Source: Verrucomicrobiota bacterium JB022 (lineage in GTDB: Bacteria; Verrucomicrobiota; Verrucomicrobiia; Opitutales; Oceanipulchritudinaceae). From it: DNA of 64,000 bases. The stretch spans positions 61,075 to 125,074 of the forward strand of contig JAUTCQ010000019.1 of NCBI GenBank assembly GCA_030673845.1, given 5' to 3'. Of this stretch, positions 1-64,000 are shown one piece after another. Numbering within the stretch: position 1 is the stretch's first letter; each line of letters opens with the position of its first letter. Both the position numbers and the translations under genes were made by a program. A model generated the notes under the pieces. That model saw only the letters and a list, made by a program, of their open reading frames with translations. It did not search any database and was not told the origin of the DNA.

Positions 1-718
1 CTTCGATTACCTTCTGGTTTCGGCGCTGCACGGAGCAATCGCGTTCGCCGAGCGTCACCACCCTGCCCTGCCCGTCGCCAAAGATCTGCACCTCGATGTG
101 GCGGGCGCGCTCCAGATACTTTTCGAGGAAGAGCGCGGCATCGTTGAAGTTGTTGCGCGACAGACGTTCGACGGCGGCGTAGGCCAGTTCCAGCTCTTTC
201 GCGTCGCGGCAAAGGCGCATACCGATCCCACCACCGCCTGCGCTGCTCTTGAGCATCACGGGGTAGCCGATCTCGCCCGCCTGCACGAGCGCGTCCTGCA
301 CGTCGGCCAGCACGCCCGTGCCCGGCACCAGCGGCACCTCGGCCTCTTGCGCGACTTCACGCGCGGTATGTTTGAGGCCAAAGCGCCGCATCTGCTCGGG
401 CGTCGGGCCGATGAAGGCCACGCCTGCCGCTTCGCACGCCTCGGCAAAGGCAGCATTCTCGCTCAGCAGCCCGTAGCCGGGGTGGATCGCCTGGGCTCCG
501 GTCTGGCGGGCGGCTTCGAGGATCGCGACGACGTTGAGGTAGCTTTCGGCGACGGGGGCCGGGCCGACGCGCACTGCCTCATCCGCCAGGCTCACGTGGG
601 CCGCGTAGGCGTCGGCATCGGAATAGATCGCGACGGAGCGGACGCCGAGCTGGCGCAGGGTGCGGATGATGCGGCAGGCGATTTCGCCCCGGTTGGCAAT
701 GAGAACCTTGTTGAACAT
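1..718 (-). CDS. Guanidine/urea carboxylase, biotin carboxylase domain (partial, C-terminus outside window)
   Basis: This is the N-terminal 239 residues of a large biotin-dependent carboxylase. It opens with [19 protein letters not shown], the standard biotin-carboxylase start, and has the ATP-grasp glycine loop [14 protein letters not shown] near residue 165. The ATG lies at 716-718, and the frame stays open to the window edge, so the rest of the enzyme (central and carboxyltransferase domains, biotin carrier) is not visible. It is the last visible gene of the operon running from 5541. Enzymes annotated as urea carboxylase that travel with two DUF1989 proteins have been shown in other bacteria to carboxylate guanidine rather than urea. 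The deciding carboxyltransferase residues are outside the window. Family is certain; substrate is inferred from neighbours. Confidence 0.93.
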
Positions 719-738
719 ACGGGCAGCAGGCAGGGCGT

Positions 739-1386
739 TTAACGGTCGCCGTCCCAGATCAGGACTTCGACGGGCGTCGGGTTGTAGGCGTTGCAGGGGT
801 TGTTGAGCTGCGGGCAGTTGGAGATGAGCACGTAGACATCGCGCTCGGCCCGTAGCTCCACGTAGCGGCCCGGAGCCGAGATACCATCGGCGAAGGTCAA
901 CCGACCATCGGGCGTCACCGGCACGTTCATGAAGAAGTTGATATTGCAGGTGATGTCGCGCTTATCGAGGTGGTGCTCGCAGCATTCCTGCACCCCGCGG
1001 ATAAAGCTGTCGCGGCAGGCGTGCATGTGCTCCTTATCAAGGGCGTAGCGCATGGTATTGCTCTCGCGCGAGCAGGCGCCGCCCAGCGTATCGTGCCGAC
1101 CGCAGGTGTCGGCCACAATGGTCATCAGGGCATGGCCGAGATTCGAGTAGAGCACGCTGCCGGTGGTCAGATAGAGCTTGCCCTGCCGCTGGATCGTGTC
1201 GCTGGCGCTGTAGCGGTCGTCCGGGTGATGCGCATCGTAGATCAGGGTGTCGGCGGCCTGATTGCCTTCGAGGTCGTGGATGCGGAAAATCTGGCCCTGA
1301 CGCACGACGTGCATCCAGCGATCACCCGCAAGAATGGTGTGACGATAAACGGCCTGGGCCGGTTCGTAAGTGCTTTCGGTCAACAT
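739..1386 (-). CDS. DUF1989 protein, urea-carboxylase-associated / carboxyguanidine deiminase subunit (shorter paralogue)
   Basis: A 215-residue DUF1989 family protein. It shares with its upstream neighbour the block HDTLGGACS (about residues 98-106), a candidate His/Cys metal site, and a second Cys-rich block, [20 protein letters not shown], near the C-terminus. In studied guanidine-degrading bacteria the paired DUF1989 proteins form a heteromeric carboxyguanidine deiminase (CgdAB) that makes allophanate from carboxyguanidine. The gene lies 18 bp after the longer paralogue and just before the carboxylase, the usual order. Older annotation calls it urea amidolyase-associated protein. I do not assign CgdA versus CgdB. 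Confidence 0.88.
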
Positions 1387-1404
1387 GGCGGTCGTGGGTG
1401 TGGG

Positions 1405-2148
1405 CTAGAAGCGCAGGCGGTTGTAGACCTCGGTGTTCTGGAAGGCGCGACCGTTTTCGGGGCGCGAGAGGCGGCAGGGGTCGTCTTCGACCACCGGGGC
1501 GTTGCGGAAGACTTCGAGCTGCACGGGCTTGGGGGCATACTGCGGGTTGGGATCGAGCGGATGCTGACAGGTGTTGAACACCACGAGCACGTCCAGCTCG
1601 CAACGCAGGTCGATGGCGGCCCCGGCTTTGGCGTGGGTAGGATCAAAGCTGAGCGCCCCTTCTTCGTCTGAGATCACTTTGCTGAAGAGGTTCAGATTGG
1701 GCACGAGGTCCTTTTCGCTGAGGCCCCACTTGGCCAGCTCGATCAGGAAGCACTCGCGCCCATTGCGGTGAAAGTCGTTGCGGGCCTCCTCATAGGTCTT
1801 CTCGCCATACTTCTGGCGGACCAGCTTAGCGTCGGAGCAGCCGCAGACGGTGTCGTGCCAGCCGGAGGAGTCGCCCGTGATCGAGCACAACAGGCGGCCC
1901 ATGTCGGAGTGGAGGCAATAAGGCGCGGTGAGGTAAAAGATGTGCTGCCCCTTCAGCGTATCGGGCATGTTGTAGCGCTCGTGCCGCTCCAGCGCATTGT
2001 AGAGCAGGAGGCCGACATTGGCGCCGCCTTCGAGGTCGGTCAGACGCAGGGTCTTGCCGCGCCCGATCACTTTGGACCACATGCCGCCACCGCGGATCGT
2101 CTCCCGGTGTAGCAGGTCTCCTTCAGGAATGGGGGGAAGTTGAGTCAT
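1405..2148 (-). CDS. DUF1989 protein, urea-carboxylase-associated / carboxyguanidine deiminase subunit (longer paralogue)
   Basis: A 247-residue DUF1989 protein with the matching His/Cys block [13 protein letters not shown] (about residues 115-127) and the downstream block [19 protein letters not shown]. It differs from the shorter paralogue by a C-terminal tail of roughly 30 residues. The pair is expected to act together as carboxyguanidine deiminase, releasing ammonia and leaving allophanate for an allophanate hydrolase that must lie outside the window. It follows the ABC ATPase gene after a roughly 50-bp AT-rich gap. The ATG at 2146-2148 fits the family's N-terminus. Confidence 0.88.
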
Positions 2149-2199
2149 GGTATGATTATTTTTTAAATTCGTAATACGATTGAGGCCAAAAAAGCGAGC

Positions 2200-3102
2200 C
2201 TATTCTACTTCGTCGCCCGCTGCAGTCAGCTTGGTGATGGGCAGGGTCGGAGTCTGCCCGGCGTATTGGGTCGGGTGGATCAGGTGCTCCAGCCGGTTCT
2301 TGGTCGCCAGGAAAGTCGGGCTGATAAACTGCTCGACATCGCGCGGACGCGGCACCGGCACCTCGATGAACTCCTGGATCTCGCCCGGATTGGCCTTGAG
2401 CACGAGGATGCGGTCGGAGAGGTAGATCGCCTCTTCCAGATCGTGCGTGACGAACAGGATCGTGACGTCGACGTTCTTCCAGATCTGAAGCAGGTAGGCC
2501 TGCATCTGGCAGCGCGTCTGGGCATCGAGAGCGCCGAAAGGCTCGTCCATAAAGAGGATTTGCGGCTGGTTCGCGAGCGCCCGGGCGATCGCCACGCGCT
2601 GCTTCATGCCACCGGAGAGCTGGCTCGGGTAGGCGTTGGCAAAGCGCGAGAGGCCGACGAGGTTGATCCAGTCCATCGCCTCGCTTTCGATGCTTGGCCC
2701 GGAGCGACCGCTGACTTCGAGGCCAAACATCACGTTCTTTTTCACCGTAAGCCACGGGAAGAGCGTGTAGCCCTGGAAGACCATGCCTCGTTCGCGACTC
2801 GGACCGGTCACGGCCTTGCCTTCGAGCAGGACTTCGCCGCCGGAGATCGTCTCCAGCCCGGCGAGGATGCGGATGAGGGTGGATTTGCCGCAGCCCGAGG
2901 GGCCGATGATCGAAATGAATTCGCGCCGGTGGACGTTGAAGCTGATGTCTTGCAGCACGCTGCGTTCACCCTCGGCGGAGTGGTAGCGCTTGTGCAGGCC
3001 GCGCACCTCCAGCTTGACCGGTCGCTGCTTGAGCGCGGCAAAACGGGCGGCCACTTCCGGGCTTTGTTCGCGGTAGTCGGGAAGGTCGAGATGGTCGCTC
3101 AT
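2200..3102 (-). CDS. ABC transporter ATP-binding protein, nitrate/sulfonate/taurine type (guanidine or urea-analogue uptake)
   Basis: A 300-residue ATPase of the NitT/TauT importer family that energises the adjacent permease. Visible motifs are Walker [10 protein letters not shown] (about 67-75), the signature LSGGMKQR (162-169) and Walker B ILFMDEP (182-188), followed by the switch histidine in VTHD. I placed the start at the ATG 3100-3102 ([13 protein letters not shown]), because this gives an ATGA overlap with the permease stop. The same frame is open much further upstream, but that part is antisense-like sequence within the permease gene. About 45 residues follow the usual end of the ATPase domain. 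Confidence 0.93.
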
Positions 3103-4478
3103 GCTTCGGAAGAGGTGCGGGGTGAAACGTAGACGTCGCGGTCGAGCAGCCAGCTGAAGAAGCGCACGATGGGGCCGCGCTTGCGGGTAATCGCGTCGGG
3201 CGTCCAAGGGAAGAGAACCGGGCGCAGGGCGGAAAGAATCTGGTCGGTAAAGAAGCCGGTCAGGCCGATCAGGATGATGATCGGGAAGACGCTGTCGAAG
3301 TTGCGCCAGCGGCCCTGGGTTTCGATCACCTCCGTGAGTCCACTTTTGACCCCGATGAGCTCGGCGATGACGAGCCACGTCCAGGCCCAGCCGAGCAGGA
3401 TGCGCAAGTCGTTGTAGAGGTCGGGTGTGATGCCGGGTAGGATGACCCTGCGCAGCAAGTCCCAGCGTTTGGCCCCGAGGGTTTGCGCGGCCTCCAGGAG
3501 CGAGTAGTCGAGCTGGCGCGTGGTGTTGGCGACCACGAGCACGAGCTGGAAGAAGGTACCGACAAAAACGAGCGCGATCTTGGGCGCATCGTGGGCCATA
3601 AAGATCGCCACCAGCAGCGTGCTGAAAGCAGGGGCCGGCATGTAGCGGAAGAAGTCGATAAACGGCTCGAACAAGCGGGCGCAAAAGTCGAAGGTGCCGC
3701 TGAGAATGCCAATCGGCACGCCCACCAGTGCCGCCAGCAGAAAGCCGGAGAAGACGATGTAGAGCGAGTGCTTGTAGCGTTCCGGCAGCGAAGGGCGACC
3801 CTCCTCCGGTTCTGCCGTCCAGTCCTTCCAACCCGCGATCAGCACTTGATGCGGTTCCGGGAGGTATACGGGATTGCTGAGCCGGCCTTGCGGGATGAGC
3901 TTCAAAAGCGGGTCGGAGGGCATGCGGTGCTCGGCATCCTGCGCCCAGTAGGCCTGAAGCGTTTGCCAGTTTTGCCGCACAATCTCGCGGTTTTCTGGCG
4001 TGAGAGCCGGGGAATCGGTCACCAGACGCCCATCGGCGATGCCCTGCCAGATGCCTGCCACGGCTTCGTCGTCAGTTAACTGCTCTTCCGTCAGCCAACC
4101 GTGGTCGACCGCCAAGGGCGCGAGCGCGCGCAGGATCTTGACGTTGTTGCGCCGGGCGGCAAAGCCACTGCGTGCCCCACCCTCGCCGCTCTGTGCGCTG
4201 GCGTTTTCGGCGCGGACGGCATTGGCGTATTCGTCAAAATACTCACGGCTGACATGATCTCCCGCGGTGTAGACGGTCGTGACGCCCTCGCGGTCGGCTG
4301 CAATCGTAAGGCGCACATCCGGGTGCCAGATGAAAGGCAGATAGCTGACGAAGCACCACAGAGCCAGCGGCAGCACAAACGAGCAAATTGTGAGCAATAG
4401 ACGCCGCTGGCCGTTCAACGGCTTGCGGATGGCGAGCCACGAGACGGTATCGAGATTTTTTCGGGAAGCGGATTTCAC
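3099..4478 (-). CDS. ABC transporter permease, NitT/TauT family, with large extracytoplasmic insertion
   Basis: A 459-residue inner-membrane permease. The C-terminal half is a normal BPD_transp_1 domain with the EAA-like loop [21 protein letters not shown]. Ordinary members are about 250-280 residues. This one has one membrane span at about 27-50, then roughly 170 hydrophilic residues before the next span at about 243, so a sizeable periplasmic domain is predicted. The start is a GTG at 4476-4478; I saw no better ATG or a clear ribosome-binding site. It is translationally coupled to the ATPase gene and separated from the binding-protein gene by a strong hairpin. Confidence 0.9.
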
Positions 4479-4501
4479 CGGTCGGTAGGTTGGGAAGCAA
4501 G

Positions 4502-4531
4502 GGGCCGCAGCGCGCGATCAAGCTGCGGCCC
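4502..4531 (-). promoter_or_regulatory. Intercistronic stem-loop between binding-protein and permease genes
   Basis: GGGCCGCAGC (4502-4511) and GCTGCGGCCC (4522-4531) are perfect 10-bp arms with a 10-nt loop, 12 bp after the binding-protein stop. There is no T-run on the minus strand after the stem, so it is not a full terminator. Such hairpins commonly stabilise the upstream message and lower downstream expression, which would give excess binding protein over membrane subunits. The arms are seen directly; the role is inferred. Confidence 0.7.
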
Positions 4532-4542
4532 GGGCGTAGTCG

Positions 4543-5541
4543 CTACTGCTTGAGCTCTTTCGTAAGGCTCGGGTCGAGATACTTGGAAACATCCTGGCTT
4601 TGCTCGTAGACGCCCACCGTGCGATTGAAGGCGTCGACGACCTTCGTCGAGCCATAGACGGAGCCGAGGCCAGAGGCGTCCTTCCATCGCTCCAGCGATT
4701 CCTCGTAGGAGAGGATGTAGGTGCCTTCGAAGAAGGGCTCGTATTCCTGCGGCTTCACCGAAACGCGACTGGCGAGGATTTCGAGCGCTTCGTCGAAGTT
4801 CTGCTCGTCCTTGAGGTAGTCCACGATGCGGTACCACACCTTGGCGACCTTCACCCAGTCCGCGCGGCGCGACTCCAGGCTCTCGGGCGAAACGTAGAGC
4901 AGGTCGTAAATGATGCCCGGGGCATCGGCCGAGGTGAAGACGGGCGTCGAGCCGGCTACCGTCTTCAGCGCCTGGCCCGAGTTGGGCTGCCACGCGGCAA
5001 CGGCGTCCACCGCGCCCGAGGCGAGCACTTGCGGCGTCTCGTTGGTGGGCGTGTTGACGATCGTCACGTCGGAGGGGTTCAGGCCGTGCTTCTTCAGCGC
5101 GGTGAGGAAAAGCAAGTGCTCCACGAAGCCTTCTTCCAGGCCGATCTTCTTGCCCTTGAGGTCTTTGACGGACTTGATGCCGGGGGCGGCCACGATCATG
5201 TCGTTGCCATTGGAAAAGTCGTTCAGGATAATCCCCACGGAGGGCTTGCCGGTCGCGCCCGTTACGAGAGCGTCGCCATTGGTCATGCAAACGGCGTCCA
5301 CCTGGCCCGCCACATAGGCGTCCATCGAGGCCACGTAGTCGAACCAGAGGAACTGGACATCGACGCCCTCTTCCTGGAACCAGCCCTTCTTGATGCCAAT
5401 TTCCCAGGCGACCCAGCCCGGCCAATCACTATAGGCGATTTTCAGCGCGTCCTTGGCGGAAAGCAGCGTGCAGAGAAACAGAGCGGCGCAGGCCAGGCCG
5501 GCTCGGCGGAACCATCGGGAAATGGAGGAAGTGGTATTCAT
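4543..5541 (-). CDS. ABC transporter substrate-binding protein, NMT1/THI5-like (nitrogen compound uptake)
   Basis: A 332-residue periplasmic binding protein. A Sec signal peptide is clear ([18 protein letters not shown], cut near residue 28). The mature protein begins [20 protein letters not shown] and continues with the usual [16 protein letters not shown] pattern of the nitrate/taurine/thiamine-precursor binding family. The frame is open well upstream, but the ATG at 5539-5541 ([10 protein letters not shown]) gives a correct signal peptide. It is the first gene of the operon and is preceded by a sigma-54-like promoter at 5677-5692. The ligand is not determinable from sequence; guanidine is favoured by the downstream enzymes. 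Confidence 0.92.
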
Positions 5542-5605
5542 CTCAGGACGGGGGAGGTTGGTATGAAGCGCCCAAACGTTTTGAACTGGACCAAATCTGC
5601 CCAAC

Positions 5606-5621
5606 TGTGCATTTTTGCACA
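5606..5621. promoter_or_regulatory. Inverted repeat in the leader of the carboxylase operon
   Basis: TGTGCA (5606-5611) and TGCACA (5616-5621) are perfect arms around TTTT. It lies 65-80 bp upstream of the binding-protein ATG and downstream of the start point predicted from the sigma-54-like promoter, so it could be an operator in the leader. The adjacent ribbon-helix-helix regulator is an obvious candidate to bind it, but nothing in the sequence proves that. Confidence 0.4.
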
Positions 5622-5676
5622 ATCGAGCTGATGGGTGGCTGTTCAAAATATTACGTTTTGGACGTTTTTTAATACT

Positions 5677-5692
5677 TGCAGGACCTATGCCA
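5677..5692 (-). promoter_or_regulatory. Sigma-54 (-24/-12) promoter candidate for the carboxylase/transport operon
   Basis: On the minus strand the sequence reads TGGCATAGGTCCTGCA. The invariant GG (5691-5690) and GC (5679-5678) are separated by exactly 10 nt, as required for RpoN promoters, and TGGCA and TGCA match the consensus cores. Transcription would begin near 5666, about 125 nt before the ATG at 5541. An almost identical -24 region (TGGCATA) is found ahead of the urea operon at 18697-18712, which strengthens the call. Confidence 0.65.
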
Positions 5693-5714
5693 CCCCCTGC
5701 CCTTGCTCCGAGAT

Positions 5715-5730
5715 TGCATAACATTGTGCA
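5715..5730. promoter_or_regulatory. NtrC-like upstream activator site candidate
   Basis: TGCATAACATTGTGCA has TGCA at both ends, like the NtrC consensus TGCAC-N7-GTGCA, but is one base shorter and imperfect. It lies about 50-65 bp upstream of the predicted start point of the sigma-54-like promoter, closer than most enhancers. No enhancer-binding protein gene is in the window. Weak support. Confidence 0.3.
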
Positions 5731-5834
5731 CCGGATGTCGCTTTCCAAGCAGCCGCGCACAGTAGACTTGCGAACGCAAAAGCGCATGTCTGGGACTTGC
5801 CAGTTTGCGCGTTTTGCGCGACTCTACGGAAGAG

Positions 5835-6293
5835 ATGTCCCAAGAATCCCTTGCCCAGAACGTCAGCCGCATCAGCATATCGCTGCCCAATTCCCTCCTG
5901 CAGTCACTCGACGAAATGATGGAGCGCCGCGGGTTCCATAACCGCTCGCAAGCTATCGCCGACATGATTCAGACGGGGTTGTTGAGCTATTACCAGGACG
6001 ACCCCTCGGAGGTGATGGCGGGCATGATCACACTCGTCTACGACGAAGCCCGTCGCGGCCTGATGCAAAAGCTGGTCAAGATCCAGCGCGAGCACGTGGA
6101 CGAGGTCATCAGCTCACAACATGTGCTGCTGGAGAACGCGCACGTGATGGAAGTCTGGACCGTCCAGGGCCCGATTTACCGCCTGCAGGAGATTGTGGAC
6201 GAATTGGTCGGGACGCGCGGCGTCAGCTCGGTTAACTTGACGGTTACTTCCAAGCTGCTGCCGCCCATCCACGCGCGCCGCCAGCAGGGCTAA
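5835..6293 (+). CDS. NikR-like ribbon-helix-helix regulator with degenerate nickel site
   Basis: A 152-residue transcription regulator. The N-terminal ribbon-helix-helix (about 11-50: SRISISLPNSLLQSLDEMME, then NRSQAIADMI) is followed by the ACT-like domain of the NikR family (62-140, ending VGTRGVSSVNLTV). When aligned to E. coli NikR, only one of the four high-affinity nickel ligands is kept: His87 corresponds to His96 here, while His76, His89 and Cys95 become Arg85, Leu98 and Val104. I chose the ATG at 5835 because GGAAG precedes it and the domain starts soon after. It is divergent from the carboxylase operon, and its stop overlaps the end of hupE. It probably senses something other than nickel, or nickel through a different site. 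Confidence 0.85.
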   Translation: MSQESLAQNVSRISISLPNSLLQSLDEMMERRGFHNRSQAIADMIQTGLLSYYQDDPSEVMAGMITLVYDEARRGLMQKLVKIQREHVDEVISSQHVLLENAHVMEVWTVQGPIYRLQEIVDELVGTRGVSSVNLTVTSKLLPPIHARRQQG

Positions 6294-6868
6294 GCCCCGA
6301 GCAGCGACCAGACACCGAAAGCGGCTACGATGCAGCCAAAGACGGCTTGAGCCAAGGGCTGGCGAGCCAGCACACGCCCGACGCCATGCCCGGCGGCCAC
6401 GATTGCCACGCTGCTGAGCACAAAGCCGAGCAGCGCCACTGTGCCGTGCAACTCGATACCATGGGCCATCGCATGGACGCCGGCCACGACTGCCGCGATT
6501 GCCGAAGCAGCGGCCAGATTGCCTGCACGTTGCCAGAGCAGCGGCACCGCCACGAGCGCGAGGCTGGCGCTCAAGGCATACTCCAGACCGCTGAAACCGC
6601 CTACGAGGCGCCCCACCAGCAGGCCCACCGCCAGCGAAGCCGCGATCACCCCGCCATAGGTTGCGGCCTGTGCTCCCCGGAAACGGGCCGAGACGAGGCC
6701 AAGCGCGAGCAGCCCGAGCAGGTGGTCGAGCCCCATTACGGGGTGCATGAAACCGGCTTCGAAGCCGTGCAGACCGTGGGAGTGGCCGGGGTGAGCGTAG
6801 GCGATCACGGGCAGCGTGAGGGCTGCCACGGCAAGGCTGGAACGAGAGAGCGTATTACGGAGGGTCAT
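6290..6868 (-). CDS. hupE: HupE/UreJ-type nickel permease
   Basis: A 192-residue membrane protein of the HupE/UreJ family. It has a cleavable N-terminal signal (SSLAVAALTLPVIAYA), then the family signature HPGHSHGLHGFEAGFMHPV and GLDHLLGLLALGL, with the histidines that bind nickel, and about six hydrophobic spans. HupE/UreJ proteins take up nickel for urease or hydrogenase. It is the last gene of the urease operon, 19 bp after ureD. The ATG at 6866-6868 gives a good signal peptide, whereas the longer open frame overlaps ureD. It ends against the stop of the convergent regulator gene. Confidence 0.92.
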   Translation of the reverse strand: MTLRNTLSRSSLAVAALTLPVIAYAHPGHSHGLHGFEAGFMHPVMGLDHLLGLLALGLVSARFRGAQAATYGGVIAASLAVGLLVGRLVGGFSGLEYALSASLALVAVPLLWQRAGNLAAASAIAAVVAGVHAMAHGIELHGTVALLGFVLSSVAIVAAGHGVGRVLARQPLAQAVFGCIVAAFGVWSLLGA

Positions 6869-7729
6869 GGTGGTGTCAGGGAAGTGGTTAAGCGAGCAGG
6901 CGCCGGAGGGATGGCTCCGGCCGTTCGGCGGTTTCATAAGCAAAAGAGCGCAGGCGCTGCAGCAGGCGAGGCAACTCTCGGAGGTTACGACTGAGGACGC
7001 GCACCGCAAGCCCTCCCGCGGGTAGCGCCGTGGCCCCAAGCAGGCATTCGGGCGGCAGATCCCAGGCGTGCAGAGCTTCCGCACATTTCGAGACATCGCG
7101 GCGGGTGACCAATACGACGGTGCACTGCACGGCGGGTGTCAGCGCGCGCTGCCATGCGGCCCGTGCCCGGCTGCCCCGGTCGAAGCGACCACGTTCGCGC
7201 AGGGCCAGGGACTCGTCCAGTTGCACATCGAGCTGCGTATGGTAGCGCCCGAAGCGGAAGGCCTCCCCTCGTCGCAGTCGCCCCGGCCAGACCACGTCCA
7301 GCACGAGCGCTTCGCCGCCGTCGCGGCAATCGAGTTGCGTATGTTGTTGAAAATTCGCTTCGGCCTGTAGCACGGTCGCCTCCGGCCAGTATTCCAACCA
7401 CGAATCCGCGCCGCATACGTCGAAACGGTTAATCGCTTCCGCCTGGTCGTGCGCATGCATCGGGTGGATGCGCATTGCCGCCTGCGACGTCAGCGTCATG
7501 GCGGCACCCTCGCGCACCTTCACGTCTAGCGTCAGGCTATCGCCGCCAAAGAGGCCGGTCGAAGGGCAATTGACCTGCAGCAAAAGGTGTCCGCCCTGCC
7601 AGCTCGGTTTGCTGACGTGCGCAGGGGCGGCGTGTCGACAACGCTGCAGCCGGGCCACGCCTTCGTGCGGCGCGACTTCGGCCCAGAGGCCGCCCTGCAG
7701 CGTCCGGCCTCGCGAGGGAGGCTCAGGCG

Positions 7730-8377
<648 letters not shown>

Positions 8378-8381
8378 ACGA

Positions 8382-9098
8382 TCAGGAAATGAAGAGTCGG
8401 GAAAAGGCGGTGGCGTGGCGGCAAGAGGCGAGGTCGAGCGTGGGCACGGTCACTCCGGCGTCGTCGCGGTCGATCTGGCACGAAGTCTCGACCACCTGCG
8501 GCAGCTCTTGCAAGAGCGGGGTGAGCAGCTTTTGACAGCCTTCCTGCCCGATGCGGATCAGCTTCATCGAGGCCTGGAGCACGGTGGTGAGGGTCTGATA
8601 GGCGTGCGCCGTCAGGGCTGCCGACAGCGGCATACCCCCAACCTGCGCCTGCAGGCCGTTGACGATTACCTGATGCCCGGGCGTCTGTTGGCTCTGGACC
8701 TGCGCCTGCAGGCTTTGCAGCCGTTTGTCGTCGTAGATACGCGCTAAAATGGCCAGACGACGCTGCCCAAGCTGGCGACTGGCTTGCCGCGCTTCGGCGG
8801 GCAGCACCGAGGCGTCGTAAAGGGCATCCAGCGCCAGGAATTCGTCTACGTCTTGCGCCTCGTAGGCGAAACGGAGAAATGGCAGCTCGAGCCCTTCCAG
8901 CGCGGCCAGCACCTCGTCTTGGAGAAAGGTTTCGAGCGTCGCCACGTCGTGCACCAAACCCAGCTCGACCGCGCCTTCGAGCCCATAGCTGTGCGCATAG
9001 CCGCCCGTCGGGAAAGTCGGGTCGGTCGTCTGCAGCAGGAAGGGCAGCCAGTCGAGCGGGTCGCGCGTTGGCTGACGCGGGAACCGGTCTTCAACCAT
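8382..9098 (-). CDS. ureF: Urease accessory protein UreF
   Basis: A 238-residue all-helical UreF that regulates UreG GTPase activity in the maturation complex. The N-terminal block [20 protein letters not shown] is the family signature. The start (9096-9098) overlaps the end of ureE by 8 bp. Nothing unusual in length or order. Confidence 0.96.
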
Positions 9099-9588
9099 GT
9101 CCGTGCGGGTGGTGATGATGATGGTGGCCGTGCTCCTCGTGCTCGTGATCGTGGTGATGATGGTGCCCCATCCCGGTGATCGGTGGCGCGTAACGGCGCT
9201 CGTCGCGACGGAACTCGATGCCCTCGCGCTCGATCAGCTGCATGATCGCAAGGTCATCCTCTACGACCATGCCATCGGGGGCGAATTCGGCCAGAAAGTG
9301 CAGGTTGCCGATCATCCAGCCGATGCGACCGGCCTCTTCGGGCGAGCAATACGGGATCACCACTACCGTTTCCGGTGCCTGCTCGATGCGGTAGCCTTTG
9401 TCGCCTGCGACGTGGATGCAGTCGCCGTGCGAGAGCGGTTGCGTGAGGTCGAAGCCGAAGTCGGTGCCGTCGGCGGCCTTTGCGCGCCAGCGACGGCGGG
9501 CGAGGTCGCGACGGTCGGCCACGAGATCAGTCCATTGGGTAACCCCGCTAGCGGCGGAGGCGGGAAGTGCTGCTTTTACCAGATTCAT
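9091..9588 (-). CDS. ureE: Urease accessory nickel chaperone UreE with His-rich tail
   Basis: A 165-residue UreE metallochaperone that brings nickel to the UreDFG complex. It has the usual two-domain UreE body (ending HFLAEFAPDGMVVEDDLAIM). The last 28 residues contain long histidine runs separated by Asp, Glu and Gly, expected to bind several extra nickel ions and act as a nickel store. Many, but not all, UreE proteins have such a tail. It starts 9 bp downstream of ureC. Confidence 0.96.
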   Translation of the reverse strand: MNLVKAALPASAASGVTQWTDLVADRRDLARRRWRAKAADGTDFGFDLTQPLSHGDCIHVAGDKGYRIEQAPETVVVIPYCSPEEAGRIGWMIGNLHFLAEFAPDGMVVEDDLAIMQLIEREGIEFRRDERRYAPPITGMGHHHHHDHEHEEHGHHHHHHPHGHG

Positions 9589-9597
9589 GCCGCCAGC

Positions 9598-11331
9598 CTA
9601 GAAGAGGAAGTAGCGTTGCGCCATCGGTAAAACCGTTGCGGGCTCACAAGTCAGCAGCTCGCCATCGGCCCGCACCTCGTAGGTCTCCGGGTCGACCGAG
9701 ATATCCGGCAGGTAGTCGTTGAGCACCATGTCTTTTTTCGACAGCTCGCGACAGCTTTTGACCGCCACACAACGTTTGCGCAGGCCCAGCTGCTCCGGCA
9801 CCTTGGCGTCGAGCGCGGCCTGGCTGACAAACGTGACGCTGGTGGCCGTGCGCGCGCCGCCAAAGGAGCCGAACATCGGGCGGTAGAAGGTCGGCTGCGG
9901 CGTCGGGATCGAGGCGTTCGGGTCGCCCATGTTGGCGAGCGCGATCATGCCGCCCTTCAGCACCAGCTCAGGCTTTACGCCGAAGAACGCGGGTTTGAAG
10001 AGCACCAGGTCGGCCAGCTTGCCGACTTCGACCGAACCCACCTCGTGCGCAAAGCCGCAGGCAATGGCCGGGTTGATCGTGTATTTGGCGAGGTAGCGCA
10101 GCACGCGAAAGTTATCGGCAGCAGGGTGTGCCTCATCCGTCATCGGGCCAAACTGGCGCTTCATCTTGTCCGCCGTTTGCCAAGTACGGATGACGACTTC
10201 CCCCACCCGTCCCATGGCCTGGCTGTCGCTCGACATGATCGAGATGGCGCCCCGGTCGTGCAGGATGTCCTCGGCGGCAATCGTCTGCGGGCGGATGCGG
10301 CTTTCGGCAAAGGCCACATCTTCCGGGATGCTCGAATCGAGGTGGTGACAGACCATGAGCATGTCGAGGTGCTCGTCGATCGTATTGACGGTAAAGGGGC
10401 GCGTAGGATTGGTCGACGACGGCAACACGTTGGGCGCGCCGCAGACCTTGAGGATGTCCGGCGCGTGCCCACCGCCTGCACCTTCGCTGTGGAAGGTATG
10501 GATTACGCGGCCCTTGAAAGCTTCCAGCGTCGTTTCGACAAAGCCGCTCTCGTTGAGCGTGTCGGTATGGATGGCGACCTGCACGTCCATCTCGTCCGCG
10601 ACAGAGAGGCAGGTGTCGATGGCCACCGGTGTGGTGCCCCAGTCTTCGTGCAGCTTCAGGCCCATCGCGCCAGCCACGATTTGCTCGCGCAAGGCGTTAC
10701 CGTTAGAGCTGTTGCCCTTGCCCATGAACCCGAGATTCATCGGGAAGGCGTCTGCCGCCTGCAGCATGCGGTGGATGTTCCAAGCGCCGGGCGTGCAGGT
10801 GGTGGCGTTGGTGCCCGTGGCGGGGCCCGTGCCGCCGCCCATCATGGTGGTGACGCCGCTGGCAAGGGCTTCGTCAATTTGCTGCGGACAGATATAGTGG
10901 ATGTGCGAGTCGATGCCGCCCGCCGTGACGATGCTGCCTTCTGCAGCGATGACTTCGGTGGACGCCCCCACGATCATGCCCGGCGTGATGCCGTCCTGAA
11001 TCAGGGGGTTGCCCGCGTGCCCGATGGCGGCGATACGGCCATCCTTGATCCCGATGTCGCACTTCACGATGCCGTGGATCGGATCGAGCAGCAAGGCGTT
11101 GGTCAGCACGAGGTCAAGGCAGTCGTGCGCGAGGTGCGTCGGCGACTGGCCCATGCCGTCGCGGATGACCTTGCCGCCGCCGAACTTGACTTCGTTGCCG
11201 TAGCCGCCGTTTTCCGCGATCAGGTCGCGCTCGACTTCGACAAAAAGCTCCGTATCGGCCAGGCGCACGCGGTCGCCCACGGTCGGGCCGAACATTTCGG
11301 CATACTGTTGACGTGAAAGGTGTAAAGGCAT
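9598..11331 (-). CDS. ureC: Urease alpha subunit (catalytic)
   Basis: A 577-residue catalytic subunit hydrolysing urea to ammonia and carbamate. All expected dinickel ligands are present: His143 and His145 ([10 protein letters not shown]), the carbamylated Lys226 ([12 protein letters not shown]), His255, His281 ([15 protein letters not shown]) and Asp369 (SSDSQAMGR). The flap cysteine and general-acid histidine are Cys328-His329 (MVCHHLD). Numbering runs 9 ahead of the Klebsiella enzyme. It is a separate ORF from ureA and ureB, the usual bacterial three-subunit organisation. Confidence 0.99.
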
Positions 11332-11339
11332 CGGGGCTC

Positions 11340-11675
11340 TCAGGCTTGGGGTTTCGGGAGGGGCGGCAGCTTGCCGTTGATGCGGCCATTGAGCCCGTGG
11401 ACTTCGCGGCGACCGGCCAGTGCGACCAGTTCCACCTCGCGCTCATCGCCCGGCTCGAAACGGACGGCGGTGCCCGCAGGGATGTTGAGGCGGTAGCCGG
11501 TGGCGGCTTCGCGGTCGAATTCGAGGCTCGTATTGACCTCCGCAAAGTGGAAGTGGCTGCCGACCTGGATCGGGCGGTCGCCCACATTGGTCACGACAAC
11601 CTGGATCGTGGGCAGGCCAACGTTGGCTTCGAGCGGCGGAGCGCCGGCGGGGGTAATGATTTCTCCGGGTTTCAT
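11340..11675 (-). CDS. ureB: Urease beta subunit
   Basis: A 111-residue structural subunit starting [11 protein letters not shown], with the family block [19 protein letters not shown]. The ATG overlaps the ureA stop (ATGA, 11672-11675), so the two small subunits are translationally coupled. It is required to form the urease trimer with UreA and UreC. Confidence 0.98.
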
Positions 11676-11974
11676 GCGATCGGGTAGTGCACAGTGACGA
11701 GTTTGGTGCCGTCGGGGAAGGTGCCTTCGACTTGCACTTCGGAGAGCATTTCGGGCACGCCTTCCATCACGTCGTCGCGCTTCAGGATGGTGCGGCCGTA
11801 GTCCATCAACTCGGAGATGCTCTTGCCGTCGCGGATGCCCTCCAACAGCTCGTAAGTGAGGATAGCGGCGGCTTCGGGGTAGTTGAGCTTCAGGCCTCGC
11901 TGCTGGCGGCGGCGGGCCAGGTCGGCCGCGACTACGATCAGCAGCTTTTCTCTTTCGCGCGGGGTAAGGTGCAT
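11672..11974 (-). CDS. ureA: Urease gamma subunit
   Basis: A 100-residue structural subunit starting [20 protein letters not shown], with the typical [21 protein letters not shown] block and [13 protein letters not shown] end. It follows urtE with a TAATG stop-start overlap, linking urea transport and urease expression on one transcript. Confidence 0.98.
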
Positions 11975-12729
11975 TAGACGGTCAAATGTTGTTCGATGTG
12001 CTCCTGGCTGAGGTCGCTCATGGCGCCACTGGCCACGACGCTGCCCCGGGTCATGATCGAAAAACGATCGCCGACCGCCTGGGCAAAGTCGAGGCTCTGT
12101 TCGACCAGCAGGATGCCCATCTTCCCCTCCTTGCGCAACAGCTTTAGGGTGTCTTCGATCAAGTCGATAATGTTCGGCTGAATACCCTCCGTCGGCTCGT
12201 CGAGGATGAGCAGCTTCGGGTCGGTAAGCAGGGCGCGGGCGATGGCGAGCTGCTGCTGCTGGCCGCCGGAAAGCACTCCACCCTTGCGGTGCAGCATTTC
12301 CTTGAGCACCGGGAAGAGTGTCAGCACACGGTCCATCTGCTCCTTGGCCTTGCGCCCGTAAACGACGACCGATACCTGCAGGTTTTCGCGAACGGTGAGG
12401 CTGGAAAAGATGTCGCGCCCTTGGGGCACAAAGCCGATGCCGAGGCGCGCGCGCTTTTCCGGCGGCAGGCCCTTCAGGTTTTTGCCTTGCAGGCTGATCT
12501 CGCCTTCATCGGTGTCGATCAGCCCCATGATGGACTTGAGGGTCGTCGTTTTGCCGACGCCGTTGCGGCCCATCAGGCAGAGGATCTCGCCCCGGTTAAC
12601 CTGAAGGTCTACGCTGCGCAGGATCCGTGAGTGGTCGTAGCTGGCGCAAAGGCCCTTGACCGTAAGGACGGTTTCGCGCGGAGCGGTGTCGGTGGTAACG
12701 GCGGGTTCGGGAAGTATCGTGGCAGTCAT
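11974..12729 (-). CDS. urtE: Urea ABC transporter ATP-binding protein UrtE
   Basis: A 251-residue LivF-like ATPase. It has Walker [13 protein letters not shown], the signature [15 protein letters not shown] and Walker [15 protein letters not shown]. The last block is characteristic of the UrtE branch. It pairs with UrtD to drive the UrtBC permease. It lies 7 bp after urtD. Confidence 0.96.
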
Positions 12730-12736
12730 GGCAGGC

Positions 12737-13558
12737 TTAGTTGGCGACGGGTTCGGGGCGACCGGCTTTGCGGCCCAAATAGACTTCGATCACTTTTGGG
12801 TCGCTCTGCACCTTGTCGACCGGCCCTTCGCAGAGCACGGAGCCTTGGTGCAGCACGGTGACCTTGCGGGCGATCTGGCGCACAAAATCCATGTCGTGCT
12901 CGATCACGATGATGCTGTGCTTGCCCTCCAGTGAGAGCAGCAGCTCGCCGGTGCGCTCAGTCTCTTCGTCGGTCATGCCGGCGGCAGGTTCGTCGACGAG
13001 GAGCAGCTTCGGGTCTTGCGCGAGCAGCATGCCGATCTCCAGCCACTGCTTTTGGCCGTGGGAAAGACTGCCCGCCAGCTCGTGCTTGCGATCTTCGAGG
13101 CGGATCGTCTTGAGCACCTCATGGATGCGCTCGCTGTCTTCCTTGCTCTCGCGGTAAAAGAGTGCTTCGAACACGCCGTGGGCGCGCGGCAGGGAGAGCA
13201 GCAGGTTGTCGTAGACGCTCTGCTCGCGGTAGACGCTGGGCGACTGGAACTTGCGGGCGATGCCGAGCCGGTTGATCTTGTGTTCGGGCAGTCGCGTAAG
13301 GTTGTAGCGGTGATCAGGCCCGAACTCGATCGTCCCCGAATCAGGCACCGTGCGACCCGTGATCATGTCGAGCAGAGTACTTTTGCCTGCACCGTTGGGG
13401 CCGATGATCGTCCGCAGCTCGCCCTTGTCGAGATAGAGGTTTAGGTCGCGGATCACCTGAAAGCCGTCGAAGGCCTTGTTCAGGTTTTCAATTGTCAGGA
13501 TCCACTCGCGCGGGCGTTGAGGCTCGGGTCGCGGCTGGGAAGGGTGCAAATTTTTCAT
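12737..13558 (-). CDS. urtD: Urea ABC transporter ATP-binding protein UrtD
   Basis: A 273-residue LivG-like ATPase. Walker A is IGPNGAGKSTLLDMITG, the signature LSHGQKQWLEIGMLL is the UrtD form, and Walker B is LLLVDEPAAGMTDEE. About 15 polar N-terminal residues precede the domain. The ATG shares a base with the urtC stop codon, indicating coupling. Confidence 0.96.
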   Translation of the reverse strand: MKNLHPSQPRPEPQRPREWILTIENLNKAFDGFQVIRDLNLYLDKGELRTIIGPNGAGKSTLLDMITGRTVPDSGTIEFGPDHRYNLTRLPEHKINRLGIARKFQSPSVYREQSVYDNLLLSLPRAHGVFEALFYRESKEDSERIHEVLKTIRLEDRKHELAGSLSHGQKQWLEIGMLLAQDPKLLLVDEPAAGMTDEETERTGELLLSLEGKHSIIVIEHDMDFVRQIARKVTVLHQGSVLCEGPVDKVQSDPKVIEVYLGRKAGRPEPVAN

Positions 13559-14715
13559 CAGGTGGAGCTTTTGGCGGTTTCGACTTCAGCGACCGGTTCG
13601 GCTGCCTTTACGGGCTCGGCTGGCATCTCGCGACGCGAGGCCATCTTCTTGCGCCAGTGCTTGAACTGCGAGGGGATGCCCGCGATACCGGCCGGCATGA
13701 AGAGCACGACGAAGAGGAACAGCGCGCCCAGCATGATCAGCCAGTAGTTCGGGAACTGCACCGTCGCCCAGCTCTTGATCGCGTTGACCAGAATCGCGCC
13801 GATGACGGGGCCCCAGAGGCGTCCGCGACCTCCCACAGCCACCCAGACGACTGCTTCGAGCGATTTGGCGGGCATCATCTCGTTCGGGTTGATGATGCCG
13901 ACCTGCGGCACGTAGAGCGCGCCGCCCACCCCGCCGATCACGGCGGCAGCGGTAAAGATCAGCATCTTGTAGTTCAGCGTGTCGTAGCCGGAAAAACGCA
14001 CGCGGTTTTCGCTGTCGCGGATCGCCTGCTGGATCTTGCCGAACTTCGTGCGCGTGAGCCACCAGTTGAAGAATAGACACGCCGCCAGGTAGAGTGCGCT
14101 GGCGATGAACAGCCCGCGCTGGGTGCCTGAGGTGTAGAGGCTCAGGCCGAACATCTCCTTGAAGTCCGTAAAGCCGTTGTTACCGCCGAAGGTGAATTCG
14201 TTGCGGAAGAAGAGCAGTGCGGCGGCGTAAGTCAGTGTCTGCGTGATGATGGAGAAGTAGACGCCCTTGATGCGCGCCCGGAAGGCCAGGAAGCCGAAGA
14301 TCAGCGCCACAATCGCGGGCACGAGGATCACGGCCAGGACGGCAAAGCCAGCGTTTTCAAAGGGCTTCCAGTGCCACGGCAGCTCCTGCATCCCCATGAA
14401 GTCCATGAAGTCCGGCAGGCGCGTGTGGTAATTGGGGTCTTCGCCGATCATGAGCATGAGATACATGCCGAAGGCGTAGCCCCCGAGGGCGAAAAAGAGG
14501 GCCTGGCCGAGGCTGAGCAGGCCCGTATAACCCCAAAGCAGGTTCACGCTCACCGCCAGCGTGGCGTAGCAGAGATACTTGCCCCAGGTGTTGAGCTGGA
14601 AGTCGGCGACGACACCGGCTGAGTTGAGCAGCGGCAGCGCGACGGCACCGATCAGCACGAAGATGCCGATGGCCCAGAGGTTCTTGTCTCGAGTGATGGG
14701 TTGTGAAAGTGACAT
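13558..14715 (-). CDS. urtC: Urea ABC transporter permease UrtC
   Basis: A 385-residue LivM-like permease with about ten hydrophobic spans. Typical blocks are [40 protein letters not shown] and [20 protein letters not shown]. It ends in a short, charged cytoplasmic tail. It lies between urtB (13 bp gap) and urtD. Confidence 0.96.
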
Positions 14716-14727
14716 GGCGGCAAAGCT

Positions 14728-16431
14728 TTAATCGAGAGCACGGGAGCGGGCCGGGAAAAGGCCGCCTGGCTTCCATTGCAGGAAGAGGATGATGGCGAAG
14801 AGGACACAAATCTTGCCCATGACAGGCCCGAGGAAGGGCTGCAGCGTGTTGTCGACCACGCCGATGCCGAGCGCGGTGTAGAGCGTGCCGAGCAGGTTCC
14901 CCACCCCGCCGGCCACGACGACCATGAAGCTGTCGACGATGTACGTCTGCCCCAGGCCGGAGCCGACACTGCCAATCTGCGAAAGGAACGCGCCGGCGAG
15001 GCCTGCCAGGCCCGAACCGAAGGCAAAGGTGGCCATGCGAGTGCGCGAGGTGCTGATGCCCATGCTGGCGGCCATCTGCGGGTTTTGCATCACCGCGCGG
15101 ATGCACAGACCGAGGGGCGTCTTTGTGAGCAGGAGCCAGGTGCCGACCAGGATCAGGATGGCAAAGAGGATAATGAATAGGCGGTTGTAGCCGAAGCTGA
15201 TGTCGAAGAACGTCATGTTGCCCAAGAGCCAGGTGGGGCTTTCGACGTTCTTGTTTTGTGCGCCGAAGATCAGCTTGAACGACTGCTGGAGGATCCAGGA
15301 CACGCCCCAGGTCGCCAGCAGGCTTTCCAGCGGGCGCTTGTAGAGAAACTGGATGACGCCCCGCTCCAGCAGCAGGCCAGCAAAGGCGCTCACCACAAAA
15401 GCGGTCGGAATAGCGGCGAGGAAATACCACTCCTTACCCGTCGGGCCGAAGACAGCGATGATGCCGATCTGGACGAAATAGACGGTGTAAGCGCCGAGCG
15501 CGATCATCTCCCCGTGGGCCATGTTGATGACGCCCATCAGGCCGAAGGTGATGGCGAGGCCGAGGGCGACGACGAGCAAGACGGCACCGGCGGAAAGGCC
15601 GCGGAAGGCGGTGCCAAAAAAGTCGACCCACTTGAGGTAGCCTTCGATGCTGGCAATGGCTTTGTTGAGCACCGCGATATCGTCCGCGCTCCAGTCGGAG
15701 CCTTCGGCGGTGGCTTCTCGTTGCAGCGCGCGGATACGGTCAAGCGCCGGGATAGAATTCAGCTCATCGAGTCGCTGAACCGCCTGCAGCTTGATCTCGC
15801 GTTCGGCCAGGGCGAGTTGCGAGAGCGCAATGCCCTCGTCTAGCGCTTCCTGTACCGCGCCGTTTTCCTCGACCGCGCGGCGCTCTTCGAGGGCCTTGAG
15901 GTAGTCGCTCTCACCTTTGAGACCAAGCGCGATGGCGGCTGATGCGCGCTCATGGGCCTGCGGTGAGCCGAGGGCGATCACATCGACCACTTGCAGCAGG
16001 TTGCGGCGCAGGCGGCGCGAAGGGAACATGGGCTCAAGGCTGCTTTTCTCCACCACGATCGCATCGCCTTCGGCGTTTTCGATGAAGTCGCCGGTCGCGG
16101 CACTGCGCAGATAGGTTTTTCCGGTAGGTTCCTGCTCGGCCGTCGTTTCAAGCGTCACGTAGACGGGCTGCGTGTCGGGCTCACCCTGATAGGCGTAGAC
16201 ACCACCGGCGCGCCATGCTTCCAGCAGCGGGCGGACTTCGGTGGCACCGCGCGCGGCCAGCTCTTGCAGGATTTCGTTGGCGCGGTCGGGCTCAGCCGTC
16301 AGCGCTTCCATGAAGAGCGTGCGGGAGGGCACGGCCTCCTCTTCGTCTTGCGCCGTGAGGAGGGAAGGCAGGCAAAAGAGCAGCGGCAAGAGCAGGAGGC
16401 GACAGATATGCGAGAGAGTGGGAGGATGCAT
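14728..16431 (-). CDS. urtB: Urea ABC transporter permease UrtB with N-terminal periplasmic domain
   Basis: A 567-residue LivH-like permease. The C-terminal ~290 residues carry the transport domain (AITFGLMGVINMAHGEMIA, LLGTLYTALGIGVVDNTLQP). Before it is a signal peptide (ICRLLLLPLLFCLPSLLTA) and roughly 230 soluble residues rich in helical repeats (RASAAIALGLKGESDYLKAL). Such extensions are common in UrtB but absent from LivH. I used the ATG at 16429-16431, because the longer frame overlaps urtA antisense sequence and would spoil the signal peptide. Confidence 0.94.
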   Translation of the reverse strand: MHPPTLSHICRLLLLPLLFCLPSLLTAQDEEEAVPSRTLFMEALTAEPDRANEILQELAARGATEVRPLLEAWRAGGVYAYQGEPDTQPVYVTLETTAEQEPTGKTYLRSAATGDFIENAEGDAIVVEKSSLEPMFPSRRLRRNLLQVVDVIALGSPQAHERASAAIALGLKGESDYLKALEERRAVEENGAVQEALDEGIALSQLALAEREIKLQAVQRLDELNSIPALDRIRALQREATAEGSDWSADDIAVLNKAIASIEGYLKWVDFFGTAFRGLSAGAVLLVVALGLAITFGLMGVINMAHGEMIALGAYTVYFVQIGIIAVFGPTGKEWYFLAAIPTAFVVSAFAGLLLERGVIQFLYKRPLESLLATWGVSWILQQSFKLIFGAQNKNVESPTWLLGNMTFFDISFGYNRLFIILFAILILVGTWLLLTKTPLGLCIRAVMQNPQMAASMGISTSRTRMATFAFGSGLAGLAGAFLSQIGSVGSGLGQTYIVDSFMVVVAGGVGNLLGTLYTALGIGVVDNTLQPFLGPVMGKICVLFAIILFLQWKPGGLFPARSRALD

Positions 16432-16455
16432 GGCGATCGTCGAAAAAAGGGGAAA

Positions 16456-16483
16456 GGCGGACGGCGGGTTAACGCCGTCCGCC
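16456..16483 (-). promoter_or_regulatory. Intercistronic stem-loop between urtA and urtB
   Basis: GGCGGACGGCG (16456-16466) and CGCCGTCCGCC (16473-16483) are perfect 11-bp arms around a 6-nt loop. On the minus strand a pyrimidine-rich stretch ending in TTTTTT follows, so it may be a leaky terminator as well as an mRNA-stabilising structure. Its place after the binding-protein gene matches the hairpin at 4502-4531. Confidence 0.72.
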
Positions 16484-16507
16484 CAGTAAATGCGCCGGGA
16501 GCGGCAA

Positions 16508-17779
16508 CTATTGGAACGTGCCCTTGAGGAAGGGCTCGCCGACCACATCTTCGTAGGATTCGATCACGCGGAACTGGCCGTTGGGCAGCGTTTCGCCGAT
16601 GTAGACGTCCTTCGTGAGGTGGTGATTCTTCTGGGTGGTGACTTCACCGCCCGGGCCGTCGAAGGAGATGCCCTTCTCGAGCTCGGCTACGACCTTCTCC
16701 ACGTCGAACGTGCCAGCCTTTTCCACGGCGGCCTTCCAGAGGTAGACACCGTTGTAGGAAAGCACCATCGGGGAGCAGGTCACGCGGTTGTCGCGCTCCA
16801 GGCCTTCGACCTTGGCGGTCTTGAGCCACTTTTGGAAGTTGGCGACGAACTTCTTGTTCTCCGGCGTGTCGAGGCTCATGAAATAGGTCCAGGAGCCGAG
16901 GTGACCCGCGAGATCGGCTGCCGGGAGGGAGCGGAACTCGTCTTCGGAGAGGGAGAACGAAACCACGGGGCAGTCGTCGGCGGTGAGGCCGGAGGCGGCG
17001 AATTCCTTGAAGAACGCCACATTGGAATCGCCGTTGATCGTGTTGATCACGCAGGCGTCACCCGAGGCGGCAAACTTCTTAATGTCGGCCACGATCTGCT
17101 GGTAGTCGGTGTGACCGAACGGCGTGTAGGTGCCGGCCGAGATCACGTTACCGCTGCCGTCGCGACGGAGGCCGCCACCGATGTTTTCCACTTCCACGCC
17201 CTTGCTGCGCAGGTATTCGAGCAGCACGAGGTTGGTGGTTTGCGGGTAAACGTAGTCGGTGCCGATCAGGTAGAACTTCTTGCGCCCTTCTTCGAGGAGG
17301 AAGTCGACCGCCGGAATTGCCTGCTGGTTCACCGCTTCGGCCGTATAGAAGATGTTGGGCGACATTTCTTCGCCCTCATACTGCACGGGGTAGAAGAGCA
17401 GCCCCTTTTCCTGCTCGAAGACGGGCAGGACGGACTTGCGGCTGACGGAGGTCCAGCATCCGAAGACCACCGCGACATCGTCTTGCACCAGCAGCTGCTT
17501 GGCCTTTTCGGCAAAGAGCGGCCAGTCCGAAGCCCCATCGACGACGACGGGCTCGATCTTCTTCCCGAGCACGCCGCCTTGAGCGTTGATTTCGTCGAAT
17601 GCGAACAGCAACACGTCGCGGAGGGACGTTTCGCTGATCGCCATCGTGCCGCTAAGCGAATGCAGCACGCCAACCTTGACTGTTTCCTGGGCCTGGGCGA
17701 GTGAGGTCAAGCCCAGGAGGGACGCGCCCAGCGCCAGCGCTGAGCGGCCCATGCGAGAGAGATGAGAAAACTTGATCAT
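16508..17779 (-). CDS. urtA: Urea ABC transporter substrate-binding protein UrtA
   Basis: A 423-residue periplasmic urea-binding protein with a clear Sec signal ([17 protein letters not shown]). The mature start is [20 protein letters not shown]. The family block [19 protein letters not shown] and the sequence [20 protein letters not shown] are diagnostic of UrtA and separate it from amino-acid binding proteins. It is the second gene of the operon, 31 bp after the barrel gene. Confidence 0.97.
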
Positions 17780-17810
17780 AGAGTGAGGGGTTCCGTTGAG
17801 TAGAGTTGAA

Positions 17811-18647
17811 TTACCAGCTGAGGCCGACCCCGAGGCTGGCCGTGACGAACCCTTCTTCCGGGTTGCCCGGGATCACGTCGTCCGGTGTGTAGTAGTAGTT
17901 CACCCCGCCATGGAGGTCCCAGGAGCCGGCAGCTTCGCCAAAGGGAAGCGCATAGCTGAAGCCGATGCCGGCCATATAGTAGCCGATGCCGGAGTCGCCC
18001 TCGATGGTGGTGGCGGGGTCGGTCGAATCGTCGGTGGCGGTGTAATAGCCTTCATCGAGCACCCAACCCACGGCGACCGGGAAGCTCAGCGAGAACGATT
18101 CGTTGATCTCGAGGTCGTAGCCGACGCTGAAGTCGAGGATCGTGCCGGTGATCTGGTCGCCATTGCCCTCGAAACGGTGGTGCATCTTCACCGTGGGCGA
18201 GAGGTTGAAGCCGATCATGTCGGTCGTATCGAGACTAACGGCGAAGTCGAAGATTTCTTCCACATCCCCGCCGTAGATCCACTGTTGCACAGCCGCGTCG
18301 AGGGTGACGATGCCGAAGGTAGCGTAGCCACCCACCCAGACGTCGAGTTCTTGCAGGGTGCCGCCGATGTCGCTGGGGGCCTTATTGTTAACGTCCATCC
18401 AAGCGCCGGTGTAGACACCAAAACCGTTGCCGAAGTCTAGGGTCACGCCCACGGACGGGTTGAAGGTCGGCTCGTCGAGGTCGTCCCCGGTGCCCCACAC
18501 GTCGGCACCATAGGAGATGAAGTGAGTATTGTAATCGAACGACAGCGAGCCGGAAACGGTGGCTTGCGCCGAGACAGAAGCAGGCAGTGCAGCCGCGCCG
18601 AGAAGCAAAAGGGCGCCGCACGTACGAGTGAAGTAGGGTCGAATCAT
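17811..18647 (-). CDS. Outer-membrane beta-barrel protein, TorF-porin-like (probable outer-membrane channel of the urea system)
   Basis: A 278-residue exported protein with a signal peptide ([18 protein letters not shown]) and a mature part of alternating polar/aromatic strands. It begins [20 protein letters not shown] and ends in the barrel-like ASLGVGLSW with a terminal aromatic residue. The style resembles the TorF family of putative porins. It is the first gene after the sigma-54-like promoter and directly upstream of urtA, so an outer-membrane entry route for urea is a reasonable inference. I used the second ATG (18645-18647). Family assignment is moderate; substrate is unproven. Confidence 0.78.
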
Positions 18648-18696
18648 GGGTTTGGGTCTGATTAAGGTAAGCTTGAGCACTTACGCCTACCCTTTG

Positions 18697-18712
18697 AGCA
18701 CCGCATATGCCA
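18697..18712 (-). promoter_or_regulatory. Sigma-54 (-24/-12) promoter candidate for the urea uptake/urease operon
   Basis: Minus-strand sequence TGGCATATGCGGTGCT has GG (18711-18710) and GC (18699-18698) exactly 10 nt apart, the RpoN requirement. Transcription would begin near 18686, leaving a leader of about 39 nt before the ATG at 18647. The -24 element lies in a perfect 16-bp palindrome, ATGCCACCGGTGGCAT (18707-18722), which could let a regulator compete with polymerase. No convincing NtrC site was seen nearby. Confidence 0.68.
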
Positions 18713-18835
18713 CCGGTGGCATTCCTAATGGCATCAGTGACAAATGTGTGAAAATTCTCACTCAATTTCCTACTGTAGAGCTAACGCTAATGATTCTTAA
18801 CTGCATTAATTTCAATATGATATAAGAATCAGTTC

Positions 18836-18976
18836 ATGCGGTATTTTCATACGAATCCCAACGCTTATGATCATATTAAGCAGCGCTATGAACGATTTTT
18901 ACAAGAGGATCGTATGAAGATATGGTCGATTTTTATCACACTCTCAGTTTTAGAAGATAAAAACATAACGTCCTGA
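18836..18976 (+). CDS. Small AT-rich ORF in the intergenic island (doubtful)
   Basis: A 46-codon frame starting ATG CGG TAT and encoding a polar peptide (MRYFHTNPNAYDHIKQRYER...). It lies in the only clearly AT-rich stretch of the window (about 18723-19000), whose base composition is unlike its neighbours. No ribosome-binding site is visible and I recognise no family. It could be a remnant of transferred DNA or chance. The rest of 18723-18990 shows nothing else I can support. Confidence 0.2.
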   Translation: MRYFHTNPNAYDHIKQRYERFLQEDRMKIWSIFITLSVLEDKNITS

Positions 18977-18998
18977 GGAGCCCTCTTTGAGAAGAAAG

Positions 18999-19034
18999 AT
19001 ACAAAAAGGGTGGCACGCATCCGCGCCACCCTTT
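18999..19034 (-). terminator. Intrinsic terminator of the transglutaminase/ATP-grasp operon
   Basis: AAAGGGTGGC (19005-19014) and GCCACCCTTT (19025-19034) are perfect 10-bp arms. Read on the minus strand the stem is followed by TTTTTGTAT, a classic rho-independent terminator, 90 bp after the transglutaminase stop at 19124. The plus strand has no T-run, so it acts in one direction. Confidence 0.88.
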
Positions 19035-19123
19035 GAAAGGCAGGTAATGTGGTGCAGCCTTTAGCGCACGTTGCTCGTGCTGACGTTCAGCATACCCTGA
19101 TGCACCCTTTCGGAACAGTGTTT

Positions 19124-20053
19124 CTACCGCCGAGCGCGGCCACCGGCAACGGATCGTGCTTCGGCGGCCGGCGTGTCTTCGAGCGGCTCCACCGTCACGG
19201 CGACGCGGATCAGTTGCGGGCCGCCGCCAAGAATGGTGCCGCGCAAGAGCGACACGTCTGCATAATCACGCCCCCGGGCGACCACGATATGGTCTTCCTT
19301 CACCGCTACGTTGTTGGTCGGGTCGACATCCACCCAGCCCAGTTGCGGCACATAGATCGACACCCAGGCGTGTGAGGCGTCGGCCCCTACCAGGCGCTCC
19401 TTGCCCGGCGGCGGGATGGTGCGAATGTAGCCGCTGACGTAGGCCGCCGGCAAGCCGCAGGCCCGCAGGCAGGCGATCATGAAGTGCGCGAAGTCCTGAC
19501 ACACGCCCTTGCGCGCTTTGATGAAATCGCTGATCGGCGAGTAGGCGTTGGTGACGCCCGGCATGAACTTGAAGGTGCGGAAGATCTTTTGCGCCAAAGC
19601 CAGCGTAGCCTCCAGCACCGGGCGGTCGTCCGCCAGCGTGCTCTGGGCAAAGTCCCGCGCATCCTTTAACAGCGGGATGCGGGGAGATTCGTAGGTAAAG
19701 TCGGCCGCCGCGAGTGCATCAGCGCTGCTGGGGGCCCGCATCTCCGCCCGGACTTCTCCGCAAGTCGGGGTCAGCTTCGACATCACGGGCGTGCGGCGCT
19801 GGACCGAAACAAGGCTGACGGCCTCCACCTCCAACCGCGGGTGCGGCTCGAACACGCTGAAGAACCGGACCGGATTCTGGAAATAATCCAGACGCCGGAT
19901 GAGGTCGCGCGGCTCCGGGCTCACGCGGAAGTCGAAGCGATGGAGCACCTGCCCCCACCCTTGCAGCGGCTCGACTCGCGCCACCTGGTGCGACGAGGTC
20001 ACAGCGCCGCCGTATTCATAGGTGGTCGTATGGCGTATGCGATAAAGGGCCAT
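19124..20053 (-). CDS. Transglutaminase-like cysteine protease (short, Transglut_N + core)
   Basis: A 309-residue protein with the beta-rich bacterial transglutaminase N-domain (about 1-90) and a transglutaminase core. The Cys-His-Asp triad is visible: Cys185 (RKGVCQDFAHF), His228 (ADASHAWVSIYV) and Asp244 (WVDVDPTNN). There is no signal peptide, so it is probably cytoplasmic. It is the last gene of a conserved set with the permuted ATP-grasp/alpha-E protein and the DUF2126 transglutaminase; comparative work predicts that such sets make or process peptide-like conjugates. The actual substrate is unknown. Confidence 0.92.
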   Translation of the reverse strand: MALYRIRHTTTYEYGGAVTSSHQVARVEPLQGWGQVLHRFDFRVSPEPRDLIRRLDYFQNPVRFFSVFEPHPRLEVEAVSLVSVQRRTPVMSKLTPTCGEVRAEMRAPSSADALAAADFTYESPRIPLLKDARDFAQSTLADDRPVLEATLALAQKIFRTFKFMPGVTNAYSPISDFIKARKGVCQDFAHFMIACLRACGLPAAYVSGYIRTIPPPGKERLVGADASHAWVSIYVPQLGWVDVDPTNNVAVKEDHIVVARGRDYADVSLLRGTILGGGPQLIRVAVTVEPLEDTPAAEARSVAGGRARR

Positions 20054-20056
20054 GCG

Positions 20057-22600
20057 TTAATCGAGCCGTGAGGACAGGTCGTTACCGTCCGCGTGAGCAA
20101 AATAGTGCTGCGCCAGACCGTCCGCAAGGTCGAGCAGCTGTTCACTGAGCGTCCTCAGCATGCGGTGGAGACGCGGGATTCCGGTCAGGCGGGCCGGTTG
20201 CAAGAGTTCGCGCACGTTGGCGAGGTCCAGCTCGGCCGCGACGCGGCGGGCCAGCCGTCGGCGCTCGGTCTGCGGCTCTTCGGTTTCGAGGACCGGCAAG
20301 TGCTCAAGGTGCTGCGTGACCGCTTGGGCCTGAAACGCCACCGAACGCGGGTTGCTTGGGTCGAGCAGGATCAAGTCGACCACGGCCTCCGGCTGGAGAT
20401 TCGTGAGGTAGCGGCTGGCGTAGGTGTAGCGGCTGTCGGCCGCCACGAGCAGGTTGGCCAAGAGCGGTTCGGAATACGGCCCGGGCTTGGAAAAGACCTG
20501 CTGCAGCAGCTCGATCACATTTTGCGAACGCTCCAGGCGGCGTCCCATTTCAAGGAAGTGCCAGTCGAGCGCGCGCGTCATGTTTTCGGAAATGGTCCCC
20601 GCCAGGCCGGCGAGAACCATCAGGATGTCGTTCAGCCGCTCGGCCGGGTCGAGGCGAGAGCTGGCACTGCTGGAGCGCCGCGGAGCCGCAAAACGCTCTA
20701 GCTGGGAAATCAGGGCGGTGGCATCGAGCGATAGCCGCTCGCGGATGGCAAAGGACGCGCGCCCGAGGCTCAGCAAGCAAGAACTGAGGTTGCCCGGCGC
20801 CTGCTGGCTCCAGACGAGGTCCGTCACGCGACGCTCCAGCTCCAGCCAGTCGATTTCCGGCTCATCCAGCTCATCGCTCAAGACGGTGCGGACGAAGGGC
20901 AACAAGGCCGTGTTGGCGGTTTGCCCGGTACTCTCGCGCAGTTCGTTGAAGATCAAGCGCAAGAGGCGCGCCAGAAAGTCACCCCGCTCCAGATAGCGGC
21001 CCAGCCAGAAAAGGTTGTCCGCATCGCGACTGGTCAGCTCGGCAGTCGAGCGGCGGATACGCACGGGGCCGGTGTGCGGCAGAGGGTGGTCGCGCGTCGG
21101 CAGCTCCGGATGCGAGAGCACCCAGGTGTCTTTGCTGGTGCCACCTTCCGCGATAGCCAGGCTGTGGTGGTCGGACACGCCGGTGAGCCGACTCAGCCCC
21201 CCGGGCATCATCTCGTAGCCATGCTCCGTCGCGACCAGGAAGACCCGCATGAGGAAGTGGCGCGGCACCGTTTCTCCCAGCGGGTTCAAGGCCGGCACCG
21301 TCGCCCGCGCTACCATTTCCTGCGCGCAGAAGTCGCCCGGCTTGGCCAGTATCTGGCGGCGCAGCTTGTCCAACGCGACTACGTCGAGGTTGCCTCCATA
21401 TTGGGCCTCGCCGACCTTTCGACGAATCACCGGCTTGATGACGAGCTGGTCGAGGTGTTCCATCACATAGGCCAGCGACGGCTCATCGCCGCACCACCAA
21501 GTGCGCGCGGACGGCAGACTCAGGCTTTCGCCCAGCAGGTGCGTACAGAGCTGGGGCAGGAACGCCGCCAATGCCGGAGATTCCGCAATGCCGCTGCCCA
21601 GGCTGTTGGCGATTGCCACGTTGCCCGCGCGAGCAGCTTGGACCAGCCCCGGCACCCCCAGCAGGCTTTCCGAATCCAGCTCCAGAGGGTCGGCCAAGGG
21701 TGACTGCACGGAGCGGATGATCACGTCGACCTGCTTGAGGCCGCCCACCGTCTTGAGAAACACCTTTTGGTCGCGGGTGGTGAGGTCGGCACCCTCCACC
21801 AGCGGATAGCCGAGATTGCGAGCAAAGAAGGCGTGTTCGAAATAGGCTTCGTGCCCCGGCCCCGGAGAAAGCAGCACGATCATCGGGTGCTCGGTGCGCC
21901 GTTGCACGAGCAGCTCGAACGATTCGAGCATGCTCTGGAAAAACGGGCGCAGGCGCAACGGGTCGACCGCACGGAAAATGTCCGACAAAGCGCGTTGGGT
22001 CACAAACCGGTTTTCCAGTGCGTAGCCAATGCCCGAGGGCGTATCGAGGCGGTCCGAAAGCACCCACCAGCGCCCGTCGGGCGAGCGCGCGAGGTCGGCG
22101 GCATACAGGTGCACGAAGGTCCCGCCCGGCGGACGAAAGCCGTGGAGCGGCCGCAGAAAGTGGGGATTGCCCAGAATCAGCGAAGGCGGCAAGACGCGGT
22201 CTTTGAGCAAGTGCTGCTCTCCATACACATCTTCCAGGATGCGGTTGAGAAGCGTCACGCGCTGCCGCAGGCCATGGTCAAGTTCCCGCCACTCCTGATA
22301 ACTCAGAATCATCGGTAGCGGATCCATTACCCATGGGCGGGCGGCGCCGTCGTCGCTGTAACCGCTGTAAGTGACCCCGTTTTCCTGCACGATGCGGCGC
22401 ACCTGGTCGGCGCGCTGGCGAAATCCTTCGACTCCGAGCGCTTCGACCTCCGCCGCCGCTATTTTCCAGTTGGCGCGGACATCGCCCTTCGCATCCAGCA
22501 ATTCATCGTAGTGGCCGGAGGGTTTGTGGTAGCTGCCAAAAACGGAACTGAGCCCGGCTGGCGGAGCCATGATGCCGGAATCACGATTAGGAGGGGTCAT
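20057..22600 (-). CDS. Circularly permuted ATP-grasp protein fused to alpha-E domain
   Basis: An 847-residue fusion. Residues about 20-480 form the circularly permuted ATP-grasp (DUF404/DUF407-type) region, with blocks ILLSPGPGHEAYFEHAFFAR, YPLVEGADL and LGSGIAESPALAAFLPQL. The C-terminal ~350 residues are the helical alpha-E domain (SRDADNLFWLGRYLERGDFL). In many genomes these are separate genes. Predicted role is ATP-dependent peptide-bond or amide ligation. I chose the ATG at 22598-22600 (MTPPNRDSG); the next one at 22570 is also possible. It is 3 bp from the transglutaminase gene, clearly co-transcribed. Confidence 0.9.
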   Translation of the reverse strand: MTPPNRDSGIMAPPAGLSSVFGSYHKPSGHYDELLDAKGDVRANWKIAAAEVEALGVEGFRQRADQVRRIVQENGVTYSGYSDDGAARPWVMDPLPMILSYQEWRELDHGLRQRVTLLNRILEDVYGEQHLLKDRVLPPSLILGNPHFLRPLHGFRPPGGTFVHLYAADLARSPDGRWWVLSDRLDTPSGIGYALENRFVTQRALSDIFRAVDPLRLRPFFQSMLESFELLVQRRTEHPMIVLLSPGPGHEAYFEHAFFARNLGYPLVEGADLTTRDQKVFLKTVGGLKQVDVIIRSVQSPLADPLELDSESLLGVPGLVQAARAGNVAIANSLGSGIAESPALAAFLPQLCTHLLGESLSLPSARTWWCGDEPSLAYVMEHLDQLVIKPVIRRKVGEAQYGGNLDVVALDKLRRQILAKPGDFCAQEMVARATVPALNPLGETVPRHFLMRVFLVATEHGYEMMPGGLSRLTGVSDHHSLAIAEGGTSKDTWVLSHPELPTRDHPLPHTGPVRIRRSTAELTSRDADNLFWLGRYLERGDFLARLLRLIFNELRESTGQTANTALLPFVRTVLSDELDEPEIDWLELERRVTDLVWSQQAPGNLSSCLLSLGRASFAIRERLSLDATALISQLERFAAPRRSSSASSRLDPAERLNDILMVLAGLAGTISENMTRALDWHFLEMGRRLERSQNVIELLQQVFSKPGPYSEPLLANLLVAADSRYTYASRYLTNLQPEAVVDLILLDPSNPRSVAFQAQAVTQHLEHLPVLETEEPQTERRRLARRVAAELDLANVRELLQPARLTGIPRLHRMLRTLSEQLLDLADGLAQHYFAHADGNDLSSRLD

Positions 22601-22698
22601 AGAGGATATATCGGATCTTCTAGGTCCGAAATTACAGACGGCAAACCCAAACCGCGCCATCGTATCGGACGCGGTTCAGGGCAAGCATGTCGGCGGAT

Positions 22699-25600
22699 CT
22701 AGCGGTTGCGGCGGAGGTCGAGCGTCAACGGGAAGTCGGGGTTGATCTCGTCTTCCGGCAGGCGGTTGAGTTGACCCGGCGTATGGCCGATCGGCTCGAA
22801 GCGTGCGCGGCGGCGCCCTTCGGCCTCATAGCTGTTGATCGGGAAGTGATCGTAGTTACGCCCGCCCGGGTGACCGACGTGGTAGGTGCAGCCAGCCATC
22901 GACCGTTGGGACCAGGTGTCGATGATGTCGAAGACCAGCGGAGTGTCGACCGGCTGAGTGGGGTGCAGGCCAGACGGCGGCTGCCAGGCACGGTAGCGGA
23001 CGCCAGCCACGAATTCGCCCTCGACCTTGGTCGGCACCAGCGGGCATTTGCGACCGTTGCAGGCCACGATGTAGCGGTCGGCATTGAAGTGGGTCACGCG
23101 CACCTGCAGGCGTTCGACCGACGAATCGACGAAGCGCACGGTGCCGCCCGCAAAGCCTTCTTCGCCCATCACGTGCCACGGCTCCAGGGCCTGGCGCAGC
23201 TCGAGCTCGGTTTCGCCAAAGGTGATGTGGCCGTAGCCGGGGAAGCGGAACTCACGGTGCGACTGGAACCACAGTTGCTCGAACGGCAGGCCCGCGCGGC
23301 CCAGATCGGTAAGGACTTCCTTGAAGTCTTCCCACACAAAGTGCGGCAGCATCCAGCGGTCATGCAGCTGCGTGCCCCAGCGCGAGAGACGCTGCGGGTT
23401 GTAGGGGCGCTCCCAGAACCACGCGACCAGCGCGCGCAATAAAAGCTGCTGTGCCAGGCTCATACGGGCATGAGGCGGCATCTCGAAGCTGCGCAGCTCC
23501 AGCAAACCTAGGCGACCGCTCGAACGGTCGGGGTTGTAGAGCTTGTCGATGCAGAATTCGGCTCGGTGGGTATTGCCCGTAACGTCGATCAGCAGGTTGC
23601 GGAAGATACGGTCGACCAGCCACGACGGCGGGGCTTCGCCGATCTTGTCGACTTCGCGGAAAGCAAGCTCCAGCTCGTAGAGCGAGTCGTTGCGGGCCTC
23701 GTCTACGCGCGGGCTCTGGCTCGTCGGCCCCACGAAGAGCCCCGAGAACATGTAGGAAAGCGATGGGTGCTGGTGCCAATAAGCCAGCATGCTGCGGAGC
23801 AGATCCGGGCGGCGCAGGAACGGGCTTTCCAGGGGCGTAGCGGCCCCAAGCACGATGTGATTGCCCCCGCCGGTGCCGCAGTGGCGGCCGTCGAGCATGA
23901 ACTTCTCCGTGCCCAAGCGCGATTCGCGGGCTAGCTGGTACAGCGTTTCGGTGCGCGAGACCAGTTCGCTCCACGACTGCGACGGGTGGATGTTGACTTC
24001 GATTACCCCCGGGTCGGGCGTGATGCTGAAGGATTCGAGGCGCGGGTCGGGCGGCGGGCGCTCGCCTTCGATAAAGACGGGCATTTCCAGCCGGGCTGCT
24101 GTCGCTTCTACCGCCGAGAGCAGCTCCAGATAGGCGTCGGTGCTCGAAACGGGCGGGAAGAAGACAAAGAGCTGGCCGTTGCGGGCTTCGATGCACAGGG
24201 CTGTGCGGACGGCCTCCGAGGCCTCCTGCTGCGGCATGGCAGTTCGCTTGGAGCGCACGCGGCCACGACCACCGGCCTCCGGTTGGGCCAGCGTGTCTTC
24301 CGGTCCGCCGATGCTGGAGCCGGGTTGGCTCCGGGGGCCGAATTCGCCAGTCGATTCGCCGCGTCGCGACGACTGGAGCAGCGCCCGCGCACGCTCTTCG
24401 AACTGCCGCAGAAAGGCTTGGTGCGGCGGCAGCGGAGCAACTGGCGAAGTGGGGTCGGGATGGATGATGTAAGGGTAATTGGCCGCACTGACCCACGGCA
24501 GTCCATCGATCGGCAGGCGCAGGCCGATGGGCGAATCGCCGGGCAGCAGGTAGATGTTTTGCTGGCGCGAGCACCAAGGGCCGGTGCGCCAACGCAGGCC
24601 GCTGGCCCGAGCCTGCCACATCTGTTGCAGCGGCAGGATATAGCCGCGCGGGTTGTCGAGCCCGGATTCGAAGACGCGGCCCAGGCGAGCGCGCTCTTCG
24701 GGGTCGGATAATTTCGACTCCAGCGGGTCGACGTTGACCGGCAGCTTCTGCTCTTTCCAGAGGTAATACCAGATGTCTTCGTAGGCCGCTTCTACATACT
24801 CGGCCGTGATGCCCATCGTGGCGCACAGCTCACGGGAAAAACGCTCCGCATCGGCGGCCTTGAAGCCGTAGTCCTGGTCGATGGACGCGAGCCAGCGCGG
24901 GTCGCCCCAGATGGATTCGCCGTCGCGGCGCCAGTAGCAGGTGAGTGCCCAGCGCGGCAGGGATTCGCCCGGATACCATTTACCTTGGCCGTAGTGGGTA
25001 AAGCCGCCTTTGCCGTAGGTCGCCCGCATCTTGCGCAGCAGCACCTCGCTCAGGCGACGCTTGCCCGGCCCTACTGCGGCCACGTTCCATTCCGGGCCGT
25101 CTGGATCGTCGATTGAGACGAAGGTGGGCTCGCCTCCCATCGTCAGGCGGACGTCGCCCGCCTGCAGCCGCCGGTCGACCTCGTTGCCCAAAGCGTTGAG
25201 GCGTTGCCAGGCGGCATCGTCGTAAGGGTATGTGACCCGCGGGGCTTCGCGCACCCGCTTGACCTCCATCGCAAAGTCAAACTCGGTCTTGTTGGGCTCC
25301 ACGCCGCCGGTGATGGGGGCTGCGCCGATGGGATGTGGTGAGCAGGCCAGCGGGATGTGGCCTTCGCCGGCGAGCAAGCCGCTGGTCGGGTCGAGCCCCA
25401 CCCAACCGGCGCCGGGCAGGAACACTTCCGCCCAGGCGTGCAAGTCGGTAAAATCGTTCTCCGTTCCAGACGGGCCGTCGATACTCTTGATATCGGGTGT
25501 GAGCTGGATCAGGTAACCGCTGGCGAAGCGGGCGGCCAAGCCGAGGCGGCGCAGGACGTGCACGAGCAGCCATGCACTGTCGCGACAGGAGCCGGTACGT

Positions 25601-26127
25601 TTTTGCAGCGTTTCCTCCGGTGTCTGGACCCCCGGCTCCATCCGGACGATGTAACCGATGTCTTGCTGGATCCGCTGGTTTAAATCGACCAGAAAGTGGA
25701 CCGTCTGTTTCTCAATGCCCACGAACTGTTTAAAATATTCCTCGAACAGCGGGCCCTCCGATTCGCTGGTATCCATGAAGGGCTCGAGATCGCGCAAGGC
25801 GTTGCTCTTGTAGGCGAAGGGAAACTGCTCGGCGTAGTCTTCCAGGAAGAAATCGAAGGGGTTGACCACCGTCATCTCGGCCACCACGTCGACCTCCACC
25901 TTGAACTCGGTGATTTTCTCGGGGTAGACGATCCGGGCCAGGTAGTTGCCGTGCGGGTCTTGCTGCCAGTTGATGAAGTAGCCCTCCGGCGACGCCTTCA
26001 GCGAGTAGCTGACGATCGGCGTGCGGCAGTGAGGTGCCGGGCGCAGGCGGATGACCTGCGGGTAAAGCGTCACCGGGCGTTCATACTTGTAATGGGTGCA
26101 GTGGTACAGACTGGCGTGAATGGCCAT
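22699..26127 (-). CDS. Large transglutaminase-like protein with DUF2126 C-terminal region
   Basis: A 1142-residue protein. The N-terminal ~290 residues are a transglutaminase with its own N-domain (MAIHASLYHCTHYKYERPVT) and triad Cys181 (TGSCRDSAWLL), His230 (DLHAWAEVFLPG) and Asp246 (GLDPTSG). The remaining ~850 residues match the DUF2126 type (MGGEPTFVSIDDPDGPEWN, DGRHCGTGGGNHIVLG, ending near DEINPDFPLTLDLRR). This architecture is normally encoded beside permuted ATP-grasp/alpha-E genes, as here. It sits first in the three-gene core, 98 bp upstream of the ATP-grasp gene. Confidence 0.93.
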   Translation of the reverse strand: MAIHASLYHCTHYKYERPVTLYPQVIRLRPAPHCRTPIVSYSLKASPEGYFINWQQDPHGNYLARIVYPEKITEFKVEVDVVAEMTVVNPFDFFLEDYAEQFPFAYKSNALRDLEPFMDTSESEGPLFEEYFKQFVGIEKQTVHFLVDLNQRIQQDIGYIVRMEPGVQTPEETLQKRTGSCRDSAWLLVHVLRRLGLAARFASGYLIQLTPDIKSIDGPSGTENDFTDLHAWAEVFLPGAGWVGLDPTSGLLAGEGHIPLACSPHPIGAAPITGGVEPNKTEFDFAMEVKRVREAPRVTYPYDDAAWQRLNALGNEVDRRLQAGDVRLTMGGEPTFVSIDDPDGPEWNVAAVGPGKRRLSEVLLRKMRATYGKGGFTHYGQGKWYPGESLPRWALTCYWRRDGESIWGDPRWLASIDQDYGFKAADAERFSRELCATMGITAEYVEAAYEDIWYYLWKEQKLPVNVDPLESKLSDPEERARLGRVFESGLDNPRGYILPLQQMWQARASGLRWRTGPWCSRQQNIYLLPGDSPIGLRLPIDGLPWVSAANYPYIIHPDPTSPVAPLPPHQAFLRQFEERARALLQSSRRGESTGEFGPRSQPGSSIGGPEDTLAQPEAGGRGRVRSKRTAMPQQEASEAVRTALCIEARNGQLFVFFPPVSSTDAYLELLSAVEATAARLEMPVFIEGERPPPDPRLESFSITPDPGVIEVNIHPSQSWSELVSRTETLYQLARESRLGTEKFMLDGRHCGTGGGNHIVLGAATPLESPFLRRPDLLRSMLAYWHQHPSLSYMFSGLFVGPTSQSPRVDEARNDSLYELELAFREVDKIGEAPPSWLVDRIFRNLLIDVTGNTHRAEFCIDKLYNPDRSSGRLGLLELRSFEMPPHARMSLAQQLLLRALVAWFWERPYNPQRLSRWGTQLHDRWMLPHFVWEDFKEVLTDLGRAGLPFEQLWFQSHREFRFPGYGHITFGETELELRQALEPWHVMGEEGFAGGTVRFVDSSVERLQVRVTHFNADRYIVACNGRKCPLVPTKVEGEFVAGVRYRAWQPPSGLHPTQPVDTPLVFDIIDTWSQRSMAGCTYHVGHPGGRNYDHFPINSYEAEGRRRARFEPIGHTPGQLNRLPEDEINPDFPLTLDLRRNR

Positions 26128-26299
26128 GGATACTTCGGGAAATAACGGGTTACCCCTAGTTGGGGAGAATCGAAACGGCTGCAGCAGGAACCAGTCCCAA
26201 AATACGGGGATCTCTTCCTTTGTTGCACGAAGTCATATAACCCGTTGGGGCCTGAGGCAAGAACAGCTTATACCACCGCTTCGCTTTCCTGCATCGGTC

Positions 26300-27361
26300 T
26301 CAGGATACCACGCCTCGCTCCCGCACCAGGCGGTGGATATAGGCCAGCTTTTCCGTCACGGCGGAGGACAGGACGAAGGGATAGGCGTCGGGCTGGCCAA
26401 TGCTGCGGTTCAGGCTATTCAGTGCCAGCGTGATGGGCAACCAGCGATCCACGATGGTGGGGAAGTCGTCTGCCGTATACGGGTCGAAGCTGGCCGCGCT
26501 GGCATCGGCTTCCAGTTGGCCGCGCAAGTCTGGGCGCAGGTTGATCCCAAAGTGCAAGGCGGTCTCCAGCAGATCCACGATGTGGAAGTAGTGGGCCCAG
26601 GTCTCGGCCCAGTCTTCCCAGGGGTGGGAAGCGGCGTAGGCGGTTACAAACTGCTGCTCCCAGCCCGGCTGCGGACCTTGGGCATAGTGGGCCTCAAGAG
26701 CCTTCTGGTAATCTTCCCGCTCATCGCCAAAGACACGGCGAAATTCCTCGACCCCCTGCCCTGCGCCGAAAAACGCTTCCCAATAAAAGTGGGCCGACTC
26801 ATGCCGAAAGTGCCCCAAGAGCGTGCGATACGGCTCGTCCAGCTCCGAGCGTACCTTTTCGCGGTGGGCGGGGTCGGCCTCCTCGATGTTCAGAGTGATC
26901 AGCCCGTTGGCGTGCCCCGTCATCACCGGGTCTTTTTGCACTTCGGGCGAGAGCAGGTCGAACTGCGGCTGGGGAAGCGGGTGCCCGTTTTCGCCGATCA
27001 GCCCAAAGCGCAGCAGCGAGTAGATCAGCCGGCGCTTGGCCCGCTCGATGTCTACCCACAGCTCGATCCGCCGCTCGTCGTCGAGGTTGGGGATTGTGCG
27101 GCTGAGGCTGCATGAGAGGCAGAATTCGCTTTCGCTCTCCGCCGGCACCATCCAGTTGCAGCTCAAATGGTGGTCGCGATTGGCACAGGGGCGAAATTCG
27201 CGGCGGTCGCCCATTCGTCGCCACGAGGTTTCGCTGGCCACCTCAAAGTTTACCAGCTTGGCGATCTCCGGCACAAAACCCAGGTGCGCACCACAACGCA
27301 CGCACGACGTATTCTCGAAATACACGGCATTGCCGCACTGCTGACAAAAAAAGAGCTTCAT
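26300..27361 (-). CDS. Zinc-ribbon putative metallopeptidase
   Basis: A 353-residue protein. It begins with a zinc ribbon (Cys6, Cys9, Cys20, Cys23: FFCQQCG, TSCVRCG). A second Cys/His cluster follows (RPCANRDHHLSCNW, EFCLSCSL), then a helical domain with HExxH at 187-191 (GHFRHESAHFYWEAFF) and a downstream WEDWAETWAHYFHI block. This matches the putative zinc-binding metallopeptidase family often found in transglutaminase/ATP-grasp clusters. I used the ATG at 27359-27361; the open frame extends four codons to a TTG. The 172 bp to the next gene (26128-26299) hold only a weak short repeat. Confidence 0.85.
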   Translation of the reverse strand: MKLFFCQQCGNAVYFENTSCVRCGAHLGFVPEIAKLVNFEVASETSWRRMGDRREFRPCANRDHHLSCNWMVPAESESEFCLSCSLSRTIPNLDDERRIELWVDIERAKRRLIYSLLRFGLIGENGHPLPQPQFDLLSPEVQKDPVMTGHANGLITLNIEEADPAHREKVRSELDEPYRTLLGHFRHESAHFYWEAFFGAGQGVEEFRRVFGDEREDYQKALEAHYAQGPQPGWEQQFVTAYAASHPWEDWAETWAHYFHIVDLLETALHFGINLRPDLRGQLEADASAASFDPYTADDFPTIVDRWLPITLALNSLNRSIGQPDAYPFVLSSAVTEKLAYIHRLVRERGVVS

Positions 27362-27531
27362 AAAGAGAGACAACGTTGCACCAGCACCGCCGCAGCGGCA
27401 CTCGGCTACCTATCGCCCAAATCCCCCTGCCGCACAATGGCAGAGCGATGATTTGGCCCTGCAGGTGACGTGTACCCTGCCCTGCTCCGCGCTTGACTAA
27501 CGAATTTACCCTAGTCACTGCTTTGAAGGTC

Positions 27532-28230
27532 ATGAAGCTGCTGTTTATCCTGCCCATCATTATCCTGGCCTGTCTCACGAGTTGCAACCCGCATCAAAAT
27601 CCCAATGCGGTGCAGCGGGGAAAAGCTACCCAACTGGGCGCAACCCACGGCTATGTGCTTGCGGTGCTGACGGTGGAGGAAAAGCGACCGGAAGGAATGC
27701 TGGGGATAACCGCGAAGACATTTTCCGCCTATTCCCTGCATTACCGCCCAGTGGGAGGTAAGCACGAAGGCACGCTGCGCTTCAGCCCTGGGGGCATGTA
27801 CAAGAGCAAAAACGACTTTCCCGATGGGCTGGGCCACGTTTATCTGCTGGCGCTACCGGCCGGAGAATATGAGCTGTATGAATATGGCTTCTACGAGCAG
27901 TATTACAACACCAGCATAACGCACCGTTCGCTGGAGTTTTCGATGCCGTTCGAAGTCAAGCCCGGAGAAGTCACTTATATCGGCCGCTTCAATGCCAAGC
28001 ATACCTACGCCGAGAATATGCTGGGTACTGTCGTCCTCGACAGTGGGTATTTCATCGTGGAAGACGCGTTTGAAGAGGATCTCGCGCATGCTCAGGAAAT
28101 CTACCCCGAGGTGAATCTGGATTCGGCCCGCAAGGCGAAGGGCTATCAGGAAAAAATCGGCAAACCGATCCTCTCACCTGAAGATCTGGAACGCACGACT
28201 TTGCAGGCCCCGAATCAGGCGACCCCATGA
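27532..28230 (+). CDS. Predicted lipoprotein of unknown function
   Basis: A 232-residue protein with a lipoprotein signal: MKLLFILPIIILACLTSC, with the lipobox LTSC at Cys18. The mature part is rich in beta-type sequence (LPAGEYELYEYGFYEQYYN, EVKPGEVTYIGRFNA). The last style resembles periplasmic domains that carry a small beta-sandwich, but I recognise no family. I preferred the ATG at 27532 over an upstream TTG because it starts the lipoprotein signal exactly. It precedes the papain-like peptidase by 114 bp on the same strand and may belong with it. Confidence 0.72.
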   Translation: MKLLFILPIIILACLTSCNPHQNPNAVQRGKATQLGATHGYVLAVLTVEEKRPEGMLGITAKTFSAYSLHYRPVGGKHEGTLRFSPGGMYKSKNDFPDGLGHVYLLALPAGEYELYEYGFYEQYYNTSITHRSLEFSMPFEVKPGEVTYIGRFNAKHTYAENMLGTVVLDSGYFIVEDAFEEDLAHAQEIYPEVNLDSARKAKGYQEKIGKPILSPEDLERTTLQAPNQATP

Positions 28231-28344
28231 TCGTTAGCCTCGCGCAAGCTTAAGAAATTCGTGAAGTTAGGCTCGGGGGTTACTTTGCGCTGTTCGATGC
28301 GGTGAATTGTGCTTATCTCGTTCGTAGGCAATCTCACTCGTATC

Positions 28345-29823
28345 ATGTCTCCCTGTAAGTCTCTGTTTTTGTTGGCCGCCGTCGGGCTAGGCCTTGGTTT
28401 AACCTTGTCGGCGCAAGACGAGCCCCAAAAGGGCACGGGCCTGATCTTCGACGTTCAGGCCTACCGGGCGGTGCCTTACAAAGCGCCGGTGACGGCAGAT
28501 ACTTACGCCAACCTGCCGGTTGCGGCGAACCTGGAGAAGTATTGTCCGACCCCCGGAGACCAAGGCCGCTACTCCACCTGCACGGCGTTTGCGGTAGGCT
28601 ACCACTTGCGCACGATCCTTTACGGGATCGAGCAACAACAGACGTCGCGCGCCCAGCTAGATCGCCATATATTCTCGCCGACGTTCGTCTACGAGAAGAT
28701 CAAGGACGAGAGCGATCTGGACTGCATGCAGGGCTCTAGCCCGGTGGCGGCACTGGAGCTGCTGCGCTCGGTGGGCATCCCAACCCTGGCTACCGTGCCC
28801 TACCTCTGCGGTTCGGCCATTGGGACAGACGCGATGCTGGAAGCGACCGCCTACCCGATTCTCGATTATCAAATCCTCTACGGCACCGACCTGGCCGATA
28901 CCGATCCGATCAAAACCCTGTCGGTCAAGAAGTCGCTCTCGGAGGGCAGCCCGGTCGTAATCGGCTTCAAGGTGCACCAGAGCTTTTACCAGTCTGGCGC
29001 GGTGTGGAAAGAGCAGGAGAGCGACCGAGGCCCCACAGGACAACACGGGCTCCACGCCATGGTGGTGGTGGGCTACGACGATGCCCGCGCAGGCGGCTCG
29101 ATGCGGGTCATGAATAGCTGGGGCACGCGCTGGGGTGACAAAGGCTTCGTCTGGATCCCTTACGAAGATTTCAACCGCAACTGCATCATGGCGTTGCAGG
29201 CCTACGGCAAGCGCCCTGCCCGCCCTACCCCGAGGCCGGGGCCCGATGGCAAGACGCCCGAGCTGCCTCCGCTGCTGCAGGGCAAGGTTGCGTTTGAAGA
29301 GCGCGACGGCACGCCCATGGCGGCCATCAAGGTGGTGCCGCCGGAAGATCGCAGCAACCAGACGCGCTACGTCGGCTACCGCATGGCGCGCTCCTATGCT
29401 TCGGGCACGCGCTTCCGTTTTTACATCACCACCAATACCGACTGCTACCTCTATGCCTTCGCAACCGATCTGACGGGCGAGATTACGACCATCCTGCCGT
29501 TTCAGGACAACATGTCGCCGCATATCGGGCCGAATAGCACGATTGCCTTCCCCTCCGAGCGCAAAGTGGTGCGGATGGACCGGCAGCCCGGCACCGACTA
29601 TCTGCTAATGCTCTACTCGGAAGAGCCGCTCGACGTCGAAGCGCTCAAGGCGGCGATGGAAGCCAATTCGGGCACCCTCTCGCTCAAGGTGGCCCAGGCA
29701 CTCGGTTCACGCATCGTGCCCGAGCAATATATCCAGTTCGACCCCGACCAGATCGGCTTCACCGTTACCCAGAAGACCCGCGGCAGCGTCGTCCCGCTGA
29801 TGGTCGAAATTCAACACGATTAG
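28345..29823 (+). CDS. Secreted papain-like (C1A) cysteine peptidase with C-terminal DUF4384-like domain
   Basis: A 492-residue exported protein (signal LFLLAAVGLGLGLTLSA). Residues about 55-285 form a papain fold with Gln73 and Cys79 (GDQGRYSTCTAFAV), His237 (QHGLHAMVVVGYDD) and Asn257 (MNSWGTRWGDKGF), so the catalytic set is complete. A proline-rich linker (about 289-310) leads to a DUF4384-like region (345-430: FRFYITTNTDCYLYAFATDL, GTDYLLMLYS). DUF4384 is more often attached to caspase-like peptidases; here two caspases follow directly (6 bp to the next gene). The ATG at 28345 was chosen because it starts the signal peptide; a GTG at 28309 is in frame. Confidence 0.88.
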   Translation: MSPCKSLFLLAAVGLGLGLTLSAQDEPQKGTGLIFDVQAYRAVPYKAPVTADTYANLPVAANLEKYCPTPGDQGRYSTCTAFAVGYHLRTILYGIEQQQTSRAQLDRHIFSPTFVYEKIKDESDLDCMQGSSPVAALELLRSVGIPTLATVPYLCGSAIGTDAMLEATAYPILDYQILYGTDLADTDPIKTLSVKKSLSEGSPVVIGFKVHQSFYQSGAVWKEQESDRGPTGQHGLHAMVVVGYDDARAGGSMRVMNSWGTRWGDKGFVWIPYEDFNRNCIMALQAYGKRPARPTPRPGPDGKTPELPPLLQGKVAFEERDGTPMAAIKVVPPEDRSNQTRYVGYRMARSYASGTRFRFYITTNTDCYLYAFATDLTGEITTILPFQDNMSPHIGPNSTIAFPSERKVVRMDRQPGTDYLLMLYSEEPLDVEALKAAMEANSGTLSLKVAQALGSRIVPEQYIQFDPDQIGFTVTQKTRGSVVPLMVEIQHD

Positions 29824-29829
29824 TCTCTC

Positions 29830-32800
29830 ATGCTTTCGCTTTCCCGTCTCGCCTCCCTCTCGCTGATCGGTCTGTCAGTTTCCGGCGTCGATGCCAGCTG
29901 GCTGGCCTCCTCGCTCGACCTCCTGCGTGCCGACCCAGACCAACGATACGTGGTCGCCTCCAACGACACCGGCTTTACCTTGCACGACAGCCAGACCTTG
30001 CGGCCGAGCTATGTCATCTCCAGCCCCGATGCTTCCGCCCAACTGTTTTCGGCCGATGGCAAACGGCTGTATTTTACCGAAAGCGACAAGGGTCTGTTTG
30101 CGCTGGAGCTGGAAACAGGGGAAGTGAAGCATATTGCCACGATCCCGACCATCTCTGGCCTCTTCCTGAGCGATGATGGTCAACGAATCGTGACGATGAG
30201 CAGTGAGCCGGGCCAATGGGAAACCGAGCGCCTGGTCTTGCATGCCGTCGACGCCAGCGGCAAGGGCGACCCCCAGCAACTGGCCGTGCTAGAGCCCGCC
30301 AAAATGCGCTGGATCGAGCACGTCCAGACGCTGCCCGCTCGCCAGCCCGACCGCATGGTGCTGGTGCTACGCGACGCAGATGAGCCGACGAACCAGTGGG
30401 ACTCCCGGAGTTGGGGCGTGCAGCGCTTTGTCGAGCTGGACCTGCAGACGGGAAATACCAAGGTGCTTTCGACGCTGGCGGAGGGGGATACCCAGCGCTT
30501 GCTCGATAGTTCGTTGCGCTGGACCAACGACCGCCGCGAAGTGCTGGAGTGGAGCGCCAACCCCGACTACGCCTACACGTTGATCGACCCCTACAGCGGC
30601 AAGATCGTGCGCGAGCTGAAGGTGCCAGGCGTGGAGTTCCACCTGCACGAGCCAGGGCAGGTGATCGCCTACCGCGAAGCGCAGGAAAACGGTGCCACTC
30701 AGTTATACCGCGACTATCTGGAAAGCGGCACGCTGAAAACCTTGCGCAACGTGGCGATCCCCGATCGTGATGCCTGGCCCGAGCGTGAGCGGGCCGAGCT
30801 GCCGGAGTCGTATTTTTATGCTACCACCATCCGCGGCGACGTGGTCGGCGAATACAGCCGATACGGCGAGCCTTACCGGCTGCTACGGCTCGACCCGCAA
30901 GGCAAGACCGTTGCTAGCTACGACGCTGGCGGGAGTGCGCCCTATGGCTTTGAGAACTTCGCCTTTCACCCTACCCGCCCAGAGTTTTTTGCGTTCGACG
31001 AGGAAGAAGGTGTGCACCTGTTTCGCACGACCTCATCCGGCCTGAAACATCAAGCCCGCGGCCCGGCGGCATGGGAAGCGCAGTTCACGGCAGATGGCGA
31101 GCAAGTCCTCTTTCACGGGCTGTTCGACCCGCCTTTGGAGCAGTTGTCAGCAAGCGATTTCCCCAGCTCGCAGTCGCTGGTCTATGAATCGCCTCCTCAA
31201 ATCACCACCGATCCGATTTATGTCAGCCCGCCGGTCATTTCGCCCTCGGGCCAGTGGATCATCGCCCTCAACAACCGCGACACCACCCTGCATCGCTTGG
31301 GTGAAGCGCCGATCATTCACAGCCTGGGAGGCGTCGTCGATGGAACGATGCCGGAATATCTGTTTGCGGCCGATGAACAAGGGCTTGCGCGCCTCATCTG
31401 GTCGGTGACTTGGGACGATTACGACGTGGAGCAGCGCACGGCGACGCTGGAGCTGCTGCCTTTCCCCACGACGGAAGATTATCCGCAGCCACTGCTCTCG
31501 GTCGCGCTGCCCCACCCTCATTACCAACTGATCGACTACCCCGCCGCAGAGGTGCGCTTGATCGACTTGCAGGCGGGTGAGCTGGCAACCGTCTCGACCG
31601 AAAGTGGTGAGATCGTTACGACCCCCATCGCGGGGCTGAAGCCTGCCGAAGGTGAATCAGGCCCGTTCTTTTTCGATTCCGCAAAATTGAAGGTCTATCT
31701 GGCGAGGGGGAGCACCTTGGTGGAAATCGATCTTTCAACTGCAACCCCTACAGCTCGGCAGCAGGAGCTGGAGAGCAAGATCTCCCAACTGCACCGTTAC
31801 GGAGATGGACGTCACATCGTGGCGGTGCTGGACACCGGGGCGCTGGTGTTCGTCGAGCCCGAAAGCACCGGGCTGCGTGTGGCCCTGCAGATGCAGTTCT
31901 ACGGTCCGTCGGGCTCCTATCTGGCGGAGAGCCCGGCTGGCTACTTCGATGCCTCGGCCGCCATCCGCGATACGGGTTACCTCTTGCGCGGCACTCGCCC
32001 GACCCCGCTCAAGAGCCTGTTTGAGCGTGCCTACCAACCCGATTTGCTCGTCACGGCCTTGGGCGCCGACGCGGTGGGCGAAGACGAGCCTTTGCCCGCC
32101 TACATCCAGCCGCCGCGGATTACGGACTTCAATTCGCGCTGGGTTTCGGCCTTGCAACACCGGCTGTTTGTCAACGTCGAGGCCCGACAGCATCCGCTGA
32201 CCGAGCTGCGCGTCTACCAAAACGACAAGCTGGTGCAGAGCTTGAGCCGGTCTGAGTTCGCCGCCAGCAAAGGCCGCATCGAAGTAGAGCTGCTGTTGGA
32301 GGAAAACCGCTTTTACGTGACGGCGATCGACGAAGCGGGCGTCAGTGCGACCTCCGAAACGCTGGTGCTCAACCCGCCCCAGGCCCTGCTGGAGCAAAAA
32401 CTGGCCGAGCGTCGCGCTCCGCACCTCCACCTGCTCGTGGTGGGCGTCAATGAATACCGCAACCGCGAATACAACCTCAACTTTGCCGTGGCCGACGCCC
32501 AAGGTATCCGCACGCTGTTGGAGTCGGCCAACCGCGACCTGTTCGAACAGATCGAGACGCACCAACTCAGCGACGCCGAGGCGACACACGACGGTATCCT
32601 GGCCGCGTTCGAGCGCGTCAAGGCGGCGGCGCAACCGCAAGACGTATTCATTTTCTACTTTGCGGGCCACGGCGTGATGTCTCAGGCCAACCAGCAGTTT
32701 TACCTGATCCCGCACGACGTCACGCGCATCTACGGCGAAAGCCAAAGCCTGACGGAGAACGGTATCGCCGCCCATCAGCTCCAGCAGCTTTCGGCCTCCA

Positions 32801-33180
32801 TCCGGGCGCAAAAGCAGCTCTTCATCCTCGACGCCTGTAACTCGGGCGGTGCCCTGCAGGCCTTTGCCCAGCGTGGCGCTTCGCAGGAGAAAGCACTGGC
32901 CCAGCTTGCGAGGGCGACGGGCACGCACTGGATCGCAGCCTCCTCGGCCTCGCAGTTTGCGACCGAATTTGCCGACCTCGGGCACGGCGCGTTCACGCAC
33001 ACCCTGATCCAGGGACTGGGCGGCGAAGCCGATGCGGGGGATCGCCGCGTCACGGTCAACGAGCTGAAGGCCTACCTCGAAGCCGAGCTGCCGGAAGTCA
33101 CTCAGCGCTACAAGGGAGCGCCGCAATACCCGGCCAGCTACGGCTATGGTCAGGATTTCCCCGTTGCCCTTCTCCCCTAA
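29830..33180 (+). CDS. Secreted beta-propeller caspase-like peptidase 1
   Basis: An 1116-residue exported protein. The signal (LASLSLIGLSVSGVDA) is followed by about 800 residues of WD40-like propeller repeats (SADGKRLYFTE, ISPSGQWIIALN). An Ig-like stretch follows (LRVYQNDKLVQSLSRS), then a C14 caspase domain from about residue 863 (HLLVVGVNEYRNREYNLNFA). The catalytic dyad is intact: His947 (YFAGHGVMS) and Cys1003 (LDACNSGGAL). The C-terminus (GAPQYPASYGYGQDFPV) is shared with the next gene. Because it carries a signal peptide it probably works in the periplasm or outside the cell, unlike cytoplasmic defence caspases. Confidence 0.9.
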   Translation: MLSLSRLASLSLIGLSVSGVDASWLASSLDLLRADPDQRYVVASNDTGFTLHDSQTLRPSYVISSPDASAQLFSADGKRLYFTESDKGLFALELETGEVKHIATIPTISGLFLSDDGQRIVTMSSEPGQWETERLVLHAVDASGKGDPQQLAVLEPAKMRWIEHVQTLPARQPDRMVLVLRDADEPTNQWDSRSWGVQRFVELDLQTGNTKVLSTLAEGDTQRLLDSSLRWTNDRREVLEWSANPDYAYTLIDPYSGKIVRELKVPGVEFHLHEPGQVIAYREAQENGATQLYRDYLESGTLKTLRNVAIPDRDAWPERERAELPESYFYATTIRGDVVGEYSRYGEPYRLLRLDPQGKTVASYDAGGSAPYGFENFAFHPTRPEFFAFDEEEGVHLFRTTSSGLKHQARGPAAWEAQFTADGEQVLFHGLFDPPLEQLSASDFPSSQSLVYESPPQITTDPIYVSPPVISPSGQWIIALNNRDTTLHRLGEAPIIHSLGGVVDGTMPEYLFAADEQGLARLIWSVTWDDYDVEQRTATLELLPFPTTEDYPQPLLSVALPHPHYQLIDYPAAEVRLIDLQAGELATVSTESGEIVTTPIAGLKPAEGESGPFFFDSAKLKVYLARGSTLVEIDLSTATPTARQQELESKISQLHRYGDGRHIVAVLDTGALVFVEPESTGLRVALQMQFYGPSGSYLAESPAGYFDASAAIRDTGYLLRGTRPTPLKSLFERAYQPDLLVTALGADAVGEDEPLPAYIQPPRITDFNSRWVSALQHRLFVNVEARQHPLTELRVYQNDKLVQSLSRSEFAASKGRIEVELLLEENRFYVTAIDEAGVSATSETLVLNPPQALLEQKLAERRAPHLHLLVVGVNEYRNREYNLNFAVADAQGIRTLLESANRDLFEQIETHQLSDAEATHDGILAAFERVKAAAQPQDVFIFYFAGHGVMSQANQQFYLIPHDVTRIYGESQSLTENGIAAHQLQQLSASIRAQKQLFILDACNSGGALQAFAQRGASQEKALAQLARATGTHWIAASSASQFATEFADLGHGAFTHTLIQGLGGEADAGDRRVTVNELKAYLEAELPEVTQRYKGAPQYPASYGYGQDFPVALLP

Positions 33181-33192
33181 TCGCCGCGCCTC

Positions 33193-36100
33193 ATGCGAAA
33201 CCTCGACCGACTCATGCGTCTTGTGCTGGGGGCCAGCCTCTGCACGGCATCCCTGAACGCGCAGTATGAGCAGTTTATCCAGGATCCCTCTCTGGATCCT
33301 TCGCTGACGCCCGCAACAGAGGCCGAACCACCTCCGCCTCCAGTCTTGCTGACGCCATCGCTGCATCGTCACGCGATTCGCGCACTGGATCAATCGGCAG
33401 ACGGTCGCTATCTGCTGAGCACCGACGAGCGCACGCTGAAGATCTGGGATGTCGCCCACCGCGCACCTATCGCCACTTACGAGCAGCCGACCGCCGGCAC
33501 GCACCCCCGCTATGCGCAGGACATCGTCGCCGCCTGGTTTACGGACAAGCCGCGGCAGGTATTGGTCTGCACCACGCAAAACGTCTTCGTCTTCGACGAC
33601 CTCGATTTTTCCAAGCCCAGCGCGCAGTTTCGCCGGTTCCGGCCCTTTGGCTACCGCTTTGTTGCGGCCACTCAGACATTGTACTGGACGAGTTATGACT
33701 CCGACCGCCGGAGCCTCACCTTGGGCCGGCTGGATATCGCCACCGGCCAAGAAACGCATACCCAGGTGATCACCTTCGACCAGCCCTTTGCGAGCAGCGA
33801 AGGCAAGAGCCTTTCGGTCGATGCCGCAGGAAAAATCGGAACCGTTACTTTTCCGCAATCACAGGATCCCGCGATCGTCTTTGAGCTGGCGACGGGCAAG
33901 GTGATCCAGAATCTACCCGGTTCGACTGCCGTGCAAGGCCTGCTGCCGGATGGGCGGTTGCTGACCCGTGCGGTGGAGGGCGAGCAGAATCGTTTCGGCA
34001 CGCTCGATCTGGCGACGTTGACGCCGGCGCCGCTTTTTGCCGTGCCCTACCGCTACGGCGTGCAGACGCTGCTCCCAACGCATCCAGACGACCCTCTCGT
34101 CCTGACGGCTGGAGATACATTCTGGACTTACGATCTGAAAGGCGGGCAACTGACCCAAGCGGTGCACCTGCCGGACCGATGGACAAATGCGGCCCTGCAA
34201 TACCGTCAACCCAACGGTGGGGCACGTCCGCTGCTGGCGCAGTCGAGCGTCATCCCAGGCACCCGTGACGTCAGCGCCACGTATCTGGAGCTGTTCGACC
34301 CGCAGGCGGAGGTATTCCGTGGGCAGTGGACCGAGCCGACCTATACTCCGGAGGCTTTTTACACCCGCCCGGACGAGTTCGAACTGGTGGTGCGCCGGGG
34401 CAATGCCTTTCGTCGCGTCAGCTTCACCGAGGCGGGCATCACGAGCGAGCCCTTAGCTGAGCCCGACACGCGGATCGGACCGGCCCAGGCTTATTACGAT
34501 CCGGCTGCGCGCGAGTGGAAGCTGGTCGGCGCGTGGAGGGCGACCTTGGCCACCCCGACCACAGAGGCCGGCAAGCTGGAGGTCGATACGCTCGCTCAGG
34601 CGATGGCCCCGAAGACGCGCTTTTTCTCGCTCTCACGTGACGGACGTCGCATCGCATTACACCACGAGACAGAGGTCACGGTGTTTGATCTCGAAAACGG
34701 GCAGCGGCTCGCCCGGGCTCCTTTGGCGGTGACGACCAACTTCAGCCTGAAGCGGGAGCAGATCGTCGCGCTTTCTCCCGATGGGGAGATTTTCGCTTAC
34801 GCTTACCAGACCATCCGCGAAGGCAGAGCCGTTGACGTGCTGGAGTGCCGGACGGTCGCGACCGGAGAGCTGCGCTGGAGCAAGACGGAGACGAGCGAGT
34901 GGGCCTATTTCGACCATTTGCGCTTCAGCCCCGATGGTTCCCAGCTCTACGTGAACGGAAACAACGCCGTGGGAGCCGCAAACTGTCTGTTTACCTCCAC
35001 CGGCGAGCCAGCACGGCGCATGGATGTGGGCCAGTTCCTCGCCTATAATGCGGCGGGCACTTTGGCGGTGGGGCGCGGTGGCCATTACGGCAATGCCAGT
35101 GCTTTTCAGCTCAAAGTAACCAGCCTGGCGGACGGCAAGCAAGTCAGCACCGTTACGCTCCCGGCGACGCCCCGCAAGATAAGCTTCATTGGCTCCGATC
35201 GCTTTCTGATCGCGGATTCGGCGACCGAGGAATTGCTACGGCTGATCGACTTAAAGGAGCAGGCCGTGATCGCAGAGATCCAGCTTTTCGAGTCGCCGCA
35301 AAAATGGCTGGTGAGGCACCCGGCCACCGGGCTTTTCAGCTCCGAAAACTCGCTGCACGATCAGTTGATGTTTCGGCAGGGGGAGCAGATTACGCCGCTT
35401 GCCGCCTACTTCGAGGAGTTTTACCGCCCACGCCTGCTCGGCTCGCTGGTCAAGGGGCTGACGCCGCGCCCCACGATCCCCGTCTCCGACTTGCGTTACG
35501 CGCCCAAGTTGACCTTGAGCGTGGCCGGGCCTGCGACCCGGGGCCTCAGCGTGGAAGACGAATACGAGACCTTTGAACTGCCGACGCCAGAGGTGACGCT
35601 CCAGTTGGAGGCAACTTGCGAAGGCTCGCCTATTGCTGACTTACGCCTCTACCACAACGGCAAGCTGGTGACGGGTGGCACGCGCGGCCTGTTTGTCGAA
35701 GACGATGAGGATGCGCCTATAAGCGAGACCTTCACCAAATCGGCTACGCATACTTTTGCGCTCACTCCGGGTAAAAACCGTTTCCGCGCAGTGGCGATCA
35801 ACGAGCAAGGCACCGAGTCCATGCCCGACGAGCTGATCGTCTACTCCGAAGCTGCCGCACCGGAGTCGCAGGGAGGATTGTCGCTACACCTGATGGTGGT
35901 CGGCATCAACGCCTACCGCAACCCGGCTTACAACCTCAACTACGCCCGCGCCGACGCCGAGGCCGTCGCGGCGGCCTTGCGCAGAAGCGAAGCGGTCTTC
36001 AGCCAGACGAATGTCTATACGCTCTACGATGCCGAGGCTACGCGCGAAAACATCCTCACGACGCTGGAGACGATCCGCAGCGAGGCCAACCCGGGCGACG

Positions 36101-36639
36101 TTTTCATCTTCTACTACGCTGGCCACGGCGTGATGTCGGACGAGACCGAGCCGAAGTTTTACCTCGCGCCCTACGAGATCACACAGCTCTACGGCGAAGA
36201 CCGCTTGCTGCGACAGCTCGGGGTGTCGAGCGATAGCCTGCTGGAGTTTTCGCGCGATATTGCCGCGCAGAAGCAGCTTTTCATCCTCGACGCCTGCCAG
36301 TCTGCCGGTGCGCTCAAAACGGTGGCCCAGCGGGGGGCGGTCGAGGAAAAGGCCATTGCCCAACTGGCGCGCAGCACGGGCACGCACTGGCTCACCGCAA
36401 CCGGCAGCGAACAGTTTGCCGCCGAGTTTGATGAGCTGGGGCACGGTGCCTTTACCTATACCCTGCTCCAGGCGCTCGACGGTGCCGCCGACTCGGGCGA
36501 CCGACTGGTGTCGGTCAACGAATTGAAGGCGTATCTGGAAGCGCAGGTGCCGGAGGTTACGGCCGAGAAAAAAGGCGAGCCGCAATACCCCGTCACCTAC
36601 GGCTACGGGCAAGACTTCCCGCTGGCCGTGGTGCGTTAA
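33193..36639 (+). CDS. Secreted beta-propeller caspase-like peptidase 2
   Basis: An 1148-residue paralogue of the preceding gene, 12 bp downstream. It has a signal peptide (RLVLGASLCTASLNAQ), an acidic proline-rich linker (about 28-52), WD40-like repeats (ALDQSADGRYLLSTDERTLK, LRFSPDGSQLYVNG), an Ig-like stretch and the caspase domain from about residue 898 (HLMVVGINAYRNPAYNLNYA). The dyad is His978 (YYAGHGVMS) and Cys1035 (LDACQSAGAL). The two caspase domains are very alike while the propellers have diverged, pointing to an old tandem duplication with different recognition parts. Confidence 0.9.
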   Translation: MRNLDRLMRLVLGASLCTASLNAQYEQFIQDPSLDPSLTPATEAEPPPPPVLLTPSLHRHAIRALDQSADGRYLLSTDERTLKIWDVAHRAPIATYEQPTAGTHPRYAQDIVAAWFTDKPRQVLVCTTQNVFVFDDLDFSKPSAQFRRFRPFGYRFVAATQTLYWTSYDSDRRSLTLGRLDIATGQETHTQVITFDQPFASSEGKSLSVDAAGKIGTVTFPQSQDPAIVFELATGKVIQNLPGSTAVQGLLPDGRLLTRAVEGEQNRFGTLDLATLTPAPLFAVPYRYGVQTLLPTHPDDPLVLTAGDTFWTYDLKGGQLTQAVHLPDRWTNAALQYRQPNGGARPLLAQSSVIPGTRDVSATYLELFDPQAEVFRGQWTEPTYTPEAFYTRPDEFELVVRRGNAFRRVSFTEAGITSEPLAEPDTRIGPAQAYYDPAAREWKLVGAWRATLATPTTEAGKLEVDTLAQAMAPKTRFFSLSRDGRRIALHHETEVTVFDLENGQRLARAPLAVTTNFSLKREQIVALSPDGEIFAYAYQTIREGRAVDVLECRTVATGELRWSKTETSEWAYFDHLRFSPDGSQLYVNGNNAVGAANCLFTSTGEPARRMDVGQFLAYNAAGTLAVGRGGHYGNASAFQLKVTSLADGKQVSTVTLPATPRKISFIGSDRFLIADSATEELLRLIDLKEQAVIAEIQLFESPQKWLVRHPATGLFSSENSLHDQLMFRQGEQITPLAAYFEEFYRPRLLGSLVKGLTPRPTIPVSDLRYAPKLTLSVAGPATRGLSVEDEYETFELPTPEVTLQLEATCEGSPIADLRLYHNGKLVTGGTRGLFVEDDEDAPISETFTKSATHTFALTPGKNRFRAVAINEQGTESMPDELIVYSEAAAPESQGGLSLHLMVVGINAYRNPAYNLNYARADAEAVAAALRRSEAVFSQTNVYTLYDAEATRENILTTLETIRSEANPGDVFIFYYAGHGVMSDETEPKFYLAPYEITQLYGEDRLLRQLGVSSDSLLEFSRDIAAQKQLFILDACQSAGALKTVAQRGAVEEKAIAQLARSTGTHWLTATGSEQFAAEFDELGHGAFTYTLLQALDGAADSGDRLVSVNELKAYLEAQVPEVTAEKKGEPQYPVTYGYGQDFPLAVVR

Positions 36640-36649
36640 AGTTATCGAA

Positions 36650-36985
36650 AATGCCAGTCTCGGAAAGCAGGTGTGGCGGCTCTTCGGCACCGGCGTCTTC
36701 CGTTACGTAAACCAGGCGTCGCGCTTTACTGTCGAGGGCCGATACGAGCGGATCGGCCCTCAAGGGGGCTTCTACGAAGGCGATGGGCGCGTCCGTCATT
36801 TTTGGCCAGCGCGTAGACGCCATGAGGGCCGAAGTAGCCATGCAGGTAAGTTCCTTTGGCCCGGTAGTTCGTGATCTCAGTCTGCTGGTCGCCAAGCCAC
36901 CGCCTTGGGGATCGAGTTCGTAACGACGGACGACGGAATAAAGCTGCTCTCCTTCCAGAGTGGAGTAATGCAAGTAGAAGTAGAC
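36650..36985 (-). pseudogene. Probable frameshifted remnant of an unrecognised gene
   Basis: Read on the minus strand, three consecutive pieces in two frames give protein-like sequence: VYFYLHYSTLEGEQLYSVVR..., then TEITNYRAKGTYLHGYFGPH..., then DAPIAFVEAPLRADPLVSAL.... The frame changes near 36885 and near 36795 with no intact start upstream, so I read this as a broken gene. The region also contains a perfect 10-bp inverted repeat (36734-36743 / 36752-36761). The plus strand from 37102 to about 37265 is protein-like too (FYRDRFQPIGGERFQEDTHL) but begins right after a stop. I see no intact gene between 36640 and 37277. I do not recognise the family. Confidence 0.4.
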
Positions 36986-37277
36986 TTTTCCGCAGAATCG
37001 GGATGGTTAGATCAAGAAAAGAGCGTCTTCGAGCAGGCGAATCGTTGGATTTCTGCGGTTACCGTGAGGCAAGCCTTGAATTGAAGCAGAAAGCTTAGAA
37101 GGTTGCGTTTTACAGAGATCGTTTTCAGCCGATTGGGGGCGAGCGATTTCAGGAGGATACGCATCTGTTTCTCCCTACAGAAGTCTCTGATCTTGAGGGC
37201 GTTCTTGTCTTGACTGGCGGCTCCAGCTTTCGCTTGCCAATTCGGGCTGTTTACCCAATAAAACGTGGCGCTGTCTC

Positions 37278-38930
37278 ATGGATCTCACCTATTTCAAGTA
37301 TCTCCGTAAGGAGTCGCCTGCTCTGACGACTTTGAGCCTGTCGATGGCGACGGCGGCTGGCATCGCCCAGGCGGCGGTGATGATGATCGTGAATGAGGCG
37401 GCTGTCGCCCTGTTCTTCGAGTGGTCGACGACGAAGATGCTGTTTCTCTTCCTCTTCGCGCTCGTCGTATTTGTGGCGGCCAAACGCTTTTTTATGTATC
37501 GTGTGGCGGCCAGCGCGGAGAAGCTTTCGCAGCAGATCCGCCTCCGCATCATCGACAAGCTGCACCACACCGAGCTGGAGAACTTCGAGCAGGTGGGCCG
37601 TTCCCGCATCTACAACGCCTGCGGCACCGACACGGCCAAGCTTTCCGAAGCCTCCGTGGCCGTTACCTCCGCCTGCGCCTCGCTGCTCATGGTCGGCTGC
37701 ACCATCGTCTACCTGGCCTTCATTTCGTTGCCGAGCGTCATCATCATCACAGCGGTCAGCGTGTTCGGCTACTACGTGTTCGGCTCGATCCGCGGTGCCG
37801 CCCAGAGCGAACTGGTGCGTGCGCGCCAGACGGAGAATATCTTTGTCGATCAGCTCAGCCAGCTGCTTTCCGGCTTCAAGGAAGTCAAGCTGGACCGGCG
37901 GAAGGCGGACGGCCTCATCCAGGACGACATGCGGCAAACCACCGAGCAAGTGCTGGAGGCCAATAACCGCGCACAACGGGCATACGCCAACGTGATCATT
38001 GCCGCGCAGGCGTTCTTCCTCGTGCTGATCGCCTCCGTCGTATTTATCGTGCCGAAGGTTTCCGGCACGTCGCCCATTGTGCTGATGCAGATTATTTCTG
38101 CCACGCTGTTTCTGACCGGGCCGATCGCGGAAATTATCGCCTCGATGGTACCCCTCGCGCACGCCAACGTCGCCATCCGAGAGCTGCAGCACATAGAGGA
38201 GCTGCTCGACAGCAAGATGGACGAGAGCATGGCCCAGCAAAAGCCCAAGCCCGCCTCCAAAACGTGGAACCAGATCGAGCTGCGGGACGTCTATTACCAC
38301 TACGGCAATCAGGCCGCCGAGCAGTCGAGCTTTTCCGTCGGCCCGCTTAACCTGACGCTGAAGCAGGGCGAAATCCTCTTCCTCGTGGGCGGCAACGGCT
38401 CGGGAAAGACGACCCTCCTGAGCGTGCTGGCAGGTTTGCGCCACCCCAACGCTGGCCACATCTACCTCGACAGCAAGCTGGTCCGCCGCGAAGACCTGCC
38501 GCACTACCGCTCGCACTTTGCTGCCGTACTGTCCGATTTCCACCTCTTCCGTCGCCTATATGGGCTCGACGAAACGGCCCGGCAGCATGTGCGCGACGTG
38601 TTGGCGGAGCTGGAGATTGCCGACAAAACGACGGTCGTGGGCGATTCCTTTACCACCATCGACCTCTCGACCGGCCAGCGCAAACGCGTGGCACTGGCGG
38701 CTGCCGTGGCGGAAGATCGCCCGATTTACCTCTTCGACGAATGGGCGGCCGACCAAGACCCGCCTTTCCGCGACCGCTTTTACAAAAAGATCCTGCCCGA
38801 GCTGCGTGCCTCCGGCAAAACCATCGTGGTGATCTCGCATGACGACCGTTACTTCGGAGTGGCCGACCGCATCATCACGATGGAATACGGTAACATCGCG
38901 AGCGAGCAGGTTCCGGAGCGGCAGGGCTAG
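37278..38930 (+). CDS. Cyclic-peptide-type ABC exporter (SyrD/PvdE-like, fused membrane and ATPase domains)
   Basis: A 550-residue half-type exporter. Six spans occupy about residues 15-310. The ATPase domain follows with Walker A VGGNGSGKTTLL (about 370-382), an unusual signature DLSTGQRKRVALAAA, and Walker B PIYLFDEWAADQDPPFR with the switch HDDRYF. The STGQRKR and FDEWAADQDP blocks identify the cyclic peptide/siderophore exporter family (SyrD, PvdE). Such exporters move nonribosomal peptides or their precursors to the periplasm. It lies 12 kb from the NRPS and on the other strand, so a link is possible but not shown. Confidence 0.9.
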   Translation: MDLTYFKYLRKESPALTTLSLSMATAAGIAQAAVMMIVNEAAVALFFEWSTTKMLFLFLFALVVFVAAKRFFMYRVAASAEKLSQQIRLRIIDKLHHTELENFEQVGRSRIYNACGTDTAKLSEASVAVTSACASLLMVGCTIVYLAFISLPSVIIITAVSVFGYYVFGSIRGAAQSELVRARQTENIFVDQLSQLLSGFKEVKLDRRKADGLIQDDMRQTTEQVLEANNRAQRAYANVIIAAQAFFLVLIASVVFIVPKVSGTSPIVLMQIISATLFLTGPIAEIIASMVPLAHANVAIRELQHIEELLDSKMDESMAQQKPKPASKTWNQIELRDVYYHYGNQAAEQSSFSVGPLNLTLKQGEILFLVGGNGSGKTTLLSVLAGLRHPNAGHIYLDSKLVRREDLPHYRSHFAAVLSDFHLFRRLYGLDETARQHVRDVLAELEIADKTTVVGDSFTTIDLSTGQRKRVALAAAVAEDRPIYLFDEWAADQDPPFRDRFYKKILPELRASGKTIVVISHDDRYFGVADRIITMEYGNIASEQVPERQG

Positions 38931-38936
38931 TTGGCG

Positions 38937-39602
38937 CTATGCACGCCACTGGCGTTCGGCGTCGGCCCGCGCGGCCACCCGCTCTTCGGCCTCCACCACC
39001 TTTGCCAGCGTGCCGAGGCTTTCGCCCAGCTCCTGAAATTCGACGAGGTGGACTTCCGTGAGATTCTGCCCTTCCAGTCCCGCCTCCGCCTTGCGTAATT
39101 CGCGCACGATCAGGCGCTCAAGTGCCCAAGCCACGATGAATCCGGTTAGAACGAACGCGCTGGCCCATCCCAAGGTGCGCAGCCAGAAGGCAGCCTCACG
39201 ATAAACCGTTGCCGGAGCCGGACCGGCCACATACAGACGCCCGCCCGGCAGGTCGCGCACTTCCAGTTGCCAATCGCCCACGACCTGTGAGCCCGCAGCG
39301 AGGTTGGCCGGCAATGCCAGTGCTTCCGGCAAAGCACCCAACCGAGCCTGCGTCGCCGAGTCAAAGGCCACATACAGCTCGGGCACCGTATCATGGAGGT
39401 TTTGGTAGACACGCGGGAAGCGCTCTACTGCCGCGCCCTGGGCCAGCACCACCTCGATGCCTTCGGCTGCCGTCTCGACCGCCGCCGCGCGGTTTGCTGC
39501 CGCTTGCGGGCGCTCGAACAACAGCAGCGTCACCACCAGCGAGAGCGCAAACAGGCCCAGCACGGGCACGAGCGCAAATGAGATGTAGCGCCTCAGTCGC
39601 AT
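38937..39602 (-). CDS. HAMP-containing membrane protein without output domain
   Basis: A 221-residue protein with one membrane span near the N-terminus (ISFALVPVLGLFALSLVVTL), an extracytoplasmic region of about 110 residues, a second span (LGWASAFVLTGFIVAWALER), and a HAMP-like then coiled-coil tail of about 60 residues (VEFQELGESLGTLAKVVEAE). No kinase, cyclase or methyl-accepting domain follows. It looks like the sensory half of a receptor. It overlaps the preceding gene by 10 bp and is last in the coupled operon. The open frame runs further upstream, but the ATG at 39600-39602 begins the first span. Confidence 0.7.
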   Translation of the reverse strand: MRLRRYISFALVPVLGLFALSLVVTLLLFERPQAAANRAAAVETAAEGIEVVLAQGAAVERFPRVYQNLHDTVPELYVAFDSATQARLGALPEALALPANLAAGSQVVGDWQLEVRDLPGGRLYVAGPAPATVYREAAFWLRTLGWASAFVLTGFIVAWALERLIVRELRKAEAGLEGQNLTEVHLVEFQELGESLGTLAKVVEAEERVAARADAERQWRA

Positions 39603-40885
39603 GGCGTCGCCTCCTCCCTGCGCAAAGCCAGGTCGGCAATCAGACCGCCCGCCAAGGCCACATAAAGTTGCCAGTCGCTCCGCCGGATCTGGAATGTTTC
39701 GAGGGCTGAAGCCAGCAGCCTGGTGTCGGTTTTCGACGGGCGATTGAGCGTTGCTTCCTGCCAGCCCAGCGCGCTCAGGCGACCTTGATCGTCCAACACG
39801 AGAAAGACGGCGCGCGGCAAAAGGCCCTCTCGCAAGAGGATCGCCCCGGCCTCCAGTGCCGTTTCCTCGGCCAGCCCCAACAAGATCAGCCGCTGGCGCT
39901 CGGTCAGCCGACACCATGGGGCTTGGGAGCGGAGAGCATGGTACAAGCGGCCCGTAGCGCCTGTCGACGGCGGCATGGCGGGTGGCGGGCTTTCCTCCGT
40001 GGGCAAAAGAACCGCGGCAGGCTGCGGTGCTGGGTCCACGGTCAGCTGCTGATCGCGACGCAAGGCCTGCAGTCGCTCCCGAATGGCGTCGACACGTTGC
40101 GCGAGGGCGCGAAATTCGCGAATGCGCAGTACAGGCGGAGCCATTTCCAGTTGGCCTCCGGCAATGCCGAGCGCGAAGCTCCGCAGTGGCTGCAACGGCG
40201 CGGTCAGCCAACGGGCCACAAACAGCGAGAGCAGCACGGCACCCAGGATGCTCAAGCTAGCCCCGGCCAGCGAGGCAACGGCGGCAGCGCTCGCCTCCTG
40301 CTCGATACGGTCCATCGTCATGTCGGCGCCCACAAAGGCAAATCCCTCCGGTGCAGTCTCTTGGGGGAAAGGGAAAAAAGCCGTTTTGATCAGCCCCCAC
40401 TGCTCCCACTCCCGGGCTTGCGCCATCACGGGGTCGGGCAGACCCTCTCGCAGGAGAGCCCGCATACCTTCGGGCAGTTCGTCGACGGTGCCTGCGGGGC
40501 TGAAATTCTCGCCCACCGACCCGTCGAACAGATAAACGATCTCTTCCCCTTCCCGCAGCTCGAAGGTGTAGAGGTAGGTAGCATCCATGCGGCTCTGCAA
40601 CTCGCGAAAGAGCTTCACGGCATGGCTGTAGTCGACTGCTAGCGGGCTCTCAGGGGCGATTTCACCTTTTTGCGTTACCTCTACCGTCACGGCCTGATGC
40701 AACTGGGGGTCCAGAGCGGCTTCGGTAATACTGCCGGCAATCAGGAGGCGCTCGGCAAAAGACGACTCGATGGTGCCGTGCACATGGTGATACACCAGCT
40801 TGGCCAAGGCCCCGGCGGCACCCAGCGAAATCAACATGCAGCCTGCGCCCAGGAAGAGCTGGAGGCGGATCGGGATGTGCCTCAC
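39593..40885 (-). CDS. HAMP-containing membrane sensor-like protein with unknown cytoplasmic domain
   Basis: A 430-residue protein. The first span is near residues 8-30, followed by about 165 periplasmic residues (YTFELREGEEIVYLFDGSVG, a dCache/sensor-like stretch). A second span (SLSILGAVLLSLFVARWLT) leads into HAMP (APLQPLRSFALGIAGGQLEM). The C-terminal ~150 residues contain LEAGAILLREGLLPRAVFLV, which loosely recalls the beta-roll of cyclic-nucleotide-binding domains, but the cNMP-binding cassette is not evident. No catalytic output domain is seen. It overlaps the transporter gene by 4 bp (ATGA). Confidence 0.72.
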   Translation of the reverse strand: MRHIPIRLQLFLGAGCMLISLGAAGALAKLVYHHVHGTIESSFAERLLIAGSITEAALDPQLHQAVTVEVTQKGEIAPESPLAVDYSHAVKLFRELQSRMDATYLYTFELREGEEIVYLFDGSVGENFSPAGTVDELPEGMRALLREGLPDPVMAQAREWEQWGLIKTAFFPFPQETAPEGFAFVGADMTMDRIEQEASAAAVASLAGASLSILGAVLLSLFVARWLTAPLQPLRSFALGIAGGQLEMAPPVLRIREFRALAQRVDAIRERLQALRRDQQLTVDPAPQPAAVLLPTEESPPPAMPPSTGATGRLYHALRSQAPWCRLTERQRLILLGLAEETALEAGAILLREGLLPRAVFLVLDDQGRLSALGWQEATLNRPSKTDTRLLASALETFQIRRSDWQLYVALAGGLIADLALRREEATPCD

Positions 40886-43389
40886 GGCAGGCTCCTTTCT
40901 CGTGTGCAGGCCAGCGCAAAGGCAGGAAAGATCTCTGCCAGCGCCCGCATGGCTTCAGGCGACCACTGCAAGGTCCACCCGGCGCGGACGTTTACGGTCA
41001 AGGCGGTGCTGTCCTCGTTACTGGCATTCCAAGTGGCCAGGCTGCGGGCAAAGGTAAGCTCGTCGAGCGTCAGCGCCTGCCAGATGGGCGTGCGCAGCAA
41101 GGCAACGAGAATCCGCCCGGTGCTTGGTGGGTGTGTGCCGTCAACCGCGTGCAGGTCAGCGGCATCCTGCGCCACTTCCTCGGGCAGGAGGGTGGCTTCT
41201 CCGCGCTGATGCAAAACCAGTCGAGCCCAGCGCACAAGTTGCGGATCGTTGTTCGACGCCACCAGCTCTTGCAAGGGCGGCGTCGGCACCGGTTCTTGTT
41301 GGGTCGAGCGGTCGGGCTGCAAGTAAGCTTCGAGCAAGGGCTTCAGGCGATTGGCGGTCTGGCGATCCAGCCCCTCCAGCACGCTCTCGAAGGCGTCGGC
41401 CCGGGTCTTTGAGTCCTCGGCATTCAAGCCGTGATACAGCGCGGCATAAGGCGGCGTCAGCCCCACAGCGGCGAGGTTTTCGAGCGACCACTCGGTGGCG
41501 CGGCGCCAGTTCTCTACGGCGGCGCGGCGCAGGAGCTGTTCGGGCCAGGCGTCTCCCGGCAGGAACGAGCGGGCAAAAGCGAGCCCGGCAGTGCTGCGCG
41601 CGAGCGCGCCGTCGACCACCTCCGGCCAAGCCTGCTCAATTTGAGAAAAAGCGGTCTCTTCCAGCGCATGCAGCGCGGCAGAGCGTACCGGGCGAGGTTG
41701 CGCGATGTCGCGGTAGGCTGCCAGCAGGATGGGCGTGGCGACCGTGCCCATTTCCCGCGCCAGAGTCCTCACCTGCAGATCAGTCTCGCGTGGGAGGTAG
41801 CGGGTCTGGCGGAACAGGACCGGCAACGCGCCTGGTTCCTCCGCCCGGCGGATCACTTCGAGGCCCACCGTTCGGCGGCGGAGTGTGAAATGAGCGAAGT
41901 GGTGCGCCACCTCCAGAGCCAGCGTGCGCATGCCGGGCATGGTATTGGCGAGTAGCGTTTGCTCCTCCGCCGCGCTGGTGTTGCCAGCGAGGAAGCGACG
42001 GGCCAGCGGGCGCAGCGCCTCTTCGTCGAGCTTCACCGGCATGGCACCGCCGGCCAGCGCGACGGGGTCCGCCACTCCGAGCTTTTGCTGCCCCTGCCCG
42101 ACCACGGCCGAGAAGTCGAGCTGCGACGCGCGCAGGTTGGCGGCGACTCCGCTCTGATAGAGCCCGCGCACCCGAGTTGCCACGAAAAAGAGCCACAGCG
42201 TCAGCCCCAAGCCGGTGTAAATCCACACGTGCAACGACAGCTCGCCCCAGAAGAAGAGGACGGCCCCCACCACGGCAATCGCCACCGGCTCACCCAGCCC
42301 TTCGATGAAGGTGCGGATCTGGCGCTTACTGCGCAGGGGCAGTGCGGCAAAGAGGATGTTGGCGTTGTTGTTGTCGATCGAGACGAGCAGCGTCTGGTAG
42401 GCGTAAAAGCCGGCAAAGGCGACCGGCAGCCCGTAATCGACCGAGAACCAGACAAAGACGAAGAAATAGGCGGCAGGCTGGACCAGCACGAGACCGCGCG
42501 TGCCGAAGCGCTGCACGAGGGGCCGGAACAGAAAGAGGGAAATGACGAGGTTGACCCCGAAAGCGATAGCGTAAAGGCGCCCAAAGAGAGAAACGAGACC
42601 GGATTCCGTCGCGAGACTCTCCAACTGCTCGTAGGCGAGATATTCGGAAAGGGTGTTGAGCAGCGGCAGCGAAAAGTAGAGCAGCGCCACCCACAGGGCG
42701 TAGGGCGAGCGACGGAGGTTGGCAAAAGTCTCGCGCAGCACGGCTACGAGGCTCGGCTCATCCTCGCGGTCTTCTTCGCGCAGGGCATCGAGGTTCTGGC
42801 AACGGCGCTCGATCTGCCGGATCACAGGCCAGGTAGCTGCGCCCGCCACTGCCCAGCCGAGAAAGAAGCCCCACACCGGCAGTTGACCGGCGAAAAACGA
42901 TGCCGTCGCCCCGCCCAGGATGGTGCCCCCCGCGCTGGCCGCTGCGATGACGCCGAAGTGCCGCTTGCCCTCCGACACCTCGAAGTAGGCTTCCACGAAG
43001 TTCCAGATGAGCGTGTAGAGGCCAATCCACCAGACCGCGACGTAGAGCTTGAGCACGTAGTAGAGCCATTCGCCGATGACGCCCCGGCTTTCGAGCCAAA
43101 TGGCGAGCGCGCCGAGGCAACCGCCCACCACGAGGATACCGCCGACGATCTTCATCGTGCCCTCGATCGAGACGCGGACCTGAATCCACGAAAAGAGCGA
43201 GATGTAGCCCGCCATGAGAAAGGGCGTGAGCAGGTAGATCAGCGGGAGCTTGTCCGCACCGAGTTGCGAGAGGAAGAGGCCGTCGCTCGCGCTGAGCCCC
43301 AGTGCAAATCCAAACGAAAGCAGGCCCGCCAGCAGGCCGAAGAGCCAGAGCCGCGTCGCCACCCCACCCTGCGCGTTGCTCAAAGTCAT
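40882..43389 (-). CDS. NTT/MFS-like transporter fused to HEAT-like repeats
   Basis: An 835-residue membrane protein. About 12 spans occupy residues 10-420 (GLLAGLLSFGFALGLSASDG, YVLKLYVAVWWIGLYTLIWN). The pattern resembles the ATP/ADP (TLC/NTT) translocase-related branch of the MFS. The C-terminal ~400 residues are soluble and helical, with HEAT-like repeats (VATPILLAAYRDIAQPRPVR, AALHALEE). Related proteins with HEAT or cNMP domains are known but functionally uncharacterised; true nucleotide transport is not established. It starts at the ATG 43387-43389, overlapping the methyltransferase stop by 4 bp. Confidence 0.78.
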   Translation of the reverse strand: MTLSNAQGGVATRLWLFGLLAGLLSFGFALGLSASDGLFLSQLGADKLPLIYLLTPFLMAGYISLFSWIQVRVSIEGTMKIVGGILVVGGCLGALAIWLESRGVIGEWLYYVLKLYVAVWWIGLYTLIWNFVEAYFEVSEGKRHFGVIAAASAGGTILGGATASFFAGQLPVWGFFLGWAVAGAATWPVIRQIERRCQNLDALREEDREDEPSLVAVLRETFANLRRSPYALWVALLYFSLPLLNTLSEYLAYEQLESLATESGLVSLFGRLYAIAFGVNLVISLFLFRPLVQRFGTRGLVLVQPAAYFFVFVWFSVDYGLPVAFAGFYAYQTLLVSIDNNNANILFAALPLRSKRQIRTFIEGLGEPVAIAVVGAVLFFWGELSLHVWIYTGLGLTLWLFFVATRVRGLYQSGVAANLRASQLDFSAVVGQGQQKLGVADPVALAGGAMPVKLDEEALRPLARRFLAGNTSAAEEQTLLANTMPGMRTLALEVAHHFAHFTLRRRTVGLEVIRRAEEPGALPVLFRQTRYLPRETDLQVRTLAREMGTVATPILLAAYRDIAQPRPVRSAALHALEETAFSQIEQAWPEVVDGALARSTAGLAFARSFLPGDAWPEQLLRRAAVENWRRATEWSLENLAAVGLTPPYAALYHGLNAEDSKTRADAFESVLEGLDRQTANRLKPLLEAYLQPDRSTQQEPVPTPPLQELVASNNDPQLVRWARLVLHQRGEATLLPEEVAQDAADLHAVDGTHPPSTGRILVALLRTPIWQALTLDELTFARSLATWNASNEDSTALTVNVRAGWTLQWSPEAMRALAEIFPAFALACTRERSLP

Positions 43390-44072
43390 GACGAGCCAGC
43401 GGGCCGGCAAAGAAAGACGTGGCTGAAGTGCGAATGGGGGGCATCACGGAAACCGGGGTGCGGCGCCTCCTGCCAGCGCTCTTCCCCTTCCGCCAGCACG
43501 GTTAAACCACATTCTCCCAACAGGGTGCGCGCTTCCGGGGAGGAGAAGAAACGAAAATAGTAACGGTGTTGATAGAGCAAGCCTTTACCCTCCGGCAGGT
43601 CCTCCATCTCTACGCCGGCAATGCTCTCTCCCGGGTCGGGCAGGTTAACGAACAGAGCACCATCGGGGCGCAGCACACGGCGCAGTTCGCGCAAGACCTC
43701 ATGGGGTGCCGGCAGCGTCTCCAGCGTATCGAGCAGCAATATGAGGCTGAAGCGTCCGTCCTCGAACGGCAGCTCACCAAGATCGGCCTGCACGGTATGG
43801 ACCTGTTCTCGTACCGTGGGCGGGATCTTGGCCAGTGCAGCCGCAGAGGCATCGCTGGCGCAGACGGGCGCGCCAAGGCTCAGCGCGAATGGCAGGTTGC
43901 GCCCTTCCCCGGTCGCCGCGTCGAGAATCTCTCCGGTGCGGCCGGCAAAGGGCAGAAAACGCTCGTGCCAGTTGGCGAGAAAGGGCAGCGGATCTCGCCC
44001 CCAGACAAGCTCGGGCCGAGCGGCGTAGAGGCCATTCCAGGCCGCTTTGTTCTGCTCGTTCAGGCGCTGCAT
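43386..44072 (-). CDS. Class I SAM-dependent methyltransferase
   Basis: A 228-residue Rossmann methyltransferase. Motif I is EILDAATGEGRNLPFAL, a later acidic residue lies in VCASDASAAAL, and the post-motif block is LRELRRVLRPDGALFVNLPD. The N-terminus (NKAAWNGLYAARPELVWGRD) resembles tellurite-resistance/TehB-like and small-molecule methyltransferases. The substrate cannot be told. An in-frame GTG at 44093 would overlap the upstream gene by 17 bp; I used the ATG at 44070-44072. Confidence 0.82.
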   Translation of the reverse strand: MQRLNEQNKAAWNGLYAARPELVWGRDPLPFLANWHERFLPFAGRTGEILDAATGEGRNLPFALSLGAPVCASDASAAALAKIPPTVREQVHTVQADLGELPFEDGRFSLILLLDTLETLPAPHEVLRELRRVLRPDGALFVNLPDPGESIAGVEMEDLPEGKGLLYQHRYYFRFFSSPEARTLLGECGLTVLAEGEERWQEAPHPGFRDAPHSHFSHVFLCRPAGSS

Positions 44073-44076
44073 GGGA

Positions 44077-44853
44077 TCAGGATCGAGGGCCACGGCAGAT
44101 CGCTACCGTTATACCGGGTATCGGATGAATCAGGGACGCCTGCAGCGGAGCGACCACTTTTTTGACCGTCTCGACGTCGATGACACCAAAGTTCATCAGC
44201 AGGCGGCAGGTCCAGCCCCGCGCGGCGTAGTCGGCCACGATGGCCTCGTGCAACGCCGTGCGGCCCTCCGCCGGGTAAGCGGAGAGCTCGGGCATCCGGT
44301 CGTAGAAGGCGGCGTCGCGCTCGTCGTCGTAAAGGTCTTCGCGGGTGCCCCAGGGCGGGTCGGCAAAGACGATGTCGGGCGGCTCGGCTTCAGGCCAAGG
44401 GTCGAGCAGACTGCCTTCGAGCAGCTTCAGTTCGCAGCGTTGCAGGTTGGCGTTTTCGACCGCCACATCGAGCGCATCGGGGTCGACGTCGGAGCCGTAG
44501 ACGATGCTCCCCGGCAAGGCCTTTTTTACCGTCAGGGCCAGCGTGCCGGCGCCAGTGCCGATTTCAAGGATGCGAGGAGCGCGCCCCGTGTCGGCGGTAA
44601 AGGCCTGGGCTTCGGCGATGACGGCCCGCACCAGGTGCTCGGCCTCGCCGTCGGTGATATAGGCGCGTGCGTCGATCGTGAAGAACTCGCCCATGAAGTA
44701 GAAAAAGCCCGCCAGGTAGGCGGCAGGAGTCCCGGCGCGGAATTCGGCCAACATGCGGGCAAAGCGTTCGGCAGAGCCCTCGGCCGCAAGCGCGAGCAGC
44801 ACTTCGCCTTTCAAACCGTGCAACAGCGTCCGCAGGTCGTCAGTTCCTTCCAT
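44077..44853 (-). CDS. HemK/PrmC-like methyltransferase
   Basis: A 258-residue methyltransferase with an N-terminal helical part (GTPAAYLAGFFYFMGEFFTI), motif I ILEIGTGAGTLALTV, and the substrate motif FADPPWGT, in place of the NPPY of release-factor methyltransferases. The pattern AYLxGxxxFxGxxFxID is that of PrmC/HemK. DPPW suggests an amino group or another protein amide as target. It overlaps the binding-protein gene by 14 bp and is followed by a second methyltransferase. Confidence 0.82.
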   Translation of the reverse strand: MEGTDDLRTLLHGLKGEVLLALAAEGSAERFARMLAEFRAGTPAAYLAGFFYFMGEFFTIDARAYITDGEAEHLVRAVIAEAQAFTADTGRAPRILEIGTGAGTLALTVKKALPGSIVYGSDVDPDALDVAVENANLQRCELKLLEGSLLDPWPEAEPPDIVFADPPWGTREDLYDDERDAAFYDRMPELSAYPAEGRTALHEAIVADYAARGWTCRLLMNFGVIDVETVKKVVAPLQASLIHPIPGITVAICRGPRS

Positions 44854-46036
44854 ACTTCAAGGCTCGAGGCAGGTAAGGCGGATAAGATGCCGGGCGGGAG
44901 ACAGGCTCCACGGCCTTCACTTCGGCGAAGACCTCTTCATAAAACGCTTCCATTTCTCCCACCGACTCGATCATGACCGTGCGCTGCGGAGGCGGCATGA
45001 GCGCTGCCGGGCCGTTGAGGATGGTGCGCTTGACGTAAGGCCGCGCCGCGAGGTTCGTCACCATGTAGTGCGAGTAGTTGCTCATCTGGCCCGCGACGGT
45101 GGGCTCCAGCAGATAGTTGAGAAAGAAGTGCGCCAGCTCGGGTTGCTGCGACGTAGCCGGGATCACAAAGCAGTCAAAAAAGGTAATGACCTGCTCATCG
45201 GGCAAGAGGAAGCGGATGTTGCTCATCTGGCTGGCGGCGAGGGTGGCGTCTCCGCTCCACATAAGGGCGAGGGAAGCTTTGCCTTCCAGCATGGTGTCTA
45301 CGATGTAGTCGCTCTCGAAGATATTGCCTTGGCGACGGAACTCTTTCAGCAGGTCTGCCGCCTCGCGAATCTCGTCGCGATTCGTGGAGTTGGCTGAATA
45401 ACCGAGGTAAACCAAAGTCGCGCCCAAGGCAAAACGGGCGTCGTCGGGCAAGGCGGCCATGCCTTCGAACAGGCGTGCATTCTTTTCGCTGAGCACGATA
45501 CTGGCGCTGGTGGGCAGGCCGTCGACATAGGCGATGTCGAAGCCGAAGCCGAGTGCACCATAATAGTAAGGGAGGCTGAGCTGGGCGCGGGGGTCGAAGG
45601 GCAACTCGCGCCAGGTGGGCGGGATCCCGACGGCATTGGGAAGCAGGTCGGGGTTCAGCGTCGTCAAAAGTCGCCGGGCGCGCATCGTCTCGACCATGTA
45701 GCCGGTCGGCATCGCGAGGTCGTAATAGCCGGGCTTCTCTTCCAGGATTTTCAGCATCTCGTCGTTAGTCATAACGGTATCGAGCTGCACGTCGATCTGG
45801 TAGAAGTCTTCGAAGCGCTGGATCACCTCTTCGTCGAAGTAGCGGCCCCAGACGAGCGCACGCACCACCGTGCCGGGCGGGAAGGTCCGCTTTTCCAGCT
45901 TCAGGTGGGTCCACTGGCCGGCGCGGTTCAGCTCTTCGGGTGAGTAGACCGGGCCGCAGCCGAAGAGGATCAAGGCAAAGCACGCCCAGATACCCCGCCA
46001 GCCGAGCCAGGCAAACGCGTGGGCGGGCCGATTCAT
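44840..46036 (-). CDS. PotD-like spermidine/putrescine-type binding lipoprotein without partner transporter
   Basis: A 398-residue extracytoplasmic binding protein with a lipobox (ALILFGC, Cys27). The body follows the PotD pattern: YFDEEVIQRFEDFYQIDVQL, PGYYDLAMPTGYMVETM, LPYYYGALGFGFDIAYVD, LALMWSGDA. No polyamine permease or ATPase genes are next to it; the operon instead contains an SPFH protein, methyltransferases and an MFS-like carrier. It may sense a ligand or serve a distant transporter. It overlaps the SPFH gene by 4 bp (ATGA). Confidence 0.85.
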   Translation of the reverse strand: MNRPAHAFAWLGWRGIWACFALILFGCGPVYSPEELNRAGQWTHLKLEKRTFPPGTVVRALVWGRYFDEEVIQRFEDFYQIDVQLDTVMTNDEMLKILEEKPGYYDLAMPTGYMVETMRARRLLTTLNPDLLPNAVGIPPTWRELPFDPRAQLSLPYYYGALGFGFDIAYVDGLPTSASIVLSEKNARLFEGMAALPDDARFALGATLVYLGYSANSTNRDEIREAADLLKEFRRQGNIFESDYIVDTMLEGKASLALMWSGDATLAASQMSNIRFLLPDEQVITFFDCFVIPATSQQPELAHFFLNYLLEPTVAGQMSNYSHYMVTNLAARPYVKRTILNGPAALMPPPQRTVMIESVGEMEAFYEEVFAEVKAVEPVSRPASYPPYLPRALKYGRN

Positions 46037-47184
46037 TTGGAGGGGTCTCGCTTCGAATCCTGTTGCTCGGGCATGGGCGCGAGTGGGTTTTCCGCATTGC
46101 GCATCACGCGCGGGTAAAGCGTCTCGGCTTCATCGAAGCTGGGCGCGGCCGGCACGGCGACCTTGGGCATCGCCTGCTCCGTCGGTTGCTTTTCGCGGTT
46201 GATACGGGTCTGCTCCGGGTCGTCTTGCGAAAGATCGGTCTCGGACACGCTGGGAGGCGCCGAATACTGGTCGGTGGGCTTGGCCGGGTTTAGTTGCCCA
46301 CTGTCGGCCATGTTCAGGATCAAGGGGAGACCGTCGCGGTTGCCGACCACCACCACCTTGGCATTGTTGGAGGTGGCAAGCTGCACCGTCGCGTCGATCC
46401 CCCGATAGCGCAGGTAGTCGTTGAAGCGGGCGACGTCGGACATAGCTTCTTCCTGGAAGCGCTGGACCCCGACCCCTTCGATTTCCTTGCGCTGGGCTTC
46501 CTTGATCTCGCGGACGATGCGGTAGTCCCATTCCAGTGCCATCTGCTCGGCCCGCAGCTTGTTTTCGATCGCTTCGCGCACGCGCTCGGGCAGGCGGACT
46601 TCCTTGATCAGCAAGTCGTCCAGAACCACATAGCGGTCGTAGAGCGCAAGCAAGGTGCCTTGCAGGATGGTCTCGATGATAAAGCCTTGCGAAGTGTAGA
46701 TCTCGTCGGGCGTAAACTTGCCTACGATGGAACGCACTTCGGACTGGACCTCGGGCTGTACAATTTTTTCGACGTAATTCGGGCCGATCTCGCGGTGCAG
46801 CAAAGGCAGCTCTTCCACCCTTGGCCGATAACGGATCGAGAGGTCAAAATCGATGGCCAGGCCGTCATTACTGAGCGCGACGAAGTGGTGGATCACCTGC
46901 TGGATGCGCACGTTGTAGACGTACATCTTGTCCCACGGCCAAATGATATGAAACCCTTCGCCGTAGACCTGCTGCATGTCGGTGCCTGCCTGATGCTTCA
47001 CCCCGTCGAACCGGCGCCACAAGACCCCGGCCTCACCCGGGTAGATATTGATGAAGATGCGGTCGGAAAAAATGATGACGAGAAAGACGAAGACGAACAG
47101 GAAGATGGACAGCGTTACCTTGATCTTCGGGCCCATCTCCTTCCAGTTCTGGCGCAGGTTCGCCCGGATTTTTTGCAGGTTCAT
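46033..47184 (-). CDS. SPFH/prohibitin-domain membrane protein
   Basis: A 383-residue membrane-anchored protein. One N-terminal span (LSIFLFVFVFLVIIF, about 26-41) is followed by an SPFH/Band-7 domain (about 45-270: IYPGEAGVLWRRFDGVKH, IDFDLSIRYRPRVEELPLLH, LDDLLIKEVRLPERVREAIE). A helical AQRKEIEGVGVQRFQEEA stretch follows, and then a low-complexity Pro/Gln/Asp tail of about 90 residues. Such proteins form oligomeric membrane scaffolds. It is the first gene of the coupled seven-gene operon. The ATG 47182-47184 is used; a TTG two codons upstream is unlikely. Confidence 0.88.
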   Translation of the reverse strand: MNLQKIRANLRQNWKEMGPKIKVTLSIFLFVFVFLVIIFSDRIFINIYPGEAGVLWRRFDGVKHQAGTDMQQVYGEGFHIIWPWDKMYVYNVRIQQVIHHFVALSNDGLAIDFDLSIRYRPRVEELPLLHREIGPNYVEKIVQPEVQSEVRSIVGKFTPDEIYTSQGFIIETILQGTLLALYDRYVVLDDLLIKEVRLPERVREAIENKLRAEQMALEWDYRIVREIKEAQRKEIEGVGVQRFQEEAMSDVARFNDYLRYRGIDATVQLATSNNAKVVVVGNRDGLPLILNMADSGQLNPAKPTDQYSAPPSVSETDLSQDDPEQTRINREKQPTEQAMPKVAVPAAPSFDEAETLYPRVMRNAENPLAPMPEQQDSKRDPSK

Positions 47185-47432
47185 TGGCAACAGGTGAGAG
47201 TATCAGCAGAGGCTTCACCGATAGTGGTGGTAGTTGGGGCGGCGTCAAGAGCCGAGGGGCCCCTTTCATTCGTGATTCGAAGATCCCTCATGGCGCTGGT
47301 GTAACGAACATGAAATAGTTGCTTCGAAAAGGAATTACCTGTTGCAAAATGGGCCACTTGCGCAGATTTTTATGGAGCGTTTCTCGCAACGTCTCCACCA
47401 CTGTCGTTTTTCACCACGCCCATTTCTGTACC

Positions 47433-47972
47433 ATGGCCGAAAAGAGTCGTTCCTCCGCTGAAGAGCCCACCCAAAGCGCTCCCGAAGCGTCCGCGCCGGA
47501 CGCCGTCGAAACCGCGCCCGCCGTCAAGGTTTCGCCCGATGTCCACGCCGAAGCGATCATCAACCGTTACACAGCCTTTGCGGCTGGCGGCGGCGTGATT
47601 CCCCTCCCCCTCGTCGACCTCGCCGTGATCTCTGGCGTGCAGGTGAAAATGCTGGTGGAGCTGTGCAAGGCCTACGGTGTGGATCACAACGAAAAGACGG
47701 CTGAAATCGCCCTCGGCTCCGTGGTGGGTGCGCTCGGCATCTTCCCGTTGCTGCAACGCTTCCTTGCCAGCGGCTTCAAGGTGATCCCCGGCGTGGGGCA
47801 ACTGCTTTCGCTAACGGCCGGTCCTGCCGCCGCAGCTGGCATCACCTACGGCGTTGGTCGCGTTTTCGCCGAGCACTTCGCCAACGGCGGCAACCTGCTC
47901 AATATCGACCTCTCGAAGGCCAAGAGCACCTTCAACAAGTTCTACGAGCGCGGCAAGCAAGCCGTCGCCTAA
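47433..47972 (+). CDS. DUF697-like small membrane-associated protein
   Basis: A 179-residue protein. A polar, Ser/Glu/Ala/Pro-rich leader (about 1-45) precedes a domain with two hydrophobic hairpins: AFAAGGGVIPLPLVDLAVIS, GVQVKMLVELCKAYGV, ALGSVVGALGIFPLLQRF. This is the pattern of DUF697/YcjF-type proteins, whose function is not established. The ATG at 47433 (MAEKSRSS) starts the conserved style; frames from further upstream look non-coding. It is divergent from the SPFH gene across 248 bp in which I found no convincing promoter. Confidence 0.75.
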   Translation: MAEKSRSSAEEPTQSAPEASAPDAVETAPAVKVSPDVHAEAIINRYTAFAAGGGVIPLPLVDLAVISGVQVKMLVELCKAYGVDHNEKTAEIALGSVVGALGIFPLLQRFLASGFKVIPGVGQLLSLTAGPAAAAGITYGVGRVFAEHFANGGNLLNIDLSKAKSTFNKFYERGKQAVA

Positions 47973-48010
47973 GCCATTTCTGTCCGTCACCCTAAAAAGC
48001 TTACAAGATC

Positions 48011-48190
48011 ATGACCGCTTCACTCGTCAGCATCGCTCCCTACGTCATCTTCTGCCTCGTGCTCGCTTACTTGGGCAAGGAGAAGAAGTTCGGCTTCTGG
48101 GGTAACTTTTTCGTGTCGTTGATCCTCACGCCGTTCATCGGGCTCATCGTTTTGCTCGCGCAAGACACCCGCCCGGCTCAAGCGGCCTAG
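48011..48190 (+). CDS. 59-residue two-span membrane protein
   Basis: A short gene encoding 59 residues, ATG at 48011 and TAG at 48188-48190. It has two hydrophobic segments (SIAPYVIFCLVLAYL and FFVSLILTPFIGLIVLLA) separated by a basic loop (GKEKKFGFWGN). The GKxxKFGFWG then FFxSLxLTPxIGLI pattern occurs in small uncharacterised membrane proteins of several phyla. It follows the DUF697-like gene by 38 bp and ends just before a terminator, so the pair is probably one transcript. Confidence 0.72.
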   Translation: MTASLVSIAPYVIFCLVLAYLGKEKKFGFWGNFFVSLILTPFIGLIVLLAQDTRPAQAA

Positions 48191-48214
48191 TTTCTGCGGC
48201 AAATACTTTTTCCG

Positions 48215-48248
48215 GCTCCCCTGGCCTCATGGCGACGGGAGCTTTTTT
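48215..48248 (+). terminator. Intrinsic terminator of the DUF697/small membrane protein pair
   Basis: GCTCCC (48215-48220) pairs with GGGAGC (48237-48242); an inner GGCC/GGC pairing shortens the loop. TTTTTT (48243-48248) follows on the plus strand. It overlaps the stop codon of the convergent decarboxylase gene and may slow transcription from both sides. Confidence 0.68.
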
Positions 48249-49464
48249 ATGGCAAAACGTATTCGCTGAACTCGCCCCGCAAGCAGTGTTGTGAGCTCAT
48301 CGCGGCCCCGTAACCCCCTGCATGCAGCAGGGCCACGCGGTCGCCAATCTCCAGCGGAGGCATGGGCAGGTCGCGCGCCCACACGTCGAGGGCTTCGTTG
48401 ATATTGCCGGTCAGCGTCACCGCCCGCCATGCGCCCTCCCGAGGTGCCACGGGCACGGCAGGCAGCGGCAGGTCGTAATAAGCGGGCTCGGGGTGGAGGT
48501 TGAAGCCGCCGTTGAGCCCCACAAAGGTAACGCCGGCCTTGTGGTCAATGCTCGCCACTTCGAGGATCAGCACCCCGGCGTCTTTCACGAGGAAGTCGCC
48601 CGGCTCGAAGCAGATTTCCAGCCCCCGCCCGCCGAAATGTCGCTGCACCACCTCGGCCCATACGGCAAGATCGAGCCTTTCGTCGCCCTGTTGGCGCGGG
48701 GTGCCCAGCCCGCCGCCCAGATTGACGTAACGCAGCGCGGGGAATGCTGCCGCACAGCTCGCGACGCAGGCGAGCACGGTGCTCCACTGCTCCAGTTGAG
48801 GACCGAGGTAGCCGCAACCGGCGTGGCAGTGCAGCCCTTCGACGACCAGTCCGTGCTCTTCGGCAATCTCCCGCGCTTTCGGTAAATCGTCGGCGCGGAT
48901 CCCAAACTTGGCCGGGGCCGTGCCACTGTATTCGACCAGCCGATTGCCGCGATAACCCACCCCGAGGGCCGGGTCGAGCCGCAGGCCCAACCGTCGCCCC
49001 GGTGCCTGCCGGCCCACCTCGCGCAGCGCACTCAACCCGTCGCAGTTGATCCGCAGACCGGGATAAGCGAGTAGCTGCCGCCAGTCGGAGCGCGACACAG
49101 CATAGCCGGTGAAGGAGATCCGCTCGGGCACAAATCCGCACTCCAGCGCGCGGCGCACTTCGCCCGGCGAGCAAGCATCGATGCCCACCGTCGTCTCTTC
49201 GGCCAGCAGGCGAAGGATCGACGGATGACGGTTGCTTTTCATGGCATAGTAGAGCCGGCGGGCGGCGTCGACCGTGCTCAGCGCCTGCTGGAGCTGCCGC
49301 ACCTTTTCGCGGATGCGCGCGAGGGAATAAACGTAAAGCGGCGTGCCCTCCTGCTCGGCCAGTTCGGCGAGGGGTTGGCCGGCCAAAGCCAGGCCTTCGT
49401 GACCAAAGGCAAGGTCTCGCCGCTGCCACCAAAAAAGCTCTGCCATGGATGCATGTTGCGACAT
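48247..49464 (-). CDS. Fold-type III PLP decarboxylase, LysA-like, in biosynthetic cluster
   Basis: A 405-residue PLP enzyme of the diaminopimelate/ornithine decarboxylase family. The PLP lysine is Lys76 (RLYYAMKSNRH). HCHAGCGYLG, NLGGGLGTP and CFEPGDFLVKDAG match the barrel motifs. In LysA the second-domain motif is GPxCExxD, with a catalytic Cys; here it is GNINEALD, so Cys is replaced by Asn. A different substrate from diaminopimelate is therefore likely. LysA-like enzymes in macrolactam and butirosin pathways decarboxylate carrier-bound amino acids, which fits its place 6 bp after the acyltransferase gene. Confidence 0.85.
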   Translation of the reverse strand: MSQHASMAELFWWQRRDLAFGHEGLALAGQPLAELAEQEGTPLYVYSLARIREKVRQLQQALSTVDAARRLYYAMKSNRHPSILRLLAEETTVGIDACSPGEVRRALECGFVPERISFTGYAVSRSDWRQLLAYPGLRINCDGLSALREVGRQAPGRRLGLRLDPALGVGYRGNRLVEYSGTAPAKFGIRADDLPKAREIAEEHGLVVEGLHCHAGCGYLGPQLEQWSTVLACVASCAAAFPALRYVNLGGGLGTPRQQGDERLDLAVWAEVVQRHFGGRGLEICFEPGDFLVKDAGVLILEVASIDHKAGVTFVGLNGGFNLHPEPAYYDLPLPAVPVAPREGAWRAVTLTGNINEALDVWARDLPMPPLEIGDRVALLHAGGYGAAMSSQHCLRGEFSEYVLP

Positions 49465-49470
49465 TGAGCG

Positions 49471-50433
49471 TCAGACTGGGCTTGCGGTATGGATCAACTG
49501 CAGCAGACGTTGGAGCGCCTTCTCTTCGTTGCCAAAGGGGCTGAAAATCGGGTGTGCCTGCGAGAGGCTGGAAGGGTTCAGCAGCTTGCGCACGAGGCCT
49601 GCCATCGTGCCGGAGGGGCCGATGTCGATAAAGAGTGAAGGGCCGGCGGCTTCGGCGCGCGCGACTGCGGCAGGCAAGTCCATCGGTGCGCGGACGGCAT
49701 CCCAGAGTTGGGCGGCGCCCTCCCCTTCCTGCCAGGCTACGTTGCGCCCGCCCCAGACTTCTACCTGCGGGAGCGCGATCTGCAGACCGGCAAAGCGCTC
49801 GGCGAAAGCCCGGCGCGCCGGGTCGATCCAGCGGGAGTGAAAGGCCAGCGGCACCGGCAGCACCTGGTGTAACAACCGGGCACCTTCAAGGCCGCGAACG
49901 ACTTCCGGAACATGCTCGACTGCGGTCGCGATCACGCAGTGCTGTGGGCCGTTGACTGCCACCACCTCGTAGGGTGCCGTGATGCTGGCGGCGACCGAGT
50001 CGGCACCGGCCAGAATACCGATCATGCGCCCCGGCGGACAGTCGGCAAAGAGCGCGGGCTGGTGAGATACGGCCCGCAGACCCTGCTCGAAAGTCACCGC
50101 GCGTGCAATCGCCAGGGCCGCAAATTCGCCCAGGCTAAAGCCGATCAGCCGCTGCGGCACGATGCCGTGATGCGCCAGCGTCTGGGCCAGCGCATACTCG
50201 GTCGTGTAGAGGGCCGGGCTGGTCAGCGCCAGGTCGTCGAAGGGGTCGCTCTTTTTACGGCCCGCATCGTAGAGCGTCTCCAGAAAGCCGTACCCTTCGC
50301 GCTCTCGCAGCAGGCGATCGCCCTCGCGCATCCAGTAGTTGAACACGGGGTGGCGTTCATACAGCTCGCGCCCCATTTGAAAGTGCTGCGAACCCTGCCC
50401 GGAAAGCAGGAACGTGATGCGCGGAGAAGTCAT
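49471..50433 (-). CDS. Stand-alone acyltransferase (FabD-like), trans-acting on the PKS/NRPS
   Basis: A 320-residue acyltransferase. It starts with FLLSGQGSQHFQMGRELY and has the nucleophile elbow GFSLGEFAAL (Ser100) and catalytic His in VPLAFHSRWIDPA. The Arg that holds the malonyl carboxylate (Arg117 in E. coli FabD) aligns with His here (AVSHQPALFADCPPG). Since the synthase contains no AT domain, this is the natural trans-acting partner. The Arg loss instead suggests a non-malonyl acyltransferase (VinK-like) or a proof-reading acyl hydrolase (PedC-like). Its start overlaps the stop of the transferase gene upstream (ATGA). Confidence 0.85.
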   Translation of the reverse strand: MTSPRITFLLSGQGSQHFQMGRELYERHPVFNYWMREGDRLLREREGYGFLETLYDAGRKKSDPFDDLALTSPALYTTEYALAQTLAHHGIVPQRLIGFSLGEFAALAIARAVTFEQGLRAVSHQPALFADCPPGRMIGILAGADSVAASITAPYEVVAVNGPQHCVIATAVEHVPEVVRGLEGARLLHQVLPVPLAFHSRWIDPARRAFAERFAGLQIALPQVEVWGGRNVAWQEGEGAAQLWDAVRAPMDLPAAVARAEAAGPSLFIDIGPSGTMAGLVRKLLNPSSLSQAHPIFSPFGNEEKALQRLLQLIHTASPV

Positions 50434-51197
50434 GCGGTGGCAACGTGGCGAAAGACATCGGCCCTGCCAAGCATCGTTCGCCGGGGAAGCGCGAGCGCCT
50501 GCACGGCATATCCGGCGATGCCAGCCTCGGCCCGGTATTGGGCGAAGTTACGAAACGAGGCCGTCCAACATCCCTCGCCATGTGCCGTCAGGTTGTCGAG
50601 CTCGTAGACCTCCAGCGGCGTCATCAGGCCGGTGCGAAGGATCTTGCTGAGGCTCTCCTTACAGGTCCAGAGCACGGTGGTGGCGACTTCGGGCGCGCAG
50701 TCGAGCGCCTCCAGCAACGCCCGCTCGTGGGCGCTGGCGTGACGCAGGACCGTTTCCATGCGGTCGACCGAGATCGCCTCGATGTCGATGCCCAGCGGGT
50801 GATCTTCAAAAAACGCGACCGCGACCGCGACTTCGCCCGTGTGCGATAGGCTGACTTGCGGTCGGCGAGCGTCCGTCGAGGCTACGACGGGAAAGCCAAA
50901 CACGCCGGAACGGATCTCCAGTCGCTCGCCCTCCGGCAGCCCGAGCAGGTGTTGCAAGGCCTGCTGCGCGGCTCGACGCCCGAGCAGGAAGCTGCGCCTC
51001 CGGGCCGTGAAGCGTAACTCGGACAGGCGCGCCAATTCCGCCGGGTGCAGCCAATCCGCGGCCGTCGCTTCGAGCGTCGACAGATCGTCGCTTGCGCTCG
51101 ACCATACCGCCGCGACAGCTTGCCCCTCGCGCTGGAGGCCGAGGTCAATCGTCGAGTGGGAGGGGAGACGCACGGTAGGCAGTGGAAGGTTGGCCAT
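50430..51197 (-). CDS. Sfp-type 4'-phosphopantetheinyl transferase
   Basis: A 255-residue transferase that arms the ACP/PCP domains of the synthase with phosphopantetheine. The magnesium-binding Asp138 and Glu140 are in PLGIDIEAI. The WxxKES block is WTCKESLSKILRTG (Lys180-Glu181). The substrate block QVSLSHTGEVAVAV is also present. Length is typical for the Sfp/Gsp group. The ATG at 51195-51197 lies inside the end of the synthase gene, an overlap of 53 bp; a later GTG start is possible. Confidence 0.93.
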   Translation of the reverse strand: MANLPLPTVRLPSHSTIDLGLQREGQAVAAVWSSASDDLSTLEATAADWLHPAELARLSELRFTARRRSFLLGRRAAQQALQHLLGLPEGERLEIRSGVFGFPVVASTDARRPQVSLSHTGEVAVAVAFFEDHPLGIDIEAISVDRMETVLRHASAHERALLEALDCAPEVATTVLWTCKESLSKILRTGLMTPLEVYELDNLTAHGEGCWTASFRNFAQYRAEAGIAGYAVQALALPRRTMLGRADVFRHVATA

Positions 51198-54100
51198 GGA
51201 AGATTGCGCGCAAGTGCTCGGCCAGCGGTGCCATCACGGCGTGCTGCAGCATGGAGAAGTGGTTGCCGGGTACGGAGAATGTCTCGAAGCTGCCTTGGGC
51301 CAGGCTGCGCCAGCGGCGACGGGAGGCGGCACGCAACGAGGCTGCGAAGTCTTGCTGCGGCTCAAAGAAGTAAACCGGCACATGGATCGCGCCGGTGGGG
51401 GCATAGGATACCAGCGCCTCCTCGTTGGGCTCGAACAGCTGGAAGGGCTGCGTGTGGCCGTTTTCGCCCACCTTCGCCTCGTCGCCCGTCCAATGAGGAT
51501 CGACATGGCGGATCTCGCTGGCGAAAAAGCTGTCGAGCACCACCAGGCCCTGCGGCAGCGGCAAGCCCAGGTGCTCGCACTGGCGCACCATCTCGAAGGC
51601 TACAACACCGCCCATCGACCAGCCGCCGAGCCACCAGCCGCGCTTCGGGTCGGGGATCAGACGCAGCAGAGCCCTCGCCATCGCTTCTATCGTGCGGTGC
51701 GGCGGACACTCGCCCCGCAGCCCCGGCGTTTCGAACGCATGGAAGGGACGGTCTCGACCGAGGCCGTGCGCGAGGGCAAGCAGGCTGGCACATTCGCCGT
51801 CGCCACCGGGCAACATGTAAAGGGGCGAGCCATCACCCTCCGATTGCAGGGTATGGAGATGGCGGTGGCGGACGGAGGCAGAAGTCGTCGACTTTGCTGC
51901 GACCAGACGGCGCACATTGCCGTGTGCAATCAGCTCTCCCACGCTCAGCTCCAGCCCGGCAGCCTCCCGGAGGCGGGCCACCAGACGCACCGCAAGCAGG
52001 GACTGGCCGCCGCTCGCGAAAAAGTCGTCGGTGACGCCCAGTGCGGGTTGATGCAACACTTCGCGCCACACTGCCAGTACTTTGGTTTCGGCGGGCGTAG
52101 GCTCCGGCGTTGAGGCTTTGGATGCTTCGACGACGGGCTCAGGCAAGGCACGGCGGTCGATCTTGCCACTGGCGTTGAGCGGCAGCGCAGGCAGCAGCAG
52201 CACGCGAGCCGGCACGGCGGCAGGCGGCAGGCGCTCGATCAGGTAGGCACGCAGTTCTTCGGGCTCTGCCTCTTCCTCGGGGCGCAACACGGCGTAAGCG
52301 GCGAGGAACGCGCCCTCTCCTTGCCCTTTGACGGCTACCGCCGCGCTGAGCACGGCAGGATGCTGGTGCAGGCAGGCTTCGACTTCGCCCAGCTCGATGC
52401 GGAAGCCGCGCACCTTTACCTGACCGTCGATGCGCCCGTGAAATTCCAGTTGACCGGCGGCATTCCAGCGGACGCGGTCTCCCGTGCGGTAAAGGCGGTC
52501 TGGAGTCAACGGGTGGTGGACGAAAGCGTTCGCCGTCAGCTCTGGGCGCTGCCAATAGCCTTGAGCGACGGCCGGGCCGCCGAGCCACAGCTCACCGGTG
52601 GCGCCGCGCGGCAGCAGATTTCCGCCGGGATCCATGACCAAGGCTTGCGTGTGGGCCAGTGGGCGCCCGATCGGCATGCCGCCGGAAGGAGCATCCGCCC
52701 CGGGCTCAAACACCGTGGTCGTCACCGTCGTTTCGGTGGGGCCGTAGCCGTTGAGCCAGCGGACCCGGGGATGGCGTTGCCTCCAAAGGGCGTAGACCTC
52801 CGGGCTGGGAGCCTCGCCTCCCACGATGAGCAGACGCACCGACTCGGGCATCCAACCCGCAGCAGCACTGGAGCGCACCCAGTGTTGCCAGAACGCGGTC
52901 GGCAGATTCAGGACGGTGGGCTGCGCCTGGGCCAGCCAAAGCTCGAATTCGCGTGCTTCCAGCGGCCCGCCAGCCGGGAACGGCACCACGGTGCCGCCAG
53001 TTGCGAGGGTCGGGAAAAGCTCCTCGACGGATACATCAAAGAGCGGAGAGGCGAATTGCAGCACGCGGTCGCGCGCGCCCAGCTCGTAGGCCATCGGCAT
53101 GGCGACGCAGAGAGCGGCCACGTTACCGTGAGTCACCACCACGCCCTTGGGGCGCCCAGTACTGCCGGAGGTGTAAATCATGTAGGCCGGGTCGCTGGCT
53201 TTGACTACCGCAGGCGTGAAGCCATGCGGCGTGCCCACTGCATCCACCTTTACCCGTGTGCAGGTGGCGAGGGCCTCGGGCAGGGGGTCGGCGCTGTCGC
53301 CGATCACCGTTTGCAGGCCCGCATCCGCCACGATCTGTTGCAGGCGAGCCGCCGGAAGCTCGCGGCTGAGTGGCAGGTAAGCTCGCCCGGCCTTCCAGAT
53401 CGCGAGGATGGCTACCACCAGCTCGGTCGAGCGCTCGAGCAGCACTCCGACAAACGGCGCGGGCTGGCGGCCAAGCGCGGCGGCAAGGCTGGAGGAACGG
53501 CGGTCGATTTCTTCGTAAGTCCAACGGCGATCGCCTTCATGCACGGCCACGGCATGCGGCGCTTGCTGCACCCGGTCGCCCCAGCGCTGCAGGAAAAGCG
53601 GACTGCCCGGTGGGATCGGAGCGGGTGGCAAGCCCAGTTGCTGCAGCGCTTGCACCTCCGCTACCGATACGGCGGGGATTTCTCGCAACGGCGTATCCGG
53701 CCCTTTCAGCAGGCAGGCGAGCAGAGCTTCAAACCCGTTGGCGATGCGCTGGACGGTTTCTAGGTCGTAGAGAGACGCGTCGTATTCGAGCCAGCCTTCC
53801 AGCGTTTGGCCTACCTGAGAGAATTCAAACGTGAGGTCGAACTTGCAATCCTGGTAGGGGAAGTCGAAGCGCTGGACTTCCGCCTCACCAAAATACAGGG
53901 CGCTCTTCGGGTTGTTCTCCAGCGAGAGCATGATCTGGAAGAGCGGGTTGACCCCGGTGCGCCGCTCCACTCCGGCCAGCTCGACCACACGGTCGAAGGG
54001 CAGGCGCTGGTGCTCGAACGCTTCCAGACTACGGCGGCTTACGCGCTCCAGCAGACGGCGGAAGGTGTCGTCTTCGCGCAGTGCCTGGCGCATGGCCAAG

Positions 54101-57100
54101 GTATTGACGCAGTAGCCCACCACCGAGTCGACACCCGGACGGCTGCGATTGGCTACCGGAGTGCCGATGACGCAATCGTCTTCGCCCGTCCACTGGCGTA
54201 GCTGCAACGCCAGGGTTGCGAGCAACACCGTATAGGGGGTCACGCGCTCGCGGCGGCAGAATTCGAACAAACGCGCCTGCAAAGCCGAGGGGACGGCGAA
54301 CGGCAGGTTGGCACCCCGGGCCGGGGCGAGCCCGCGCGAACGGTCCGGCGGGAAGACGCTCACCGGAGGAGCCCCCTGCAATGCGCGGCGCCAGTAGCCC
54401 TTGGCGGCTTCGGCAGCCTCCGAGGCCAGCCACGTTTGCTCTTCCTGCGCGATCTGGAACCAGCCGCGGCCAGGAGCAGACAGGGTCAAGGGTTGGCTCC
54501 GCAAGTTGGCCTCGTAGAGTTGCCCCAATTCGCGCAGCAACAGGCCAGCCGACCAGCCGTCGACAATGATGTGGTGCAGATTGAGACAGACGACATGGCG
54601 CTGAGCGGCGACGCGGTACACGCGACCGCGCCAAGGCGGACCGGCGGCCAGGTCGAAGGCCTCGCGAACGCCACTGGCTACGTCTTGGCGCACCCAGTCG
54701 AGCGCCTGCGAGCCTTGGGCCGCTTCTGCATCGACGAACTCCAGTTTCGGCCAATCTGCGCACAGCTCCTGCCGGGGCTCGCCATCGAGCTCGACAAAGC
54801 GGGTGCGCAAGGCCTCATGCCGCTCCACCAGCGTCTGCCAACAGGCGATCAACATCGGTGCATCCAACTCGCCCATGATGTCGAGCGAGAGCGGCACATT
54901 GTAGGCCGAGCTGGAGGGCTCAACTTGCTGCAAAAACCAGAGCTGCGCCTGTCCGGCAGTCAGCGAGGCCAAGGCCGGGGCTTGTTCGGCGTCGGCCTCC
55001 GGTGTTTGCGTGTCACCGGGATTGGCTGCCCACCGGGCCAGTGCTGCTACCGTAGGCTCTGCAAAGAAAGTGCGGAGCGATACCTGCACGCCAAACTCCT
55101 GCTCCACCATCGTGATCAACTGCGTCGCCACCAGTGAATGGCCACCCAGTTCAAAGAAATCGTCCTCCCTGCCAACAGGGTCGGCCCGGTCGAGCAGGCG
55201 CTGCCAGATCTCCGCCAGGCGACGCTCCACTGGATCGCGGGGGGGCAAAGCGGCAGCTTGTTTCGCCGGGCGTGCCTCGGCCGCCAGTGCCGCCAGGCGG
55301 CTGCGGTCCACCTTGCCGTTGCGGTTCAGCGGCAGCTCGCGCACGAAGTGGAACTGCGCGGGCAGCATGTAGGGCGGCAGGCGATCGCGCAACCAGGCCC
55401 GCAGCTCGCTCGGGTGCAGCTGCCCCGGCATGGCCAGCACCGCTTCGATCTGTTTGCCCACGTGCGGGCGTTCGGAGATGAAGACGGCAGCTTGTTCGAC
55501 CTGCGGGTGCTCCTGCAACGCACTCTCGATGTCGCCCAGCTCGATGCGGAAGCCTCGGATCTTGACTTGCCGGTCGAGGCGCCCTCCGAATTCGAGTAGG
55601 CCGTCGGCCCGCCAGCGGCCACGATCACCGGTGCGGTAGATGCGTTGGCCGGCGCGTAGCGGGTGCGCGACGAAGGCTTGGGCGGTGAGCTTTGGGTTGC
55701 CAAAGTAGCCGTTCGCAAGGCCGTCCCCGCCGAGGCAGATCTCGCCCCAGACGTTGAGCGGTGCCGGTTGGCCAGAGGCATCACAGACGAGGGCTTCCGT
55801 GTGCGCAATCGAGCTCCCCAGCGGCAGAGCGCCCCCTGCCCAATCGCTAGGCACGAGGAAATAGGTCGAGAAGGTCGTGTTTTCGGTCGGCCCATAGGCG
55901 TTGACGACTTCGCAATCAGGGGCGGCCTGTTGCACCGCACGCACCGCGACAGGCGAAACGACATCGCCACCAGTCAGCACACGTTGCACACCGGCGAAGC
56001 AGGCGGCGTGCTCTCGCGCCAGGAGGTCGAAGAGCCCGGCAGTCAGGAACAGCGCCGTCGGTTGCTCTCGCGCCAGGAAGTTGGCGAGGTCCGGCACCAC
56101 GATCTCGGTAGATTCGTAGAGCACGATCTCCCCGCCGTTGAGCAGTGGCCCCCAAATCTCGTAAGTAGCGGCATCGAATGCCACCGATGCGAGATGGGCC
56201 ACGCGACAATCCGGGCCTAGCGGGCTGTAACAGTTGCCACGCACCAGCCGCACGATGCCCCGGTGCGGGATCTCTACGCCCTTGGGCTCACCCGTGCTGC
56301 CAGAGGTGAACATGACATAGGCCCGGCGCTTATCGCCTTGCCGGTCGATCTCGGGCAGCGGGCGGTGGCTGTTGACTCCCCGCTTGAAAACGGTGCTGAA
56401 GTCTAGCGCGTCGCGCGACCCGCTTTCGTCGAGAAAGATGCGGGGCCATACCAGCTCCAGGATGTGCTGAACCCGTGCTTCCGGATAAGTCGGATCGATC
56501 GGCACGTAATAGGCGCCCAGCCGGAGGATCCCCAGCAGCACGGCCACAAAATCGACGGAGCGGTGGGCACGCAGGCACACGGCATCGCCCGCCTTCACCC
56601 CATGCTCCAGCAGGCCACAGGCATAGCAGTCGGCCCGGTGCTCCAGCTCGCGGTAGGTCAGCTTGCGTTCGCCGCAGGAGATGGCAGTGCGCTCACCATG
56701 CTCGTCGACCTGCTCCGCAAACAACGCCTCGATGCTCTGCTCGCGGGGGTAAGCCGGAGATGGCACCGTAGTCAGGGCCTCCAAGGCACGCCGCTCCTGC
56801 ATGTCCAGCAGCGGGATGGCTGCCACCGGACGCGCGGCATCGGCCAGTGCCGCCTGCAGGATGACCACGTAATGGCGATGCATGCGTGCGAGCGTCGCCT
56901 CGTCGAAAAGAGCCGGACGATATTTGTAGAATACGAGGCACTTGCCACTGGTCTCGACCACCGAGAGCATCAGGTCGAACTCGCCGCTCTGGTGCACTTC
57001 GGGGATGGTTTCGAGCACCAGACGGTCACCCGCCTCACCCTTGGCGGCGAGCAGCTCGGCCGTGCTCGCGTCGAGGCTCGTCAGCCAGTTCTGGAAGCCG

Positions 57101-60100
57101 AAGACGACGCGGAATACGGGGTTGGAGTCGGGACTGCGCTCCAGATCGAGGTGATGGATCAGCTCGCTGAACGGGTAGTCGCCGTGTTCCACGCCCTCCA
57201 GCAAGGCCCGCTGCAAGTCCTTCAGCAGATCGCGAAAGGGCGTCTCCGGCTCGATGTGCTGCACGAGCGGCATCAGGTTGGCAAAGTAGCCCACGAGGTG
57301 CCCGAAGGCCGAATGCGGGCGGCCTGCCACGGGAGTGCCGACGATGATCCTGCGCTCGCCTGAGTAACGGTGTAGAAGTGCACACCAGGTGCCGCACATC
57401 AGCGTGAAGAGGTTCACGCCTTCACGTCGCGCCAAAGCCTTCAATTGCTCGGTCGTGCTGGCGTCCAGCTCGGCGGTGAAAACTGCGCCTCCAGGGCTTG
57501 GCTGAGCGCCACGCGCGCGGTCGGTCGGCAGTTCAAGCTGAGGCAGCTCTCCCGCAAGGCGCTCGGTCCAGTATTGGCGGGCGCGAAGGCCTTGCGAACC
57601 GGCCAGCATCTCTTGCTGCCAGGCCACGAAATCACGGTATTGGGCCGGCAAGGGCTCAAGCTCAACCGGTTGATTGCGTCGCAATGCTTCGTAGGCCTTG
57701 ATCAACTCACCGAGCAGGACGGTCAGCGACATGCCGTCAAAAACGATGTGGTGGGCCGTCAGCACCAACGCGTAATCCGCCGCGCCGAGCTGCACAAGCT
57801 GCGCCCGGAACAGGGGACCGCCTTCGAGGGTGAACGGTGCCCGCCCCAGGGCCAGCAAGCGGTCGGGAAGCTCGCCCTCCTCCACGCCACTCCAGGAGAT
57901 CAATTCGAGCTTCGGAGGCTCTGGAAGCAAGCGCTGGCGGGGCTGCCCGTCGACGACTTCTACCGTCACTTGCAGCGCCTCGTGGCGTGCCACCACCCGG
58001 TCGAGCGCTTCCGCAAAGGCATGCGTATCCAATGCCTGACGGATGCGGAAACCACAGGGCAGGTTATAGGCGTAGTCGTCGGGATCGAGGCGGGCGAGCG
58101 ACCACAGCGCGGCTTGGCCTCGGGACAAGGCGAAGGGCTCACGCGATGAGGCGGAAGTGTGCTCGCTCTTTTCGACCGACACTGCCGAGGGCAAGCGAGC
58201 CTCCAGCGCGGCCAGGGTCGGCTGATCAAACAGCTCCACCGGCGAGATGCTGACGCCAAAGGTCTCCTGCAGGCGCTGGATCAGTTGCAGACCCAGGAGC
58301 GAATCGAAGCCATAGTCCCGCAGATCGCAATCGGCATCGAGCTGCGCTGGCTCGAGCTTGAGCAGCTCGGCCACGATTTCGCGTAGACCACCTGCGGAGG
58401 GCGATTCCAGTGTGGACGCGACCACCTGAGCAACCGGCGGCTGCGGAGAGACAGAATCGGGCAGCCAGCAGCGCACGCGGTCAAAGGCATAGCCCGGCAG
58501 CGATACGACCCGTGCCCGACGCTGCGCCCAGAGGACTTGCTCCCAATCCACCTCGGCCCCTTTGATCCACAGCAGGGCGAGGCGGTGCAAGCTACCGGCG
58601 AAGGCTTGCAGCGAGGCGGCGTCGAAAGCGTCGGCCAGGCGAGCATCGGCAGTATCCCGCTCCCAATGAGTGCCCCGGCGGGACTGGGTGCTCAAAAACT
58701 CATCCAGCGCCGCGACGGCCTCGGAGGTATTCTCCACCGTCAGCGCCAGACGCTCGGCCAGCTGCGCCCGCCCAATCTGGAGCGTATAGGCGACATCGGC
58801 CAAGGGCGTCTGCGCGTGCTTGCCTGCCAGCACAGCCCTCAGGCTGGCGGCTTGGCGCCGCAGGGCTTCGGGCGTGCGGGCGCTGAGCGGCAATAGCTGC
58901 GCCCCGGGGAAAGTCCCTGCAGGCTCGGCGGCAACGACCGACTCGACCACGAGCATGGCATTGGCCCCACCTGCCCCAAAAGAGTCGATCAGCACGCGGC
59001 AGGGCTTGTCGCTGGTCCAAGGCTCCGCCGTCTGTTGCAGGCGGAAGGGTGTGCCACCTAACTCTACCGCCGGGTTCAAGGGATCGGCATGCAACGTGGG
59101 CACGAGGGTTTGCGCCTGAAACTGCAGCAGCACCTTGGTCAGCTGAGAGAGACCCGAGGCCGCCTCCAGGTGCCCGAGGTTCGACTTGACCGAACCCAGA
59201 CGCACGGGAGTCGTTACGCTGCGGAAGACACGTTTCAACGCGCTGAATTCAATCGGATCTCCCAGCGGCGAGCCGTTGGCTGCTACCTCCACGCAGTCGA
59301 TGTCGGTCGGCCGCAATCCCGCCCGCGCCAGTCCCCGCTCGATCAGGGTCGCTTGCGCCTGCACGCTGGGCACCGTAAAGCCATTGGTGCGGCCGCCATG
59401 GTTGACTGCGCTCCCCCGGATGATGCCGTAAATACGGTCGCCATCGCGCCGGGCTGCCGCCAACGGCTTGAGGATGCAGGCCCCTACCCCTTCGCCGGCG
59501 ACAAAGCCGTCACCCTGCCCCAGGCTGCGGGTCTCATCGCCCTTGCTCAGCAGGTTCATCTGTTGCAGGGCGGCAAACTTGCCCCGATGCAGGGTCAGGT
59601 TGATCCCGCCGACCAAGGCAAACGGCACCTCTCCCCGGCGGATGCTCTCGCAGGCCAGATGCAAGGCCGTCAGCGATCCGGAGCAGGCCGTATCGACCGA
59701 CAGGCTCGGCCCCCGAAGGTCGAAGCAGTAGGAGGTGCGGTTAACGATCGTCCAATGTGCGCCGCTCGCCAGCCGCGCTGCCGCCTCAGTGTCTCCCAAC
59801 AAATATGGGTAGTGCTGATACATCGAGCTGACCCATACGCCCGCTCCGCCCGCCATGTCTTGCTCGCGCGCGATGCGCAGCGGCGAGTAACCGGCATCTT
59901 CAAACGCGTGCCATGCCGCCTCCAGAAACAGACGCGCCTGTGGGTCGAGTTGCTCGGCTTCGCGCGGCGAAATCTGGAACAAAAGCGGGTCAAAGTCTTC
60001 GATGCCCTCGATAAAGCCGCCGAACCGGCTGCCGCTTGCGCCTTCCGCCTCCCAACGACTTGCCGGGATCTCGCCCACGCAATTACGTCCTTGGCGAAGG

Positions 60101-63100
60101 TTCTCCCACAGCGTGTCCAGGTCTGGCGATGCCGGGTAGCGACCGCTCAGGCCGATCACGGCCACGGCGTCGTCTGCGGTCGTCATTTGCTCCAGAGCCA
60201 TGGTGCTTGTGATGAGCGATGGCATCGGGACTGGAGCAGGCGTCGGAGCCGTTTCGATGTCTTCCTTAAAGGCTTCGGGGTGTAGCTCTTGCAGTTGCTC
60301 GGCCAGCGCGCTGACGGTGTCGCACTCGTAGAGCAACGTCTTGGGCAGGCTACCAACCTTTTGCTCCAGTGCATCGGTCAGGGCCATCGCGGCGACCGAG
60401 TCTACCCCATAGCGGTCCAGCTTTTCCTGTAGGCGGATGTCGGGCACGGGCACGCGCAGCACTTCGGCCAGCACCTCTGTCACCAGACGAGCCGCCGAGC
60501 GGCCTGGACGCGCCTTCGTCGGGGTGGACGCAACGAGAGGCTTGTCTACGGCAGGTAAGAACAGGCTGCGCAGGCGCGCGGTATCTCCCGGTAGCACCAT
60601 CACCTGCGGCGCAGCGGCGGCCAGAATCGTCTCCAGTACCTCCAAACCAGCCACCGTTTCCAGGGGCTGAAGGCCGAGGTTGGCATCCAGAGCCTTCAGC
60701 GCGGCGTCAGACAGGCGCATCCCGCCCTCGCGCCAATACGGCCAGTTGATAGAGCGGCAAACGCCCTTACGGCGCCCGGCAAGGCGCTCGGCCTCCCGCC
60801 AGGCGGCGAATCCATCCAGATAACCGTTGGCAAAGGCGTAATCCGTCTGCCCCATGCCGCCCAGCTCTGCCGCGATCGAGGAAAAGAGCACCAGGAAGTC
60901 CAGCGAGAGGTGCACGGTGCCGGCATCGAGGTGGCGCACGCCGTCGACCTTGGGGGCTTCAACGCTCTGCCAGTCCTCGGCCATCTTGCTGGGCAGCAGG
61001 CGATCCCGCAAGACCCCCGCACTGTGGAAAATGCCATGCAGGCGGCCATGCTGCTGTTCGATCGCCGCGACCGCAGTGTCCACCGACGCTCGGGAAGCCA
61101 CATCGCAGGCGAGGTAGGTGACGCTCGCCGCCCCGGTCGTTTGCAGCTCTGCCAGCAGCGACTCGGTTTCACGATCTGGACTACGGCGACCGCTCAGAAC
61201 AAGGTGAGCTTGGTAGTTACAAGCCAGGTGGCGCGCTACAAGGCGCCCCACTCCGCTCGCTCCGCCCGTGATCCAGTAGACCCCACCCTTTCGCAGGCGG
61301 GTTTGGGCGGGAGTGGCTGCCAGCTCTTGCCAGGCGGGACGTTGCCCCTTGCGCAGATGCTCAATGAAAGGGTCGTTTGTCCAGCTGGAGATGGGTCCCT
61401 CAATGCTCACGAGCCGGTAAGCGGCATTTTCCCGGGCGAGGCTCCGGCCGAAGCCGGCAACCGCCGCAGCCAGGCGCACATTGTCGCCCACCACACATGC
61501 CACCTCGACCGCCCTCACGCCTGCCTTCAGCGCGCCTTGGAAAAAGCTCGAGAGGCTGCCGAGCGGGTCTGTCGCGTCCAGGGTAAGCTGCAGGCGGTCG
61601 ATCCCGCGCAACGACGCCCAAAGTTCGACCGTCTGCGCCATGGGGTAGTCGCGGCCATTCAGTTGCCATCCACCCTCCCGCGCAGTGACAACGGTTTCGA
61701 AGGGCGTCCGCGAAGTCGTCTGGCAACCCTTCCAAATCTTGTGCAGCAGCAAGGGCGCGGGGCCTCGCGGCTTTTCCGGTGAAAGGCGGCGCACGTGCAG
61801 CCCATCGAGCTGCAAGCATACGAGGCCGGTCGGGTCGGCCAGCGTCAGCTTGAAGACGCGTTCGTCGGCGGTGCGGGAAGATTCGACCAACCGCACCCAC
61901 ACCTCGGGCCCGAGCGGCTGGTGCAGTTGCACCCGTTCGAGCGCGACGGGTAGCCAGCCTGTTCCTTCATCTCCGCCCAGAAACGCCGTCGCCTGTAAGG
62001 CCCCGTCGAGCAGTTCGGGAGCGAAACGGCATATGCCGGTCTGACGCAGCCGCAGTTGGACGACGACCGCTTCAGGACCACGCCAAACGGATTCCAGTGT
62101 GCGCAGAGTCGGGCCGTAGGAGAGACCGCGCCGGGCTGCTTCGGGATAGAATTCGCCGAGAGGCACGGGCTCTGAAGCTTCGGCCCGCCATCTGGCGAGG
62201 TCGATCGTGGGGGCCTGCAAGGCCTGAGTCGAGGCGATCGTGGCCTGCGCCAGCAGGGTATCGCCACTGCGCAGACTCGCCCGAAGCGCATCCCCTTGCG
62301 GCTGAAGCTCCAGACGCGTCGTCTTCGGCCCGTCGGCCACCTGAAGCGGCTGGAGCCATGCGATATCGGTCAAGGTTGATGGGCTTTCTCCCGTCGCCAG
62401 CTCAGCGGCTGCTTGCAGCATTTCGACGCATGTCGCCCCCGGCAAGGTAGCACGATGCTGGATCTGGTGGTCGCGCAGCAGGCTATCGCTCGCCTGCCAG
62501 GTGGTCTCGAATGCGGCCCCGTGGAGCCGTGAAACGTTGCGATGCAGCAGCGGATGCAGCAGCGCGGAAGTGGCTGCCGGAGTCGCTGCAGCCGTCCGGA
62601 TCCAGTGCGCGCGACCGCCGAAAAGGGTGCCCGGCAAGCGCAGGCGCGGGCCTGAAACCGCCCAGGTGACCGGCTGGCCGGCCACCCAGCGTCGAGCCAC
62701 TTCGTCGAGCGGAAGGTCGAAGGGATCGAAGGAGTCTTCGGCCTCCTCTTCCACGCGGCCTAGCCAGAGGTCTTGCGCCTGCCCCTCCAGAAAATTCCGC
62801 AGATGGCTGATCACTGCCGAAACCGAACTGGCCACAAAGGCGAGCCGCTCGGGCATAGTCTCACGCGCCGTCTGGAGCGTGGCCGCCAAGGCCGCCAGCG
62901 GCAGCCGATTGCCACCCGCCAGTTCGTGCAGGTGTGTTTCAGCGGTCAAAGCATCGCGGCCAGATTCTGAAGCCAGCTGACGAATCTGGTCGGCACTGAG
63001 GCCACAGTCGGTCAGTGAATCGTCGAGGCAGAGGTCGCTCGGGTTCACCCCCAGCAGCTCGGCCACGCGAGGCAGTGCATTGGAGCCATTATTGGCGGCC

Positions 63101-64000
63101 TCCAGCCACGCCGCCAGTTCCCGTGCCATTGCCTGTAGGCGGGATTTGTTTTGGGCCGACAGCACGATGAGCTGCGGGCTGGCGAGTTCGTGCGCAGGAG
63201 CTGCCTCCGGGGCTTCTTCAAGGATCAGGTGGGCGTTGCTGCCGCCGGCGCCAAAGGCGCTCAACGCAGCGCGGCGCGGTCCTGTCGTTGAGGCCCATTC
63301 GCGGCCTTCGGTCGGCACGACAAAAGGCGTTGAGGCAAAGTCGATCTTGGCGTTGAGCTGACCCTCCGGATGGTGCAACAGGCTGGGCGCGATCCGTCGG
63401 TGCTTGAGCTGCAGCAACACCTTGGTCAACCCGGCGATGCCCGCCGCCGACTCCAGGTGCCCGATGTTGGACTTGACCGAGCCGACCGCAATCGCGTGAC
63501 CGGCTTGCCCGAAGACTTTCGACAAGCCCGAGATTTCGACCGGATCGCCCAAGGCGGTGCCCGTGCCGTGGGCCTCGATGTAGCTGATCGACTCCGGCGG
63601 CACGCCCGCATCTTCCAGCGCCTGACGGATCACGTCGGCTTGCGCCAAGGGGCTCGGCACAGTGTAGCCGCTACCCGCGAGGCGCCCGCCGTGATTCAGG
63701 GCGCTGCCCCGAATCACCGCGTGGATGGCATCGCCATCGGCCAGCGCGCGCTCCAGCGGCTTGAGCAGCACCGCGCCCACGCCTTCGCCGGGTACATAGC
63801 CGTCGCCACCTTCGCCAAAAGCGCGGCAACGTCCATCGGTCGAGGCGAACCGCCCTTGGCTGAGCAGCGCGTACTTCTGCGGGTGCACGATCAGGTTGAC
63901 CCCGCCCGCCAAAGCCAGCTCGCTTTCGCCGCGCCGCAAGCTCTCGCAGGCCAGATGGATCGCGCTCAAGGACGACGAGCACATCGTGTCGACCGCAACG
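51145..64000 (-). CDS. Giant hybrid PKS-NRPS (partial): KS-DH-KR-ACP-KS0-ACP-C-A-PCP-C-A-PCP-TE
   Basis: More than 4280 residues are visible; the N-terminus lies beyond 64000. Domain order with approximate positions: KS1 (64000-63150, VDTMCSSSLSAIHLAC, EAHGTGTALGD, SNIGHLES); DH (62600-61750, DHQIQHRATLPG and LLDGALQ); KR (61300-60730, preceded by its structural half; ITGGASGVGRL, FSSIAAELGGMGQTDYAFAN); ACP1 (60500-60270, YGVDSVAAM); KS2 (60175-58900, VDTACSGSL but no HGTGT His); ACP2 (58400-58200, YGFDSLLGL); C1 (58150-56830, HHIVFDGMS); A1 (56800-55270); PCP1 (55240-55020, LGGHSL); C2 (54990-53630, HHIIVDGWS); A2 (53600-52130); PCP2 (52110-51910, SGGQSL); TE (51870-51170, GGWSMGG, LDSFF, GNHFSM). 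No AT domain is present, as in trans-AT systems. The product should be a polyketide extended by two amino acids, then released by the thioesterase. Confidence 0.95.
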   Translation of the reverse strand, partial: VAVDTMCSSSLSAIHLACESLRRGESELALAGGVNLIVHPQKYALLSQGRFASTDGRCRAFGEGGDGYVPGEGVGAVLLKPLERALADGDAIHAVIRGSALNHGGRLAGSGYTVPSPLAQADVIRQALEDAGVPPESISYIEAHGTGTALGDPVEISGLSKVFGQAGHAIAVGSVKSNIGHLESAAGIAGLTKVLLQLKHRRIAPSLLHHPEGQLNAKIDFASTPFVVPTEGREWASTTGPRRAALSAFGAGGSNAHLILEEAPEAAPAHELASPQLIVLSAQNKSRLQAMARELAAWLEAANNGSNALPRVAELLGVNPSDLCLDDSLTDCGLSADQIRQLASESGRDALTAETHLHELAGGNRLPLAALAATLQTARETMPERLAFVASSVSAVISHLRNFLEGQAQDLWLGRVEEEAEDSFDPFDLPLDEVARRWVAGQPVTWAVSGPRLRLPGTLFGGRAHWIRTAAATPAATSALLHPLLHRNVSRLHGAAFETTWQASDSLLRDHQIQHRATLPGATCVEMLQAAAELATGESPSTLTDIAWLQPLQVADGPKTTRLELQPQGDALRASLRSGDTLLAQATIASTQALQAPTIDLARWRAEASEPVPLGEFYPEAARRGLSYGPTLRTLESVWRGPEAVVVQLRLRQTGICRFAPELLDGALQATAFLGGDEGTGWLPVALERVQLHQPLGPEVWVRLVESSRTADERVFKLTLADPTGLVCLQLDGLHVRRLSPEKPRGPAPLLLHKIWKGCQTTSRTPFETVVTAREGGWQLNGRDYPMAQTVELWASLRGIDRLQLTLDATDPLGSLSSFFQGALKAGVRAVEVACVVGDNVRLAAAVAGFGRSLARENAAYRLVSIEGPISSWTNDPFIEHLRKGQRPAWQELAATPAQTRLRKGGVYWITGGASGVGRLVARHLACNYQAHLVLSGRRSPDRETESLLAELQTTGAASVTYLACDVASRASVDTAVAAIEQQHGRLHGIFHSAGVLRDRLLPSKMAEDWQSVEAPKVDGVRHLDAGTVHLSLDFLVLFSSIAAELGGMGQTDYAFANGYLDGFAAWREAERLAGRRKGVCRSINWPYWREGGMRLSDAALKALDANLGLQPLETVAGLEVLETILAAAAPQVMVLPGDTARLRSLFLPAVDKPLVASTPTKARPGRSAARLVTEVLAEVLRVPVPDIRLQEKLDRYGVDSVAAMALTDALEQKVGSLPKTLLYECDTVSALAEQLQELHPEAFKEDIETAPTPAPVPMPSLITSTMALEQMTTADDAVAVIGLSGRYPASPDLDTLWENLRQGRNCVGEIPASRWEAEGASGSRFGGFIEGIEDFDPLLFQISPREAEQLDPQARLFLEAAWHAFEDAGYSPLRIAREQDMAGGAGVWVSSMYQHYPYLLGDTEAAARLASGAHWTIVNRTSYCFDLRGPSLSVDTACSGSLTALHLACESIRRGEVPFALVGGINLTLHRGKFAALQQMNLLSKGDETRSLGQGDGFVAGEGVGACILKPLAAARRDGDRIYGIIRGSAVNHGGRTNGFTVPSVQAQATLIERGLARAGLRPTDIDCVEVAANGSPLGDPIEFSALKRVFRSVTTPVRLGSVKSNLGHLEAASGLSQLTKVLLQFQAQTLVPTLHADPLNPAVELGGTPFRLQQTAEPWTSDKPCRVLIDSFGAGGANAMLVVESVVAAEPAGTFPGAQLLPLSARTPEALRRQAASLRAVLAGKHAQTPLADVAYTLQIGRAQLAERLALTVENTSEAVAALDEFLSTQSRRGTHWERDTADARLADAFDAASLQAFAGSLHRLALLWIKGAEVDWEQVLWAQRRARVVSLPGYAFDRVRCWLPDSVSPQPPVAQVVASTLESPSAGGLREIVAELLKLEPAQLDADCDLRDYGFDSLLGLQLIQRLQETFGVSISPVELFDQPTLAALEARLPSAVSVEKSEHTSASSREPFALSRGQAALWSLARLDPDDYAYNLPCGFRIRQALDTHAFAEALDRVVARHEALQVTVEVVDGQPRQRLLPEPPKLELISWSGVEEGELPDRLLALGRAPFTLEGGPLFRAQLVQLGAADYALVLTAHHIVFDGMSLTVLLGELIKAYEALRRNQPVELEPLPAQYRDFVAWQQEMLAGSQGLRARQYWTERLAGELPQLELPTDRARGAQPSPGGAVFTAELDASTTEQLKALARREGVNLFTLMCGTWCALLHRYSGERRIIVGTPVAGRPHSAFGHLVGYFANLMPLVQHIEPETPFRDLLKDLQRALLEGVEHGDYPFSELIHHLDLERSPDSNPVFRVVFGFQNWLTSLDASTAELLAAKGEAGDRLVLETIPEVHQSGEFDLMLSVVETSGKCLVFYKYRPALFDEATLARMHRHYVVILQAALADAARPVAAIPLLDMQERRALEALTTVPSPAYPREQSIEALFAEQVDEHGERTAISCGERKLTYRELEHRADCYACGLLEHGVKAGDAVCLRAHRSVDFVAVLLGILRLGAYYVPIDPTYPEARVQHILELVWPRIFLDESGSRDALDFSTVFKRGVNSHRPLPEIDRQGDKRRAYVMFTSGSTGEPKGVEIPHRGIVRLVRGNCYSPLGPDCRVAHLASVAFDAATYEIWGPLLNGGEIVLYESTEIVVPDLANFLAREQPTALFLTAGLFDLLAREHAACFAGVQRVLTGGDVVSPVAVRAVQQAAPDCEVVNAYGPTENTTFSTYFLVPSDWAGGALPLGSSIAHTEALVCDASGQPAPLNVWGEICLGGDGLANGYFGNPKLTAQAFVAHPLRAGQRIYRTGDRGRWRADGLLEFGGRLDRQVKIRGFRIELGDIESALQEHPQVEQAAVFISERPHVGKQIEAVLAMPGQLHPSELRAWLRDRLPPYMLPAQFHFVRELPLNRNGKVDRSRLAALAAEARPAKQAAALPPRDPVERRLAEIWQRLLDRADPVGREDDFFELGGHSLVATQLITMVEQEFGVQVSLRTFFAEPTVAALARWAANPGDTQTPEADAEQAPALASLTAGQAQLWFLQQVEPSSSAYNVPLSLDIMGELDAPMLIACWQTLVERHEALRTRFVELDGEPRQELCADWPKLEFVDAEAAQGSQALDWVRQDVASGVREAFDLAAGPPWRGRVYRVAAQRHVVCLNLHHIIVDGWSAGLLLRELGQLYEANLRSQPLTLSAPGRGWFQIAQEEQTWLASEAAEAAKGYWRRALQGAPPVSVFPPDRSRGLAPARGANLPFAVPSALQARLFEFCRRERVTPYTVLLATLALQLRQWTGEDDCVIGTPVANRSRPGVDSVVGYCVNTLAMRQALREDDTFRRLLERVSRRSLEAFEHQRLPFDRVVELAGVERRTGVNPLFQIMLSLENNPKSALYFGEAEVQRFDFPYQDCKFDLTFEFSQVGQTLEGWLEYDASLYDLETVQRIANGFEALLACLLKGPDTPLREIPAVSVAEVQALQQLGLPPAPIPPGSPLFLQRWGDRVQQAPHAVAVHEGDRRWTYEEIDRRSSSLAAALGRQPAPFVGVLLERSTELVVAILAIWKAGRAYLPLSRELPAARLQQIVADAGLQTVIGDSADPLPEALATCTRVKVDAVGTPHGFTPAVVKASDPAYMIYTSGSTGRPKGVVVTHGNVAALCVAMPMAYELGARDRVLQFASPLFDVSVEELFPTLATGGTVVPFPAGGPLEAREFELWLAQAQPTVLNLPTAFWQHWVRSSAAAGWMPESVRLLIVGGEAPSPEVYALWRQRHPRVRWLNGYGPTETTVTTTVFEPGADAPSGGMPIGRPLAHTQALVMDPGGNLLPRGATGELWLGGPAVAQGYWQRPELTANAFVHHPLTPDRLYRTGDRVRWNAAGQLEFHGRIDGQVKVRGFRIELGEVEACLHQHPAVLSAAVAVKGQGEGAFLAAYAVLRPEEEAEPEELRAYLIERLPPAAVPARVLLLPALPLNASGKIDRRALPEPVVEASKASTPEPTPAETKVLAVWREVLHQPALGVTDDFFASGGQSLLAVRLVARLREAAGLELSVGELIAHGNVRRLVAAKSTTSASVRHRHLHTLQSEGDGSPLYMLPGGDGECASLLALAHGLGRDRPFHAFETPGLRGECPPHRTIEAMARALLRLIPDPKRGWWLGGWSMGGVVAFEMVRQCEHLGLPLPQGLVVLDSFFASEIRHVDPHWTGDEAKVGENGHTQPFQLFEPNEEALVSYAPTGAIHVPVYFFEPQQDFAASLRAASRRRWRSLAQGSFETFSVPGNHFSMLQHAVMAPLAEHLRAIFHGQPSTAYRASPLPLDD

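Follow-up and report, generated by a model that had tools for sequence, protein, structure and literature searches.

Which proteins do exported bacterial caspases cut, and what might be gained by cutting them? To our knowledge, natural substrates of such enzymes are scarcely known. The question is raised by a locus of Verrucomicrobiota bacterium JB022, within a stretch of 64,000 nucleotides of contig JAUTCQ010000019.1 (hereafter the window), where two giant caspases are encoded behind a papain-fold (C1A) peptidase. An initial annotation, made from the sequence of the window, had proposed that these proteins and a lipoprotein form an extracytoplasmic recognition-and-cleavage cascade. We consider here whether the genes at 28345-36639 encode a self-contained relay of predicted-exported proteases in which an Arg-specific caspase cuts a private peptide tag, a reading that we hold with slightly less than even confidence.

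Gene arrangement and predicted export

The open reading frame calls within 27532-36639 place four genes on one strand (Table 1), as had been described, with intergenic gaps of 114, 6 and 12 bases, a spacing that suggests co-transcription. A promoter scan at the locus gave results at chance level. The two giants, caspases A and B, are the only caspases found in the genome, and Pfam named no toxin domain on the locus proteins. In an empty-site comparison, the neighboring Peptidase_Mx was not found in the one congener and was found in three of five genomes; the two stretches fetched matched only parts of the Peptidase_Mx gene's own cluster, so that no insertion site is readable.

Table 1. Features of the locus, in positions of the window.
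Feature	Position	Strand	Remarks
Lipoprotein-like ORF	27532..28230	+	Judged outside the system: without relatives, without a match at other loci
C1A (papain-fold) peptidase with DUF4384	28345..29823	+	Alternative GTG start at 28309; N-terminal signal-like stretch; catalytic residues Q73 (28561), C79 (28579), H237 (29053), N257 (29113)
Giant caspase A	29830..33180	+	Tag-free; His947 (32668-32670), Cys1003 (32836-32838)
Giant caspase B	33193..36639	+	Two tags; His978 (36124-36126), Cys1035 (36295-36297)
Tandem beta-propellers of caspase B	33355..35268	+	From secondary structure of the model and aligned WD40 chain ranges
First tag of caspase B	35536..35562	+	TRGLSVEDE, residues 782-790
Second tag of caspase B	35680..35706	+	TRGLFVEDD, residues 830-838

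Export signals had been ascribed to all four proteins, and by a home-made rule each does have a hydrophobic segment near its N-terminus together with a lipobox or a plausible cleavage site. The rule is loose, however, and 195 of 436 other gene calls pass it as well, which counts against the relay. Among caspase calls of at least 700 aa with an uncut start, it finds signal-like N-termini in 52 of 58, and among C1A proteins in 42 of 46. Export of most members is thus predicted, by a rough rule. The lipoprotein did not hold up as a member of the system: a search of 5.8 billion proteins returned the protein itself as sole match, and none was found in the other 45 loci described below. On these grounds it was rejected as a partner.

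Recurrence of the caspase and papain pair

The first check suggested by the initial annotation was a survey of other genomes, in which the set without the lipoprotein does recur. Among 372 genomes of the window's order (Opitutales), eight carry the pair and none carries a single partner, and among 268 genomes of one Bacteroidota order 11 have both, three the caspase only and five the C1A protein only, with at most two candidates scored per genome. While a single-sequence scan of genome contigs found nothing, an alignment-based scan gave 42 loci, which form a biased sample because the scan requires exact words from the DUF4384 part. After removal of duplicates (L031, L034, L035 and L036), we compared 46 non-redundant loci from Verrucomicrobiota and Bacteroidota. 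A giant caspase, or its start, lies on the fetched stretch in 43 of them, including two (L056 and L063) where the contig ends after the caspase start. Two of the other three end just behind the C1A gene (L038 and L058), and one (L064) runs about 3.3 kb further without a caspase. The caspase is encoded directly behind the papain gene in 36 of the 46, with a median gap of 10 bases, and no further gene recurs at most of these loci. Some arrangements count against the relay. In one genome (G1140) the caspases are on other contigs than the C1A gene; one C1A-like gene (L173) stands beside a weakly caspase-like giant, both tag-free; and two others (L172 and L174) have no caspase within the 19 kb fetched.

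On the second protein of the window, the C1A domain scores above the curated Pfam cut-off and DUF4384 reaches 49.3 bits (cut-off 27). The Gln, Cys, His and Asn of the papain-family active site are invariant in 44 of 44 aligned proteins (that of the window and 43 of the 46, two short ones and a duplicate being left out). This Pfam call, together with the pairing that recurs in other genomes, agrees with the earlier proposal that a third cysteine peptidase of another fold is coupled to the caspases. DUF4384 has itself been met in caspase relatives, being fused to 23 cyanobacterial orthocaspases according to a table of PMC8283722.

Architecture of the giant caspases

Peptidase_C14 matches caspases A and B with 64.5 and 64.2 bits (Pfam cut-off 21.4). 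The protease parts share 144 of 253 aligned residues and the remainders 180 of 710, which agrees with the description of propellers that differ while the protease domains stay alike. Both retain the His/Cys dyad, as had been noted, and the dyad is invariant in 55 of 55 aligned giants (the two of the window and 53 of 65 from the loci; 10 shorter than 1020 aa and duplicates of the window's two were left out). Equally constant, in all 55, are D921 and D1033, acidic residues of S1 type. D921 aligns with an Asp of TbMCA2 that fits Asp95, the numbering having been matched by us; Asp95 is named for the S1 pocket of TbMCA2 in a passage of PMC4357240. Cleavage after Arg or Lys is predicted from these two invariant residues.

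A structure model of caspase B (pLDDT 85.6, pTM 0.85) has two tandem propellers, at residues about 55-372 and 383-692. Propellers had been expected and are present, but they span about 640 residues (55-692) rather than some 800, and are followed by a beta-sandwich linker at about 770-885. The same linker region in a distant relative matches Pfam Glucodextran_B. In structure look-ups the propellers match WD40 proteins, with Apaf-1 among the tied best matches; propellers fill these lists, so that the lack of a caspase or Ig row there is not evidence against those folds.

The likeness to Apaf-1 would suit a cytoplasmic suicide or anti-phage caspase system, as would the match of the PADLOC general caspase model to both giants (69.9 and 62.7 bits). 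Such a system is nevertheless very improbable, given the signal-like N-termini of most caspases and C1A proteins, the lack of a match of any other PADLOC model to the four proteins, an NCBIfam EACC1-caspase score under its cut-off, and the absence of a further gene recurring at most loci. Membership in a known defense system found no support beyond PADLOC's general caspase model, among the single models run on the four proteins.

A tag shared by unrelated proteases

A common motif, [TS]R[NG]LxV[ED][DE], occurs in flexible loops both of the caspases and of their papain partner, which is not homologous to them. Caspase B has two copies. Caspase A has none and falls, with six other tag-free caspases of Opitutales, on the same side of a branch with support 100/99. 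The papain partner bears the tag in 34 of 34 aligned Bacteroidota proteins and in none of 10 from Verrucomicrobiota, that of the window likewise being tag-free, so that there the pairing is the sole link to the papain enzyme, a point against the relay. Free-living bearers of the tag include Dokdonia sinensis and Aequorivita soesokkakensis. The first tag of caspase B lies in a low-confidence loop (mean pLDDT 53 in block 781-790) and the second has pLDDT <50 at 830-838.

The motif is largely private to this system. All 25 decoded tag matches across 13 genomes, searched genome-wide, fall in these system genes (coordinates compared by hand). At the loci, a pattern that misses Ile or Ala variants finds it in 50 of the 64 caspase calls, in 33 of the 46 C1A calls and in three of 443 other calls; two of those three are a protein whose gene lies between those for C1A and caspase. 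Of 1553 caspase relatives, from 7997 candidates scored, the best 120 are all tag-bearing. A private motif shared in this way supports mutual recognition or cleavage, as judged from sequence.

Other origins of the tag were considered. Homology of the caspase and C1A tag regions was rejected, because the 14 columns that align are the tag itself. Recently copied DNA is unlikely: where tag copies within a locus have the same residue, 264 of 556 codon pairs agree against 224 expected from codon usage, in a comparison whose p-values ignore relatedness. That the tag is a generic caspase feature was also rejected, as none of 29 outside caspases bears it, two of them from genomes with the system; most of the 29 are shorter than the giants and hence a weak control. 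Better controls are two distant giants with no C1A gene on the short stretches fetched (L178, 10,986 bases, and L179, 6,000 bases). The latter has no match to a looser tag pattern and the former has one that is not the full tag, and the usual dyad patterns did not show in either.

Cleavage site, docking site or structural loop

The pairing in two phyla, the invariant active sites, the presence of the tag in non-homologous partners, its restriction in 13 genomes and the low-confidence loops are what lead us to the relay. On this reading the tag, TR[NG]LxVEDD, would be cleaved behind its Arg by an Arg-specific caspase. In the window, tag-free caspase A might be the cutter of caspase B, which would be severed at two tags between propellers and protease, so that the protease is freed or rearranged. 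In Bacteroidota, the targets of a caspase would be itself or a sister, together with the loop beside DUF4384 of the papain partner. The propellers could be the sensor, and the papain enzyme a second effector or an activator. We infer cleavage after Arg, activation, the order of events and the cell location; the tag is likely the place where one enzyme would cut, and thereby switch, another.

The main rival, rather unlikely in our view, is that the tag serves for docking rather than cutting: loops with TR[NG]LxVEDD would be bound by the propellers or by another partner, which would assemble caspases and papain enzyme, and a caspase would be kept inactive by copies of its own that fill its propeller. 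WD40 proteins, which the propellers match, are a class known to bind short peptides. In the tag, the L, V and acidic residues vary about as little as the Arg, although Arg-specific cutting by itself would not require this, and the tags sit in loops within beta domains; that of C1A lies between strands of one such domain, where a cut need not part the pieces. The conservation and the position in C1A count against the relay as well. Docking is opposed by some degenerate sites (L040, L043, L059 and L061) that keep R[NG] and lose the remainder, and by the cleavage after Arg or Lys that a passage of PMC5756287 gives for C14 enzymes of this type.

Alternatively, the enzymes could be an exported degrading pair for feeding or clean-up, the tag being a loop that serves structure or calcium binding and not signaling. 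The acidic run in the tag would fit, and exported papain and caspase-fold peptidases for digestion are common. However, giant propellers are unusual for digestive enzymes, and a loop kept for structure would have no need to appear in proteins that are not homologous while missing from the remainder of the genome. We consider this reading improbable.

The extracytoplasmic recognition-and-cleavage scheme of the initial annotation is thus retained in part: co-occurrence, predicted export, conserved protease sites and a private motif agree with it, whereas the lipoprotein falls outside the conserved set. A more elaborate form of the relay, possible but doubtful, is an exported counterpart of the caspase cascade, with propeller sensors on Arg-specific caspases, a papain executioner, and a private cleavage code of eight residues, reserved in each genome for this system; in Opitutales the roles would then be divided, with A as the initiator that lacks the tag and B as the executioner that bears it. 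The tag, kept in two phyla and in a pair of unrelated proteases, supplies a substrate and cut site that can be tested directly. A relay working as proposed would be compact, made up of sensor, caspase and papain enzyme, and would give access to the question of how switching of the caspase type evolved outside animals.

Comparison with known systems

The staphylococcal secreted protease cascade consists of exported enzymes, a papain-fold protease among them, that activate each other; we know of no caspase fold, propellers or shared tag in it. Compared with domains within toxin proteins, those described here are separate conserved enzymes without a Pfam-named toxin domain. The EACC1-caspase system is likewise a two-gene arrangement with a caspase and is partly membrane-linked, but there, according to passages of PMC7159879, the caspase is N-terminal and the partner a one-helix membrane protein, whereas here the caspase is C-terminal and the partner a papain peptidase. 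Assignment to that system was rejected, as NCBIfam NF047832 gives 100 and 93.7 bits against a cut-off of 140. The MALT1 paracaspase has an Arg-specific caspase fold beside an inhibitory Ig domain (from a passage of PMC4357240, whose sentence on inhibition we take to concern MALT1). Unlike MALT1, the giants have tandem propellers, a predicted export signal and tag loops inside a beta-sandwich.

Orthocaspases and bacterial metacaspases (C14, for example MaOC1) have the C14 domain and His/Cys dyad in common with the giants. Many orthocaspases carry WD40 repeats and some DUF4384 (passages of PMC8283722), and C14 members other than caspases cut after Arg or Lys, with MaOC1 needing release of its p20 domain (passages of PMC5756287). 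The system described here departs from orthocaspases in the signal-like N-terminus, in the two propellers that precede a C-terminal caspase domain, in having a gene for a papain-fold partner, and in the shared tag.

Pairing of C1A and giant caspases

Gaps of 114, 6 and 12 bases separate a lipoprotein-like ORF, a papain-fold peptidase carrying DUF4384 (C1A) and the tandem-propeller caspases A and B (see table). Between the two caspases, 144 of 253 aligned residues are identical in the protease part, against 180 of 710 in the region preceding it. Theirs are the only C14 matches in the whole JB022 genome (4.35 Mb in 25 contigs, 97% complete), and the C1A holds its only DUF4384 match.

Features of the window and of related loci
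Locus	Feature	Coordinates	Strand	Basis
Window	Adjoining divergent cluster: transglutaminase, CP-ATP-grasp/Alpha-E, transglutaminase-DUF2126, Peptidase_Mx zinc-ribbon protein	19124-27373	-	
Window	Lipoprotein-like ORF	27532-28230	+	ORF call
Window	Papain-fold peptidase with DUF4384 (C1A)	28345-29823	+	Pfam C1A and DUF4384 above cut-offs
Window	Giant caspase A	29830-33180	+	Pfam C14 above cut-off
Window	Giant caspase B	33193-36639	+	Pfam C14 above cut-off
Window	ABC transporter downstream of caspases, membrane and ATPase parts fused	37278-38930	+	
L040	Tag-bearing protein between C1A and caspase	6174-7262		Regex; DUF4384
L043	Tag-bearing protein between C1A and caspase	3031-4086		Regex
L042 (Saprospiraceae genome)	Roc-COR-TIR protein with leucine-rich repeats between C1A and caspase	11576-14521		
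L053	TPR histidine kinase and LuxR-type regulator between C1A and caspase	11437-13988		
L068	Permuted papain-like C92 protein between C1A and caspase	11586-12242		

C1A is present in 8 of 372 sampled genomes of the window's order (E <= 1e-25), long matches to caspase B occur in the same eight, and the genes are adjacent in every one; three further genomes of the 372 match caspase B in the protease domain only, in shorter frames (E <= 1e-10). Forty-two loci, in Opitutales and Bacteroidota, came from a scan of named genomes. Counting that of the window, a giant caspase or its start was seen at 43 of 46 non-redundant loci, and at 36 of the 46 C1A is followed directly by a same-strand caspase, with a median gap of 10 bases. 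Many loci show one caspase and others two to four; one genome (G1011) has at least five spread across ~38 kb and another (G134) has the order caspase A, caspase B, C1A.

Among 268 genomes of a Bacteroidota order (E <= 1e-40), both partners were found in 11, the caspase only in three and C1A only in five. In one caspase-only genome (G1034) the caspase runs off the contig end at the expected C1A position, and in three of the C1A-only genomes the match is limited to the papain part. When 296 genomes of the order of Dokdonia were searched with C1A, seven matched: the query's own, three with full-length relatives (33-34% identity) and three with the papain part only. One full-length relative (L173) adjoins a weakly caspase-like giant (29 bits) in which Pfam named no C14, and the other two (L172, L174) had no caspase match in the 19 kb fetched. 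One congener searched had no C14 match and a weak papain match. The system is thus patchy in its distribution, and distant C1A relatives are not tied to it.

Other families recur at these loci, with TPR histidine kinase-type and LuxR-type genes at 9 and 7 of the 46, respectively. A family of small genes (149-167 aa) lies upstream of C1A in six Verrucomicrobiota loci (L017, L025, L027, L028, L032 and L033), the L033 member having no Pfam match.

Active sites, export and predicted specificity

The caspase dyad (H978 and C1035 in caspase B) is kept in all 55 aligned giants, and the C1A catalytic residues Q73, C79, H237 and N257 in all 44 aligned C1A. By a rough rule, 52 of the 58 caspases tested and 42 of the 46 C1A have a signal-like N-terminus; among other gene calls the figure is 195 of 436. 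Several of the frames missed are overlong or cut.

D921 and D1033 are likewise invariant among the giant caspases. D1033, two residues before the catalytic Cys, would match Asp211 by the numbering of the Cys. D921 aligns with an Asp of TbMCA2 that we take for Asp95, which together with Asp211 is named among the S1-pocket residues (PMC4357240). This invariance and the proposed match to the S1 pair predict that the giant caspases cut after Arg or Lys, as do C14 members other than caspases (PMC5756287).

A tag shared by both partners

The short motif [TS]R[NG]LxV[ED][DE], here called the tag, lies in the linker joining propellers and protease in the caspases; with one regex it was found twice in 33 of 64 caspase calls, once in 17 and not in 14. 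In Bacteroidota C1A it stands immediately before DUF4384, some having a second copy in a hairpin loop near the C-terminus. The regex matched 33 of 46 C1A calls but only 3 of 443 other calls. Two of these three form one family (L040 and L043 in the table), the DUF4384 score of the L040 member being barely above the cut-off (27.9 versus 27), and the third, judged by eye, looks like a chance match in a receiver domain. When Ile is allowed, the tag occurs in 34 of 34 Bacteroidota C1A and 0 of 10 Verrucomicrobiota C1A, the window's own being without it.

Across 13 whole genomes, a DNA pattern gave 32 matches and its reverse 20; the pattern is strict and therefore undercounts tag variants. Twenty-five of the 32 decode to the tag, and their coordinates place every one of them in a C1A or caspase gene of this system; the remaining seven do not decode to it. 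One genome of the 13 was without a match. G1140 has its C1A and two caspases on three contigs, and the tag is present in each of these three proteins. It is absent from all 29 outside caspases, two of which (L122, L128) come from genomes with the system.

Cutting or docking

The preferred reading is an exported relay of cuts. A flexible loop joining sensor to protease, with a conserved Arg that recurs in the partner, is the pattern that such a relay would show. In the orthocaspase MaOC1, freeing of the p20 domain by cutting is a prerequisite for activity (PMC5756287). Both tag copies lie in low-confidence loops of the caspase B model (pLDDT <50 at 830-838, mean 53 in block 781-790); the corresponding loop of the window C1A model (residues 331-340, mean pLDDT 64) lacks the tag. 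A further possible cut site is R1047-G1048 of caspase B, behind the catalytic Cys and directly behind another low-confidence loop (1037-1044), with Arg and Gly each in 47 of 55 rows.

Alternatively, the tag could be a docking code instead of a cut site, its L, V and D being roughly as fixed as the Arg. However, at a few degenerate sites R[NG] is all that remains of the tag, which leans towards cutting. Under either reading, the occurrence of the tag in both partners argues that they act together.

If the tag is cut, the caspases may differ in their roles. In a protease-domain tree, seven tag-free caspases, all from Opitutales and including caspase A, fall on one side of a branch (support 100/99), while the tag is present in the remaining 48 rows; one loss is enough to account for the tag-free group, in which the dyad is kept in all seven. 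Because these caspases, with the dyad intact, stand apart from the tag-bearing ones, we infer that caspase A is the cutter and caspase B the one that is cut.

Comparison with known systems

The texts available from a mainly open-access literature search gave no account of the C1A-DUF4384/propeller-caspase pair or of the tag. One earlier study, the available part of which does not describe the present system, found that many bacterial metacaspases have N-terminal helices that may be signal peptides, counted 23 operons in which a metacaspase is combined with other proteolysis domains, and considered that a role outside the cell is possible (PMC3501461). DUF4384 is also fused to 23 cyanobacterial orthocaspases (PMC8283722), and these fusions thus provide another link between this domain and caspases.
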